From Arenicola marina (taxonomy: Eukaryota > Annelida > Polychaeta > Arenicolidae), in the NCBI GenBank assembly GCA_964019135.1, contig OZ025248.1, forward strand, positions 10,485,574 through 10,549,573: 64,000 bases of DNA, in the 5' to 3' direction. Under the pieces are notes generated by a model. It was not told the origin of the DNA. It saw nothing but the letters and a program-made list of their open reading frames with translations, and made no database searches. This document shows positions 1-64,000 of the stretch, in pieces; position 1 is the first letter of the stretch, and each line of letters opens with the position of its first letter. Made by a program: the position numbers and the translations under genes.

Positions 1-1490
1 AAGGCTTACTTGGCTAGAGGGCTCGTTAAGAGGGAGCGATCGCAAGGCCGGAGAGCTGATCAGGCCGGAGGGCTCACTGGGCTGCAGGGCTTACTATACT
101 AAAAGGCTTACTAGGCTAGATGGCTCGTTAGGAGGGAATGCTCACTAGGCTAGAGGGCTGATCAGGCCGGAGGGCTCACTAGGCTGGGTGGCTTACTAGT
201 CTGGAAGGCTTACTAGGCTAGAGGGCTCGTTAGGAGGGAGTGCTCGCAAGGCCGGAGAGCTGATCAGGCCGGAGGGCTCACTGGGCTGCAGGGCTTACTA
301 GACTAAAAGGCTTACTAGGCTAGAGGGCTCTTTGAGAGGGAATGCTCACTAGGCTGGAGGGCTGATCAGGCCGGAGGGCTCACTAGGCTGGGGGCTTACT
401 AGACTAGAAGGCTTACTAAGCTAGAGGGCTCGTTAAGAGGGAGTGCTCGCAAGGCCGGAGAGCTGATTAGGCCGGAGGGCGCACTGGGCTGTAGGGCTTA
501 CTAGACTAAAAGGCTTACTAGGCTAGATGGCTCGTTAGGAGGGAATGCTCACTAGGCTAGAGGGCTGATCAGGCCGGAGGGCTCACTAGGCTGGGGGGAT
601 TACTAGTCTGGAAGGCTTACTAGACTAGAGGGCTCGTTAGGAGGGAGTGCTCGCAAGGCCGAAGAGCTGATCAGGCCGGAGGGCTCACTGGGCTGCAGGG
701 CTTACTAGACTAAAAGGCTTACTAGGCTAGAGGGCTCCTTGGGAGGGAATGCTCACTAGGCTGGAGGGCTGATCAGGCCGGAGGGCTCACTAGGCTGGGG
801 GGCTTACTAGACTAGAAGGCTTACTAAGCTAGAGGGCTCGTAAAGAGGGAGTGCTCGCAAGGCCGGAGAGCTGATTAGGCCGGAGGGCTCACTGGGCTGC
901 AGGGCTTACTAGACTAAAAGGCTTACTAGGCTAGAGGGCTTCGTTAGGAGGGAATGCTCACTAGGCTGGAGGGCTGATCAGGCCGGAGGGCTCACTAGGC
1001 TGGAGGGCTTACTAGGCTAGAACGCTTACTAGGCTAAAGGGCTCGTTAAGAGGGAGTGATCGCAAGGCCGGAGTGCTTATCAGGCCGGAGGGCTCACTGG
1101 GCTGCAGGGCTTACTATACTAAAAGGCTTACTAGGCTAGATGGCTCGTTAGGAGGGAATGCTCACTAGGCTGGAGGGCTGATCAGGCCGGAGGGCTCACT
1201 AGGCTGGAGGGCTTACTAGGCTAGAAGGCTTACTAGGCTAGAGGGCTCGTTAAGAGGGAGTGCTCGCAAGGCCGGAGGGCTGATCAGGCCGGAGGGCTCA
1301 CTAGGCTGGATGGCTTACTAGGCTAGAAGGCTTACTAGGCTAGAGGGCTCGTTAAGAGGGAGTGCTCGCAAGGCCGGAGGGTTGATCAGGCCGGAGGGCT
1401 CACTAGGCTGGATGGCTTACTAGGCTAGAAGGTTCACTGGGCTTGAGGGCTCGTTAGGATGGAGTGCTCACTATGCTGGAGTGCTTACTA
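1..1490. repeat. Hierarchical satellite, 17/102/204 bp
   Basis: The word GATCAGG (or GATTAGG) recurs at about 58, 160, 262, 364, 465, 567, 669, 771, 873, 976, 1079, 1180, 1282 and 1384, which gives a 102-bp period and about 14 copies. Each 102-bp unit is itself six imperfect 17-bp words of the form GGCTNACTAGGCTNGAG. For most of the array A-type units (GCTCGCAAGGCCGGA) alternate with B-type units (GCTCACTAGGCTGGA), giving a 204-bp higher-order period; the last copies are all A-type. The array is cut by the left edge of the window. No gene is seen in it. Confidence 0.93.
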
Positions 1491-1494
1491 GTTG

Positions 1495-1630
1495 GCAGTC
1501 ACTACCCCCCACAATTACCGGTCGTCAGTTTGAGCACCACTACCACCCTCAATCACCGTTCATCAGTTTGGGTGCCACTACCCTCCTCAATCACCGGTCG
1601 TCAGTTTGGGAACCACTATCCCCCTTACAG
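1495..1630. repeat. Short 38-bp tandem repeat
   Basis: Three imperfect copies of a unit containing ACCGGTCGTCAGTTTGGG followed by a CCACTACC run, spaced 38 bp apart. It directly follows the 102-bp satellite and has no resemblance to it. Confidence 0.75.
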
Positions 1631-2027
1631 AAACACTTTTGAATGCATGGCAAGTCCTTTTATATTTAACACTCATTTCCATGTTTCTCAATGATTCCAC
1701 ATATGTGCGGTGAATTGCAAATATCATTAAATCTCTTTACCATATCTCGAGATTGTTTACAAGCGCACATGCTTCAGCAAAATTAATTTAAAGCGTGTGT
1801 CATACGTAATCTAATCGCGATCTGCACCGAAAGTTTAATTTGGCGAGTGTTAACGCTTCGTCTCGGCCGCCTGGTAAGGAGAACAACATTATTATACAGT
1901 GTGCGAATAAAGCTCATGTAACGCGAATTGTATTGTCCATTGCCAATTGCGTTAAGAGTAACAAAACACAACAGACAGCGCAAACTGTGACTGTGAAATA
2001 TTGTTATAACGATAGTTTTTAAAATGT
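1631..2027. other. No gene seen; fragment of a dispersed repeat
   Basis: No supported gene. About 1806-1885 resembles, in reverse orientation, sequence at about 37900-37975 (shared words CTGCACCGAAAGTTTA and TTTGGCGAGTGTT), so it is probably a piece of a mobile element family present elsewhere in the window. Confidence 0.5.
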
Positions 2028-3447
2028 GCTTGCATTGAATTTTACTATTCTTGGAAAGTAAACACGATAGTAAATAAGATAAAGAATGAAACCGCTCAAC
2101 ACCTTTTATTCATGAGTCACATAATAGTAAATATATCTAATTGTATACAGTGTGCGAATAAACCCCATGTCACGCAAGTTGTAGTGTCTATTGCCAATCG
2201 CGTTAAGAGTTACAAACACAACATACAGAGCAAACTGTGACTGAAACCTAAGGTTATTGAAATTTGACATCGCTTAATCATTACGACAATGGTATTGCTA
2301 ATCGCAACTCGCTAATCGCAAGTGAGCAACTCAAGAATGCTAGAATAGTCAGGGAACTATCTGAGGAAACAGTGTAATAGCGATCAACCATTAGTTAATA
2401 TGCTCATTGGGTCCCGGGGGTTTCCAGAGGCTGGCGGGGTTCAGCCGATGACTCCCTGTAGATTTAGATGTCAATATTGAAAGTGTAGTAATGGAGTAAT
2501 CGAGCATGGCATGCAAAGCGTAAGACGCCAAAGACTGTACATGCGGGTTTCTGAGTCATATGATGAAACATCATCAGGCCACATACATCAGATGCAGGGT
2601 CGGATTTATGATTGTGAAAGGGAACGATGCGGTTCAACGCACTCAGGGACTAATCATGCCAGGCTGCTTTATACCTCGTGGTCCTTCCTGCATATCAACT
2701 GCACCCTTCGTAAGTCGATACCTTGTCTAACTCGTCCGAACCCGGCTGTATGTAGGTAATATTCAAGCACAATTAGTATAAAATACACATAACATGATTC
2801 ATATACACAAAAGCAATAAGTTTTACTTGATTCACTCAGAACGTCATTGCGAACATATCAAAGTAACTTGCCATCTACTCAAAGCACCAGCATCGACATT
2901 AAACAACCATACACCAAATACCCCCACTGTGTTTCCGTTACAGATAGGGGTATAGTATCAACGCTCTCTGCAATACCTGGCCACTGAATGCATTCACTGT
3001 ATAGGTGCTCAATATAGAATAACTAAGCTACCTCACGGATGATATAAAGTCTGATCTCCTTACGATAACGAACACTACATGATCGCATATCAAACACAAA
3101 CATTATAATAGATTATTATAGACTATATATATATATATTATAGACTAACAAAGAACACATAACCTTATATCATGGAAATAATATACTACATAAGCCGTTA
3201 TACTACTGAAACGTCAGGCGACCGTGTGTGGTTAGGGACAAACGTGATTGGTGCTGCCCCAATATCGATGACGTCACAAATAGGAAAGTGCCAGAGCACA
3301 CAGCCTGCACTGAGAGAGTGAAGTGGGCGTTCTGAAGGAGAGCTATGTCAAACAAGGTTCTAGACACCTGAAATATATACTTCTGTATAGATAGGATTAC
3401 CGAAACAGTTACAGTAACAATCTTCATCTTGATGAAGAGGAAGGTTA

Positions 3448-3453
3448 TTTATT
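3448..3453 (-). terminator. Poly(A) signal AATAAA of TTC22-like copy 1
   Basis: TTTATT on the plus strand reads AATAAA on the minus strand, 32-37 nt past the stop codon of the 3485-4969 gene. The paralogous position at about 26830 lacks the roughly 20 bp that contain this hexamer. Confidence 0.5.
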
Positions 3454-3484
3454 GTCTTGATGCTTGAAAACCATTCTGGCAGAA

Positions 3485-4969
3485 TTAACCACGCAGCTGA
3501 TTTATTTCATGCCTGTAGCCCTGGTATTCTAGATGGTCCAGAACGCTCCTGACATCCGTTTCTGAACACTCTTTACACATTTTATCGTAATAAGTCTTCA
3601 TGTCTGACATGACGGGATCAAGGACATTTCCGCCTCGTTTTCTTTTAAGTTCGAATCCAGTACTTAGTACTTTTTTAAAGTTCTTGAAACGCGATAGGTT
3701 GGTCTCGAGTCCGTGAGCAATCACAGCTTTGTATTTGTCGAGTGCAGCTTCTAGCTCTCCAAGGTCACGAAGACAATCGCCTTGCAAAGCGTAGTTGACA
3801 GGATCCTGCGAGCCTCCTTCACAACGCGTTGCTTGTTCCAAATACTGCAGCGCCCTCGTGCGGAACTCGTCGCGTCTGTCGCCAGCACCAGACGCGAGGC
3901 GATGGCAAATAAGACCTAGAGTTTGTAGCGACTTGCTACTATACTGCCACTCAACAACTTTTTGTTGATCATTAAAGGCATCATGCAGACAATCCCGAAG
4001 CATGCGTTTTGCTTTGACTGCCTTGAGTATGGTACGTGCTCTGGAGACATATGCATACCAGTTATCTTCGCTTGGGTCTACTTCTAAGCAAATATTCAGC
4101 TGTTTTAAAGCCGCCTCAAACTGGTCTGTCTGACACAGCCATCTTCCGTACGCGATGCGTATATCAGAATCTCGTGGGCGCAGCTTTACAGCTTCTTCGA
4201 AACATTGTGTGGCATTATATTGGACATCCCTCAAATGTATCGTCATTTCTTCTGGCCTGTCATGGTTGACAGCTTGAGTACATAGCTTTCCAACATCGCA
4301 CCAGGCTTCAGCATGGTAAATCTGAGCCTCTGGATCCAGCAAGATGTTTTTGAACAGACCAAGGACCTCATTATACCCATCTGGCACTGAACATTCAAAT
4401 TTGCGTTTCAAGAGTTCTCGACTTTTCAATAAAGCCATATTAAACCTACAGCTTATGCGGTCGCTGCTACTGAAGGTATCTCTACCGAGAAGGAGTGCCC
4501 TCTCATAAAAAGAATACGCCTTCTTACTCACATCTTCGCGGTTTACAGCCTTTTCAAAACCCAACGCATGGCCCTGTTCAGCCAGACATCTTGCTTGCCT
4601 CCCCACCCCCTCCGGGCTGGCGGAGGAGGCGTCGTGCCAGAAATACCTCAGTTTCTTCCTGTAATCATTGGCCGTTGCAGTGTATGGTAGGCTCCTATAG
4701 ACTGCCTCCAGGTTGGCCAAAGCATTTAGATTCTCCGAGTCCTCCTTCAGGACATCGTTGAAAGACTGAATGGCTTCATATTTCTCGCCAGCGTAGTATT
4801 GCAGAGTGCCGATCAAATTGATGATTGATGTCCGATGCAGTTGAGGCAAGTTCGGCAACCAGTGTTTCAGGCGGCGAATTCTCAGCCTCAACTCTTTGGA
4901 GTCTGTAGCGGCTTCAGCTGCTTCCAGGCCCAGAGCAAAGAAACCCGGCGCGTTGAATTCAGCCGCCAT
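3485..4969 (-). CDS. TTC22-like tetratricopeptide repeat protein, copy 1
   Basis: A single-exon 494-residue protein with helical TPR character throughout, for example an NLNALANLEAVYRSL segment near residues 80-95 and CFEEAVKLRPRDSDI near residue 258. The N-terminal third, with NLIGTLQYYAGEKYEAIQSF and the motif RCLAEQGHALGF near residue 132, matches what I recall of vertebrate TTC22 (RCLAEQG-HGF type motif). TTC22 proteins are cytosolic TPR scaffolds of poorly known function, so no biochemical role is claimed. The start is the first ATG after a TATA element about 70 bp upstream; this gives MAAEFN, against MAKFN in the paralogue. The gene is intronless, which suggests a retrocopy origin or an intron-poor lineage-specific family. 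It has a close paralogue at 26854-28281. Confidence 0.85.
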   Translation of the reverse strand: MAAEFNAPGFFALGLEAAEAATDSKELRLRIRRLKHWLPNLPQLHRTSIINLIGTLQYYAGEKYEAIQSFNDVLKEDSENLNALANLEAVYRSLPYTATANDYRKKLRYFWHDASSASPEGVGRQARCLAEQGHALGFEKAVNREDVSKKAYSFYERALLLGRDTFSSSDRISCRFNMALLKSRELLKRKFECSVPDGYNEVLGLFKNILLDPEAQIYHAEAWCDVGKLCTQAVNHDRPEEMTIHLRDVQYNATQCFEEAVKLRPRDSDIRIAYGRWLCQTDQFEAALKQLNICLEVDPSEDNWYAYVSRARTILKAVKAKRMLRDCLHDAFNDQQKVVEWQYSSKSLQTLGLICHRLASGAGDRRDEFRTRALQYLEQATRCEGGSQDPVNYALQGDCLRDLGELEAALDKYKAVIAHGLETNLSRFKNFKKVLSTGFELKRKRGGNVLDPVMSDMKTYYDKMCKECSETDVRSVLDHLEYQGYRHEINQLRG

Positions 4970-5036
4970 GTCAGGAAATGTCTCTAACGCGCAGTGTACT
5001 TCTTTGGCCGTGAAATGTCCATAAGGGTGTTACTGT

Positions 5037-5050
5037 GGTATTTATATACC
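5037..5050 (-). promoter_or_regulatory. TATA box of TTC22-like copy 1
   Basis: On the minus strand this reads GGTATATAAATACC, a strong TATA element about 70 bp before the ATG. The paralogue has GGCATATATATACC at the equivalent position, flanked by the same GGCGG word, so the core promoter was duplicated with the gene. Confidence 0.65.
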
Positions 5051-6373
5051 GCCAGACGTAATAATTCGTGTAAAACGGGATACGTCAACCAGACAACGAG
5101 ACATTTATGAATATATTAGGATGGACCCGGCTCATATTTGCAATAAAAATTGCAACACGAATACCTCATGCCATTAGTTTTCACTTTTAATTTCCATTTT
5201 GCCCCCCTCACCCACGCGACCAACAGAGTCGCCCGCGAACGGGACTTACGAGTTTCGTCTTGACTGCTCAAGCATTCAACGTTCAACGACGTGGACAATG
5301 CGGATGTTCTTTATTTTTAGCGGGTCAAATGAAAATGAAAGCTCAGGTACAGCGTGACGCACTTGGCTTAATAAAACTCATAAGGTATATTATAAAAGAC
5401 GACAAGCCTATAACCGGGGCGTATAGTGAATAATAGTTTTCATATTTTTCGAACATGAGCTTCTTCGCACTTTCGGTTTGAATGGCCATATCTCACCCGG
5501 CGAGAAATGCTGCGCAAATGAAAATTGTTATCAGATTTTGCGCTCAGAGTTGACTGTCGTCACGTACCATCCCTTTGGCCGCGGTGGGCGCCTCGTCGCA
5601 GGTGCTGATGTCAAGGAAACAACCCAACAAACGTTTTACATCTTTTCATCGGCCCACCTACCCCTATAAATCCACATCTTCATCCCCCCTTCCCCTCGCC
5701 TGCCCGCCTTGGGATTCTCCGTCCGTGGGAGCAAGCGTTCCATGCCAGCATTCGGCTGAAAAGTATTCCGAAATTCTGGTGTGCTTGCGTGGTAAGGCTA
5801 CTTTTAGTGGAACAGGTAAACGGTGCATTAAATACCATATGTGCGAAATCCTCGGGGGTGTGGGGGGGGCACTATTATATAAATCTGGTGGGGGAGTTCT
5901 GCTGGTGCCTTGATGCCTGAGAGGGCGGTGGATCATTTGTGATGAAAAATATACCCCTATAGAGCGGATATTTTAAAATTTGGCGGTAAAAAGCCCCGAC
6001 CGAGTGGATTTTGGTAGTGAAGACGGTGGGAGGGGGGCGGGGGGGGCTTCACCGCGGAACCCACCCAGCAACCCAGTAATGTATCAAGCACCCACCCGGG
6101 GCAAAATCTATATTGCAGCAGCGTACACCGCCAAATCTATGCTCGTCTTAAATCACACACACCACGAGATTTATATTGCTTTATCGTACATCGTGAGGTT
6201 TATATAATATACCATTGTACACTATGAAACTTGTATTGTTGCCCCCCTCCCACCTCCCACCTCATATAAATATCACACCACCGCCCTGTGCAAACAGGAC
6301 TTCCACAATCAGGTGACTCGTCCACAGTTCAGAAGACGAAGCACGCGTGATCGGAGACAGGATTTCAAAGTTA
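5051..6373. other. No gene seen; low-complexity patches
   Basis: I see no supported gene. About 6100-6240 has a loose series of units with CGTACA and TTTATATTG words (degenerate, about 35 bp), and there are short G- and C-runs near 5860 and 6030. Confidence 0.4.
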
Positions 6374-6763
6374 CATGTCGAGTTCTTTCCCGCCAGAACT
6401 AAGCCAAGGCGAAATTTATATCAACATTTGCAGAAAACTCGATTGTTTCATTCTATAAATTCAGAAACCTGAGGAACATCGCCGTTTCGGCTGTGGTGTG
6501 GCAAACGTGTCTATCCCGGGACACCACAGAACTCGGTCGCGGCACTGCTACTTATACCAAAGCTTCGCGAAGCACACAAACTGATGACGTTTGCCACTAA
6601 AATGAAAACTTGTGGTAAATTGATATCACGGGCAAGGCTAAGAGACACTATTTGGCAGTCTGGCATGGCTGGAGTATAGACAAAAGAAATCTTGAATGAT
6701 TCAAGGACTGATTCTTATTTGTATTTTGACCTCTTTAGTTTCGGCGGGAAAGAGCTCGACAAG
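6374..6763. mobile_element. Possible MITE with 29-bp inverted ends
   Basis: 6374-6402 and 6735-6763 are inverted copies of each other with few mismatches (core GTCGAG-TTCTTTCCCGCC). The roughly 390-bp span and AT-rich interior fit a non-autonomous DNA transposon. I could not settle a target-site duplication (a TTA is possible), so the superfamily is unknown. Confidence 0.4.
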
Positions 6764-8009
6764 TTTATTAGTGCCATTTCTGCTTTTCGACCAGGAGATA
6801 AATATTCAAACAGGAAAATAAATTAAGACCACGAAAACAGAGAAACAGACTTCAATGAGCAAATAAAAAGTGCTACAAGGCAAATCAGCTCTTTAGATGA
6901 CAAATCAAACTTTTAATAATCAAATGGGATTTCTTAGTATAAATTCTTACATTAGGTAGAAATTGTCTCATCATGGATCGTTTAGAGGGCATATTCAACA
7001 TTATTGGATAATTCTGCCCATTTCATGGCAAGTAACTTCGCACCACATACTTCTGACACAGAAAGTCGCAGGTTAAACCTCAGATAACAATATAACAACA
7101 TCACATCGGCTAACTAGGGTAACGTTGTATTCATAGCCGGTAGGAGTGTTTAAATCAGACCAGCTTCATACATCAACGACAGCGTCACAGAGCGTGCAGG
7201 CCAGTGTCAACCGTGCCTTTGTATAATGCTGATATATGCCTTGTTCTACCTCAGGAAGCTGACCAACGTCAACAAAATCTAACGCAATGGCGAATCATCT
7301 GTTGTGTAAACTGTTCTTCATGGGACCATATGTTGGTCCAGGGAAATGAATACCATTAAAGTTGCCGACGGATTTGCTTCGCTCTCTTTTGACACATTAT
7401 TGGCGTTCAGCCAATGTCTGTGAAGTTATATGCGCATGTAGACTATACATGTTGTCAGAAGTGTTAAAATTATTCAGAACTCAAAACTTAATCGGCTACA
7501 TTTTCTGGAAGTGAAGCTACGTGTAGAAGAGCACGACCCCGTCAGTATGTATATATTGTCGCTATATATAGATAAATTTTATCAACCCGAACGATTCAAG
7601 CAGGCAGTCCTGATGCACTGCCTGTCTACCTTTCATCGCATATAGTCTGTGTTCTCGCATGCGTTCTTCTCAAGCTGTGGACCGCTCATGCTTCCACTTG
7701 CCTTACACAACAGACCCCCCCCCCCCCACCCTCGACCCCTCCTTTTCCTTGCGCCTCCACAGTGGTCGTTAGTTTTACATATTTAGTCTCTTTACTTACC
7801 ACATCCAACCCCCGTTGTCTCCCCCTTCATCCTACCCTTTCCACCCAGTACCCTTGGACGTTTCATTATCCTGAACCCTCCCAAACCTAGCGCCCGGTAC
7901 ACCAGACATTTGGAGCCGCGTTCGAAATTGACATATGTGCAATTGCTTTTATGATATGCTACATTAATTTAATAATATTTGGAATTCATTTAATAAACAG
8001 TCCAGCACC
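6764..8009. other. No gene seen
   Basis: I see no coding, RNA or mobile-element signal that I can support. A long C-run with a CCACCC tail lies near 7713-7740. Confidence 0.4.
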
Positions 8010-8195
8010 TTACGTGAACACGTCCGGACGCCAGCACGTCTTGGAGCTCTCCCGTGTGGAGGTAAATGGACGTCCTCACGTCCGGACGTATCGGCGTCTT
8101 CCCGAAACTCACGTTTTTACGTCCTGACGCCGGGACGTCGATCAGTGAAAAAACCATTGCACGTATTCACGCCCGGATGTCTTCACGTCCCAAAA
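8010..8195. repeat. Cluster of short palindromic words (ACGTCCGGACGT type)
   Basis: Variants of ACGTCCGGACG recur at 8020 and 8077, with related words ACGTCCTGACG and CCGGGACGTC at about 8120-8140 and CACGTC near 8185. The density of self-complementary 10-14-mers far exceeds the surrounding sequence and resembles the clusters at 19310-20195 and 23985-24565, though the word differs. Confidence 0.5.
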
Positions 8196-8521
8196 CGATA
8201 CAATTCGAAATGTGTGTCGTGTATTGCCTTTTGGACAAGCTGACAAGAGAGAGGTTAGGGAGGCACTCAGTCTTGACAGGCAGGCGGCGATGCTTCATAA
8301 TTTTCTCAACAAAGTATTATTACATCACATGATGGTCAACTTGACAAACAGTGGGTTCAGTCTCTACGCGGCGTAATTTGCCTAAGGTAACATGTAGTTC
8401 CGGACAGTTGACATATTTGTGGTTGGAGACTAACGAAGAGTAGTACAGAATCCCTTTCTCTTACAGCCCCCCCCCCCCCCACCCCTCCCACTCATGGGCT
8501 ATACCGTCACCCATGCACCTA

Positions 8522-9493
8522 GCCCTGGTACATGCCTCTCTGCCCACGCCCGTAAACGGAGCTAGTGGGCGCATTTCTTTGGGCCAGGTTCGGTATCCCG
8601 CCCCGGGCCCGCAACACGTGACAGGGAACTTCCGAGTATGCCGATAGGGATATGCCTATTCCAATGAAATGCACACACCGTTCACATCCGGTGCACATTA
8701 AGGCACTGGAACCAACCTACTCTTCATCACCTTTCAATCAGCCGCCATCTTCTCCCGAATGCCCCGTGCTGTTTAGAACGGGGCACATCGGCATACCGAA
8801 TGCATGCGCGCGCATCCATACTCGGGTGAAAGAAGTGTCGGGCGGTGAACCGATGCGTAATGTGCGTATTCGGTCCACCGTAGGGATACACCCGGGGTAC
8901 CAAAGAAATTCGCCCAGTGTGAGAGCCATGCCGCTGAAACGGCCGAAAACAAGAAATCGGCAGAAATCGCGGACCGGTGGCTTAAGTTGAAGTTCATAAC
9001 AGAAAAAATATACAGTGCCTACCCGCCAATGTGCGCCACGACGTTCCTAAAGCTTTTTGGACTTTCGTCGCGCTTTCATTTCTTTGCTTGGTAACGTATT
9101 TTCTTGTAATCCGGGCGATTTTTTTCACCTCTCGCTTCGTTTTGAATGTTCCGCCGCTCGCCGGTAGTAAACAAACTTAGCGTGAGCACTTGTTTGTTGA
9201 CTTCCGGTGAGCGGCGGAGCATTCAAAACGAAGCGAGAGGTGAAAAAAATCGCCCGGATTACAAGAAAATACGTTACCAAGCAAAGAAATGAAAGTGCGA
9301 CGGAAGTCCAAAAAGCTTCAGGAACGTCGTGGCGCACATTGGCGGGTAGGCACGGTATATTTTTTCTGTTATGAACTTCAACTTGAGCCACCGGTCCGCG
9401 ATTTCTGCCGATTTCTTGTTTTCGGCCGTGTCAGCGGCATGGCTCTCACACTAGCTCCGTTTACGGGCGTGGTCAGAGAGGCATGTACCAGGG
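8522..9493. mobile_element. Foldback-type DNA transposon, long inverted arms
   Basis: The ends are inverted (GCCCTGGTACATGCCTCTCT on the left, its complement on the right) and flanked by direct CTA at 8519-8521 and 9494-9496. Inside, about 8919-9180 and 9190-9450 form a nearly uninterrupted hairpin of about 260 bp per arm around a centre near 9183. No transposase is present. A 349-bp element interrupts the left arm only. The 3-bp duplication could fit a Harbinger-like mechanism, but the superfamily is not settled. Confidence 0.8.
8567..8915. mobile_element. Nested 349-bp MITE inside the foldback arm
   Basis: The termini are GGGCGCATTTCTTTGG on the left and, read inward from the right, GGGCGAATTTCTTTGG: 16 bp with one mismatch. 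AGT flanks both sides (8564-8566 and 8916-8918). The undisturbed right arm of the host palindrome preserves the empty site (GCTAGTGTGAGAG when complemented), which confirms that AGT is a single copy before insertion. There is no coding capacity. Confidence 0.85.
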
Positions 9494-9654
9494 CTACCAT
9501 ACACCCACCCACTGTCTCCCTCTGCGGCCCTAACCCACATCACACGTCATACGCATAGTTTACTGTCGTTAACGACGGCGTCATATGACTCCCTTTTATC
9601 TGGGCCCAATGAGTTCAAAAACAACTCACTGGCTGCCCGTATTTCTTGCCATCA

Positions 9655-9905
9655 GGAATATGGTGGTTTTGGTGGGGATGGGTATGAGAGGGGAAGGGGT
9701 ACATTAGTCTGGCGGGTTTCGGTGGGCAGGGGTGGGAGAGCAAGGGTACATCTGGCGGGCTTCGGTGGTCGGGGGGAATGGAGCGGGGCAGGAGTTCAGG
9801 AGTCTGGTGGGTGTCGGTGGGCGGGGGGGGTGCGGGCAAGAGTGCTTAAGTCTGGTGGGCGCCGGTGAGCGGGGGGAGGGGGGGGGGCGTGGGCAGGGTT
9901 TACTT
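9655..9905. repeat. G-rich imperfect tandem repeat
   Basis: Four loose units of about 45-60 bp, each with a CTGG(C/T)GGG-N-TTCGGTGGG-like core and a G-run, ending just before the LTR element. A related stretch (GTGTCGGTGGGTTCGGGG) appears downstream near 19080. The G-runs could form G-quadruplexes. Confidence 0.6.
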
Positions 9906-9924
9906 AGCCCCAGTTCTGTGGCTG

Positions 9925-10513
9925 TGTAGTATTTTGGGAATCTAGACCGTCATAACGGCCAGTTCAGAGCGCCTCGGTTCCCCGTATGGGTGTCGGCAGT
10001 TCTTGGAACAGCCGACGGCCCTTATCGGGAGGAACAGCCTGGCGTGCCCTCGGGCGATGCCCGGGGGGACGCTAGGCTTCGGGATCTGGCTGGCCTAAGG
10101 CCGGCAGATCCAAGGAGGCAGCCGGACACGCCGGACGGATCGGACGCGTGGTCCGTGGATCGGATTATTAACGCAGAACAGCCCGAAAGTAAGTGCAGAC
10201 TTCGCCAGTGTTCACCAACTGGTGAAGTCGAGCCACGGGGTCTGGGAATACCCAGGCCCTATACTATCGGGTTTTAACCTGTTCCTGCGGTTAATCAGCT
10301 GTGTGTATTGTGACGGGTCTCAGACTCAGTGTATAATATGTACATTATATGTTAAGTCGATTTTAGAGACCTCGTGCTATTAAATAAACCCAATCGAACT
10401 GTTATCCCCGTTGTTGTTGCCTCTGTGTCCCCCACGCCACCGATCGAGTGATAACCTGGGAAGCAACGAGAAGTACGATAGTATTTTCTCTTGTGTACTA
10501 GAGAAATACCACA
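9925..10513 (+). repeat. 5' LTR
   Basis: Starts TGTAGTATTT and ends AAATACCACA (TG...CA ends). Contains a TATA-like GTATAATATG near 10331 and an AATAAA at 10383-10388. Differs from the 3' LTR by an extra ACTCAG-type 6-bp repeat near 10322. Confidence 0.95.
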
Positions 10514-10517
10514 GATT

Positions 10518-10535
10518 TGGTGTCCGTGACCACGA
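10518..10535 (+). promoter_or_regulatory. Candidate tRNA primer-binding site
   Basis: TGG starts 4 nt after the LTR end and is followed by TGTCCGTGACC. A TGG at this position pairs with the CCA end of a primer tRNA in LTR elements. Which tRNA is not determined. Confidence 0.55.
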
Positions 10536-10562
10536 TCGGGTTCACCGCGTGGGTGGGACTCG

Positions 10563-12395
10563 ATGGAGGCAAGCCGGGGAAGCGGGTTGTTGGGAGCGAG
10601 CCCAGATCTGACCCTAGAGCAGCATAGTCTGCTCGGGGAGGATTATGGGTGGTGGAAGGGGTTGACGGGGGATCTCCTGCGTCAAAATCAGTCGCCAGCC
10701 AGGGCTGAATCAGCCCAGACGGCAGTAAAAAACCCGGGGGAAGGGAAAGTTAATGAAAAAAAAATGGCGTCCTTCTTCCCCAAAAATCAACCGGAGCTCC
10801 CTGATTGGTTGGTGAGCTCACGTGACACTACGGGGCGATATGATTCGTCCACAGCCGCCGGGCCAAGGGAGTCAGTTGAGGTGGGCCGAGCAGGCGGGGG
10901 GCTGGACTCAGCCCAAGGCCTGCAGGCACACCTCGCTGGCGCTTGGGCTGGCAGTGCACCTGAGTGGGGTGACGCGTCATCCAAGATGGCCGCGCCCATA
11001 GGAGGTAAACAAACTGAGAACTCAGTGCGTTTTGCCGATGTTTCTTCAGAGAAGGAACGAGTCTTCGGTCGAATTAGACCGGGATTAGAGGGGGAGAGTC
11101 GGTACGGGCGGGCCAGTGGTCAAGGCAGAGGCTTATACGACCCAGAGCAGCTTGAAAGGGGAAGCAGGAAGGTGACAGGAGACGCAGGGCTGGCCTCTCC
11201 TGACAGATATGTCAGAAGATGGACGCCCAGCGACTTCATGGTGACTGACCACTCAACCCCTAGATACCCATCCACCCCTACAGGTACGACGCATGTCGAC
11301 AGCAGATACCTGTGCGAGGATAGGCCTTATGCAGAGGCGAGAGATAGTCCCTTAAGAGGTGATCCCTGTGGCATAAGCCAGCCCAGTTGGGCTATGCCGA
11401 GGTCAGACTATGGGAGGGATGGAGGGATGTATGTGCCCTCTCCCTACCATCAAGTTACCTCAGGGACAGAGCCTACACCCCAGACCCCAATATCGTCAGC
11501 CGCATTGAAAAATCGGCTATGGCGGGCAGGACTAAAGAAGTGTCCACGGGTCCCGACCTTTACAGGCAAGGCTGACGAGGGGGGTGTGCGGGATTTCCTA
11601 CACAGGTTTGAAACGATTGGTAACCTGTGTGGGTGGACTGGTGAGCAAAGCGCCATTAACCTTAAAATGGCTTTGCAAGGTGAGGCGCATCGGTTGGTAG
11701 TCATGGGCACATCTAGCCGGGATTACGCAACCCTGCGGGCGAGTTTGCTTGACCAATATGGCCAGCCAGAAGGCACAGGTGGTGCTCTGAGGCAATTTCG
11801 AGCCAGAACTCGGAGACAGGGGGAATCGCTGCGCGCATATGCATGCGCCCTAAGTGACTTGGTCCGGCAGGTATATCCTGGGACCGATGAAACCTGTCGG
11901 GTTATGAATGTCCGAGAGCAGTTCATCAATGGCTTGGCGGATGAAAGTACCAAACGAGCATGTTACTTAGTGGGTGACGTGTCTCTGGGAAAATTAGTAG
12001 AGATAGCCGAGCGGAGCAAGGAGTACTCTAACCCTGACCCCGGTCGGAGTAAGCCACAGGTGCGTCGGGTAGAGACCGCTCCTGCTTGTGCAGTGTCAGC
12101 TGATGACGAGGGGGCTGACCGCAGCATGGACGCGTTGGTAGCTCGTGTTGTTGAAGCCCTTAAGTGCGATAACACCCAATCGGGTAAAACCGAAAGGGGG
12201 GGTCGCTCGAGAGGGAATGGTAATGGACAGGGCACGTGCAGTGGCAGGCCAGATTGGCTAGCCTCCATACAATGTTACAATTGTGCAGAGTATGGACACA
12301 TGGCTCGGGAATGCTCGCAACCTCGTAGAGCAGGTCAATCGACCCGGGGAGGTAGAGGTAGGGGTGGCAGGGGAAGATATTCCCCAAACGAATAG
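10563..12395 (+). CDS. Gag polyprotein of the LTR retrotransposon
   Basis: A 610-residue structural protein that would form the particle and bind genomic RNA. The N-terminal 330 residues are low-complexity and rich in Gly, Ser and Arg. Residues about 340-500 look like a retrotransposon capsid domain (FTGKADEG start, then FLHRFE, a central MALQGEAH, and a QFRARTRRQGESL segment). Near the C-terminus is one CCHC zinc knuckle, CYNCAEYGHMAREC, followed by an Arg/Gly-rich tail. The ATG at 10563 lies 50 nt past the 5' LTR. The stop TAG (12393-12395) comes one codon after a slippery heptamer, and the pol frame, open from 12362, overlaps the gag end in the -1 frame. Confidence 0.9.
   Translation: MEASRGSGLLGASPDLTLEQHSLLGEDYGWWKGLTGDLLRQNQSPARAESAQTAVKNPGEGKVNEKKMASFFPKNQPELPDWLVSSRDTTGRYDSSTAAGPRESVEVGRAGGGLDSAQGLQAHLAGAWAGSAPEWGDASSKMAAPIGGKQTENSVRFADVSSEKERVFGRIRPGLEGESRYGRASGQGRGLYDPEQLERGSRKVTGDAGLASPDRYVRRWTPSDFMVTDHSTPRYPSTPTGTTHVDSRYLCEDRPYAEARDSPLRGDPCGISQPSWAMPRSDYGRDGGMYVPSPYHQVTSGTEPTPQTPISSAALKNRLWRAGLKKCPRVPTFTGKADEGGVRDFLHRFETIGNLCGWTGEQSAINLKMALQGEAHRLVVMGTSSRDYATLRASLLDQYGQPEGTGGALRQFRARTRRQGESLRAYACALSDLVRQVYPGTDETCRVMNVREQFINGLADESTKRACYLVGDVSLGKLVEIAERSKEYSNPDPGRSKPQVRRVETAPACAVSADDEGADRSMDALVARVVEALKCDNTQSGKTERGGRSRGNGNGQGTCSGRPDWLASIQCYNCAEYGHMARECSQPRRAGQSTRGGRGRGGRGRYSPNE
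12383..12389 (+). promoter_or_regulatory. -1 ribosomal frameshift heptamer C CCA AAC
   Basis: In the gag frame the codons here are TCC CCA AAC GAA TAG, so CCCAAAC fits X XXY YYZ exactly. A -1 slip moves ribosomes into the frame that is open from 12362 and runs into protease. No ATG for pol lies nearby, which supports Gag-Pol fusion by frameshifting. The downstream structure was not assessed. Confidence 0.8.
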
Positions 12396-15300
12396 GGGCT
12401 AGTGAAAATCCGGTGGTAGCTAGCCCGCTTCACCACCCTGAGAGAGAAGGGAGACCGGGGGGCGAGGAAACTCAGCCCAAATCTGTCAAATCAGATAACG
12501 ACGCAGATGGTCCGATCACACCCCGTGTTTATAGGGTGAAACCAGCGAGGGGTTGGATCATACATGCCCAGCTGCATGGTGTAGATTGCCCTTTGTTGGT
12601 GGATACTGGCGCATCTGTGTCTATCATTGACCATCAGACCTACATGTCAATCCCGACCAGCCACCGGCCCCCATTACAAGCAGCGCAGCTGCCGCTGACC
12701 ACTGCTGATGGGGAGCAGATGAAGCTGGAAGGAGAGACGTGTGTGGAGATCATGCTGGATGGCATGTGCCTGTCTCAAGACGTCGTAGTGGCAAAGTTAC
12801 AGGATCGTGGGGGGATATTGGGACTGGATTTCCTTCAGGAGCATGGGTGTGAAATGTCACTGCGTGATGGCCTCCTCAGAATAGGTAAATCGACCTTTGC
12901 ACTGGGGCGTGAAGGCAAGCAGGACAGAGTAGCCCGTGTTCGCCTGACGGAATCAGTAGCAGTTCTCCCCGGTACTGAGGTGGTGGTTACAGGCAGAGCG
13001 GAGAATAAGCTCCAGTATGCTCATGGGGGCAATGCCCTATTGACTCCTGTCCGTAGTGTGGGCAATAGCACTGGTGTGGTGGTCGCCTCGGCCCTTGTGG
13101 CGCCTGGAACGAAGCACATCCCGGTCGTTTTGCTAAACGCATCGGATGAGACTGTGTACTTACGTAAGGGCGGCACCGTTGGGATCCTTGAGGCCCTACC
13201 CAATCACACCGTGTTAGAAGTACCAGACGAGGACACGGAGGTCAGCCAGCACCAACCGGCGACCAAACCATCTCACGTGCCTGGGGCCCTGCCACCAGCT
13301 CTCGAGCAGCTGTGTGATAATCTTTCACCAGAGCTGACATTGCCACAGCGACAGACGGTGCAGGCAGTAGTCTGTGAATACACTGACGTATTTGCAGAGA
13401 GCACGGAGGAGCTCGGAAGAACCGGTCTGGTGAAGCACCGAATTGACACTGGGGGCGCGTACCCCATACGTCAACGAGCTCGCCACCTCCCGGTAGCGCA
13501 GCAGGCCGTGGAGTCTGCCGAAATAGAGTCCATGTTGGAGCGAGGGGTAATCGAACCTAGCACCAGTTCATGGAGCAGTCCGGTAGTGTTGGTGAAGAAG
13601 AAGGATGGGAGTACCCGGTTCTGTGTAGACTATCGTAAGCTTAACGATGTCACACGCAAGGACGCGTACCCCCTACCCTTAATCTCCGACACGCTGGATG
13701 CCTTGACTGGGGCTCAGTGGTTTTGTACCCTCGACCTGGCCTCTGGCTACTGGCAAGTAGAGATGGACGAGCGTGATAAGGAGAAGACCGCCTTTATCAC
13801 CCGTCAAGGTCTCTTCCAGTGGAAGGTGATGAGCTTCGGCCTGTGTAACGCGCCGGCCACTTTTGAGAGGCTGATGGAGCTAGTTCTCCGTGGTCTCTGC
13901 TGGCGTAGTTGCCTGGTGTATCTCGATGACGTCATCGTCTTCGGGAAGACCTTTGAGGAGACGTTGAGCCGTCTCACCATTGTGTGGGACAGATTCAGAG
14001 AGGCAGGCCTGAGGATGAAGGCCTCAAAATGTCGACTCTTCCAGACCGAGGTGCTGTACCTAGGTCACGTGGTTTCGCGTCACGGCATCTTGACGGACCC
14101 TGCGAAGGTGTCGGCGGTGCGTGATTGGCCAACACCCGTGACCGTCAAAGAGGTGCGGAGTTTTCTGGGACTGGCCTCATACTACCGGCGATTCATACCT
14201 GGGTTCGCTCAGGTCGCTGGCCCTATGACGGCAATGACCCGGAAGAACGTGCCCTTTGTCTGGGATGACGACAAGGAGAGGGCCTTTCGAGCCCTTCAGA
14301 CAGCCCTCTGTGAAGCTCCGATCCTCGGGTATCCCACGAGAGAAGACCGGTTCGTGCTGTACAGCGATGCGAGCGGCGATGCCATGGGCTGCGTGCTGGC
14401 TCAGCAACAGGAGGGTGGTGAAAAGGTCATCGCGTATGCGTCCAAGACCTTCAGTCGCACTCAGCGGCGCTACTGCACCACTCACCGAGAGCTGCTGGCC
14501 GTGGTGACGTTTGTGAAGCAATTCCGTCACTACCTGTGAGGTCGACCGTTCACCGTTTTGACAGACCATGCGTCACTCACGTGGCTCTTGAACTTCCGGG
14601 AGGCGGAAAACATGGTTGCTCGCTGGTTGGCTACGTTGGGCACTTACGATTTCAAAGTGATCCACAGGCCCGGCTCGAAGATCGGCCATGCCGATGCCCT
14701 CTCCCGGAAGGTGACGCGTCCCTGCAAGCGCATGGAGTGCGAAGACTGCCTGCCGCTCAGGGGGCGCGTGGAGAGGAAGGAAGACGAGGGGACCCCAGGG
14801 CTAGTCCAGGGGTCGCAGGCTGTCCTCACTGGATCAGTGGAAGGACAGTCTGACGAGGTGAAGGCGATAGCCTTAACAGCCTTAACAGCTCCGGTACAGG
14901 TCGGTGACCCTGTTGTCGCTGGTGATACTGACGGTACGCAGACGGAAGGGAAGGTGGCTACCGCCATAGTGCGTGAGCTGCGATGGGTCCCGGATGTGGC
15001 ATTGACGGATATCCGTCGCTGGCAGAGCGAGGATGAGAGCATAGAGTGTATGCTCAGCCACTTAAAGACTCGGGTCCATAAACCCCCGTTTGCCGAGGTC
15101 AGGAGCCAGAGTGAGGTGACGAAGTGCCTCTGGCAACAGTGGGACAATCTGGTCGTTGATGATGACATCCTGTACCGGAAGAAGCAAGCCAGCTGTGACA
15201 CCGGGGTGGTGCAACAGTTGGTAGTGCCGCCGCCACTGCGCAAACGATTGTTTGATGCAGTGCATCGTGACCGATTGGGAGGTCATATGGGTCATTCCAA

Positions 15301-16573
15301 GTCCTTGGCGTCCCTGAAGCGGAGCTACTATTGGCCAAGAATGTCTGCTGATGTAAGTCGGTGGCTGACGTTGTGCAGGGATTGCGGGCAGAGGAAGCCT
15401 GCGTCCGCTCCACATAGAGCCCCGCTAACGCAGATGCCAGTAGGAGAACCGTGGGAGCGTATAGCCATGGATCTGGTTGGCCCGATGCCGGAGTCTGGGG
15501 GTGGCCGGAAGTACGTGCTGGTGGTGGAGGACTACTTCACCAAGTGGGTGGAGGGCTTCGCGATAGCGAACAAGGAAGCTCAGACCGTGGCGGACAAACT
15601 GGTGACCGAAGTGTTCTGCCGGTTTGGCTGCCCGAGGCAGTTGCACTCGGATAGGGGGAGAGAGTTTGACAACCAACTCCTGCAGGAGGTGTGTCGGCTG
15701 ATGCGGATTGAGAGGACACTCACAACCCCGTATCGGCCTCAGTCGGACGGCTTGGTTGAAAATTTCAACAGAGTCCTCCAAGACATGATCTTCACGTATG
15801 CACGATTGCATCCGCAGGATTGGGAAGATCACCTCCCGTACGCCTTGTGTGCCTATCGGTCGTCCGAGCATCGGAGCACGAAGGTCTCCCCTTACCGACT
15901 GCTATTCGGTCGTGAGATAACCCTCCCACTCGACCTGCAGGTTGAAGGTCCCCCACGCGAGCGCGCTCCCGCATGCGTGACCGCCTACGGAGAGTGGTTG
16001 CGTGATGCGATGGAGATTGGCCATCACATTGCCCGTCGGGAGAGCTGCAAGGCAGCGGTCCGGCAGAAGACCGGCTATGACATGAGGGCAACCCCAGTGA
16101 ACTTCCCGGTAGGAAGTTGGGTGTGGCGCTACTGTACAGCCACAGCCAGAATCAAGGGGGGGATCCGCTGGGCAGGCCCATTCCTGGTGGTGAGGAGACC
16201 ATCGGCCGTCAATGTGTCCATCCAGCGCTCCGCTGTCGACAGGACCATTGTGGAGCACGTGGACCACCTAAAGGAGTATGTGGAGGACCCGGACGATCCC
16301 TTGGTTAGTTGGTTGACACCTCCTGCGATGCAGGAGCCGGCTGTGCAGGAGAGCGAGGCCACTGAGACCCCCGCAGCCGCCGAGGCCCCAGGGTTGACCC
16401 CGGACGGTAGTGACGAGGAGGGGGTAGACGAGAGACCTGACCCAACGTCCCACCAGTCAGACGCTTCCAACGTACCGGAAGTACTGGTGGGGACGCCCAA
16501 CACGGAAGAGAGCGCCCCAAGTCCACGCCGTGGCCAGCGAGTAAGGCGGCCACCAGTGAGGCTGGATTGGTAA
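12389..16573 (+). pseudogene. Pol (protease-RT-RNase H-integrase), one in-frame TGA
   Basis: Read in the -1 frame after gag. The aspartic protease motif VDTGAS is at about 12602-12619. Reverse transcriptase has the YLDD active site at about 13918-13929. RNase H follows with YSDASGDAMG. At 14537-14539 a TGA interrupts RNase H just after FRHYL; the same frame resumes at once and continues through the TDHASL segment to integrase. Integrase shows the HHCC zinc-binding region (15260-15400), then the catalytic D, D and E in MDLVGP, HSDRGREFD and GLVENFN (15460-15765), and a GPF-containing C-terminal module. All catalytic motifs are present; only the stop is abnormal. Confidence 0.9.
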
Positions 16574-18046
16574 GTGACCCAGTTGACACAGCGATATGGC
16601 AGAAGCCATCGAGCGGCCATGGAAGGAGTCAGCGCTGCTGTGGGAAAGGTGTGAGGTTGGTACGCCCAGCCGGCCGATTGGCCGGAGTCGCCACTCTGGC
16701 TGGTCGTGCTGAGGAGACTGTAGGATGGACGTGATGCCCTACAGTAAGCTGGTCCGAGGTGGCAGTGAACTAGGCAGCGGTGTCTCAGAAGCAACGGGTG
16801 ATACATCGCTCATGCAGATCCCTGTTCCGCAGCCGGACGCAGGGTGGTGTCACTCCCCGCTTGTGAGGAAGAGAGCTCATCACGCTGTAGCTGGACGGCC
16901 TCAGCTCTCCTGGCGAGGAGGGTTGTTGCCCCCAGCACGGTAGTATGATGAGTAGTAGCCGTCTGCTGATGATTCATTGCCACGCCAGCCCGTTAATCAC
17001 ACAAGTACCAGCAGTCAGCGCAGAGGAGGGCTCTGGGCCGTAGGCTCGATCGGGGCCGTAGCGTGTGTCCTGGGTGCAATGGCGTAAGTGTTGTAAATAA
17101 TATCAGGGTCTCGTCTAAGTAGTGAAGGTGTCTCTATTTGCTGTCCGATGGACAACGCAAACAGGCCCATATGATCGTATCTCAAGTCCCACAGCCCCGT
17201 CGCGAATGCTCGCGGCGGCGGTATCGGGCGTTTCTCTTTCCTCGTTGCAGGTCAAGCCGCCGGAAGACGTCGCGGTAGCGTGGGCCGCGGCGGGAGGTGC
17301 AGGCGACCTACCCGGAGCCTTCTCGCGATAGCAGGGAGTCAGACGGTGCGGTCGTCCCGGAGCCTCCTGCCGCCCCGCTCGCTGCAGCCAGACTTCGAGC
17401 GGCCGAGAGGCGAGCGGCGCCGATGGCGTTAGAGAGCTACTTGACATCGTGAGAGAGACAGCCGCCGGAGACAAGGACGCTGGAACCCATCCAGTTGGCG
17501 TACCGGGCGATGGGGGTCCACCGCGCTGGTGTACCCCCCTTCCCGGTGCCGCGTTGGACCGTAGACGGCGGCTTACTGAACAATAACGCGTTCGACCGGC
17601 TGGAGGCGGACTACTCGATGATGCGCCGCCTCTGGGACTGTGTCGTCGGCATGCGGCGTACCGACTCGTAGTCGGGACGCCGGCCCGGGAGGTGCCACCC
17701 CTGGACTGGCCGCCCGGGTGCTCGCGATGTCGCTCAGGACAATACGACGTCGCGGGCCGCCCTCACATCCCTGCCGGTCGAACTGCAGCCGACAATCCAG
17801 GATCGTCGGCCGGCACAGCGTCCTGGCAGCCTGTCAGGATGCTGGGCTGGGTTTGGCCGCCACACCCCGTGGTGGCTGCCCAGTCGCCGGTCGGCGCGAG
17901 CCGCCGGCAACATCCGCCCCCGAGGGCCGTCCATTGACATTGACATTTGTAGATACGTTCTAGAACATTCCTTTAGTCTCACATTCCACTAGTTTAAGGG
18001 TAAATTAGTCTGTAGTAGAGTAGCGGCGTTCGGGGACGAACGTCTT
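16574..18046 (+). other. Long non-coding tail of the LTR element
   Basis: About 1.47 kb between the pol stop and the polypurine tract, GC-rich, with no long plus-strand frame and nothing resembling an envelope or chromodomain. It could be an untranslated region or a decayed third gene. I see no repeats in it. Confidence 0.6.
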
Positions 18047-18060
18047 GAAGGGAGGGGGAA
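18047..18060 (+). promoter_or_regulatory. Polypurine tract
   Basis: GAAGGGAGGGGGAA immediately before the 3' LTR start TGTAGT, the expected primer site for plus-strand DNA synthesis. Confidence 0.9.
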
Positions 18061-18643
18061 TGTAGTATTTTGGGAATCTAGACCGTCATAACGGCCAGTT
18101 CAGAGCGCCTCGGTTCCCCGTATGGGTGTCGGCAGTTCTTGGAACAGCCGACGGCCCTTATCGGGAGGAACAGCCTGGCGTGCCCTCGGGCGATGCCCGG
18201 GGGGACGCTAGGCTTCGGGATCTGGCTGGCCTAAGGCCGGCAGATCCAAGGAGGCAGCCGGACACGCCGGACGGATCGGACGCGTGGTCCGTGGATCGGA
18301 TTATTAACGCAGAACAGCCCGAAAGTAAGTGCAGACTTCGCCAGTGTTCACCAACTGGTGAAGTCGAGCCACGGGGTCTGGGAATACCCAGGCCCTATAC
18401 TATCGGGTTTTAACCTGTTCCTGCGGTTAATCAGCTGTGTGTATTGTGACGGGTCTCAGTGTATAATATGTACATTATATGTTAAGTCGATTTTAGAGAC
18501 CTCGTGCTATTAAATAAACCCAATCGAACTGTTATCCCCGTTGTTGTTGCCTCTGTGTCCCCCACGCCACCGATCGAGTGATAACCTGGGAAGCAACGAG
18601 AAGTACGATAGTATTTTCTCTTGTGTACTAGAGAAATACCACA
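18061..18643 (+). repeat. 3' LTR
   Basis: Matches 9925-10513 except for the 6-bp indel near 18457. AATAAA is at 18513-18518. It is followed by GCTG, the copy of the 4 bp before the 5' LTR. Confidence 0.95.
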
Positions 18644-18647
18644 GCTG

Positions 18648-19309
18648 TAGGACGGGCAAAAATCTGACAGGGCCCGTCTACAGCCACAGTGCCAAGCAAG
18701 CCTGTGACCGCGGAACGCCTTGGGTTGCCGTCTCACCTCAACTCTGTGAAACAAACTAAGCAACACTCACCGCCAAATCCAGTAGTGTTTAACTCCATAG
18801 ATGTTATGTTACTGGATAGCACCGTTGATATCTTTCAACAGACCCGATGTTCCATGACCTGTCCATCTTTTCCCACACAACAAATTTCGAATCGCCCGCT
18901 CACTCGCCGCTCGTCTTGGCGGAAGTTGTGAACTGCTCGAGTCGCGCGCAGAGCCAGAGCGAATATAGTCAACAATCACACGTGGGCCTGCAGCCATGGG
19001 GGGAGGCATTGGCTGACGGCGTGATCAAGGATATTTGTCAACAATCACACTTTTCTAGGCTAGGTTTACTAATCTGAAGGGTGTCGGTGGGTTCGGGGCG
19101 GCGGGGGTAGGGGGCTGCAGGAGTCGGGCAGAAAAAGAGTCCATTAACCTTCGGTTGGTGTGGGGGGCGGGGGGGGGGCGAGGAGTCCATGAAATTGGTC
19201 CCGCTAGGGCGTGTGCAAGAATTCTTGAAAGGGGGGGGGGGGTGGGCGCAATAATTTGTTCCCCACAGGGCACAGACATATGGAGTCATATATGTGCCAC
19301 TCGCTATGG
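18648..19309. other. No gene seen; G-rich stretch
   Basis: An inverted CTGTAGNACGGGC word pair lies at about 18646-18695. About 19080-19250 is G-rich with several long G-runs, related to the repeat at 9655-9905. Confidence 0.4.
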
Positions 19310-20195
19310 GGCGCCAAGTGTTACTGTTGCATGAAAATCGCGAGTCCGTGAAAAGCCCGGGACTTTCACGTGAAAAGTGTGAGACCACCCAAATTTACTG
19401 CGTTAAAAACGCGAGTCCGTGGAGAACCAGAGTTCTTCACGTGAAAAAAGCGAGTTCTGAGTGCCGTCTCGCTGTTTTCACGGACTTCAGAGAGCGTGTG
19501 AAAGTCCCGGTATTTTCACGAAACTTCTCGTGAAAATACCGGGATTACAACGCTACCGCTTGTGAAAGTCCTGAGTTCTTAACGTAAAAATCCCGAGTTT
19601 CTCACGTGAAAATCAGAAGCTTCATCTGTTATCGCCCACAATGCCTCAAAAGTCCATATCGCCTGTGAATAAAGAAATCGGAAGTGACATATTCGTTACA
19701 CGCCAGTGACACCTATAGTACAAATTTTGCTCGGAGAACAGAGAATCTGAAAGAGATCATTGCGGCTTGGCATAGGAACATGGGGATGGGGGGGGGGACA
19801 GATTGTCATAGTCTGAATATGGCGATGATCCTGTCGCTCACGCATAGGGATAGCTCTCTCTCATGCTAAGCAATGGGGGAAATGGGAAATGGGGGAAATC
19901 TTCATCCTATGACTACCTCCCCCCCCCCCCCCCACCCCACATAACCCACATGGATCGGTAGTGCAGTGGTGTCGCTTATTTCACGGCTTGCTCGCCGTGA
20001 AAAGGCCGGGACACCCTACCCTATGACTGTGCTTTATTTCTCCACGCTCGCCCCCCGTTGTAAATGCGAGTCCGCTCTCTCTCTATACCACATAGAGCCG
20101 CGGTCTCGCATATTTCACGGCTTGTAGTAGTGTAGTGGTCTCGCATTTTTCACGACAAGCAAGTCGTGAAAGTCCCGGGACTTTCACGCTTGACG
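19310..20195. mobile_element. Region built of CGTGAAA/TTTCACG palindromic words
   Basis: Words TTTCACG, CGTGAAA and CCCGGGACTTTCACG recur on both strands at two clusters (about 19325-19615 and 19975-20190). The most perfect hairpin is at 19505-19544. Left words such as GCCCGGGACTTTCACGTGAA are mirrored on the right by GTCCCGGGACTTTCACGC. This suggests a foldback-type element with subterminal short repeats. Ends and target-site duplication were not resolved, and there is no transposase. A 14-bp C-run lies near 19920. Confidence 0.5.
19505..19544. repeat. Near-perfect hairpin, about 17-bp stem
   Basis: Left arm TCCCGGTATTTTCACGA, loop AACTTC, right arm TCGTGAAAATACCGGGA. The arms are fully complementary by eye. 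Confidence 0.9.
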
Positions 20196-20686
20196 TTTTG
20201 CCTCTATTTGGCCTCGCCCCCAACTTTTCGCCCTAATCGGTAAGTTCGAAAAACTCCCCCTGAAATTAGCCCCGAATTTACCTCTACTTTGCCCCAAATG
20301 AAGGACAGCTTCTGAGCCGGCCCTGATCGGGGGCTAAAAGCGGGGCAAGGTCTGCACGCATTGACGAGTGTTCTTGCGGACCACTTAGACGATTTCATTT
20401 CATTTCCAAGTACTAATGAAAAGCTACGCAACAGTTTTTATGAAATTACGGGTAATTATATCGCGTTATCTGCATCAATTATAAATTTGCAATAAAGAAA
20501 AAACGTGTTACCACTTTTTGTATATGACGGATTATATATATATATCCTAGGCCTACTCACGTAATGTGTCATTAGTGGATATCCATTGTTCATACACTGA
20601 AATTGTGTTACTTGTTCTTGATTATCTTCTAGTTGTCTAACGCTATATGCTTGTTATCGTTATGTATGGTGCTTATTGTACCATGG

Positions 20687-20860
20687 TATTATCAAGGCTT
20701 TCCTGGTAAAACTGGTGCAATTGATTGCACTCACATCCTCACAAAGCTGTTGTTTCATATTAATATTATATTCGCAAAATGTTTCCGTTACAAAACTGTA
20801 GTGATCATCAATGCCATCATGGAAGACAAAAGGGACGATATCCCAGGTGCGGGGCTATGT
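20687..20860 (+). pseudogene. Harbinger-like transposase fragment
   Basis: A short frame carries GFPGKTGAIDCTHI, which resembles the motif around the first catalytic Asp of PIF/Harbinger (HARBI1-type) nucleases (FP-GAID-TH). Downstream, RYKTVVIINAIMEDK followed by DDIPGAG resembles the next conserved stretch in degenerate form. Everything else is missing, so this is a decayed remnant. Confidence 0.5.
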
Positions 20861-21484
20861 TTTTTGGGTAGAGGCAATTAACACATTTTCTTGGGGTGCG
20901 ACGAGGGGTGCATTTATGTTTTGGGCCATGGGGAGGTTAAACTTTTTTACTCGGGCATTATGTGTTTCTTAGGAAATAGAGGATGTTTTTTTGGCAAAGG
21001 GCAAAGCACGTTTGTTTTTTAAAACTAACTACGGAGCCAAAGTTTTTTTTACAAAACAACCATTGGTCGATCAGTAGTCCCTAAGTGTAAGATTCTTTGC
21101 AAATGTGACGGCTTTAGCCACAATAACTGAGAAAAATATGGACATAGTTAATTGCTTTATTATTGTCTGTTTAACCTCCCCGAATGTTTTTACTGTTACT
21201 ACTTGAAATTCTTATGAGACATCAAAATACATTTTTGCTACTCGTTGTTGATGACATATATAGGTCAATAAACCGGAATGCGAGGCGAAGAGGACAGCAA
21301 GCAGAGGTAAAGTTGCGAACCAATACTTCGAGTTTGGCCACGTATACATATGACTCATGTCCCCCCCCCCCACCCCCACTACCCGCCTGAACTATGAATG
21401 ATAAGACGAACGCATCTTATAATCTATCGTTTATTCAACTTCATTCAAGTACAGCACAATGGCGTCGCTAGCCGAGCACGACAG
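20861..21484. other. No gene seen
   Basis: T-rich and unremarkable. A TTTATT at about 21430 gives AATAAA on the minus strand, which may serve the exon at 21485-21670. A C-run lies at 21361-21371. Confidence 0.35.
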
Positions 21485-21670
21485 CTAAGGGTCACCAGAC
21501 TCTAATCTGTGAAGTGTAGCTTCCACATAGAGGGTTTTGGTATCGGCCAGTCTCTGCTGCGCAGCATAAGGGGCCGTCATCTGTCGGTACAATTGCAGCT
21601 GGGTATCTGCCACGACGTGCCTATTCTTGCGCTTAAACTGCTGGTCCGGCATTCGTGTAGCTGATGCAAC
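21485..21670 (-). CDS. Possible terminal exon, unrecognised
   Basis: On the minus strand a frame of about 60 codons ends at a stop (21485-21487) followed about 50 bp later by AATAAA. It is preceded by a plausible acceptor (TTTTATTTCGCACGTG...TACAG). The predicted peptide is helical and charged (QFKRKNRHVVADTQ, YAAQQRLADTKTLY), like the C-terminal coiled coil of Myb/SANT-like proteins that accompany Harbinger transposases, but I do not recognise it firmly. The proximity to the Harbinger fragment is suggestive only. Confidence 0.25.
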   Translation of the reverse strand, partial: VASATRMPDQQFKRKNRHVVADTQLQLYRQMTAPYAAQQRLADTKTLYVEATLHRLESGDP

Positions 21671-21679
21671 TGTACACAC

Positions 21680-23984
21680 GTGCGAAATAAAACATTGATT
21701 TACAAATCATTTGCTGCGTTAAGATCTCTGTCGTCCAGCTTTTTTTCCCAATAATAGATGATTGGTTTGAAGAGTAACTACAGATATGTAATTAATGCAT
21801 TATTGCACTAACAGCAAGCCCACTTACCAGCTGTGTTAGAAAACTTGAGAATGTGTGATTAATAATCATTATTGGAGTTAATAAATATTACCTTAGTTGA
21901 GATCAACAAATAATTCACCTTTATCAGCCAAGCCCCAAAAGACCTTACCTATGACAATAGCAGAATTAATAAACACAAAGTCCAGTATGTGTGTGAACTT
22001 GCTGGTATCATTCACCAATGTTCAGTTGAGTGACACTGCAGACCATTGATCACATTCTCTGAAACAAAGCTTCATATATTAATCAACAATGAACATGTGT
22101 GGGAGGTTCATGCTTTATTTTCTTTGCTGGCATGTTAAAGTACTACATAAGCTGTCATAGCATGCTTAAATCATAGAAATGTGCCACATATCATATATTT
22201 TGTAAGTTCATATTGTGGAGACCAATCAAATATTTCCTGTCTATGCACATGATTTAATTTAGAACTCATTAACTGTTTATACCATACTATTAGTACAGTG
22301 CTAATGTAAAAGAAAGTTTGAGGAAATAATATTACAAATATTACTATTAAATGGCATTGTCAGAATGATCCATCGCATACTCAGGATAGAATTCACAAAA
22401 AGTGGCTTCATTAAGTAAGTAATGAATTTCAATAAAACTCACATGGCCACAGGATATATAAACATGTAATTGTAACTGATTCAATACAAAAGAGACATAT
22501 AACTGTCAGATATAATAATCAGACCAGTGACTTGCATGTAACAGGGATTGCGCACTAAGGCAAAACTGATTTGAAGATCACTTAGAATGTTATAAAATAG
22601 ACATGAAGACATGTCAGGTAATATCATTTAAATCACTTAAATTTATATGAATAAAATAATGAAAGTGCATTTTTCCAAGTCAAGTAACTAATTACTGGTT
22701 CACCTGCTATAAGCCTATGTATACCATATTATTATTCTGGATTATCAACAACTGTATACTTTAATATTAGATCCATTACATATCTATTATGTCAAGAATC
22801 TATAGCCCCAATTGAGTCGATCAATTCACAAAAATAAAGTCTAACCTAGAAAATGTCACACAGAACTAACTGCAATTATAATACATTTAGCATCCACTCA
22901 TATTATATATGGGTTGGACATTGTCAGTGACATTACACCACAGCCACGAATGCTCACTTACCTCTGTCAATCACAATCAGGCCTAGTATATATCCAACAT
23001 CATCATCAACATCAACACCAGCCCCCTATGTATAATGTTAATACAGTATCCATCATGCACCAGCCCCAAAGGCATGGGGGGGGGGGGGTGTGTGATGGTG
23101 TGTGATATGTGATGGTGTGTGATATGTGATAGACACAGTACTAATTATGATCAACAGAGATGAACGCTTGTGATTACAGCAGCCTGAATGGTATAGGTGG
23201 CGACTGCATGTAAAACATGAGTCAAATCTGTCATATAAAAAAGGTTTGTAGTGTTGCCATGTACCATTGTTCCCACACACCATCCACCTGCCATTGGCAT
23301 TGAGGCTCCGGTGCTGACACTGCCCTCGACGCCCTCGATTCTACACGCACCCCCCCCCCCCACCCCCTCGAGATGTAAACACTGTCACGGCAAATTTGCG
23401 CGCAAGCACATAACTTACCTGCTAATGAAGTTTGTAATGTAAGTCCATGCCATGCCTCTTGGCGCTTGTCCTTTGTTATAGAGCAGCCTTAAAAGGGCCC
23501 GATATACATGGGTTTATTGTCATTGACGCCTTTTAGCGATGGATCGACAAGTCCCAGATTTTCTGTCGCCTCTGTCACGCCTGTGCCACTGCATAAATGC
23601 ACGCTTCTCGCACCATGTACACTCGCTCGCTTTCGCAAGCTACGCTCAGGCTAAGAGGGTCGATGGCAGAACCTGTCAGAAAAAGGGACACATAAAAATG
23701 GTTATTACCGCCCCCCCCCCTCCCCCATCCCATCCATCCCAACCCCACCAAGCCTCCTGTGCCCTAGGCAAAGTTGGATATTTCCATATGCGCCCAGCTA
23801 AGGTTTGTACTTTAGACAAATTTCGTTACAGCTGCACTAGGACAGTGTTTGTCGGCGGCATGGTTTACCCAACCGTTTGTAGCCGTTAAAAAGCTGAGTC
23901 CGAAGAGAAACTGCGTGAAAAAAGTGAGTCGGGCTGGCTCTATTTTTTCACGACTCGCTATTTTCATGCAACATTACCTCCTTC
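21680..23984. other. No gene seen; AT-rich intergenic
   Basis: AT-rich with no supported gene. About 23072-23130 has a G-run followed by a GTGTGATATGTGATG microsatellite. C-runs lie near 23350 and 23710. About 23893-23965 forms an imperfect hairpin with GCGTGAAAAAA and TTTTTTCACG words, like those at 19310-20195. Confidence 0.4.
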
Positions 23985-24565
23985 ATTTCGTCGACGAAAT
24001 GGTAATTACGTTGACGAAATGCAACTTTCGTCGAAGAAATATGACTTTCGTCGACGAAAAAGCAATACGTAGACGAAATAGCAATACGTGGACGAAATAC
24101 AACTTTCATCGACGAAATGAAACTTTCGTCTTGATCCAATTAATTTGTCTGGTGATAGCTACAACACGGAACAACCTGACAAAGCGCGGAAACCGGATCT
24201 TCCGCCTACAAACACCGAATGACACGGAGCATGGTAGGTGTATCGGGTGGTGGTGGAGGGGGGGGGGCATATCCCGCTGAGGACAAGATGCCTCGTATAG
24301 CCCGGTACCATACTGTGATAAGTTTGCAGGTCTCTCTATATGATTCGGTGTTTTGAGACGGAAGCCCCGATTTTCGCGCTTTCTCAGTTCGTTGTTCCGT
24401 GTTGTAGCTATCACCGAACTTAATTAATTGGGTCAATACGAAAGTTGCATTTCGTCGACGAAAGTTACCATTTCGTCGACGAAATAGCAATTACGTCGAC
24501 GAAAGTTGTATTTCGTCGACGTAATTGTTATTTAGCCGACGTAATTGCTAACTCTCCACAGTGGA
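23985..24565. mobile_element. Foldback element with TTTCGTCGACGAAA repeats in both arms
   Basis: The left arm (about 23985-24235) and right arm (about 24325-24560) are inverted copies: the single-copy inner parts share GATAGCTACAACACGGAACA and its complement, and the words near the loop share ACACCGAAT. Each outer arm is a tandem series of the 14-bp palindrome TTTCGTCGACGAAA and variants (23987, 24041, 24449, 24470 and others). The structure matches foldback-type DNA transposons with subterminal repeats. There is no coding capacity. Confidence 0.75.
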
Positions 24566-24954
24566 GGTACCCTTCAGGGGAAACAGGAGAGATCAGGATC
24601 GAGATTTACGGTCATTCTTCCATGTAAGGGCGAACCATTGTTTTTGCATAACTCACGTATTACTCACGCCTAACGTTTAATACAATAATATGTTTCGTTG
24701 GTTCTAACATGGAAGTTGGACCCGGGGATCGTTTCACTAAGAGCTACGAGTTCGTAACCCTATCTTTTACATGCTAATTCAATGACGGAAGATAAGTTTT
24801 TAAGCAATCGAAAAAAGGGCCTACAAATATTGTAAGGGTGCAACAATGATCGAGTGAAGTTTAATTGCCAGCTAATATCATTCAAATTAATGTTTATAAT
24901 ATATTGATGATAAATCCAATATTTTCCTTACCCGGAAATACAAGTGGCGTATCC

Positions 24955-25140
24955 CAGGCCTTCAGCATAGCCTTCTCCTATTGGCCTGACGCAAAAAGAA
25001 CGTGTGGTGGGCGGTCACTTCTGAATTTTATTGTGAGCTACAAACAGAATGGAAACTTTTGTAATTTGGAAGATAGAACCTTGTGTATTGTATAAATCTG
25101 CAAAGCAGCGTTAGAGGCCAGGCTGGCGGCTTCCTTTAAT
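24955..25140 (+). repeat. Dispersed repeat, copy A
   Basis: Shares CAGCGTTAGAGGCCAGGCTG and TTTTGTAATTTGGAAGATAG with the opposite strand of 37725-37850. This indicates a mobile element family with inverted copies 12.7 kb apart. Confidence 0.75.
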
Positions 25141-25216
25141 CAACCAAATATCCTAATAATACGGATTACGCTTCAAATGTTACATTGGATATATCATAGA
25201 TAACGTTTTCAAAGAA

Positions 25217-25424
25217 AGACCGGTAATATTGACATTATCGTCATCGCTGTGAAAGAGTCACCGGAAATATTGATGTTATTGACATTGCTTTGATAGATAC
25301 GCTCGGAGTATTATTGTTATTATCGACAAAGCTTTGACATGTGCAGAGAAAATATTGTTATCGGCGCCACTTTTAGATATGCAATGAGAAGATTGTTGTA
25401 ATCATAGTTTCAAAAATATGGTTG
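25217..25424. repeat. Degenerate 43-bp tandem repeat
   Basis: About five diverged units, each with AATATTGNNNTTATNG and a CTTTGA-like tail. It abuts the left boundary of the duplicated TTC22-like block at about 25430, so it may mark the duplication breakpoint. Confidence 0.5.
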
Positions 25425-26853
25425 CATTGAAGTGTATTATTCTTGGAAAGTAAACACGATAGTAAACAAGATAAAGAACGAAACCGTTCAACACCTTTTA
25501 TTCATTAGAGTCACCTAATAGTAAATATATTTAATTGTATACAGTGTGCGAATAAAGCCCATGTCACGCAAGTTGTATTGTCCATTGCCAATCGCGTTAA
25601 GAGTTACAAGCACAACATACAGAGCAAACTGTGACTGTGAAAGCTGAGGTTATTGAAATTTGACATCGCTTAATCATTACGACAATGTTATTGTCCTCGC
25701 TATAACGATCGTCGTTAATCACAAGTGGGCGACTCAAAAATAACAGAATAGTCCGAGAAAAATCTGAGAAAACAGTGTAATACCGCTCAATCATTAGTAA
25801 GAGGTCGATATTGAAAGTGTAGTAATGGAGTAATGGAGCATGGCCTGCAAAGCGTAAGACGCCAAAGACTGTACATGCGGGTTTCTGAGTCATATGATGA
25901 AACATCATCAGGCCACCTACATCACATGCAGGGTCGGATTCATTATTGTGAAAGGGAACTGTGGAGTTCAACACACTCAGGGACTAATCATGCCAGGCTG
26001 CTTTATACCTCGTATCCTTCCCACATATCCACTGTACCCTTGGTAAGTCGATACCTTCTCTAAATCGGCATAACCCGGCTGTATGTAGGTAACATTCAAA
26101 CACAATTAGTATAGAATTCCCACACATCACATGATTTATATGCACAGAAGTATTAAGATTTACTTGATCCCATGTCCGCTTTGTGTAGATGCCATACAAT
26201 CAGAAAGTCAATGCGAGCATATCAAAGTAACTTATCCACTCATATCACCGGCTTCGACATTAAACACCCATACACCAAATCCCCCACTATGTTTCCGTTA
26301 CATATAGGGCCATAGTATCAACGTTCTCTGCCATACCTGGTAACTGAATGTATTCACTGTATAGATGCCCAATGTAGAATAACTAAGCTACCTCACGGAT
26401 CATATAAAGTCTGATCTCCGTTCGATAACGAACACTACCTGATCGCATATCAAACTGAAACATTTCATAGAATGCAGTTCAAGACAAAACGCGCAGTTAT
26501 CAATAGACTAATATAGAACATATAACCTTATATCATTTAATAACATATAAGATATAAGCCGTTATACTACTGAAACGTCAGGTGACCGTGTGTGGTTTGA
26601 ACAAACGTGCTTAGTGCTGCCCCAATATCGAAGACGTCATAAATAGGAAAGTACCAGGCCCTATGCAGTATACATGCCGCCTGCAGTGAGAGAGTGAAGT
26701 GGGCGCTGTGAAGAGGAACCATGGCGTTTAAAGCGCCACACAAGGTTCTGAGCCCCGGAAATACATAATTCCATATAGATAGGATTACCGAAACAGTTAC
26801 AGTAACAATCTTCATTTTGATGAAGATAAAGGTTGAAAACCATACTGGCAGAA

Positions 26854-28281
26854 TTAACCACGCAACTGATCTAGTTCAGAATTGTAGCCCTTAGATCTTA
26901 GATATTTCAGAGCATTCGTCACATTTGCTTCAGAACATTCTTTACACATTTTGTCGTAATAAGTCTTCATATTTGCCATGACTGGATCAAGGACATTTCC
27001 GCCTCGTCTTCTTTTAATTTCGAATCCAGTACGTAATACTTTTGTAAAGTTCTTGTAACGCGATAGCCTAGACTCGGGTTCGTGAACAATCACAGCTTTG
27101 TATTTGTCGAGTGCGGCTTCTAGCTCTCCAAGGTCACGAAGACAATCGCCATGCAAAGCGTAGTTGACAGGATCCTGCGAGCCTCCTTCACAACGCGTCG
27201 CTTGTTCGAAATACTGCAGCGCTCTTGTGCGGAACTCGTCGCTTCTGTCGCCAGCACCAGATGCGAGGCGATGGCAAATAAGACCTAGAGTTTGTAGCGA
27301 CTGGCTACTGTAGTGCCACTCAACAACTTTTAGTTGATCATTAAGAGCATCATACAGACGATCGGGAAGCATGTAATTCGCTTTGACTGCCTGGAGTATG
27401 GTACGTGCTCTGGAGACATATGCATACCAGTTATCTTCGCTGGGGTCTTCTTTCAAGGAGAAGTTGAGCTGTTCTAGAGCAGCTTCAAACCTGCCTGTGT
27501 TGCACAACCATCTTCCATACTCGACGCGTATAAGAGAATCTCGTGGGCGCGGCTTTACAGCTTCTTCGAAGCATTGTGTGGCATCATAATGGACATCCCT
27601 CAAATATATGCGAGTGGGAATCGCATCAATTTCTTGCCTGTTATGGTTGACAGCTTTAATAAATAGCTTTCCAACATTACACCAGGTGTCAGCATGGTAC
27701 ATTTCAGCCTCTGGATCCAGCAATATGTCCCTGAACAGACCAAGGACCTCATTACACCCATCTATGCTTATGCGTTCGCTGCTACTGAAGGCATCTCCAC
27801 CAAGAAGGAGTGCCCTCTCATAATAAGAAAACGCCCTCCTACTCACATCTTCGCGGTTTGCGGCCACATCAAAAGCCAACGCATGGCCCTGTTCAGCCAG
27901 ACATCTCGCTTGCCTCCCTACCACCTCCGGGCTGGCAGGGGAGGCGTCGTGTGAGATGTCCCTCAGTTTCTCCATGTATTCATTGGCCTTTGCAGTGATT
28001 GGTAGGCTCCTATAGACTGCCTCCAGGTTGGCCAAAGCATTTACATTCTCCGAGTCCTCCTTCAGGACATCGTTGAAAGACTGAATGGCTTCATACTTCT
28101 CGCCAGCGTAGTATTGCAGAGTGCCGATCAAATTGATGATTGATGTCCGATGCAGCTGAGGCAAGTTCGGCAACCAGTGTTTCAGGTGGCGAATTCTTAG
28201 CTTCAGTTCCTTGGAGTCTTTAGGGGCGTCTGCTGCTTCCAGACCCAGAGTAAAGAAACCCGGCTCGTTGAATTTAGCCAT
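26854..28281 (-). CDS. TTC22-like tetratricopeptide repeat protein, copy 2
   Basis: A 475-residue intronless paralogue of the 3485-4969 protein, with the same N-terminal block and RCLAEQGHALAF motif. Three in-frame length changes separate the two: one residue fewer at the start; 23 residues after SSERIS in copy 1 replaced by a single residue here (near residue 175), removing part of a helix pair; and a four-residue gain near NRQEIDAIP. All keep the frame, and many substitutions are conservative, which suggests both copies are or were recently functional. Copy 2 lacks the near AATAAA of copy 1; the closest substitute I see is ATTAAA near 26538. Confidence 0.85.
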   Translation of the reverse strand: MAKFNEPGFFTLGLEAADAPKDSKELKLRIRHLKHWLPNLPQLHRTSIINLIGTLQYYAGEKYEAIQSFNDVLKEDSENVNALANLEAVYRSLPITAKANEYMEKLRDISHDASPASPEVVGRQARCLAEQGHALAFDVAANREDVSRRAFSYYERALLLGGDAFSSSERISIDGCNEVLGLFRDILLDPEAEMYHADTWCNVGKLFIKAVNHNRQEIDAIPTRIYLRDVHYDATQCFEEAVKPRPRDSLIRVEYGRWLCNTGRFEAALEQLNFSLKEDPSEDNWYAYVSRARTILQAVKANYMLPDRLYDALNDQLKVVEWHYSSQSLQTLGLICHRLASGAGDRSDEFRTRALQYFEQATRCEGGSQDPVNYALHGDCLRDLGELEAALDKYKAVIVHEPESRLSRYKNFTKVLRTGFEIKRRRGGNVLDPVMANMKTYYDKMCKECSEANVTNALKYLRSKGYNSELDQLRG

Positions 28282-28344
28282 TTCAGGAAATAAATGTCAC
28301 AATTTACTTCTCTGGTCGCAAACTATCCAGACGGTTGTTCTTGC

Positions 28345-28358
28345 GGTATATATATGCC
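28345..28358 (-). promoter_or_regulatory. TATA box of TTC22-like copy 2
   Basis: On the minus strand this reads GGCATATATATACC, about 65 bp before the ATG and in the same context as the copy 1 element. Confidence 0.6.
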
Positions 28359-28370
28359 GCCACATTAAAA

Positions 28371-30059
28371 CTTCATGACGCTGAAGGAGCCAAGGAAATC
28401 TATGGACACGTCTTGACAAGAAACGACCGGTGATTGGTTAAGCGCCGCGAAGTCGCCTACGTACATTTTCGTTTTCTTACTAGATTAGCCTTTGCTTCTA
28501 GTTAATGACCCAATATTGATCTGGGCTGAACCTTGTTTTTGGTGAACCACGCAGCCTAGTGCAATATCAAACAAGGGGGCAAGGTTTATCTGATCTGACG
28601 TCTATTAATGCCAGTTGATGGGCATCTCTCGTTGTTGACTCACATACATGACTGACTGAATACAGGGGTGAGTTCAAATATACGACTGCAGTATTCGGCG
28701 CAAATATTTGGAGTATGCTTTTCGCTCGTGTGCGGATCAAGATAAACCGAACGCAAAATCAACGGTCCGCGTGAATGTTGCACTTGCTGAACTGCACAAA
28801 TCATGAAGATCGTTAAACATTATCATAAGATAAATCAGCGGTGTTCATTATTTTATTCTCGTTATTATAATTTTCATATTTTTTGGCAGGTCGAAATACA
28901 ACTTTATATATATTTGAGACTGAGGGATTTAACATGGGAAGTCCCATAGAGAAATGTAAGACCGGAACATGTAGCTTTTATCATGCAGGTATACCACGGA
29001 GAACTTTCCCTATAATATGACGCCCATTACGCATTTTTAGCTTTTTTTCAGATTTTCACGCCATATGACGCATCCCAAAGTCTCTACCCCCAAATATTAA
29101 CGGAGACAGACGCGTTTTAGTTTAATTTTTTTTCTTTTGCTTATCTATTCTTTGATAAAGTATATTAACCCTATCTGCTACCATGCGCCCAGAAAATTGG
29201 GATAATACAAACAAACATGTGGAGAAACATATTAACGAGACCAAGTGATATAGTAAGAAATCAGAGATCAGAAATAAGTGGCGGCCGCCAGATAATTGTG
29301 TGGAGTCACATAATGACTTGGCGGCCGGTTCATGGTTCATTCATACAAGCTCTCTATACTCCTGCTATATTCAAATAATTATGTGACGGCCGTCAGATAA
29401 TCTGTAAATAAAGTAACGTCATCCCTTGGCACCAAAGGGCTTTCGTACAAAGTAGACCTATCTGCAAAGTGTATTATATATAACTGAGATTCCCATCTTC
29501 ACCACGACGATGGTATTCTGGCAATGCGGCCGGCGTGACGTGCGGAAGTGTCCCTCTACGCGCAGTTTTCCTATACATGAAATTTAGATCCTCCCCGCTC
29601 AACGTGATCGTACGATGTCGTTATGATAGATACAGTGGGGGGGGGGCATCTCCGCGTGGGGGCTATCCAGCACGTTTTAACTTCACAAAGGTGATTGGAG
29701 TAATAGTAATGGCAATTTATCCGTATGAATCGGTTTATTATCAGTAAAATGCACGCTTAAATTAAGATTTTCTCAGTTTCAGGGTACATTAGTATAATTA
29801 ATGCACACTTTAGACTAAGACGTGCGGCTATTCCTTGTAAAGATAAAACAGCGGAGCGGTGTTATTATGCTGTAATAAGGACGATCTCTGCCAAGTTCAC
29901 AAACTGGAAGACCGCTTTGCATCAGGTTGGACACGTTTTTATGCCAAGAGCCTCGGCAAATTTCAGAAGAAGCACACGTTCTAGACTTGGACGATGGCAT
30001 TATTAGTAGTAATATTGCTTCTCCATCTATGTCTTTATCTAGCTTTTTATCCATTTATG
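28371..30059. other. No gene seen
   Basis: No supported gene or element. A GCGGCCGCCAGATAAT word recurs in altered form at 29280 and 29385, and a G-run lies at 29637-29646. Confidence 0.4.
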
Positions 30060-32215
30060 TCTGTATCTAGCCATATATCCATTTATTTCTTTATCCGTCC
30101 ATTTATTTTGGTGTTTGTCCTAATCTATCCATGCGTCCTCATTTAAGCCTTTGTCTATCCTGGTGTCCCCACATTTATCTTGATCTATTAATGATTCCCA
30201 TCCTCTATCTCTGTCTATACATGTGTCTAAACTTCTATCTTTATCTATCCATGGCTCCCATCCCCTATATTTGTCTATCCGTGTGTCCCCATTTCTATCT
30301 TGATCTATCCAAGGTTCACATCCTCTATCTTTGTCTATCCATGTGTCCACACTTCTGTCTATATCTATCCATGGTTCCCATCCTCTCTTTGTCTATCCAT
30401 GTGTCCCCATTTCTATCTATATCTATCCGTAGTTCTTATTCTCTATATTTGTCTATCCAGGTGTCCCCACTTCCGCCTGTGTCTAACCATGGCTCCCCTC
30501 TTCCATTTTCAGGTGTCCCTCTTCTACCTTTATTTTTTGCCTTTCAATGTTTCTAACTAGGTGTCCCACTTGTACCTTTATCTAACCAGGTTTATCTGTC
30601 CCTTTTCTATCTCTATTTGTCCAGGTGTCCTCACTTCTGTTTAGCTATCCATGGGGTTCCCACTTCTATCTGTATTTGTCCAAGCGTCCACACTTCTGTC
30701 TTTAGCTATCCATGGGTTCCCACTTCTATCTTTATCTGTCCAGGTGTCCTCACTTCTGTCTTTAGCTATCCATGGGTTCCCACTTCTATCTGTATCTGTC
30801 CAAGCGTCCCCACTTCTGTATTTAGCTATCCATGGGTTCCCACTTCTATCTTTATCTGTCCCGGCGTCCACACTTCTGTCTTTAGCTATCCATGGGTTCC
30901 CACTTCTAACTGTATTTGTCCAAGCGTCCTCAATTCTGTCTCTGGCTATCCATGGGTTCCCACTTCTATCTTTATCTGTCCCGGCATCTACACTTCTGTT
31001 TTTAGCTATCCATGGGTTCCGACTTCTATCTGTATCTGTCCAAGCGTCCCCACTTCTGTCTTTAGCTATCCATGGGTTCCCACTTCTATCTTTATCTGAC
31101 CAGGTGTCCTCACTTCTGTCTTTAGCTATCCATGGGTTCCCACTTCTATCTGTATCTGTCCAAGCGTCCAACCTTCTGTCTTCAGTTATTCATCGGTTCC
31201 TACTTCTATCTCTATCTGAACAGGTGTCCTCACTTCTGTCTTTAGATATCCATGGGTTCGCACTTCTATCTGTATCTGTCCAAGTGTCCCCACTTCTGTC
31301 TTTAGCTATTCATGGGTTCCCACTTCTATCTTTATCTGACCAGGTGTCCTCACTTCTGTCTTTAGCTATCCATGGGTTCCCTTCTCTATCTGTATCTGTC
31401 CAAGCGTCCTCACTTCTGTCTTTAGCTATCCATGGGTTCCCTTCTCTATCTGTATCTGTCCAAGCGTCCTCACTTCTGTCTTTAGCTATACATGGGTTCT
31501 CACTTATATCTTTAACTGACCAGGTGTCCTCACTTCTGTCTTTAGCTATCCATGGGTTCCCTTACTATCTTTATCTGTCCCGGCGTCCACACTTCTGTCT
31601 TTAGCTATCCATGGGTTCCCACTTCTATCTTGATCTGTCCAAGCGTCCTCACTTCTGTCTTTAGCTATCCATGGGTTCCGACTTCTATCTGTATCTGTTC
31701 AGGTGTCCTCACTTCTGTCTTTAGCTATCCATGGGTTCCCTTACTATCTTTATCTGTCCCGGCGTCCACACTTCTGTCTTTAGCTATCCATGGGTTCCCA
31801 CTTCTATCTTGATCTGTCCAAGCGTCCTCACTTCTGTCTTTAGCTATCCATGGGTTCCGACTTCTATCTGTATCTGTTCAGGTGTCCTCACTTCTGTCTT
31901 TAGCTATCCATGGGTTCCCACTTCTATCTTTATCTGTCCCGGCGTCCACACTTCTGTCTTTAGCTATCCATGAGTTCCCACTTCTATCTTGATCTGTCCA
32001 AGCGTCCTCACTTCTGTCTTTAGCTATCCATGGGTTCCGACTTCTATCTGTATCTGTCCAGGTGTCCTCACTTCTGTCTTTAGCTATCCATGGGTTCCCA
32101 CTTCTATCTTTATCTGTCCAGGTGTCCTCACTTCTGTCTTTAGCTATCCATGGGTTCCCACTTCTGTGTTTGGATATCCATGGGTTCCCACTTCTATCTT
32201 TATCTATCCAGGAGC
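30060..32215. repeat. 60-bp minisatellite (dimer of a 30-bp unit)
   Basis: About 36 copies of a 60-bp unit. Each unit is two related 30-bp halves, CACTTCTATCTTTATCTGTC-type and CACTTCTGTCTTTAGCTATC-type, the second ending in CATGGGTTCC. Copies left of about 30640 are more diverged than those on the right, typical of homogenisation in the array centre. Because 60 is divisible by 3, long frames run through both strands; these are not treated as genes. Confidence 0.95.
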
Positions 32216-32462
32216 CATCACTGCATGCTTGCATAGAGACAATTAAATATGCAGGCCCCAGCCTACGCACCTCTGACACCGCCTGTAGCTTGTTGATACT
32301 TATTATTAGCTGAACAAGGGTACCGACGATCGGTCGCTGAATCCTTTCACCCAGATGCACTCAACTCGATGCCATGGACACCCACATGACGTATTCAGTG
32401 TGTGAGTGGGCGGTCAGCATCAGCACTATGAAGGCATTTACCGTTCTCGCAGACAAAGATGA

Positions 32463-32577
32463 AAACTCTACCCTACTCTACTCTGCTACTCTACTCTACT
32501 CTACTTTACTATAATATAATATAATATAATATAATATACGCTACTATACTATAATATACTATACTATGCTATACTAG
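32463..32577. repeat. Microsatellite (CTACT)n then (ATAAT)n
   Basis: A pure pentamer run of CTACT type passes into ATAAT-type and then degenerate CTATA words. Confidence 0.9.
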
Positions 32578-35353
32578 ATGTCACTAGCAGCGTTGCTACG
32601 TTGCTTACAGCGCAATATCTACCTCAATTCATTGAATACAATTGGATCTTTAATTACGGCAATGGAGAAATTTATACATTTATATTCCGTGGAATGTCTT
32701 CGCTAAATACTCGTTTTCTTACGACGCAATTTGGAATGCAAGATAACCCTAGAATTATCAAACAAGACACATAGGAAGAGCAGATTAATGTTTTCTCGTA
32801 TATATCAAACCCGTATCTTCCCCGAGGCAAATGCATCTTCCTACCGAAAATCCCTGCATGGGTTGCTTTCCGAGCGTTTGCTTTCTTCGGTCTTGTGCCG
32901 ACAATACGAGGTCGACCTCCATATCAACACTTCGAAAAACTAAATCGGGAATCGACGGGAAGGACTAAATTTTTTTCTGGTTGACGAACGTCACTTGGGG
33001 ACTGCACATCCGTTCCGCATAGAACCATAGATATAACGCCTTAATTGGAGTCTGAGCCCACTTTTGCCCACGCTCAAGACAGCTACATGTATACCGTACA
33101 TGAAGCCATATATCCTGCATGACAATACCAGAAAAAGTGTGGTGTCTGGCTGATTTCACGCATTTTCTATGATAATTGCATGAAGGGTTATAAAGCCACC
33201 TAAAGTCACGTATTAACGCCTGTAGCTTTCAACTAGTCCCTTGATACCATGTCTCACAGGAGACCCAGACATATATGTTAGGCCCGATAGCCATTGTGAC
33301 CTAGTGAACCCAGAGCAGAGGCTCATAGAATTCGACCGTTTGGTTCCCTGATAAAATATTTCACACACCCTTCTTTCTGTCCAAGTTTGCAATATTTGTT
33401 TTCATTTTGGGAGGTAACAGGGTACATGTGGAAGTAAAAGTTCTTAGAAATAAAAAAATCCCAAATAATTAAACAGCTACAAATCACTGCCGACTCTGCA
33501 AAAACCTTTGCAGAGTCAAAAATAAAGTCCATTTTTCTAGAGAGCCCTTCTACACAATGACAATGTTCATGTTTTACTGCTTCTTCCAAATATGCAATCA
33601 GAACACAGTCAAATGAGGAATGTCTGCTTGGTCTGTTCCGGCCACCCCAGATAGTTTGGTGAAGCCACGCTTAAATCTCGTCAGTATTGAAGTACGACGC
33701 GTTTTTCACGATATTTTCATAATTTTCAAACGTGTCATTTGAATCCTGCGTCGCATGAAATAAGAAATTCAAGAATGTTACATTCCATTTTTAAAACTTG
33801 ACGGTGTTCATGCATGCGTTCTAGGAGGACCTCCAGGAACTCTACCAGATTCCACGGCTCAATGTTTTAAAAATTGTGACATGGCGGAGATTTTATCAAG
33901 TAAAAACCTTTACTGCGAAGTCTGGCAGACTTCATGCCGAATATGCGATGACATCTGGCAGACTTCACGAGTGGCATTTGTACTTCAGCAATCCATAATA
34001 TCGGCTGGAGACGGAATATCTAATACACCAAACTCATTTTCTTCTGTTTGATTCGATCCACTGATGATTCGTCCAAGGTAATACTGCCTTGGACATGTTA
34101 CAAGTTTAATTTCAAAAATCTTACGGCTGATGGCAATCCACGATTTATGTAGCTCCCATTTATGACACAATTCAGGACATAAAATATTTCACTCAGAATG
34201 CCTCTGTTTATTAAGGGTTTATTCGGAACGCGATACCGAGTGGGGACGGCCAGAGCGGTATCTTTGCTGCGCCCGGCGTGCGATGTGATACAGCCATCAT
34301 GGCAGGTGTGAGTGGCACGTCAATGAAGCTATGTATTATGCATTATTGGGTGATCGTAATAACGTTGGATGATGGGCAGCCAGCACTGATTAACAGTTAA
34401 CAGTTGAATGATGTTGACGATGATGACGTAGTGGGGGGAAGGGGGCGATAAGCGGTGATTATATCATGTGGAAATATCAGAGCAGATTATAGATGAGCAG
34501 GTGCATGCGATAATTCTATGCTATAAGAGGTGTGTTGGTATGTATATGTATGTATAAGCCTCAACCAGCGAGAATACGCAGGTTAACGAGTAGAGGGCGC
34601 CATGGTTAAGGATACCTTAGGACTAGTTTATTAACTAGTTAAATATTTATTTGGATTAATGATCAACGCTCAAGGTTATTTTTATTATCACAATTAGGAT
34701 TATAATGGACGCATGGACGCCCCAGAGAAGATCTGTTCAATACCTCGAAGGCCAGGATTTTTCGATATTTGGGATATGACGTGATAGATTGTCAGTCTCT
34801 TGTTAATATTTACCCTTCATGATACTAATCGCTTCAAAGTCAGTCTCTTGCAGAGATACACATGCTTACCATCGCTAAACCCATACGGGGTGTAAATATA
34901 TTATGATGAGAACCCAGGGTCTAGGCAGTGAGGAAATGTCCCCATTGATGGCATTAGCACATAGAACACTCACGTGGGCGTCACCCCCCCCCCCCCCCCA
35001 CGCCCCGCCCCCGCTCCGCCGTCCGCCTGCCCTGCCGCACTTGACCCAGCATCTCCCCACGTGACGTGAGGATCACAAACCATACATACATAACCCAGAT
35101 GCCAGCAGTGCCGGATCGTCTATGTTCATTGAACTGGTGGAAACTAAACTGACACTTAGATTCAGCGCTTTGCAATTTACCTGGATTTTCCCTTGTGCTC
35201 AACCTCAATAAAAAGGTCTAACTGTAACATTTCAAAAAAAGCACAATACGAGATGTCATGATAAAACGTGTATAATACTTATATTTTACTAATAATTTAT
35301 TAGTCCGTTGAATAATATCGCGTTCATAAAACGGTTGACACACCGACGTGGCA
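32578..35353. other. No gene seen; upstream region of the receptor gene
   Basis: No supported gene. A long C-run lies at about 34985-34999, next to a GC-rich patch. The receptor promoter should lie in the last few hundred bases, but I see no clear TATA element or initiator. Confidence 0.4.
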
Positions 35354-35617
35354 ATGGCGCGGATCCATCTAACACTACTGATCATCACCGTCATCGGAGG
35401 CTCGAACTCTGGATCCGCCCAGGGAGCTGACCGGCCGGGCGGCGGCGGCCCCGCACCGGACGTGGATCTCCACGTCATTGGCATGGCGCCCGTGGACAAT
35501 CCGATCTATGACACCGGGACGGCGTTGGAAGGACTCTATATGGCGCTGGAGATGATCAACAGTCGTCCGGATATCCTGCCTGGTTACCGGCTGATCATGG
35601 ACTTCGAAAACAGTAAG
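35354..35617 (+). CDS. Receptor exon 1 (signal peptide and start of flytrap)
   Basis: 88 codons. The ATG has G at -3 and +4. A hydrophobic LTLLIITVIGG core forms the signal peptide, then a Gly/Pro-rich linker, then DLHVIGMAPVDN and MALEMINSRPDILPGY, typical of the first strand and helix of GABA-B flytraps. Donor AAG|GTGAGT, phase 0. Intron 1 is 8.2 kb and full of mobile-element pieces. Confidence 0.88.
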
Positions 35618-38600
35618 GTGAGTAGTTGAGGTAACCCGATCCCCACTACCAAGGGGCTGCTTGGGAGTGGGGATTAACGTCATAACTCTTTTGATGATAT
35701 TATAGTTAAAGGACACTTTTGCAAATATTAAAGCTAACCCAACAAAGCTTTTTCTTCACAAAATCTTAATGTTATCTAACGTTACAATTGCCAAATTTTA
35801 TGAAGGGATACCGCCTCTGTTTTATGTTATGACGTTGGCTTGGGAACGTTCATCTCTACGGCGAACTTGTCGACGGCAAAACGCCAACTAGACGGCCAAA
35901 GCTCAGGTTTAAAGATGTTTGTAAGCGTGCATAGAGGCTTTCGGCATCGAATCGAATTCTTGGGAGGATCCCAAAATAGGGGATGGGCACGTCTCGTGCG
36001 TGAGGGAATGGCCCACCATGACGGGCTCTGGTTTGAGAAACTGGACGTGAGACGCCAATCTAGACGTCCAGTGATTACAAACCAAGACAAATCGACAGGT
36101 CATCGATGCGACGACTGCGGCAAGCTCTGTCGGTCACAGACAGGCTTATTCAGTCGTAAACACAAATACCGTGACGCAAATCGTATTACTTAGAGGTAAA
36201 AGGCTGGGCCCATATCATTTACATCTCCAGTTAAACCATAGGGAATTAACTAAACATTACAAAACAAAATTTTGTTAATCCTAAAGGAGTGACGTTCCAA
36301 GCACTTTGCCATGGGTACCCGCCTCAGCGCGGTGATGATGACGTCACCGGCGATGAAGCGACCAGTAGGTTTAGACGACTACTACCACCGGAAGCTATAA
36401 TATCGAAGCAGTTTAATTTTCTAATTACATCGAGTTTTTACGCGGATGGTACTTCCGAATGTTTACAATATGGCGGGGCAAGAACAAACTTCTGGCGAGT
36501 CAGACAAAAAAGTTGAAGTAAACACCGAATTTACACCAACTGATGATGTAATCGGGTACCAGTTTGAACCCAGTTTGATGCCTCGCGTGGTCAGTGAAGT
36601 CGTGTTGCATTAGAAGGGGGGGGGGGCAGGGGGTGGGGGTGGGGGTGGAGTCGGGGATCCATCATCATCGTTGGCAGGGTGCCCAGTTTTGATTTGACTC
36701 GTAGAGTGGCGGGCCATGATTCGGGCAGTCGATGATGATTGATACCCCTTTTGTCTTAGAAACTCACGATCTCCCGGCAGAGGGCGTTACGCTTACGCCA
36801 TAGTCCCTCTGCCCCACGTCAGATTTAAGCATCAGAATTATCCTTCATACGCCAAAATTGAAATGAATGTAATCGAACAAAGATTCTCAATTTGCCATCA
36901 GATACACCACTGCTTAGCATTTACTGTGCTGCTGGTACCGTACGGGACGAATTCATTCGAGTTTGATCTATTAGAAGCCAAGTTACTTTTAAACTATATT
37001 TTCGAGTTCGATTGAGGTCAAAGGCGGGGAGAGGTGCGTGAAGCTAGCGGCCGGGTCGGTTGGCGGGCCATGTGCATACTGTGCAGCAGGGGGTAGATGC
37101 AGGGGACGGCGATGGCAAAATTAGGTTGGAACAGCTTCAGGCTTGAGTCTCTGCTTTATAGGTTCGTTTGGTCATCTACAGATCTTTCTCAAAACCATTT
37201 TTCTCAAAGTGGTCGGAACATACTCTTGAATGTTTGGTGGGTTTAAAACTCACACGGGCAATCTTGTGTAGCCATTGCCGCAAAAGCTGCTGGTCGCCTA
37301 GTGGATAGCGGTAGAAAGGCATCCTGTGTTTGCTGTCCTTCTTTACACTTGAATTGTTGCAGCCAATAGATGAACAGTACATCATTTTGTTCTAAATGCA
37401 TCAATGGTTCAAATTTATAAATCAAATTTACCTGTCATTATTCATGAGAGGTGTTAAGCTGACAGCTTGTTCCAAAGACGCACCGTTTCTTGCATGTAAA
37501 AACATGTTTGGTTCAGCTGAGGTTCGTCGTCAGTGACGTCAACGCCTTGAGGGTGATTGGCCAACTGTGGTCAGGTGTTCAGAACTGATGGGCGAAGATC
37601 AGTGTTTTGAACTGTTGATGTGCAATTTTCTCGATGATGGTTTCAAAACGATTAACGGTAAATAGATTTTATACCAAAGGAGTTTAACTTTTATATCACA
37701 TTGCAGCCGTCCGGCATTTTCTTTTAAAGGACGCCGCCAGCCTGGCCTCTAACGCTGCTTTACGGATTCATGTAATACCCAAGTGTCTATCTTCCAAATT
37801 ACAAAACTTTCCGTCTTGTCTGTAGCTCACAATAAAGTTGTCAGCCACGATTTCGCGAGCAGCTCGACATCGATGGGGACGGGTTGTCCTAATTTCTCTC
37901 TCCTTACTAATCGGCCGAATCGAACACTCGCCAAATGAATTTTAAGATGTAAACTTTCGGTGCAGATTAGATTGGGTTGGGTTGGACACCCGCTTTAATT
38001 CAAAACAAAGCTGTAATTCCATCGTATCTCGCAGACGGAGGGACGCCAACAACATATGAAGGGCCTGATTAGTGAAAGAATAGTTTATATCAGTAAAATG
38101 CATTGGCATGCGGCCTGGTAACAATGGCTAAAACTGTGCAATAAACAAATGGACTGCATGCAAATAACCGAAATTTCATACGTTCAATCTATAAAAATAT
38201 TTAAGACCAAAACGGAAACATGGGCCTTTATGATAACAACCACCTGAACGCAATAGGGTATGAACACATATATCCAAAACATCCGTTTCAAAACGCGAAA
38301 TATTTCCCCGTGTTTTAACTAAGCGCAATAAAATATAGATGTAGAGTGGGAAAAGCGCATTAAAGCAGCTTATTTCGGGTAATGCAAATATCACGATCTA
38401 TCATGAAAAAATCATGAAAAACTCTCAGAACTGTTTATTTTTCCCCAGCTGGTACAAGCAAGGTATCCACTCTATGGAAGACCCTACAAGTAAGAGTGCA
38501 AAATCGGAAGCTTTGTTAAAAATATATCTTTGACAACCTGGTATTAGATGCAAACTATCTGTCAAAGCTGGTATCCATCAAAAATACACAATATTACGAT

Positions 38601-41600
38601 GCTCTAGCGATAAGAAAGTTCACGAAACCACCATGTGAGTCGACATGGTGGTGTGTTTTTAAAGATCAAGATTTAATTTTTGGACCAATTTACCACAACA
38701 AAATTCAGCTCATATTTGACAGACAGATACCAGAATTTAACTTGAAGGTCCTGCTCGACATAGTTGATTACATAAGTCCAAGCTGTACCAATGGAAAATT
38801 ATCGAGCATATTCAATTCAATATAACATGTGCAACAAAGAACAACTACCCTATACCATACGATTGAAAACATGCCAAGAGCGTCCGTGCTACAAATAACT
38901 ATTACGTTAAGAGACATGATTTCGAAAAAGCGTTTGATACCATTTCTTGGCAGTATTTACACAAGGTACTTAAACATATGAAATTCGGCCCATATTATAG
39001 ACAATGGATTGACATAATATATACAGACATCACCAGCTGTTGCATAAATAACGGTCACTCAACCGCATTCTTCCCTATTACGCGAGGCATCAGACAGGGG
39101 TGTCCAATAAGCGCCTTACTTTTCGTACTTGTTGTAGAAACATTTGCAACACGGATTCGCAGCGATCCCAACGTACATGGTATAACAGTGTGTGAAGCAG
39201 TGTTTAAAATATCACAACTAGCAGATGATGCCACATTGTTTCTGAAGAATGCAGAATCAATATCTAGGGCACTTAATATATTAGAACAGTTTGCGTTATG
39301 CTCAGGGCTAAAGCTCAACAAAAACAAAACAGTCGTGGTTCCTTTACATCCAAACTGTAGATTAGACACTATACACGGCATAGAGGTTAAAAGATCGACT
39401 TTCAAAACCCTGGGTATCTTCTTTGATATAGACCAAATGGCTATGTGCCACAAAAATCTGGAAGACAGATTATCTAAATTTAAAGCTGTACTCACCACCT
39501 GGTCCGCTCGCCGACTATCCCAAAAAGGTAAAATAACCATATTAAAAAGTCTGGCACTCCCGCTGTTGACCTATGCTACCGCTGTCATTCACGTTCCCGA
39601 GAGCTTTATCAAAAAGGTCAAAAGCGAAATAGCAGATTTTGTGTGGAATGCCAAACGCCCCAAAGTGAAATATTCCACAGTGATATCGGACATACCAAAT
39701 GGGGGTCTGAAAATGCCCTGTTTCAGCTCAATTATTGCTAGCCAAAAGGCACTATGGATTAAACGAGTAATATCGGGTAATGAGCTACAAACGAAACAAA
39801 GCAAGTTAGCCCTCTGCCTAATTGGTCTTACAACACAAGAAATCTCAAGCAAACTCTGCATCACACATATAAAGCCCCCTAAGAGTCTTTTTTATAAACA
39901 AGTCATAAAAAACTGGTTTGATGTTTTTTCGGTTGAGCCCGAGGTGGGGAGCGTGAGATATGAAAAACTATGGAATAACAAATACATACTAATTGGAGGA
40001 ATTCTAAGTAATACCTTTTACCCAACCTACAAGCGTTGGGCAGATCATGGAATTACACACATACATCACCTGATGGATGAGAACAGGGGCTTTTTAGAAA
40101 AAGCTGCTTTAGAAGAAAAATACGGAATTCAAATAGACGCGCTAAAACTAAACAGCCTCATACACGCTATTCCCAAACAATGGCGTACGTCACTGTGGCG
40201 AGAGATACAAACAGCGCACACATACAACAATCAGGAACAGCTACAGATAAGAATTAACGGACAGTACATCAATGTTGATAAAATACAGAATCATCACATA
40301 TATTGGGAACTTATAAAAAAATCACAATCCCCACCCACTGCTATTGCCACATGGCTAGAAGAGTTCCCATTTCTAACAGAAAACAGTTTTAAAACATACT
40401 TTTCAATAGGTAATAGTGCAACACGCAACAATCAGATACAAACTTTCCAGTACAAAATCCTCCATAGAATCATACCTTGTAATTACAATCTGGTGAAATG
40501 GCACATAAAAGACAATGCAGCCTGCGATGTATGTATGGAAACTGACACAATAGAGCACTTTATGTATTACTGCCCCTCTGTCAAAAAGATCTGGCAAAAT
40601 ATTGAACAATGGATTACAACCTTATACAATGTTCATGTGAGTCTATCAATAGTAGACGTCTTGTGTGGTATTTCTGGTGATAAAGGATCTATTGTACTGA
40701 GTATAAATTTCATTGTGGTAATGGCTAAATGGTACATCTACAAAAGTAGATTATCGGAGAGCAAGCTGTTAAATTTCGAATTATGTAAATATTTCATCAA
40801 GAAACAGGTGCAAATGGAGCATCATGCTGACATCCTTACAGGAAAATCATCCAGATATATTGCATTGTATGAGAAAATATAATCTTGTAATGTAATTATA
40901 TAATTTTATGTAATATTCCGGCACATATTAATACGATATTCGCAGACCTTATTTCAACATTGCCATATTTGAGTAATCAATAATTGTTTATGTTATCGGC
41001 CTCGACCTATAATTGCATTGCCTATATTTATATATGTATGTAGCTCTCGTTGCTGAAGGAATAAAAAAAAAAAAAGAGACATTATCATTTCAGAATATTC
41101 CAAGGATAAAATATTCATTATTTAGCTTTTATCATATCTTTTGTATGAAGAGTGTTATCATAATTCACAGGGGCGGATCCAGGGGGTGGGTGGGGTGACC
41201 CGGTCCCTTTAACAAATGTGAAAGACGAAACTGCCCTCACCCCCACCTCCCCCCCCCCCCCCTTTATCCAGCTGACCGTTAAAATCCCTATCCGGATTTT
41301 CTGGATCCGCCCCTGATTCAATTCAAGTAAAAAGATAACCCGAGTCAGACTATTTTTTGCGTATTTTTATTAATGTTATCCACAAATGAGGAAGAACGCC
41401 TGGAATTGAAAGTAACTGGTAGCGAGTGGTGTAACTGCCCCCCCCCCCCCCCTCCCACCTCCCCCTGCCCCTCCCCTCACCAAGACAAACAGCTAGCACG
41501 TCGGTAAGGTGACATTTTTCGGACTGTTCGAAGTTACCGCATTTAGGATTCAGCCATAAATAAAGGGGATGGACTTCGATTTGCTAATGAAAGTACATAA

Positions 41601-44600
41601 GAAATGAAGCAAATAATAGATCGGGTTAACGTAATCATGTAGTATACGACACCATTGCCGATAAGCCACCGCTGCATAATGTAAACATTACTGCGCTAAC
41701 ATCACTCTATATATTATGCGCTGTACAGTCAGTCAGACACCAGCATCCACTGCTACTACAGTCGGTATGATGTATCTCATTAGTATGAATTATACATTTA
41801 CGGACCTATCGACTTCGGACTGATGCGTGACGGGTAACCCGCGTCCCACCGTTCCGAGGATGGCAACCTCGTTACATAATACATTGCACCTCCTGCCTTC
41901 CTGTCCTCGAGATTATATATCCACGATGAAAAGGTCGAAACGAGTGGATATCTGGCATGGAATCGATATCAAAGTGACACACTCTTAGTCGAATTACCGA
42001 ACGTCTAGCCGACGTAAATCGCTGCAGTTTCGATAGAAAATCGAGAGTAAGGTCGGACTCGGTTAGACGTCGAAACGCGTCGAGAGCACTTAATTGGTTA
42101 AACGTATTTTTATTTTGAAATTAGAAATCAGGTAAGGCCTAAAACAAATTCCTCTTGCTAAGGTACATAGTCACACAATTGTTAAGAGTATAACATGTCA
42201 AGAACTCTCATTATAGAAATTGTAGAACAATTAGGTTATCTAAACCAGGGTATCAGTAGCTGTATACACATATAAGGTGGCGTAATGCTCTCACACAGGG
42301 TCAGCCAGGTTACTGGATAAAATATCAGATATCCAAGCGTTTACTATTGATGATGAACTCTTGGGCCGAGACAAAATGTTAGCGTTTACATCGAATGGGA
42401 AGTTAAATAGTTTCAATAGACACAGGAGCAGATAATCTTATTTTCCGCATGAGGGTATCCCGAATGTTACTGTAGTGCTTACAAGAGAAAAATAATGAAC
42501 TAACTTTACATCTTTATTCTCCACATGAATACAAAGGGTTCTCAATTATATGTATATCATATAACTGCTGTTTTGACGAGCTACGGTTCATCCTTAGGCG
42601 AGCATGAATTATATTAACAGAGCGAGGACCCATCGCATAGAGTTTGGTCAGCCTTGTCTGATTTTGAGGCGTTATAGCGCGTTTGAATGCATACAAGTTT
42701 CTTAATTGTTTGGTACCGACAGGCAGCATATTCCAAAGTCTTACTGTGCTGAGTAGAAAGTATTTATACAATACATTTAACCTTGTTTGAATCGATGTCA
42801 TATCGAGTGCATGAGCATTTCGTAATTGGTACACTGTTCTGGTGTTAACAGATGGGTGGTAATAGGCTACACAGATAGGGCGTGGCCTTGTTGTAAAACA
42901 CTTTGTGGAATAACATCAGTTTGGCACGTTCGCGTCTTTTGGCAAGCGACTCCCACCCCAGCTCGTTATAGATTTTGATATGGCTCGTATACTTAACAGC
43001 GCCGTTTACCAAACGACCAGCCCTTAACTGCACCGATTCAAGTTTGTCACTTTCATATTGAGTACATCTACCCCAGATAACGCTTCCGTTTTCTAAGGTT
43101 GGTCTAATAAATGCTTTATACATTATGTCTAAGAGTCTTTCGTGACAGGCGATGACTCAAACGAGCTAATAAATCGACCCGTCTGCTAGCCTTGAGATAC
43201 ATTTCACTATATGAGACGACCAGGATAATCTTGAATTCAAGGTAAGACCGAGATGTTTGCATTCCTTAACAGATTCGAAAATTGGCATTTCCCATGGTTA
43301 GTTGAGGCATCGTTGGACAATCTTTGTTTGATATTTCCATAGATTTGGTCTTAGACGCATTGAATTTAACGAACCATTTGGAAGCCCAGTTCTCCATTTT
43401 CAAGCAAACTTATTTCCTAGGCAGATAAAGCTGGGCTAGCTTCCAGAACTAAAAGTAGTTAAAATTGGTAGTCACTCAAGATCTATTCACACAAACCTTA
43501 CCTTCATCCTCATGCACAACCAATCGTAAACTAACAGAGAATTCAAAAGTTTACTTATATTTGTGGCATCTAGAATGGCACCTTAATTTATGCCGAGAAT
43601 TTTTTTTTCCGAAAATACCCGACGAAAAAGTGTAGCATTGCGCAGCCCAACCTTCATATTATGGTCCCGTGTCATATTGAGGTCAGGTGTTATTTGGAGG
43701 TCACGTGTCATATTATGGTCAGGTGTCATATTGAGGACACGTATCATATTGAGGTCAGGTTTCATATGTATGCGCCTGAGCTCACGAACATCTCCGTCAA
43801 ATATGTCTCATTTAGATATATTTTCGCATGCACCTGAAATATCGATGCCTTGTTCTATCCAGTGTGCGACAGGTCCCGGCATAGATGCCCTCTACCGGCA
43901 GCTGTACAACCCACCAGCCAAGCTGATGGTGATCGGAGCAGGGTGTTCTGTGGTCTGCCAACCCGCCACAGAAGGATCAGTCCTCTGGAACCTCACCACG
44001 GTAAGCTGATGGTGATCGGAGCGGGGTGTTCTGTGGTCTGCCAACCCCGCCTCAGAAGGATCAGTCCTTTGGAACCTCACCACGGTAAGCTGATGGTGAT
44101 CGGAGCAGGGTGTTCTGTGGTCTGCCAACCCCGCCTCAGAAGGATCAGTCCTCTGGAACCTCACCACGGTAAGCTGATGGTGATCGGAGCGGGGTGTTCT
44201 GTGGTCTGCCAACCCGCCACAGAAGGATCAGTCTTCTGGAACCTCACCACGGTAAGCTGATGGTGATCGGAGCGGGGTGTTCTGTGGTCTGCCAACCCCG
44301 CCTCAGAAGGATCAGTCCTCTGGAACCTCACCACGGTAAGCTGATGGTGATCGGAGCGGGGTGTTCTGTGGTCTGCCAACCCCGCCTCAGAAGGATCAGT
44401 CCTCTGGAACCTCACCACGGTAAGCTGATGGTGATCGGAGCGGGGTGTTCTGTGGTCTGCCAACCCCGCCTCAGAAGGATCAGTCCTCTGGAACCTCACC
44501 ACGGTAAGCCGATGGTGATCGGAGCGGAGTGTTCTGTGGTCTGCCAACCCCGCCTCAGAAGGATCAGTCCTCTGGAACCTCACCACGGTAAGCTGATGGT

Positions 44601-47600
44601 GATCGGAGCGGGGTGTTCTGTGGTCTGCCAACCACGCCTCAGAAGGATCAGTCCTCTGGAACCTCACTACGGTAAGCTGATGGTGATCGGAGCGGGGTGT
44701 TCTGTGGTCTGCCAACCCCGCCTCAGAAGGATCAGTCCTCTGAAACCTCACCACGGTAAGCTGATGGTGATCGGAGCGGGGTGTTCTGTGGTCTGCCAAC
44801 CCCGCCTCAGAAGGATCAGTCCTCTGGAACCTCACCACGGTAAGCTGATGGTGATCGGAGCGGGGTGTTCTGTGGTCTGCCAACCCCGCCTCAGAAGGAT
44901 CAGTCCTCTGAAACCTCACCACGGTAAGCTGATGGTGATCGGAGCGGGGTGTTCTGTGGTCTGCCAACCCCGCCTCAGAAGGATCAGTCCTCTGGAACCT
45001 CACCACGGTAAGCTGATGGTGATCGGAGCGGGGTGTTCTGTGGTCTGCCAACCCCGCCTCAGAAGGATCAGTCCTCTGGAACCTCACCACGGTAAGCTGA
45101 TGGTGATCGGAGCGGGGTGTTCTGTGGTCTGCCAACCCCGCCTCAGAAGGATCAGTCCTCTGGAACCTCACCACGGTAAGCTGATGGTGATCGGAGCGGG
45201 GTGTTCTGTGGTCTGCCAACCCCGCCTCAGAAGGATCAGTCCTCTGGAACCTCACCACGGTAAGCTGATGGTGATCGGAGCGGGGTGTTCTGTGGTCTGC
45301 CAACCACGCCTCAGAAGGATCAGTCCTCTGGAACCTCACCACGGTAAGCTGATGGTGATCGGAGCGGGGTGTTCTGTGGTCTGCCAACCCCGCCTCAGAA
45401 GGATCAGTCCTCTGGAACCTCACCACGGTAAGCTGATGGTGATCGGAGCGGGGTGTTCTGTGGTCTGCCAACCCCGCCTCAGAAGGATCAGTCTTCTGGA
45501 ACCTCACCACGGTAAGCTGATGGTGATCGGAGCGGGGTGTTCTGTGGTCTGCCAACCCCGCCTCAGAAGGATCAGTCCTCTGGAACCTCACCACGGTAAG
45601 CTGATGGTGATCGGAGCGGGGTGTTCTGCGGTCTGCCAACCCCGCCTCAGAAGGATCAGTCCTCTGGAACCTCACCACGGTAAGCTGATGGTGATCGGAG
45701 CGGGGTGTTCTGTGGTCTGCCAACCCCGCCTCAGAAGGATCAGTCCTCCGGAACCTCACCACGGTAAGCTGATGGTGATCGGAGCGGGGTGTTCTGTGGT
45801 CTGCCAACCCCGCCTCAGGAGGATCAGTCTTCTGGAACCTCACCACGGTAAGCTGATGGTGATCGGAGCGGGGTGTTCTGTGGTCTGCCAACCCCGCCTC
45901 AGAAGGATCAGTCCTCTGAAACCTCACCACGGTGAGCTGATGGTGATCGGAGCGGGGTGTTCTGTGGTCTGCCAACCCCGCCTCAGAAGGATCAGTCCTC
46001 TGGAACCTCACCACGGTAAGCTGATGGTGATCAGAGCGGGGTGTTCTGTGGTCTGCCAACCCCGCCTCAGAAGGATCAGTCCTCTGGAACCTCACCACGG
46101 TAAGCTGATGGTGATCGGAGCGGGGTGTTCTGTGGTCTGCCAACCCCGCCTCAGAAGGATCAGTCCTCTGAAACCTCACCACGGTAAGCTGATGGTGATC
46201 GGAGCGGGGTGTTCTGTGGTCTGCCAACCCCGCCTCAGAAGGATCAGTCCTCTGGAACCTCACCACGGTAAGCTGATGGTGATCGGAGCGGGGTGTTCTG
46301 TGGTCTGCCAACCCCGCCTCAGAAGGATCAGTCCTCTGGAACCTCACCACGGTAAGCTGATGGTGATCGGAGCGGGGTGTTCTGTGGTCTGCCAACCCCG
46401 CCTCAGAAGGATCAGTCCTCTGGAACCTCACCACGGTAAGCTGATGGTGATCGGAGCGGGGTGTTCTGCGGTCTGCCAACCCCGCCTCAGAAGGATCAGT
46501 CCTCTGGAACCTCACCACGGTAAGCTGATGGTGATCGGAGCGGGGTGTTCTGTGGTCTGCCAACCCCGCCTCAGAAGGATCAGTCCTCTGGAACCTCACC
46601 ACGGTAAGCTGATGGTGATCGGAGCGGGGTGTTCTGTGGTCTGCCAACCCCGCCTCAGGAGGATCAGTCTTCTGGAACCTCACCACGGTAAGCTGATGGT
46701 GATCGGAGCGGGGTGTTCTGTGGTCTGCCAACCCCGCCTCAGAAGGATCAGTCCTCTGAAACCTCACCACGGTAAGCTGATGGTGATCGGAGCGGGGTGT
46801 TCTGTGGTCTGCCAACCCCGCCTCAGAAGGATCAGTCCTCTGGAACCTCACCACGGTAAGCTGATGGTGATCAGAGCGGGGTGTTCTGTGGTCTGCCAAC
46901 CCCGCCTCAGAAGGATCAGTCCTCTGGAACCTCACCACGGTAAGCTGATGGTGATCGGAGCGGGGTGTTCTGTGGTCTGCCAACCCCGCCTCAGAAGGAT
47001 CAGTCCTCTGGAACCTCACCACGGTAAGCTGATGGTGATCGGACCGGGGTGTTCTGTGGTCTGCCAACCCCGCCTCAGAAGGATCAGTCTTCTGGAACCT
47101 CACCACGGTAAGCTGATGGTGATCGGAGCGGGGTGTTCTGTGGTCTGCCAACCCCGCCTCAGAATGATCAGTCCTCTGGAACCTCACCACGGTAAGCTGA
47201 TGGTGATCGGAGCGGGGTGTTCTGTGGTCTGCCAACCCCGCCTCAGAAGGATCAGTCCTCTGGAACCTCACCACGGTAAGCTGATGGTGATCGGAGCGGG
47301 GTGTTCTGTGGTCTGCCAACCCCGCCTCAGGAGGATCAGTCTTCTGGAACCTCACCACGGTAAGCTGATGGTGATCGGAGCGGGGTGTTCTGTGGTCTGC
47401 CAACCCCGCCTCAGAAGGATCAGTCCTCTGAAACCTCACCACGGTAAGCTGATGGTGATCGGAGCGGGGTGTTCTGTGGTCTGCCAACCCCGCCTCAGAA
47501 TGATCAGTCCTCTGGAACCTCACCACGGTAAGCTGATGGTGATCGGAGCGGGGTGTTCTGTGGTCTGCCAACCCCGCCTCAGAAGGATCAGTCCTCTGGA

Positions 47601-50600
47601 ACCTCACCACGGTAAGCTGATGGTGATCGGAGCGGGGTGTTCTGTGGTCTGCCAACCCCGCCTCAGAAGGATCAGTCTTCTGGAACCTCACCACGGTAAG
47701 CTGATGGTGATCGGAGCGGGGTGTTCTGTGGTCTGCCAACCCCGCCTCAGAATGATCAGTCCTCTGGAACCTCACCACGGTAAGCTGATGGTGATCGGAG
47801 CGGGGTGTTCTGTGGTCTGCCAACCCCGCCTCAGAAGGATCAGTCCTCTGGAACCTCACCACGGTAAGCTGATGGTGATCGGAGCGGGGTGTTCTGTGGT
47901 CTGCCAACCCCGCCTCAGAAGGATCAGTCTTCTGGAACCTCACCACGGTAAGCTGATGGTGATCGGAGCGGGGTGTTCTGTGGTCTGCCAACCCCGCCTC
48001 AGAATGATCAGTCCTCTGGAACCTCACCACGGTAAGCTGATGGTGATCGGAGCGGGGTGTTCTGTGGTCTGCCAACCCCGGCTCAGAAGGATCAGTCCTC
48101 TGGAACCTCACCACGGTAAGCTGATGGTGATCGGAGCGGGGTGTTCTGTGGTCTGCCAACCCCGCCTCAAAGGGATCACTCCTCTGGAACCTCACCACGG
48201 TAAGCTGATGGTGATCGGAGCGGGGTGTTCTGTGGTCTGCCAACCCCGCCTCAGAAGGATCAGTCTTCTGGAACCTCACCACGGTAAGCTGATGGTGATC
48301 GGAGCGGGGTGTTCTGTGGTCTGCCAACCCCGCCTCAGAAGGATCAGTCTTCTGGAACCTCACCACGGTAAGCTGATGGTGATCTGAGCGGGGTGTTCTG
48401 TGGTCTGCCAACCCCGCCTCAGAAGGATCAGTCCTCTGAAACGTCACCACGGTAAGCTGATGGTGATCGGAGCGGGGTGTTCTGTGGTCTGCCAACCCCG
48501 CCTCAGAATGATCAGTCCTCTGGAACCTCACCACGGTAAGCTGATGGTGATCGGAGCGGGGTGTTCTGTGGTCTGCCAACCCCGCCTCAGAAGGATCAGT
48601 CCTCCGGAACCTCACCACGGTAAGCTGATGGTGATCGGAGCGGGGTGTTCTGTGGTCTGCCAACCCCGCCTCAGAAGGATCAGTCCTCTGAAACCTCACC
48701 ACGGTAAGCTGATGGTGATCGGAGCGGGGTGTTCTGTGGTCTGCCAACCCCGTCTCAGAAGGATCAGTCCTCTGGAACCTCACCACGGTAAGCTGATGGT
48801 GATCGGAGCGGGGTGTTCTGCGGTCTGCCAACCCCGCCTCAGAAGGATCAGTCCTCTGGAATCTCACCACGGTAAGCTGATGGTGATCGGAGCGGGGTGT
48901 TCTGTGGTCTGCCAACCCCGCCTCAGAAGGATCAGTCCTCTGGAACCTCACCACGGTAAGCTGATGGTGATCGGAGCGGGGTGTTCTGTGGTCTGCCAAC
49001 CCCGCCTCAGGAGGATCAGTCTTCTGGAACCTCACCACGGTAAGCTGATGGTGATCGGAGCGGGGTGTTCTGTGGTCTGCCAACCCCGCCTCAGAAGGAT
49101 CAGTCCTCTGAAACCTCACCACGGTAAGCTGATGGTGATCGGAGCGGGGTGTTCTGTGGTCTGCCAACCCCGCCTCAGAAGGATCAGTCCTCTGGAACCT
49201 CACCACGGTAAGCTGATGGTGATCGGAGCTGGGTGTTCTGTGGTCTGCCAACCCCGCCTCAGAAGGATCAGTCCTATGGAACCTCACCACGGTAAGCTGA
49301 TGGTGATCGGAGCGGGGTGTTCTGTGGTCTGCCAACCCCGCCTCAGAAGGATCAGTCCTCTGGAACCTCACCACGGTAAGCTGATGGTGATCGGAGCGGG
49401 GTGTTCTGCGGTCTGCCAACCCCGCCTCAGAAGGATCAGTCTTCTGGAACCTCACCACGGTAAGCTGATGGTGATCGGAGCGGGGTGTTCTGTGGTCTGC
49501 CAACCCCGCCTCAGAATGATCAGTCCTCTGGAACCTCACCACGGTAAGCTGATGGTGATCGGAGCGGGGTGTTCTGTGGTCTGCCAACCCCACCTCAGAA
49601 GGATCAGTCCTCTGGAACCTCACCACGGTAAGCTGATGGTGATCGGAGCGGGGTGTTCTGTGGTCTGCCAACCCCGCTTCAGAAGGATCAGTCCTCTGGA
49701 ACCTCACCACGGTAAGCTGATGGTGATCGGAGCGGGGTGTTCTGTGGTCTGCCAACCCCGCCTCAGAAGGATCAGTCCTCTGGAACCTCACCACGGTAAG
49801 CTGATGGTGATCGGAGCGGGGTGTTCTGTGGTCTGCCAACCCCGCCTCAGAAGGATCAGTCCTCTGGAACCTCACCACGGTAAGCTGATGGTGATCGGAG
49901 CGGGGTGTTCTGTGGTCTGCCAACCCCGCCTCAGAAGGATCAGTCCTTTGGAACCTCACCACGGTAAGCTGATGGTGATCGGAGCGGGGTGTTCTGTGGT
50001 CTGCCAACCCCGCCTCAGAAGGATCAGTCTTCTGGAACCTCACCACGGTAAGCTGATGGTGATCGGAGCGGGGTGTTCTGTGGTCTGCCAACCCCGCCTC
50101 AGAATGATCAGTCCTCTGGAACCTCACCACGGTAAGCTGATGGTGATCGGAGCGGGGTGTTCTGTGGTCTGCCAACCCCGCCTCAGAATGATCAGTCCTC
50201 TGGAACCTCACCACGGTAAGCTGATGGTGATCGGAGCGGGGTGTTCTGTGGTCTGCCAACCCCGCCTCAGAAGGATCAGTCTTCTGGAACCTCACCACGG
50301 TAAGCTGATGGTGATCGGAGCGGGGTGTTCTGTGGTCTGCCAACCCCGCCTCAGAATGATCAGTCCTCTGGAACCTCACCACGGTAAGCTGATGGTGATC
50401 GGAGCGGGGTGTTCTGTGGTCTGCCGACCCCGCCTCAGAAGGATCAGTCCTCTGGAACCTCACCACGGTAAGCTGATGGTGATCGGAGCGGGGTGTTCTG
50501 TGGTCTGCCAACCCCGCCTCAAAGGGATCACTCCTCTGGAACCTCACCACGGTAAGCTGATGGTGATCGGAGCGGGGTGTTCTGTGGTCTGCCAACCCCG

Positions 50601-53600
50601 CCTCAGAAGGATCAGTCTTCTGGAACCTCACCACGGTAAGCTGATGGTGATCGGAGCGGGGTGTTCTGTGGTCTGCCAACCCCGCCTCAGAAGGATCAGT
50701 CTTCTGGAACCTCACCACGGTAAGCTGATGGTGATCGGAGCGGGGTGTTCTGTGGTCTGCCAACCCCGCCTCAGAAGGATCAGTCCTCTGGAACCTCACC
50801 ACGGTAAGCTGATGGTGATCGGAGCGGGGTGTTCTGTGGTCTGCCAACCCCGCCTCAGAAGGATCAGTCCTCTGGAACCTCACCACGGTAAGCTGATGGT
50901 GATCGGAGCGGGGTGTTCTGTGGTCTGCCAACCCCGCTTCAGAAGGATCAGTCTTCTGGAACCTCACCACGGTAAGCTGATGGTGATCGGAGCGGGGTGT
51001 TCTGTGGTCTGCCAACCCCGCCTCAGAAGGATCAGTCCTCTGGAACCTCACCACGGTAAGCTGATGGTGATCGGAGCGGGGTGTTCTGTGGTCTGCCAAC
51101 CCCGCCTCAGAATGATCAGTCTTCTGGAACCTCACCACGGTAAGCTGATGGTGATCGGAGCGGGGTGTTCTGTGGTCTGCCAACCCCGCCTCAGAATGAT
51201 CAGTCCTCTGGAACCTCACCACGGTAAGCTGATGGTGATCGGAGCGGGGTGTTCTGTGGTCTGCCAACCCCGCCTCAGAAGGATCAGTCCTCTGGAACCT
51301 CACCACGGTAAGCTGATGGTGATCGGAGCGGGGTGTTCTGTGGTCTGCCAACCCCGCCTCAGAAGGATCAGTCTTCTGGAACCTCACCACGGTAAGCTGA
51401 TGGTGATCGGAGCGGGATGTTCTGTGGTCTGCCAACCCCGCCTCAGAATGATCAGTCCTCTGGAACCTCACCACGGTAAGCTGATGGTGATCGGAGCGGG
51501 GTGTTCTGTGGTCTGCCAACCCCGCCTCAGAAGGATCAGTCCTCTGGAACCTCACCACGGTAAGCTGATGGTGATCGGAGCGGGGTGTTCTGTGGTCTGC
51601 CAACCCCGCCTCAGAAGGATCAGTCCTCTGGAACCTCACCACGGTAAGCTGATGGTGATCGGAGCGGGGTGTTCTGTGGTCTGCCAACCCCGCCTCAGAA
51701 GGATCAGTCTTCTGGAACCTCACCACGGTAAGCTGATGGTGATCGGAGCGGGATGTTCTGTGGTCTGCCAACCCCGCCTCAGAATGATCAGTCCTCTGGA
51801 ACCTCACCACGGTAAGCTGATGGTGATCGGAGCGGGGTGTTCTGTGGTCTGCCAACCCCGCCTCAGAATGATCAGTCCTCTGGAACCTCACCACGGTAAG
51901 CTGATGGTGATCGGAGCGGGGTGTTCTGTGGTCTGCCAACCCCGCCTCGGAAGGATCAGTCTTCTGGAACCTCACCACGGTAAGCTGATGGTGATCGGAG
52001 CGGGGTGTTCTGTGGTCTGCCAACCCCGCCTCAGAATGATCAGTCCTCTGGAACCTCACCACGGTAAGCTGATGGTGATCGGAGCGGAGTGTTCTGTGGT
52101 CTGCCAACCCGCCACAGAAGGATCAGTCCTCTGGAACCTCACCACGGTAAGCTGATGGTGATCGGAGCGGGGTGTTCTGTGGTCTGCCAACCCCGCCTCA
52201 GAATGATCAGTCCTCTGGAACCTCACCACGGTAAGCTGATGGTGATCGGAGCGGGGTGTTCTGTGGTCTGCCAACCCCGCCTCAGAAGGATCAGTCCTCT
52301 GGAACCTCACCACGGTAAGCTGATGGTGATCGGAGCGGGGTGTTCTGTGGTCTGCCAACCCCGCCTCAGAAGGATCAGTCCTCTGGAACCTCACCACGGT
52401 AAGCTGATGGTGATCGGAGCGGGGTGTTCTGTGGTCTGCCAACCCCGCCTCAGAAGGATCAGTCCTCTGGAACCTCACCACGGTAAGCTGATGGTGATCG
52501 GAGCGGGGTGTTCTGTGGTCTGCCAACCCCGCCTCAGAAGGATCAGTCCTCTGGAACCTCACCACGGTAAGCTGATGGTGATCGGAGCGGGGTGTTCTGT
52601 GGTCTGCCAACCCCGCCTCAGGAGGATCAGTCTTCTGGAACCTCACCACGGTAAGCTGATGGTGATCGGAGCGGGGTGTTCTGTGGTCTGCCAACCCCGC
52701 CTCAGAATGATCAGTCCTCTGGAGCCTCACCACGGTAAGCTGATGGTGATCGGAGCGGGGTGTTCTGTGGTCTGCCAACCCCGCCTCAGAATGATCAGTC
52801 CTCTGGAACCTCACCACGGTAAGCTGATGGTGATCGGAGCGGGGTGTTCTGTGGTCTGCCAACCCCGCCTCAGAAGGATCAGTCTTCTGGAACCTCACCA
52901 CGGTAAGCTGATGGTGATCGGAGCGGGGTGTTCTGTGGTCTGCCAACCCCGCCTCAGAATGATCAGTCCTCTGGAACCTCACCACGGTAAGCTGATGGTG
53001 ATCGGAGCGGGGTGTTCTGTGGTCTGCCAACCCCGCCTCAGAAGGATCGGTCCTCTGGAACCTCACCACGGTAAGCTGATGGTGATCGGAGCGGGGTGTT
53101 CTGTGGTCTGCCAACCCCGCCTCAGAAGGATCAGTCCTCTGGAACCTCACCACGGTAAGCTGATGGTGATCGGAGCGGGGTGTTCTGTGGTCTGCCAACC
53201 CCGCCTCAGAAGGATCAGTCTTCTGGAACCTCACCACGGTAAGCTGATGGTGATCGGAGCGGGGTGTTCTGTGGTCTGCCAACCCCGCCTCAGAATGATC
53301 AGTCCTCTGGAACCTCACCACGGTAAGCTGATGGTGATCGGAGCGGGGTGTTCTGTGGTCTGCCAACCCCGCCTCAGAAGGATCAGTCCTCTGAAACCTC
53401 ACCACGGTAAGCTGATGGTGATCGGAACGGGGTGTTCTGTGGTCTGCCAACCCCGCCTCAGAAGGATCAGTCCTCTGGAACCTCACCACGGTAAGCTGAT
53501 GGTGATCGGAGCGGGGTGTTCTGTGGTCTGCCAACCCCGCCTCAGAAGGATCAGTCCTCTGAAACCTCACCACGGTAAGCTGATGGTGATCGGAGCGGGG

Positions 53601-56600
53601 TGTTCTGTGGTCTGCCAACCCCGCCTCAGAATGATCAGTCCTCTGGAACCTCACCACGGTAAGCTGATGGTGATCGGAGCGGGGTGTTCTGTGGTCTGCC
53701 AACCCCGCCTCAGAAGGATCAGTCCTCTGGAACCTCACCACGGTAAGCTGATGGTGATCGGAGCGCTGTGTTCTGTGGTCTGCCAACCCCGCCTCAGAAT
53801 GATCAGTCCTCTGGAACCTCACCACGGTAAGCTGATGGTGATCGGAGCGGGGTGTTCTGTGGTCTGCCAACCCCGCCTCAGAAGGATCAGTCTTCTGGAA
53901 CCTCACCACGGTAAGCTGATGGTGATCGGAGCGGGGTGTTCTGTGGTCTGCCAACCCCGCCTCAGAAGGATCAGTTCTCTGGAACCTCACCACGGTAAGC
54001 TGATGGTGATCGGAGCGGGGTGTTCTGTGGTCTGCCAACCCCGCCTCAGAATGATCAGTCCTCTGGAACCTCACCACGGTAAGCTGATGGTGATCGGAGC
54101 GGGGTGTTCTGTGGTCTGCCAATCCCGCCTCAGAAGGATCAGTCCTCTGGAACCTCACCACGGTAAGCTGATGGTGATCGGAGCGGGGTGTTCTGTGGTC
54201 TGCCAACCCCGCCTCAGAAGGATCAGTCCTCTGGAACCTCACCACGGTAAGCTGATGGTGATCGGAGCGGGGTGTTCTGTGGTCTGCCAACCCCGCCTCA
54301 GAAGGATCAGCCTTCTGGAACCTCACCACGGTAAGCTGATGGTGATCGGAGCGGGGTGTTCTGTGGTCTGCCAACCCCGCCTCAGAAGGATCAGTCCTCT
54401 GGAACCTCACCACGGTAAGCTGATGGTGATCGGAGCGGGGTGTTCTGTGGTCTGCCAACCCCGCCTCAGAAGGATCAGTCCTCTGGAACCTCACCACGGT
54501 AAGCTGATGGTGATCGGAGCGGGGTGTTCTGTGGTCTGCCAACCCCGCCTCAGAAGGATCAGTCCTCTGGAACCTCACCACGGTAAGCTGATGGTGATCG
54601 GAGCGGGGTGTTCTGTGGTCTGCCAACCCCGCCTCAGAAGGATCAGTCCTCTGGAACCTCACCACGGTAAGCTGATGGTGATCGGAGCGGGGTGTTCTGT
54701 GGTCTGCCAACCCCGCCTCAGAAGGATCAGTCTTCTGGAACCTCACCACGGTAAGCTGATGGTGATCGGAGCGGGGTGTTCTGTGGTCTGCCAACCCCGC
54801 CTCAGAAGGATCAGTCTTCTGGAACCTCACCACGGTAAGCTGATGGTGATCGGAGCGGGGTGTTCTGTGGTCTGCCAACCCCGCCTCAGAAGGATCAGTC
54901 CTCTGGAACCTCACCACGGTAAGCTGATGGTGATCGGAGCGGGGTGTTCTGTGGTCTGCCAACCCCGCCTCAGAAGGATCAGTCCTCTGGAACCTCACCA
55001 CGGTAAGCTGATGGTGATCGGAGCGGGGTGTTCTGTGGTATGCCAACCCCGCCTCAGAATGATCAGTCCTCTGGAGCCTCACCACGGTAAGCTGATGGTG
55101 ATCGGAGCGGGGTGTTCTGTGGTCTGCCAACCCCGCCTCAGAATGATCAGTCCTCTGGAACCTCACCACGGTAAGCTGATGGTGATCGGAGCGGGGTGTT
55201 CTGTGGTCTGCCAACCCCGCCTCAGAAGGATCAGTCTTCTGGAGCCTCACCACGGTAAGCTGATGGTGATCGGAGCGGGGTGTTCTGTGGTCTGCCAACC
55301 CCGCCTCAGAATGATCAGTCCTCTGGAACCTCACCACGGTAAGCTGATGGTGATCGGAGCGGGGTGTTCTGTGGTCTGCCAACCCCGCCTCAGAAGGATC
55401 AGTCCTCTGGAACCTCACCACGGTAAGCTGATGGTGATCGGAGCGGGGTGTTCTGTGGTCTGCCAACCCCGCCTCAGAAGGATCAGTCCTCTGGAACCTC
55501 ACCACGGTAAGCTGATGGTGATCGGAGCGGGGTGTTCTGTGGTCTGCCAACCCCGCCTCAGAAGGATCAGTCTTCTGGAACCTCACCACGGTAAGCTGAT
55601 GGTGATCGGAGCGGGATGTTCTGTGGTCTGCCAACCCCGCCTCAGAATGATCAGTCCTCTGGAACCTCACCACGGTAAGCTGATGGTGATCGGAGCGGGG
55701 TGTTCTGTGGTCTGCCAACCCCGCCTCGGAAGGATCAGTCTTCTGGAACCTCACCACGGTAAGCTGATGGTGATCGGAGCGGGGTGTTCTGTGGTCTGCC
55801 AACCCCGCCTCAGAATGATCAGTCCTCTGGAACCTCACCACGGTAAGCTGATGGTGATCGGAGCGGGGTGTTCTGTGGTCTGCCAACCCGCCACAGAAGG
55901 ATCAGTCCTCTGGAACCTCACCACGGTAAGCTGATGGTGATCGGAGCGGAGTGTTCTGTGGTCTGCCAACCCCGCCTCAGAATGATCAGTCCTCTGGAAC
56001 CTCACCACGGTAAGCTGATGGTGATCGGAGCGGGGTGTTCTGTGGTCTGCCAACCCCGCCTCAGAAGGATCAGTCCTCTGGAACCTCACCACGGTAAGCT
56101 GATGGTGATCGGAGCGGGGTGTTCTGTGGTCTGCCAACCCCGCCTCAGAAGGATCAGTCCTCTGGAACCTCACCACGGTAAGCTGATGGTGATCGGAGCG
56201 GGGTGTTCTGTGGTCTGCCAACCCCGCCTCAGAAGGATCAGTCCTCTGGAACCTCACCACGGTAAGCTGATGGTGATCGGAGCGGGGTGTTCTGTGGTCT
56301 GCCAACCCCGCCTCAGAAGGATCAGTCCTCTGGAACCTCACCACGGTAAGCTGATGGTGATCGGAGCGGGGTGTTCTGTGGTCTGCCAACCCCGCCTCAG
56401 AAGGATCAGTCTTCTGGAACCTCACCACGGTAAGCTGATGGTGATCGGAGCGGGGTGTTCTGTGGTCTGCCAACCCCGCCTCAGAATGATCAGTCCTCTG
56501 GAGCCTCACCACGGTAAGCTGATGGTGATCGGAGCGGGGTGTTCTGTGGTCTGCCAACCCCGCCTCAGAATGATCAGTCCTCTGGAACCTCACCACGGTA

Positions 56601-59600
56601 AGCTGATGGTGATCGGAGCGGGGTGTTCTGTGGTCTGCCAACCCCGCCTCAGAAGGATCAGTCTTCTGGAACCTCACCACGGTAAGCTGATGGTGATCGG
56701 AGCGGGGTGTTCTGTGGTCTGCCAACCCCGCCTCAGAATGATCAGTCCTCTGGAACCTCACCACGGTAAGCTGATGGTGATCGGAGCGGGGTGTTCTGTG
56801 GTCTGCCAACCCCGCCTCAGAAGGATCAGTCCTCTGGAACCTCACCACGGTAAGCTGATGGTGATCGGAGCGGGGTGTTCTGTGGTCTGCCAACCCCGCC
56901 TCAGAAGGATCAGTCTTCTGGAACCTCACCACGGTAAGCTGATGGTGATCGGAGCGGGGTGTTCTGTGGTCTGCCAACCCCGCCTCAGAATGATCAGTCC
57001 TCTGGAACCTCACCACGGTAAGCTGATGGTGATCGGAGCGGGGTGTTCTGTGGTCTGCCAACCCCGCCTCAGAAGGATCAGTCCTCTGGAACCTCACCAC
57101 GGTAAGCTGATGGTGATCGGAGCGGGGTGTTCTGTGGTCTGCCAACCCCGCCTCAGAAGGATCAGTCCTCTGGAACCTCACCACGGTAAGCTGATGGTGA
57201 TCGGAGCGGGGTGTTCTGTGGTCTGCCAACCCCGCCTCAGAAGGATCAGTCCTCTGGAACCTCACCACGGTAAGCTGATGGTGATCGGAGCGGGGTGTTC
57301 TGTGGTCTGCCAACCCCGCCTCAGAAGGATTAGTCCTCTGGAACCTCACCACGGTAAGCTGATGGTGATCGGAGCGGGGTGTTCTGTGGTCTGCCAACCC
57401 CGCCTCAGAATGATCAGTCCTCTGGAACCTCACCACGGTAAGCTGATGGTGATCGGAGCGGGGTGTTCTGTGGTCTGCCAACCCCGCCTCAGAATGATCA
57501 GTCCTCTGGAACCGCACCACGGTAAGCTGATGGTGATCGGAGCGGGGTGTTCTGTGGTCTGCCAACCCCGCCTCAGAAGGATCAGTCCTCTGGAACCTCA
57601 CCACGGTAAGCTGATGGTGATCGGAGCGGGGTGTTCTGTGGTCTGCCAACCCCGCCTCAGAAGGATCAGTCCTCTGAAACCTCACCACGGTAAGCTGATG
57701 GTGATCGGAGCGGGGTGTTCTGTGGTCTGCCAACCCCGCCTCAGAAGGATCAGTCCTCTGAAACCTCACCACGGTAAGCTGATGGTGATCGGAGCGGGGT
57801 GTTCTGTGGTCTGCCAACCCCGCCTCAGAAGGATCAGTCCTCTGAAACCTCACCACGGTAAGCTGATGGTGATCGGAGCGGGGTGTTCTGTGGTCTGCCA
57901 ACCCCGCCTCAGAAGGATCAGTCCTCTGGAACCTCACCACAATATGTCGAGTGATCTGTTCCGACGCTGGCATCTGGGGCAAGTTCCATCAAAACCCACT
58001 TCATTTTATCGGGAGGTTCCTTGCGATGGCACGTGGTCATTCGATACACAATAATTGCCATGGATTTCTTCAAAACGAATTACGGGGTTACCCTGACCGG
58101 ACTTTTCTGCAGTCCCGATCCTTCCCATTGGCGCGAAATGATCTTCCCGAGTGTAAGTTGTGCTCTTCAACCCGAGTTTACCCCGTGTTTCGTATTTTTA
58201 CGGTGCAGTGAATGATTATTTGTATTTGACTGATTATGTATAGTTCATGTATCAGACTAGAGCTTTTAATAATTTCACGCCATTATGCGACTCAGGCCTT
58301 ATTATATTCTCACTTGTGTCTGATCGATGCAGGACAATATATCGTTATTATTTCAAATGATGATACCGAGCAATTTATATGAAGGGCGTGGATATGTTGT
58401 ATGATTCTCGGGGTCTTATATGGCGCCGTCTATTGCCCGTGATCCCATGGCCTATCATTTGAACCCATAATCTTACCTAAAACCTGGCGAAAGCATAAGT
58501 GCGAAGGACGCGCATACCCACGAGGGCTCGACTGACGGGTATCATGTGATTGATATCTGACTATCACGTAATTTGTGCTCGGCGGACCCATGATGTGCAG
58601 GGTTATGCACGGTATATACATGACCATGTCTTCTGTTCATCGCAGGTGTCCTTCACTTGTACCTCGCCGGCCCTGTCCGACAGGAAGCGATACCCCAGAT
58701 TCTTCAGAACTGTCATACCAGATTCGTCCAAAGTGCCACTAGTCTTTCACATCATGAATATGTATAACTGGACGAAGGTTGCTGTAATCAATCAGGCGTT
58801 TGAAATATTTTCAGCGGTAAGTTACGGATCATAAATATGTGATAACATTCAAGTAGACTGCAGATAGAGAGTGAGGCAGAGTGATGTAGCACTGTATTTA
58901 TAGTTTCATAATTACATTGTTGTTTTATAAACGTACTCTACTTATGCTTATAGATTAAAAATATTTATTTCCATCTACAACCTCAGCTTTGTATGTGATG
59001 TTTGTATTTGTAGAGTGCAGATAAATTTATGGACGTCATGTCCACATACAACAAGACTCTGGTCACGTCTGAGGTTTTCCAAAGTGATTCTCGTGTGCAG
59101 ATACAAAAACTCAAGGTCAGGTTGTGTGTGGACCTTTTGGACGATTTATTGCGAAGAACCTCGTAAATTCCATAAAATATATATATAGGGCAATTATATA
59201 TATATATAGGAGAATATCGTTTACAAATTTGGTATATCCATAAAATATATTTCGTTACCTAGAGAGATATTTAAAGTGATATATATGTAAGGTATTATGC
59301 GATATAGACCAAGCATGCCATTAAGCAGTGATATGTCCGTAAGACATATTGCGATACATATGCTATTTCAGAAAATGACGTTCACTCGATAGAATGAGTC
59401 ATATCATTGCATACTAGTGATACAACTATGTCTTATGGAGGCAATTAAGAATCACCTCATGGCATCGTAGTAGCAGTAGGAATAACACATTGGTGCATGG
59501 TATGTGCATCAAAGTTGTAGTCTTCTGACCGGCTTTTATCTCATTGAAGGCCAAGGACACTCGCATTATCTTAGCCGGGTTCTACAATGTTATTGGACCG

Positions 59601-62600
59601 GACGTTATGTGTAACGTAAGTGTACGAATGGACTACCGAAGCTAATATCGACAGTTTATGATATATGCACGTATGCGAAAGTGAACAATATCGTATTCTA
59701 TTGGGGGAAAACAATATATTTAAGGTTCAGAAACACTTATTATCGCCCATAACTGAGCTTATGGTGGGGGCAAACATTTAATTACATATGTACCTCCGTG
59801 TCAACCAATCAGACACAAGGTCGCGACGTCACTGTGGATGAGGGCGAACTTCCGCAAGCATGTAAAGACAAGCAAATAAATAGGCAGTGATTTTCTTGAT
59901 CATCGTCTGTTGAACGTGCACATGTGATGTCGTAAGCCACAAACGTTAGCTACCTATTAATAACTGCGTGAAAACATATGAACACTATTCTAACATTTGA
60001 TGTGCAATGAATACAGTTCGCGGTTAGTTATGCGTTATACATTTACATTGATACGTAACCTTGGAAGACCCCGATATCACTAAATGCATTCTTTTTTTCT
60101 CCCTTTCGGTAAACCTATGCATACAAAAGGCATACAAAGCCGGCCTGTACAAACCAAAGGTCGTCTGGTTGCTCCCAAATTGGTTCCCTTTGATGTGGTT
60201 TTTGGACCCAGCCACTCCTGTCTCTTGCTCTGAGGAGGAGCTCCTGCAAGTTATTGAAGGAACCATCTACCTGGGACAGAGCCTCGTCAACCCCTTCAAC
60301 GACACCAGTTTCTCCGGGCTGACGTTTAACGAAATGAAGGCTATATTCACCGCACGGACCGTCAACATGACGCATCATGGGACCGAGTTCTTCAGCTCTT
60401 CTTTCTTCGACTCCGGCTGGGTGGCGGCCATGGCTCTGCACAGGACGATGGAGAAACTTAATGGCAAGTTTTAATTACAAATACATATTAGCGACATGCG
60501 CAAGCAGATTTTAAAAATCGATCCATATATTTATTTGCGACCGAAATCGTAAATATCACATGCAATATATATGATCCTGTTTTTATTTGAAGTGATTGGA
60601 CTCTATATCGCTGTATTTCTTTGTTTGTAATATAACGTCTACAAAATCCATATTTTACCAGGGTCGTCCAAGACGTTGGCGGATTTTACGTATTCTGACA
60701 TGGAGATGGCCGACATGATCACAGAGAGTGTGAAGGAGACGGACTTTATGGGGGTCCAGGGCAAGATGAAGTTTGACGAGGAGGGAAACCCTTCAAGTAT
60801 CATGAGCATAGAGCAACAACAAGGTCGGTAGGATGTTGGTTACAATTCTAATAAATATGTTAATATCCCAGTCACCTTGAAACAACATGTAACATTTTAC
60901 GCAATTTTAATTTCTAACTTCTACATTCGAGCCTGCTAACATTATAAAATTGGACATGTGAAATCCGATAAATATCCATTCGACTAAAGTGGAATATGAA
61001 TCCATACTTTCTCAACTGCCTTTGTTGTCTTGCACTAGGGTTGGAACGACCGGTTGTTGGCTACTATAGGCCTGACCTTGGCAGCGTTATCTGGCAGAAT
61101 GGGGGACTCAAGTGGCCAGGTAACATTCTGGATTGTCTCACCTTAAGTGTTAACCACGCACCAAATGTGTCCGCAATAGCAAGATTATATATCATTTCGG
61201 ATCGTGGAAAGGACAAAGAAGTGCTAAAACATTAACTACAGCATTGAGGTTGTTACTCGGCCACCCAAGTAAAGCTTCCTGTGTTGCATGGGTTAAGATT
61301 ATGTGATGGAGGCCGCCCCAGCCAACCACTGGATCAACGATCAACCAACTTACAAACGGGCAATCGTATTCCAGTTCGTTATTTATTCGACAGGAGGTAA
61401 AGCACCACGTGACTCCAGCGTGGTGACCTATGAACGGTTGTATGTGTCCACCGCCATCTTGGCCGCCATGTTTACACTGACTGCTCTCGGCATCTTGGCG
61501 GCCGTCGGCTTTCTCGTCTTTAATGTGGGGTTCCGGAAGAGACGGTAATATTTATCGTTACTAATAGGTGTTTAACCCTGATATATGTTATCAGGGTTAA
61601 ACACTTATTTGATTGCTTCCGATCTCCTTGTGGTGGTGTACTCTTAAGTTGAGTATTTCATGGGGAGCGTATTTATTCGGAAACAAAAACGGTTAAAATA
61701 CTTTAATTTGCAAATAAATACAATTTGTCTTCTGCGTATGGAGGAAAGGTATTATATGATTCTACATTGTTTTCTATTTATCGACCTGTAAATTTCCCAA
61801 ACATGGTTGGACGCATGACATGGTCCAGACAATAATATAAATGGAACTGGTGTGAATTAATGTGCACAATGATACGACTGTCAGAATAGTTGTTATATGG
61901 GATACTTTGTACACTGATTTTTGTGTGATTCAGGGTCATCAAGATGTCAGCTCCAAACATCAACAACATCATCTTAGCTGGTTGTATCTTCGCCTATGCC
62001 ACTGTGTTGTTCGTGGATTCTAGCAAGTCCTGGCTTAGTGTCCAGTCCATTTGCATTGTAAGTATAATGTTTGGTAGCCCTACATATTACAGGCTACCGC
62101 TAATTACCAATATAAATATTAATAACTAATTACCAATATAAATATAAAAACTGAAACGTTTGGCGGCATAAATTGTCGCTATGTTAGCGTTCTTGTCTTT
62201 CGCTGTAAAGACTACTTTAAATACACATTCTTAGGTTCGCCTAGTGACCTTCATCTTGGGTTTCTCGCTGACATACGGAGGGCTCTTCTCCAAGACGTGG
62301 AGAGTCCACGTGATACTGACGTCATCAATGAAGACTGGACAACGAACGGTGGGTGACAAGCTCCCGCAGACACCACAGCAATGTGCCTACCAATCACCCT
62401 TGGTGATTGAACTGTAATATAATTATTTTAAATTTTACCATATATTGCTGACGATTTCATTATATTATAATTCCTAAACTGGCGCAATTATTTTGGATCA
62501 GGACAGGTTATATATATATCCGTCATAGATGTTGTGTCTATATCATAGTTTTAGCATATTTCCACGGTCACATCTTTTCATGATATGTGTGTGATACCAT

Positions 62601-64000
62601 GTCATAAACGTATTTGGCACTCTTCGACGGCAGGTTATCAAGGACAGTCGTCTGTTTGTTTACATCCTGGTCCTTGTGAGTGTCAATATGCTCATCCTAG
62701 TGATCTGGATGGCGGTAGATCCCTTCAAGGTCATCACCAAGGACTTACCAAGCAGGGTCAGTCATCAGGATCAAAAACACAAATATTGTACATGTAGATG
62801 GGTGTACGAATCATGATTATGCCTTACTGTGGATATTGTGGATTCTAACGGATTATTAACCTTGAAAAGTAAAATCTCCCAAACCCGCCTAAACAACCAT
62901 CGATTTTGAACGCTGGCGATCTGGCTCGATAAGGACAAACAAGCTATTACCACCGTGTGGGGACCTGTGACAATATGGATGCAAGGAGGGTGTCGCAATG
63001 GGGATGTCTTAAAGATACCTGGCAAGGAGTAAATGGGTCAGTGTTCAACGTGCAATTATTCAACGTAAACGTCATTACTTTCTGGTCCATATGATTAAGT
63101 GAATTTGTTGGCAATGAAATATATATCGCTGACTCGAAAGGGCACATATGCCGCAGTAGGCATTCCATACATCAGTTTTGGCGGTACGACCCCACCCCCA
63201 TACCCCACCCTCTTCCTTCTCGCCCCTACAACAATGTCTGAACCATTTTGTTTATCCATGTGCGGAATTTAGATTTCTAAGGACGACGACTACGTGGAGA
63301 TCGTGCCTCAGATTGACGTGTGCGAGTCTCGCTATCAGTTGTACTTCACGGGGGCGCTGTATGTGGTCCAGGGGCTGGTCTTAGCATTTGGGGCCTTCCT
63401 GGCATGGGAAACCAAGAAGGTAAGTGGCGAGTACTGGGTGGTCTGATGGCAAGAAGATAAGATTGATTCGCAAACGTATTCGTAAAAGGAGTTTGTGAAA
63501 ACTAATTTATGCGGGGTAGCGTATTTCTTGGTCCTCCCAACTCCGGAGGCGTCGCTCATTCACATGGGTTTACGGCAAATTTGTACTGATTTTTGGCCAA
63601 TCAGCGTCAGCTATCGAGCAAGGTAGACCCGTATATTTCACTCTGGTCTCATTTGTACCAATTATCGATTCTATTGTGATCCCATATGCTGATGGCAAAA
63701 GTATAGTTTCATAATATGAGACTCTGTGGATGAACAATCTATCTACTACTTGACAAATAAAACAGATAAAAGTGGAGGCGCTGAACGACTCCAAGTTGAT
63801 CAGCACTTGTATCTACAACATCATGCTGTTCAGCGTCCTTGGCGTTGCCATTGGTTACGTGATAGAGAACAACGTGGATGCGACGTACGGCTTCACTTCG
63901 GCCTTCATCATCGCGGGGACGACTCTGACCGCCTGGATCGTCTTCATACCGAAGGCACGGACTTCAACGGGCGTTCTGTCTTTTATAGTAACTAGACTTC
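35354..64000 (+). CDS. GABA-B-receptor-like class C GPCR (14 exons, C-terminus outside)
   Basis: Spliced model: 35354-35617, 43863-44000, 58646-58816, 59014-59115, 59550-59615, 60130-60463, 60662-60823, 61039-61119, 61394-61544, 61934-62057, 62235-62348, 62634-62756, 63273-63419, 63766-64000. Phases agree at every junction and give about 737 codons. Family members are plasma-membrane receptors with a Venus-flytrap ligand domain and a seven-helix domain signalling through Gi/o. Here there is a signal peptide (about residues 1-23), the flytrap (to about 440) with GCS, WNL and SPALSDRKRYPRFFRT motifs, and seven hydrophobic segments from about 455 on. No cysteine-rich domain is present, as expected of GABA-B types. 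SPALS resembles subunit 1, while the KMSAPNINN, TWRVH, AVDPF and ALNDSK motifs resemble subunit 2, so orthology is left open. Confidence 0.9.
35840..36193 (+). pseudogene. LINE C-terminal fragment in receptor intron 1
   Basis: The frame contains GWARLVREGMAHHDGLW and then CDDCGKLCRSQTGLFSRKHKY. This matches the zinc-finger-like tail (CxxCG-x-C-x-S-x-x-GL-x-x-H) common at the C-terminus of several animal LINE polymerases. Only this 3' end is present, as expected from 5' truncation. Confidence 0.55.
36194..37175. other. No gene seen (receptor intron 1)
   Basis: Intronic sequence. A run of G and GGGGGT repeats lies at about 36616-36650. Confidence 0.4.
37176..37385 (-). CDS. THAP zinc-finger domain exon
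   Basis: A 69-residue frame on the strand opposite the receptor. The C2CH pattern is complete: C-x4-C in YCSSIGCNNSS, Trp in LRQWLHKI, then PTKHSRVCSDHF giving the C and H, followed by FEKDL. THAP domains are DNA-binding modules of chromatin regulators and of P-element-type transposases. The frame stops at once after FEKDL, but GATCT|GTAGAT gives a plausible donor there. No transposase is recognised nearby, so it may be the first exon of a nested minus-strand gene or a captured fragment. Confidence 0.65.
   Translation of the reverse strand: MMYCSSIGCNNSSVKKDSKHRMPFYRYPLGDQQLLRQWLHKIARVSFKPTKHSRVCSDHFEKNGFEKDL
37386..38866. other. No complete gene; dispersed repeat and possible LINE debris
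   Basis: 37725-37850 is an inverted copy of 24955-25140. 38450-38830 has broken frames (WYKQGIHSMEDP, then a stretch ending FNSI) that resemble the C-terminal region of L1/Tx1-type polymerases, so it may be remains of a second LINE. No intact gene is seen. Confidence 0.4.
37725..37890 (-). repeat. Dispersed repeat, copy B (inverted)
   Basis: The reverse complement matches 24955-25140 (CAGCGTTAGAGGCCAGGCTG shared exactly). The adjoining 37900-37975 matches the opposite strand of 1806-1885, so pieces of one element family sit at three sites. Confidence 0.7.
38867..40882 (+). pseudogene. LINE ORF2-like reverse transcriptase, N-terminal part missing
   Basis: About 671 open codons with all the catalytic palm motifs (FEKAFD, ADDA) and the thumb/C-terminal region, but with no start, no endonuclease and no fingers. 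It lies in receptor intron 1 in the same orientation as the gene. The long open frame despite truncation suggests a fairly recent insertion. Confidence 0.8.
38867..41075 (+). mobile_element. 5'-truncated LINE with poly(A) tail
   Basis: Reverse-transcriptase motif A DFEKAFD is at about 38918, motif B RGIRQGCPIS near 39083, and motif C LADDATLF near 39220. A C-terminal CDVCMETDTIEHFMYYC cluster lies near 40530. The frame is open from 38867 (after an in-frame TGA) to 40882. The endonuclease and the first finger motifs are absent. A 3' untranslated region runs to a 13-base A-run at 41063-41075. The C-terminal cysteine cluster suggests the L1/Tx1 group. Target-site duplication not found. Confidence 0.85.
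41168..41315. mobile_element. hAT-type MITE, 148 bp
   Basis: Perfect 15-bp inverted ends CAGGGGCGGATCCAG, flanked by direct ATTCA (41163-41167 and 41316-41320). The CAGGGG start is typical of hAT elements; a 5-bp duplication is known for a subgroup, most make 8. The interior has C- and G-runs and no coding capacity. Confidence 0.8.
41321..42513. other. No gene seen (receptor intron 1)
   Basis: C-run and CCTCCC stretch at about 41439-41480; otherwise nothing that I can support. Confidence 0.4.
42514..43430 (-). pseudogene. Degraded non-LTR polymerase, C-terminal half
   Basis: Three broken frames in order on the minus strand. WASKWFVKFNASKTK and KHLGLTLNSRLSW match the post-palm region of CR1/jockey-type polymerases. 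IRPTLENGSVIWG and LESVQLRAGRLV with ELGWESLAKRRERAKL follow (43123-42845). LNVLYKYFLLSTVRLWNMLP is near the C-terminus. At least two frameshifts or stops separate them, so it is an old, dead copy. Confidence 0.8.
43655..43762. repeat. 18-bp tandem repeat just before exon 2
   Basis: Six imperfect copies of CATATTGAGGTCAGGTGT-type units, exactly 18 bp apart, ending 100 bp before the exon 2 acceptor. Variants alternate GAGGTCAG and ATGGTCC/CAG. Confidence 0.85.
43863..44000 (+). CDS. Receptor exon 2 (source of the 84-bp array)
   Basis: 46 codons after acceptor CTATCCAG|TGT, ending ACG|GTAAGC, phase 0. The peptide starts CATGPGIDALYRQLYN and continues with MVIGAGCS and SVLWNL, the flytrap segment that follows the first helix in GABA-B receptors; the GCS motif lies in the ligand-binding cleft of subunit 1. 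The last 81 nt of this exon plus its donor form unit 1 of the tandem array, so the coding exon is physically part of the satellite. Confidence 0.88.
43920..57940. repeat. 14-kb exon-donor satellite, 167 units of 84 bp
   Basis: The unit runs from AAGCTGATGG through the exon 2 end to CACGGT. Units start at 43920, 44003, 44087, 44171, and so on to 57860; 163 are 84 bp and four (numbers 1, 4, 98 and 143) are 83 bp. With the last unit short by 3 nt, the total is exactly 14,021 bp. The 83-bp units keep CCCGCCACAG as in the working exon; the 84-bp units have CCCCGCCTCAG. Common variants are AAGGATC/AATGATC and CCTCTGG/CTTCTGG. Almost every unit keeps the GTAAGC donor (one has GTGAGC near 45931); the last lacks it. 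Recurrent rare variants show 10-, 28- and 45-unit higher-order periods. Long frames on both strands follow from the 84-bp period and are not called genes. Confidence 0.97.
57941..58645. other. No gene seen (end of receptor intron 2)
   Basis: Single-copy intronic sequence between the array and exon 3. It starts AATATGTCGAG directly after CACCAC of the last unit, with no donor-derived sequence. Confidence 0.5.
58646..58816 (+). CDS. Receptor exon 3
   Basis: 57 codons, CATCGCAG|GTG to TCAGCG|GTAAGT, phase 0. Contains SPALSDRKRYPRFFRTV, the best-conserved flytrap signature of GABA-B receptors, then MYNWTKVAVI. It joins exon 2 in frame to restore the WNL-SPALS spacing, which confirms that exon 2 unit 1 is the functional copy. 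Confidence 0.9.
59014..59115 (+). CDS. Receptor exon 4
   Basis: 34 codons, TTTGTAG|AGT to AAG|GTCAGG, phase 0. Encodes the helix and strand before the hinge, with EVFQSDSRVQIQKLK matching the FSDPA-V-LK stretch of the family. Confidence 0.82.
59550..59615 (+). CDS. Receptor exon 5
   Basis: 22 codons, CATTGAAG|GCC to AAC|GTAAGT, phase 0. DTRIILAGFYN matches the DARIIVGLFYE motif of lobe 2. Confidence 0.85.
60130..60463 (+). CDS. Receptor exon 6 (GC donor)
   Basis: 334 nt, ACAAAAG|GCA to AATG|GCAAGT, ending in phase 1. Encodes lobe 2 with VVWLLPNWF, a conserved-type Trp-rich strand, and WVAAMALHRTMEKLN. The donor is GC rather than GT; the strong AATG|GCAAGT context and the phase match with exon 7 support a GC-AG intron. 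Confidence 0.85.
60662..60823 (+). CDS. Receptor exon 7
   Basis: 54 codons, TTACCAG|GGT to CAAG|GTCGGT, phase 1 in and out. LADFTYSDMEMADMI, then DFMGVQGKMKFDEEGN matches the F-GV-G-V-F-G block near the end of GABA-B flytraps. Confidence 0.85.
61039..61119 (+). CDS. Receptor exon 8
   Basis: 81 nt, CACTAG|GGT to CCAG|GTAACA, phase 1. ERPVVGYYRPDLGSVIW matches the last strands of the flytrap (KIGYYD-type). Confidence 0.82.
61394..61544 (+). CDS. Receptor exon 9 (TM1)
   Basis: 151 nt, CGACAG|GAG to AGACG|GTAATA, entering in phase 1 and leaving in phase 2. The acceptor at 61393 gives WPGGKAPRD, matching the GGSPP-type linker; one three bases later is also possible. The hydrophobic TAILAAMFTLTALGILAAVG is TM1, ending in a basic FRKRR loop. 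Confidence 0.85.
61934..62057 (+). CDS. Receptor exon 10 (TM2)
   Basis: 124 nt, ATTCAG|GGT to ATT|GTAAGT. VIKMSAPNINNIILAG is the conserved first intracellular loop and start of TM2. SICI at the end holds the cysteine expected to pair with the second extracellular loop. Confidence 0.88.
62235..62348 (+). CDS. Receptor exon 11 (TM3 and second intracellular loop)
   Basis: 38 codons, TTCTTAG|GTT to ACG|GTGGGT, phase 0. FILGFSLTYGGLFSKTWRVH is TM3 with the conserved K-TWRVH motif. Confidence 0.88.
62634..62756 (+). CDS. Receptor exon 12 (TM4)
   Basis: 41 codons, GACGGCAG|GTT to AGG|GTCAGT, phase 0. VIKDSRLFVYILVLVSVNML, then IWMAVDPFK, the conserved end of TM4. Confidence 0.88.
63273..63419 (+). 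CDS. Receptor exon 13 (second extracellular loop and TM5)
   Basis: 49 codons, GAATTTAG|ATT to AAG|GTAAGT, phase 0. IDVCESR supplies the loop cysteine. FTGALYVVQGLVLAFGAFLA, then WETKK, is TM5. Confidence 0.88.
63766..64000 (+). CDS. Receptor exon 14 (TM6 and TM7, cut by window end)
   Basis: The acceptor AAAACAG|ATA (63765/63766) keeps phase 0 and gives IKVEALNDSKLI, the conserved third-loop ALNDSK motif; the AG six bases later would break the frame. TM6 is CIYNIMLFSVLGVAIGYVI; TM7 is FIIAGTTLTAWIVFIPK. What follows (ARTSTG...) does not resemble the usual C-tail; a GTAACT near 63986 could be a donor. Confidence 0.82.
   Translation, partial: MKVEALNDSKLISTCIYNIMLFSVLGVAIGYVIENNVDATYGFTSAFIIAGTTLTAWIVFIPKARTSTGVLSFIVTRL

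Follow-up and report, generated by a model that had tools for sequence, protein, structure and literature searches.

An exon end and its splice donor amplified into a 167-unit tandem array that fills most of intron 2 in a gene for a GABA-B receptor subunit 1-like protein

In the window examined here (the whole analysed stretch of DNA, 64,000 nucleotides), the 3′ end of a coding exon and its splice donor form the first of 167 head-to-tail copies. The host gene of the array is GABA-B receptor subunit 1-like and belongs to an annelid-like animal genome. When exons 1–14 were joined, the reading frame was open throughout; exon 15, which terminates in the stop codon, is located beyond the window. 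The predicted protein has the ANF_receptor and 7tm_3 domains of GABA-B receptors and class C GPCRs, and its closest homologue is from Capitella teleta (48%). The exon 2/exon 3 junction (WNLTT|VSF) was gap-free in an alignment with 14 homologues, and the peptide region of exon 2 was conserved in the GABA-B receptors of other phyla and in paralogues. In the part of exon 2 that belongs to the repeat unit, pN was 0.05–0.12 and pS was 0.48–0.67 in comparison with three paralogues. The donor of exon 14 is a poor-looking GC (GCACGG), whose equivalent in paralogue B is GTACGG; this hints that the gene copy may be under less than full constraint.

Table 1 Features of the array and its host gene in the window.
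Feature	Position	Strand	Basis
Exon 1 (start codon, beginning of ligand-binding domain)	35354..35617	+	gene model, homologue alignment
Exon 2, 138 nt, phase 0	43863..44000	+	sequence, gene model, paralogue alignment
Exon 2, unrepeated part	43863-43919	+	sequence
Exon 2, part inside unit 1	43920-44000	+	sequence
Array, 167 head-to-tail units (163 × 84 bp + 4 × 83 bp)	43920..57943	+	TRF and unit-by-unit split
Unit 1: 81 nt of exon end followed by the donor GT	43920..44002	+	sequence, unit split, gene model
Exon 2 donor GTAAGC (GT belongs to unit 1, AAGC to the exon-derived beginning of unit 2)	44001..44006	+	sequence
Unit 4, 83-bp exon-type; exon peptide with L to F	44171..44253	+	unit split, translation
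Units 89–112, block copy 1, duplicated at a lag of ca. 45 units	51310..53324	+	gapped unit alignment
Unit 98, 83-bp exon-type; exon peptide with G to E	52066..52148	+	unit split, translation
Units 135–156, block copy 2	55173..57019	+	gapped unit alignment
Unit 143, 83-bp exon-type; exon peptide unaltered	55845..55927	+	unit split, translation
Array right edge: AATATGTCGA after CACCAC; paralogue C there has G|GTATGA	57941..57950	+	sequence, paralogue C comparison
Unrepeated remainder of intron 2, 702 bp, acceptor side	57944..58645	+	sequence
Exon 3	58646..58816	+	gene model, paralogue comparison
Exons 4–14 (end of exon 14 probable, preceding a GC donor)	59014..63954	+	gene model

TRF called the array at 43920–57940 with a period of 84, 167.0 copies, 97% matches, and a score of 26971, and the unit-by-unit split identified units 1, 4, 98, and 143 as those of 83 bp. 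Fifty-four of the 167 units were identical to the consensus, with a mean of 0.93 differences per unit. An array by chance is excluded, and its length, head-to-tail order, and homogenisation are as in satellite arrays. These results, together with the gene model, confirmed the first-pass annotation, which had described a 167-copy array seeded by an exon end with its donor and filling almost all of intron 2 (13,943 of 14,645 bp, 95%). Its view of unit 1 as the 3′ part of exon 2 plus the intron start was right as to the exon end, which is apparently functional, but unit 1 is 83 bp long instead of 84 and only its GT is intronic. The unit includes both the exon end and the 5′ splice site (81 exonic nt + GT in unit 1), either of which would place it among exon-donor boundary VNTRs, and the gene model, homologues, and paralogues indicate that the first copy serves as the exon end and that the rest would be intronic. 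We rejected a degenerate extra unit in the flanks of the array, since the 120 bases on either side (on the right, from 57941 on) resembled the unit only at the level of shuffled sequences.

Compared with the exon, the array-type unit has one inserted C, which shifts the frame and is present in 163 of 167 units, an A to T change in column 50, and an A to G change in column 21. A 29-mer of the exon type had four exact matches across the 867-Mb genome, all in this array, a count that covers the exon type, and the exact unit pattern was not found in viral contigs. A block of the array has been duplicated: 22 unit pairs gave a score of 34.4 when gaps were allowed, against a mean of 13.9 and a maximum of 17.7 in 60 permutations, while an exact-run test for this duplication showed no excess over permutations. 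The distinct changes within the array were unevenly placed, with 28 of 45 in columns 41–75 (P 0.004), and simple neutrality leaves this distribution unexplained.

The genome also carries three close paralogues (A, B, and C) that match the array gene in exon layout; their exon ends come from tblastn and splice motifs and not from RNA, and some of them could lie a few bases away from the true end. Intron 2 lies at the identical position in all three and is short there (A, 477 bp; B, 232 bp; C, 241 bp); therefore, the intron is old and the array is new. Exon 2 aligned with those of A and C without gaps over 138 nt, which makes the 83-bp type ancestral and the type with the additional C derived. 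Relative to A and C, four substitutions within the unit are private to the array gene, and the array consensus has three of them, so the array would be younger than the split of its gene from A and C or would have been kept in step with the exon. The first-pass annotation also had the coding exon open to unequal crossover and gene conversion with its copies. Such exchange is plausible given the exon-type units 4, 98, and 143 and one base that unit 3 has in common with the exon type, but private substitutions occur at no higher density in the amplified stretch of exon 2 (4/81) than in the rest of it (4/57). Faster evolution of the amplified part was dropped on the same counts. pS in the unit part and the upstream part of exon 2 was 0.65 and 0.26 against C, 0.67 and 0.38 against B, and 0.48 and 0.59 against A.

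The sequence ACG|GTAAGC was found at 165 of the 167 unit ends; one other end has GTGAGC, and the last unit lacks the GT. Scored with weight tables, the array donor exceeded 9 of the 12 other native donors scored. Splicing from donor 1 would keep the frame open as far as the window end. Of the 166 donors, the 165 after the first all place a stop at codon 137, with the junction 78 nt or more downstream of it. We therefore rejected the array as coding sequence; the long open frames in it go with a unit length divisible by 3. A test for selection preserving the array donors was not significant (three distinct changes in the 12-column donor window, last unit excluded, P 0.12).

No good donor is present at the right edge of the array. 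Since this edge reads A|AT, a good donor for exon 2 now exists only as a unit-unit junction. The edge suggests that the native donor was lost through a change from GG to AA. This reading draws on a short stretch shared with paralogue C, TATG following CACCAC, and a deletion that removed the first part of the original intron would leave nearly the same picture. The 705 bp to the right of the array showed no similarity to the paralogue stretches searched (blastn, E 0.01).

Taken as a whole, the likely account is that the exon end was duplicated in tandem, that splicing from the first donor was maintained while the array expanded, and that the native donor was lost along the way. A tandem duplication of ca. 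83 bp would have joined the end of exon 2 and the first two bases of the existing intron to a point within exon 2, and the new joint, GT followed by the exonic AAGC, would have created the strong donor GTAAGC. Because first-donor splicing would preserve the protein, all further copies would be intronic and under almost no selection. Unequal exchange and slippage may then have brought the array to 167 units and homogenised it, and the frameshifted version with one additional bp may have spread through it, a spread that requires the copies to be untranslated. Somewhere along this course the native donor at the right edge would have been lost, leaving the exon dependent on a donor that exists only with at least two units. 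This presumed ratchet is not absolute. If a single unit remained, the best leftover donor (score 6.9 with the same tables) would lead to a stop, and the frame would be preserved only with weak donors, one of which (1.5) adds 9 nt and another of which (2.1) adds 261 nt.

Arrays of ca. 14 kb made of near-identical units are hard to assemble, and the exact assembled copy number is unsure here, so an assembler might have over-expanded a short real repeat. However, the units bear many ordered variants, the 22-pair block duplication itself contains differences, the array region in the window consists of plain bases, and the array lies within a 77-Mb contig with both flanks from one gene; smaller exon-end arrays also occur in the paralogues. 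An artefact of this kind is accordingly quite improbable. We consider it unlikely, though somewhat less so, that the copies are alternative or poison exons that alter or regulate the receptor. The strong donor at 165 unit ends would fit such a role, as would an acceptor-like CAG located 29 nt before the donor in 146 of 167 units (score 2.6; native acceptors, −1.8 to 6.3). Some transcripts of human ABCA7 are described as retaining a single VNTR unit, which indicates that a repeated donor can be used (PMC5954066). On the other hand, 163 of 167 units are frameshifted, the donors beyond the first all give the same stop, and the acceptor of exon 2 lies outside the repeated part; intact exon copies with their own acceptor and frame, as in mutually exclusive exon arrays, were not found.

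The donor is partly exonic, and intron gain through tandem duplication is described for the RdRp of potato (PMC4974935) and for 24-nt repeats in fission yeast (PMC3629103), so the array might itself have created intron 2. This is most improbable: the intron is present in all three paralogues, the array includes neither the acceptor nor the 702 bp of unrepeated intron, and the unit ends in ACG|GT instead of AG|GT, with no duplicated AGGT supplying both splice sites. It is equally hard to credit that the exon sequence derives from a pre-existing dispersed satellite, an origin for which we found no support and against which stand the conservation of the peptide region in other phyla and paralogues and the confinement of the exon-type 29-mer to this locus.

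Repeats of this kind are already known from two human genes, CBS and ABCA7. The 31-bp VNTR of CBS, c.1444_1467+7(16_21), likewise holds an exon end and its donor, with the first copy as the exon end (24 exonic and 7 intronic nt in that notation), but it has 16–21 copies of 31 bp compared with 167 of 84 bp here, and an exonic share of 24/31 compared with 81/83 nt in unit 1; its polymorphism is documented, whereas the present array is known from one assembly (PMC2630376). The 25-bp VNTR of ABCA7 starts at the GT donor of exon 18, with the donor GT inside the unit as it is here, and long alleles of up to 5399 bp are described; unlike the present array, it is placed by that account in intron 18 beside the exon, without exon sequence. 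Its length has been associated with skipping of exon 19 and with reduced expression (PMC5954066). As in potato and fission yeast, duplicated exonic or boundary sequence provides splice sites and exon copies become intron, but there an intron is new, whereas here an old intron was lengthened and its donor apparently replaced (PMC4974935, PMC3629103). The c.844_845ins68 of CBS is also similar in that a duplicated intron-exon junction yields splice sites in duplicate, with a strong preference there for one of them (PMC2630376). The present array stands apart from CBS and ABCA7 in its scale, in a unit that is exonic almost throughout, and in the apparent loss of the native donor.

The first-pass annotation had called the array unusual, which holds for its size; besides the two human VNTRs, three further TRF arrays in the gene family lie over exon 3′ ends (exons 2 and 13 of paralogue B and, across the stop codon, paralogue C). 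The gene spans contain 24 arrays with a period of ≥12. With the big array cut to 252 bp in the null, four of them crossed exon 3′ ends against 3.2 expected from random placement (P 0.39), which is not above chance, and none crossed exon 5′ ends against 3.0 expected; the asymmetry is suggestive. A special enrichment of repeats at donors was rejected: seeds with z ≥5 numbered 5 of 52 at donors, 1 of 52 at acceptors (3 of 52 at z 4), and 10 of 200 at random intron positions, at least four of these ten being from introns 2 and 13 of paralogue B, which contain its exon-end arrays.

As a tentative joint reading, coding exon ends may act as one-way sinks for tandem duplication, in which growth on the non-coding side is unlimited because the first copy alone retains function, and the loss of the native donor may act as a ratchet through which a neutral satellite becomes essential to the splicing of its seed exon. 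If so, the gene could not easily revert to one copy, and 165 decoy donors would all lead to a premature stop, so that array length may tune receptor output, as is suggested by ABCA7. The locus also offers 166 donors of near-identical local sequence in one intron that differ mainly in position, and use of the first or of the last donor would distinguish directly between exon definition and intron definition. Through the loss of its native donor, a gene may in a simple way come to need a repeat that is selectively neutral, and the locus prompts the question of whether minisatellites are repeatedly seeded at exon 3′ ends.

The array at the end of exon 2 of the GABA-B receptor subunit 1-like gene was reported by TRF at 43920-57940 (period 84, 167.0 copies), and a unit-by-unit split also gave 167 units, bearing out the 167-copy array proposed in the first-pass annotation. 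Its unit length of 84 bp holds for 163 units; units 1, 4, 98, and 143 are 83 bp. Intron 2 (44001-58645) is 14,645 bp long, and the array occupies 13,943 bp of it, confirming that it fills almost all of the intron. The array consensus was matched exactly by 54 of the 167 units, with 0.93 differences per unit on average, and units differ pairwise by a mean of 2.0% per site. Within 43920-57943, 28 of the 45 distinct inter-unit changes lie in columns 41-75, an uneven spread (P 0.004).

Exons 1-14 of the gene join in frame, and the product has ANF_receptor and 7tm_3 domains. The stop codon is in exon 15, beyond the window (stretch L038, which carries this exon). The 737-aa protein query, of which ca. 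15 residues run beyond the probable end of exon 14 (63954), had top matches in Capitella teleta (48%), Owenia fusiformis, and Haliotis rubra (13 matches among 8000 candidates scored). The ligand-binding part, queried without four exon 2 residues, was matched by solved GABA-B receptor subunit 1 structures, and the exon 2/3 join was ungapped in an alignment with 14 homologues. Within 63766-63960, exon 14 apparently ends at 63954 at a GC donor (GCACGG), which seems weak; paralogue B has GTACGG.

The exon 2 donor GTAAGC is composed of GT from unit 1, after 81 exonic nt, and AAGC from the start of the next unit. Unit ends read ACG/GTAAGC in 165 of 167 units, GTGAGC in one, and CACCAC/AATATGTCGA in the last, while the exon 2 donor site is CACCACG/GTATGA in paralogue C and GTGGGT in A and B. 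The right edge of the array can be read as the native exon-intron junction, in which GG would have changed to AA. The alternative is a deletion at this edge; under either reading no good donor is present there, the nearest rightward GTs scoring -3.4 and 1.5. The array donor scores 8.8 on the weight table applied. In the one-unit case, the best remaining intron donor (score 6.9, 211 nt further on) would lead to a stop, and an open frame would have to be reached through weak donors such as those scoring 1.5 (+9 nt) or 2.1 (+261 nt). Because of these weak routes, a ratchet in which loss of the native donor makes exon 2 depend on an array of at least two units would be strong but not absolute. With the native donor lost, by GG-to-AA change or deletion, exon 2 probably now depends on the array to be spliced normally.

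The frame is predicted to be open after donor 1 of the 166. From each of the other 165 it would close at codon 137, with the stop lying 78 nt or more upstream of the exon junction. A stop in such a position would expose the mRNA to nonsense-mediated decay. The decoys are not weak, since the array donor outscores 9 of the 12 other scored donors of the gene. Use of the first donor would fit exon definition; intron-definition machinery would be expected to prefer the last donors.

The window sits in a 77-Mb contig of the 867-Mb assembly. A six-frame genome search (61 of 125 candidates scored) gave 66 matches, among them three close paralogues (A, B, and C) on the same contig and more distant matches elsewhere in the genome. 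Paralogue A and the window gene are arranged tail to tail, and exons 1-14 and an exon 15 were located in each paralogue. Exon 1 of C had two equal-score matches (C1:32365988-32366146 and 32369654-32369812), probably a local duplication. Intron 2 is 477, 232, and 241 bp in A, B, and C, respectively. Because exon 2 of A and C aligns to that of the window gene over 138 nt with zero gaps, the 83-bp exon type is the ancestral one, and the 84-bp type of the array (+C, A to T) is derived from it. The window gene has four substitutions within the unit that are unique to it (vs A and C); three of them also occur in the array consensus, indicating that the array arose after this gene had diverged from A and C or has been kept in step with the exon.

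The first-pass annotation also held that exon 2 is exposed to exchange with the array, which is plausible. An exon-type 29-mer has exactly four exact matches in the whole genome, units 1, 4, 98, and 143; the exon peptide is unchanged in unit 143 and carries one amino-acid change each in units 4 and 98. In addition, G21A is common to unit 3 and the exon. These features are consistent with occasional exchange, or with remnants surviving from early units. However, the window-gene-unique substitutions occur at no higher density in the amplified stretch of exon 2 (4/81) than in the rest (4/57), which speaks against strong exchange. Units 89-112 could be aligned with units 135-156 as 22 pairs that differ little (score 34.4, against a mean of 13.9 and a maximum of 17.7 in 60 permutations), so a block of units has been duplicated at a lag of ca. 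45 units.

Exon ends were surveyed in the window gene and A, B, and C (60 3′ ends, comprising 56 donors and 4 stops, and 56 5′ ends). TRF arrays crossed four 3′ ends (window exon 2, B exon 2, B exon 13, and C last exon) and 0 of the 56 5′ ends. Since random placement predicts 3.2 and 3.0 crossings, respectively, the recurrence alone needs no special mechanism, and the 4-to-0 asymmetry is suggestive only. Seeds of 42 nt reached z of at least 5 at 5/52 donors, 1/52 acceptors, and 10/200 random intron positions. The 32-bp repeat of B, counted at 6.3 copies in this survey, and the 84-bp array occupy the same exon-intron boundary. By eye, A has one further duplication across the stop codon that TRF does not report. 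The exon 13 end also recurs in degenerate form after the donor in A and C, and more weakly in the window gene.

Table. Repeats at paralogue exon ends and other elements in the window.
Feature	Location	Strand	Description
Paralogue B exon 2 end + donor / intron 2 start	L036 (paralogue B stretch) 906-1059, also in L039	+ (L036)	TRF: diverged repeat of 32 bp; copy number 4.8 to 6.3, depending on setting
Paralogue B exon 13 end/donor	L039 (paralogue B stretch)		TRF: 59 bp, 2.3 copies, only 7 exonic nt; several GGTAAG motifs
Paralogue C last coding exon	L042 (paralogue C stretch), C1:32353982-32355877		86-bp unit incl. stop codon x 22, running past stop; first unit = coding end
18-bp repeat	window 43654-43772		ca. 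90 bp upstream of exon 2
LINE-type reverse transcriptase frame	window 38867-40882		in receptor-gene intron 1
Ty3/gypsy-type retroelement frames	window 10530-16573		zinc knuckle, protease + reverse transcriptase, integrase; RNase H part split between two frames by a stop
Two related TPR-protein reading frames	window 3485-5029 and 26854-28296	-	
Tandem array	window 1-1491		layered periods 17/102/204 bp
Tandem array	window 30149-32210		layered periods 30/60/120/180 bp

In the parts of the sources consulted, two human VNTRs are direct precedents: that of CBS, c.1444_1467+7(16_21) (PMC2630376), and that of ABCA7, which starts with the exon 18 donor and for which retention of a single unit, more exon 19 skipping with longer arrays, and lower expression with VNTR length are described (PMC5954066). 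The array is mechanistically related to intron gain by tandem duplication; paralogues A, B, and C speak against such a gain as the source of intron 2. At the level of titles and abstract starts, no array of this size was found, which does not prove absence. The sources consulted gave no earlier description of an almost wholly exonic unit at such scale or of native donor loss. The array is real and is an extreme example of the exon-donor VNTRs.
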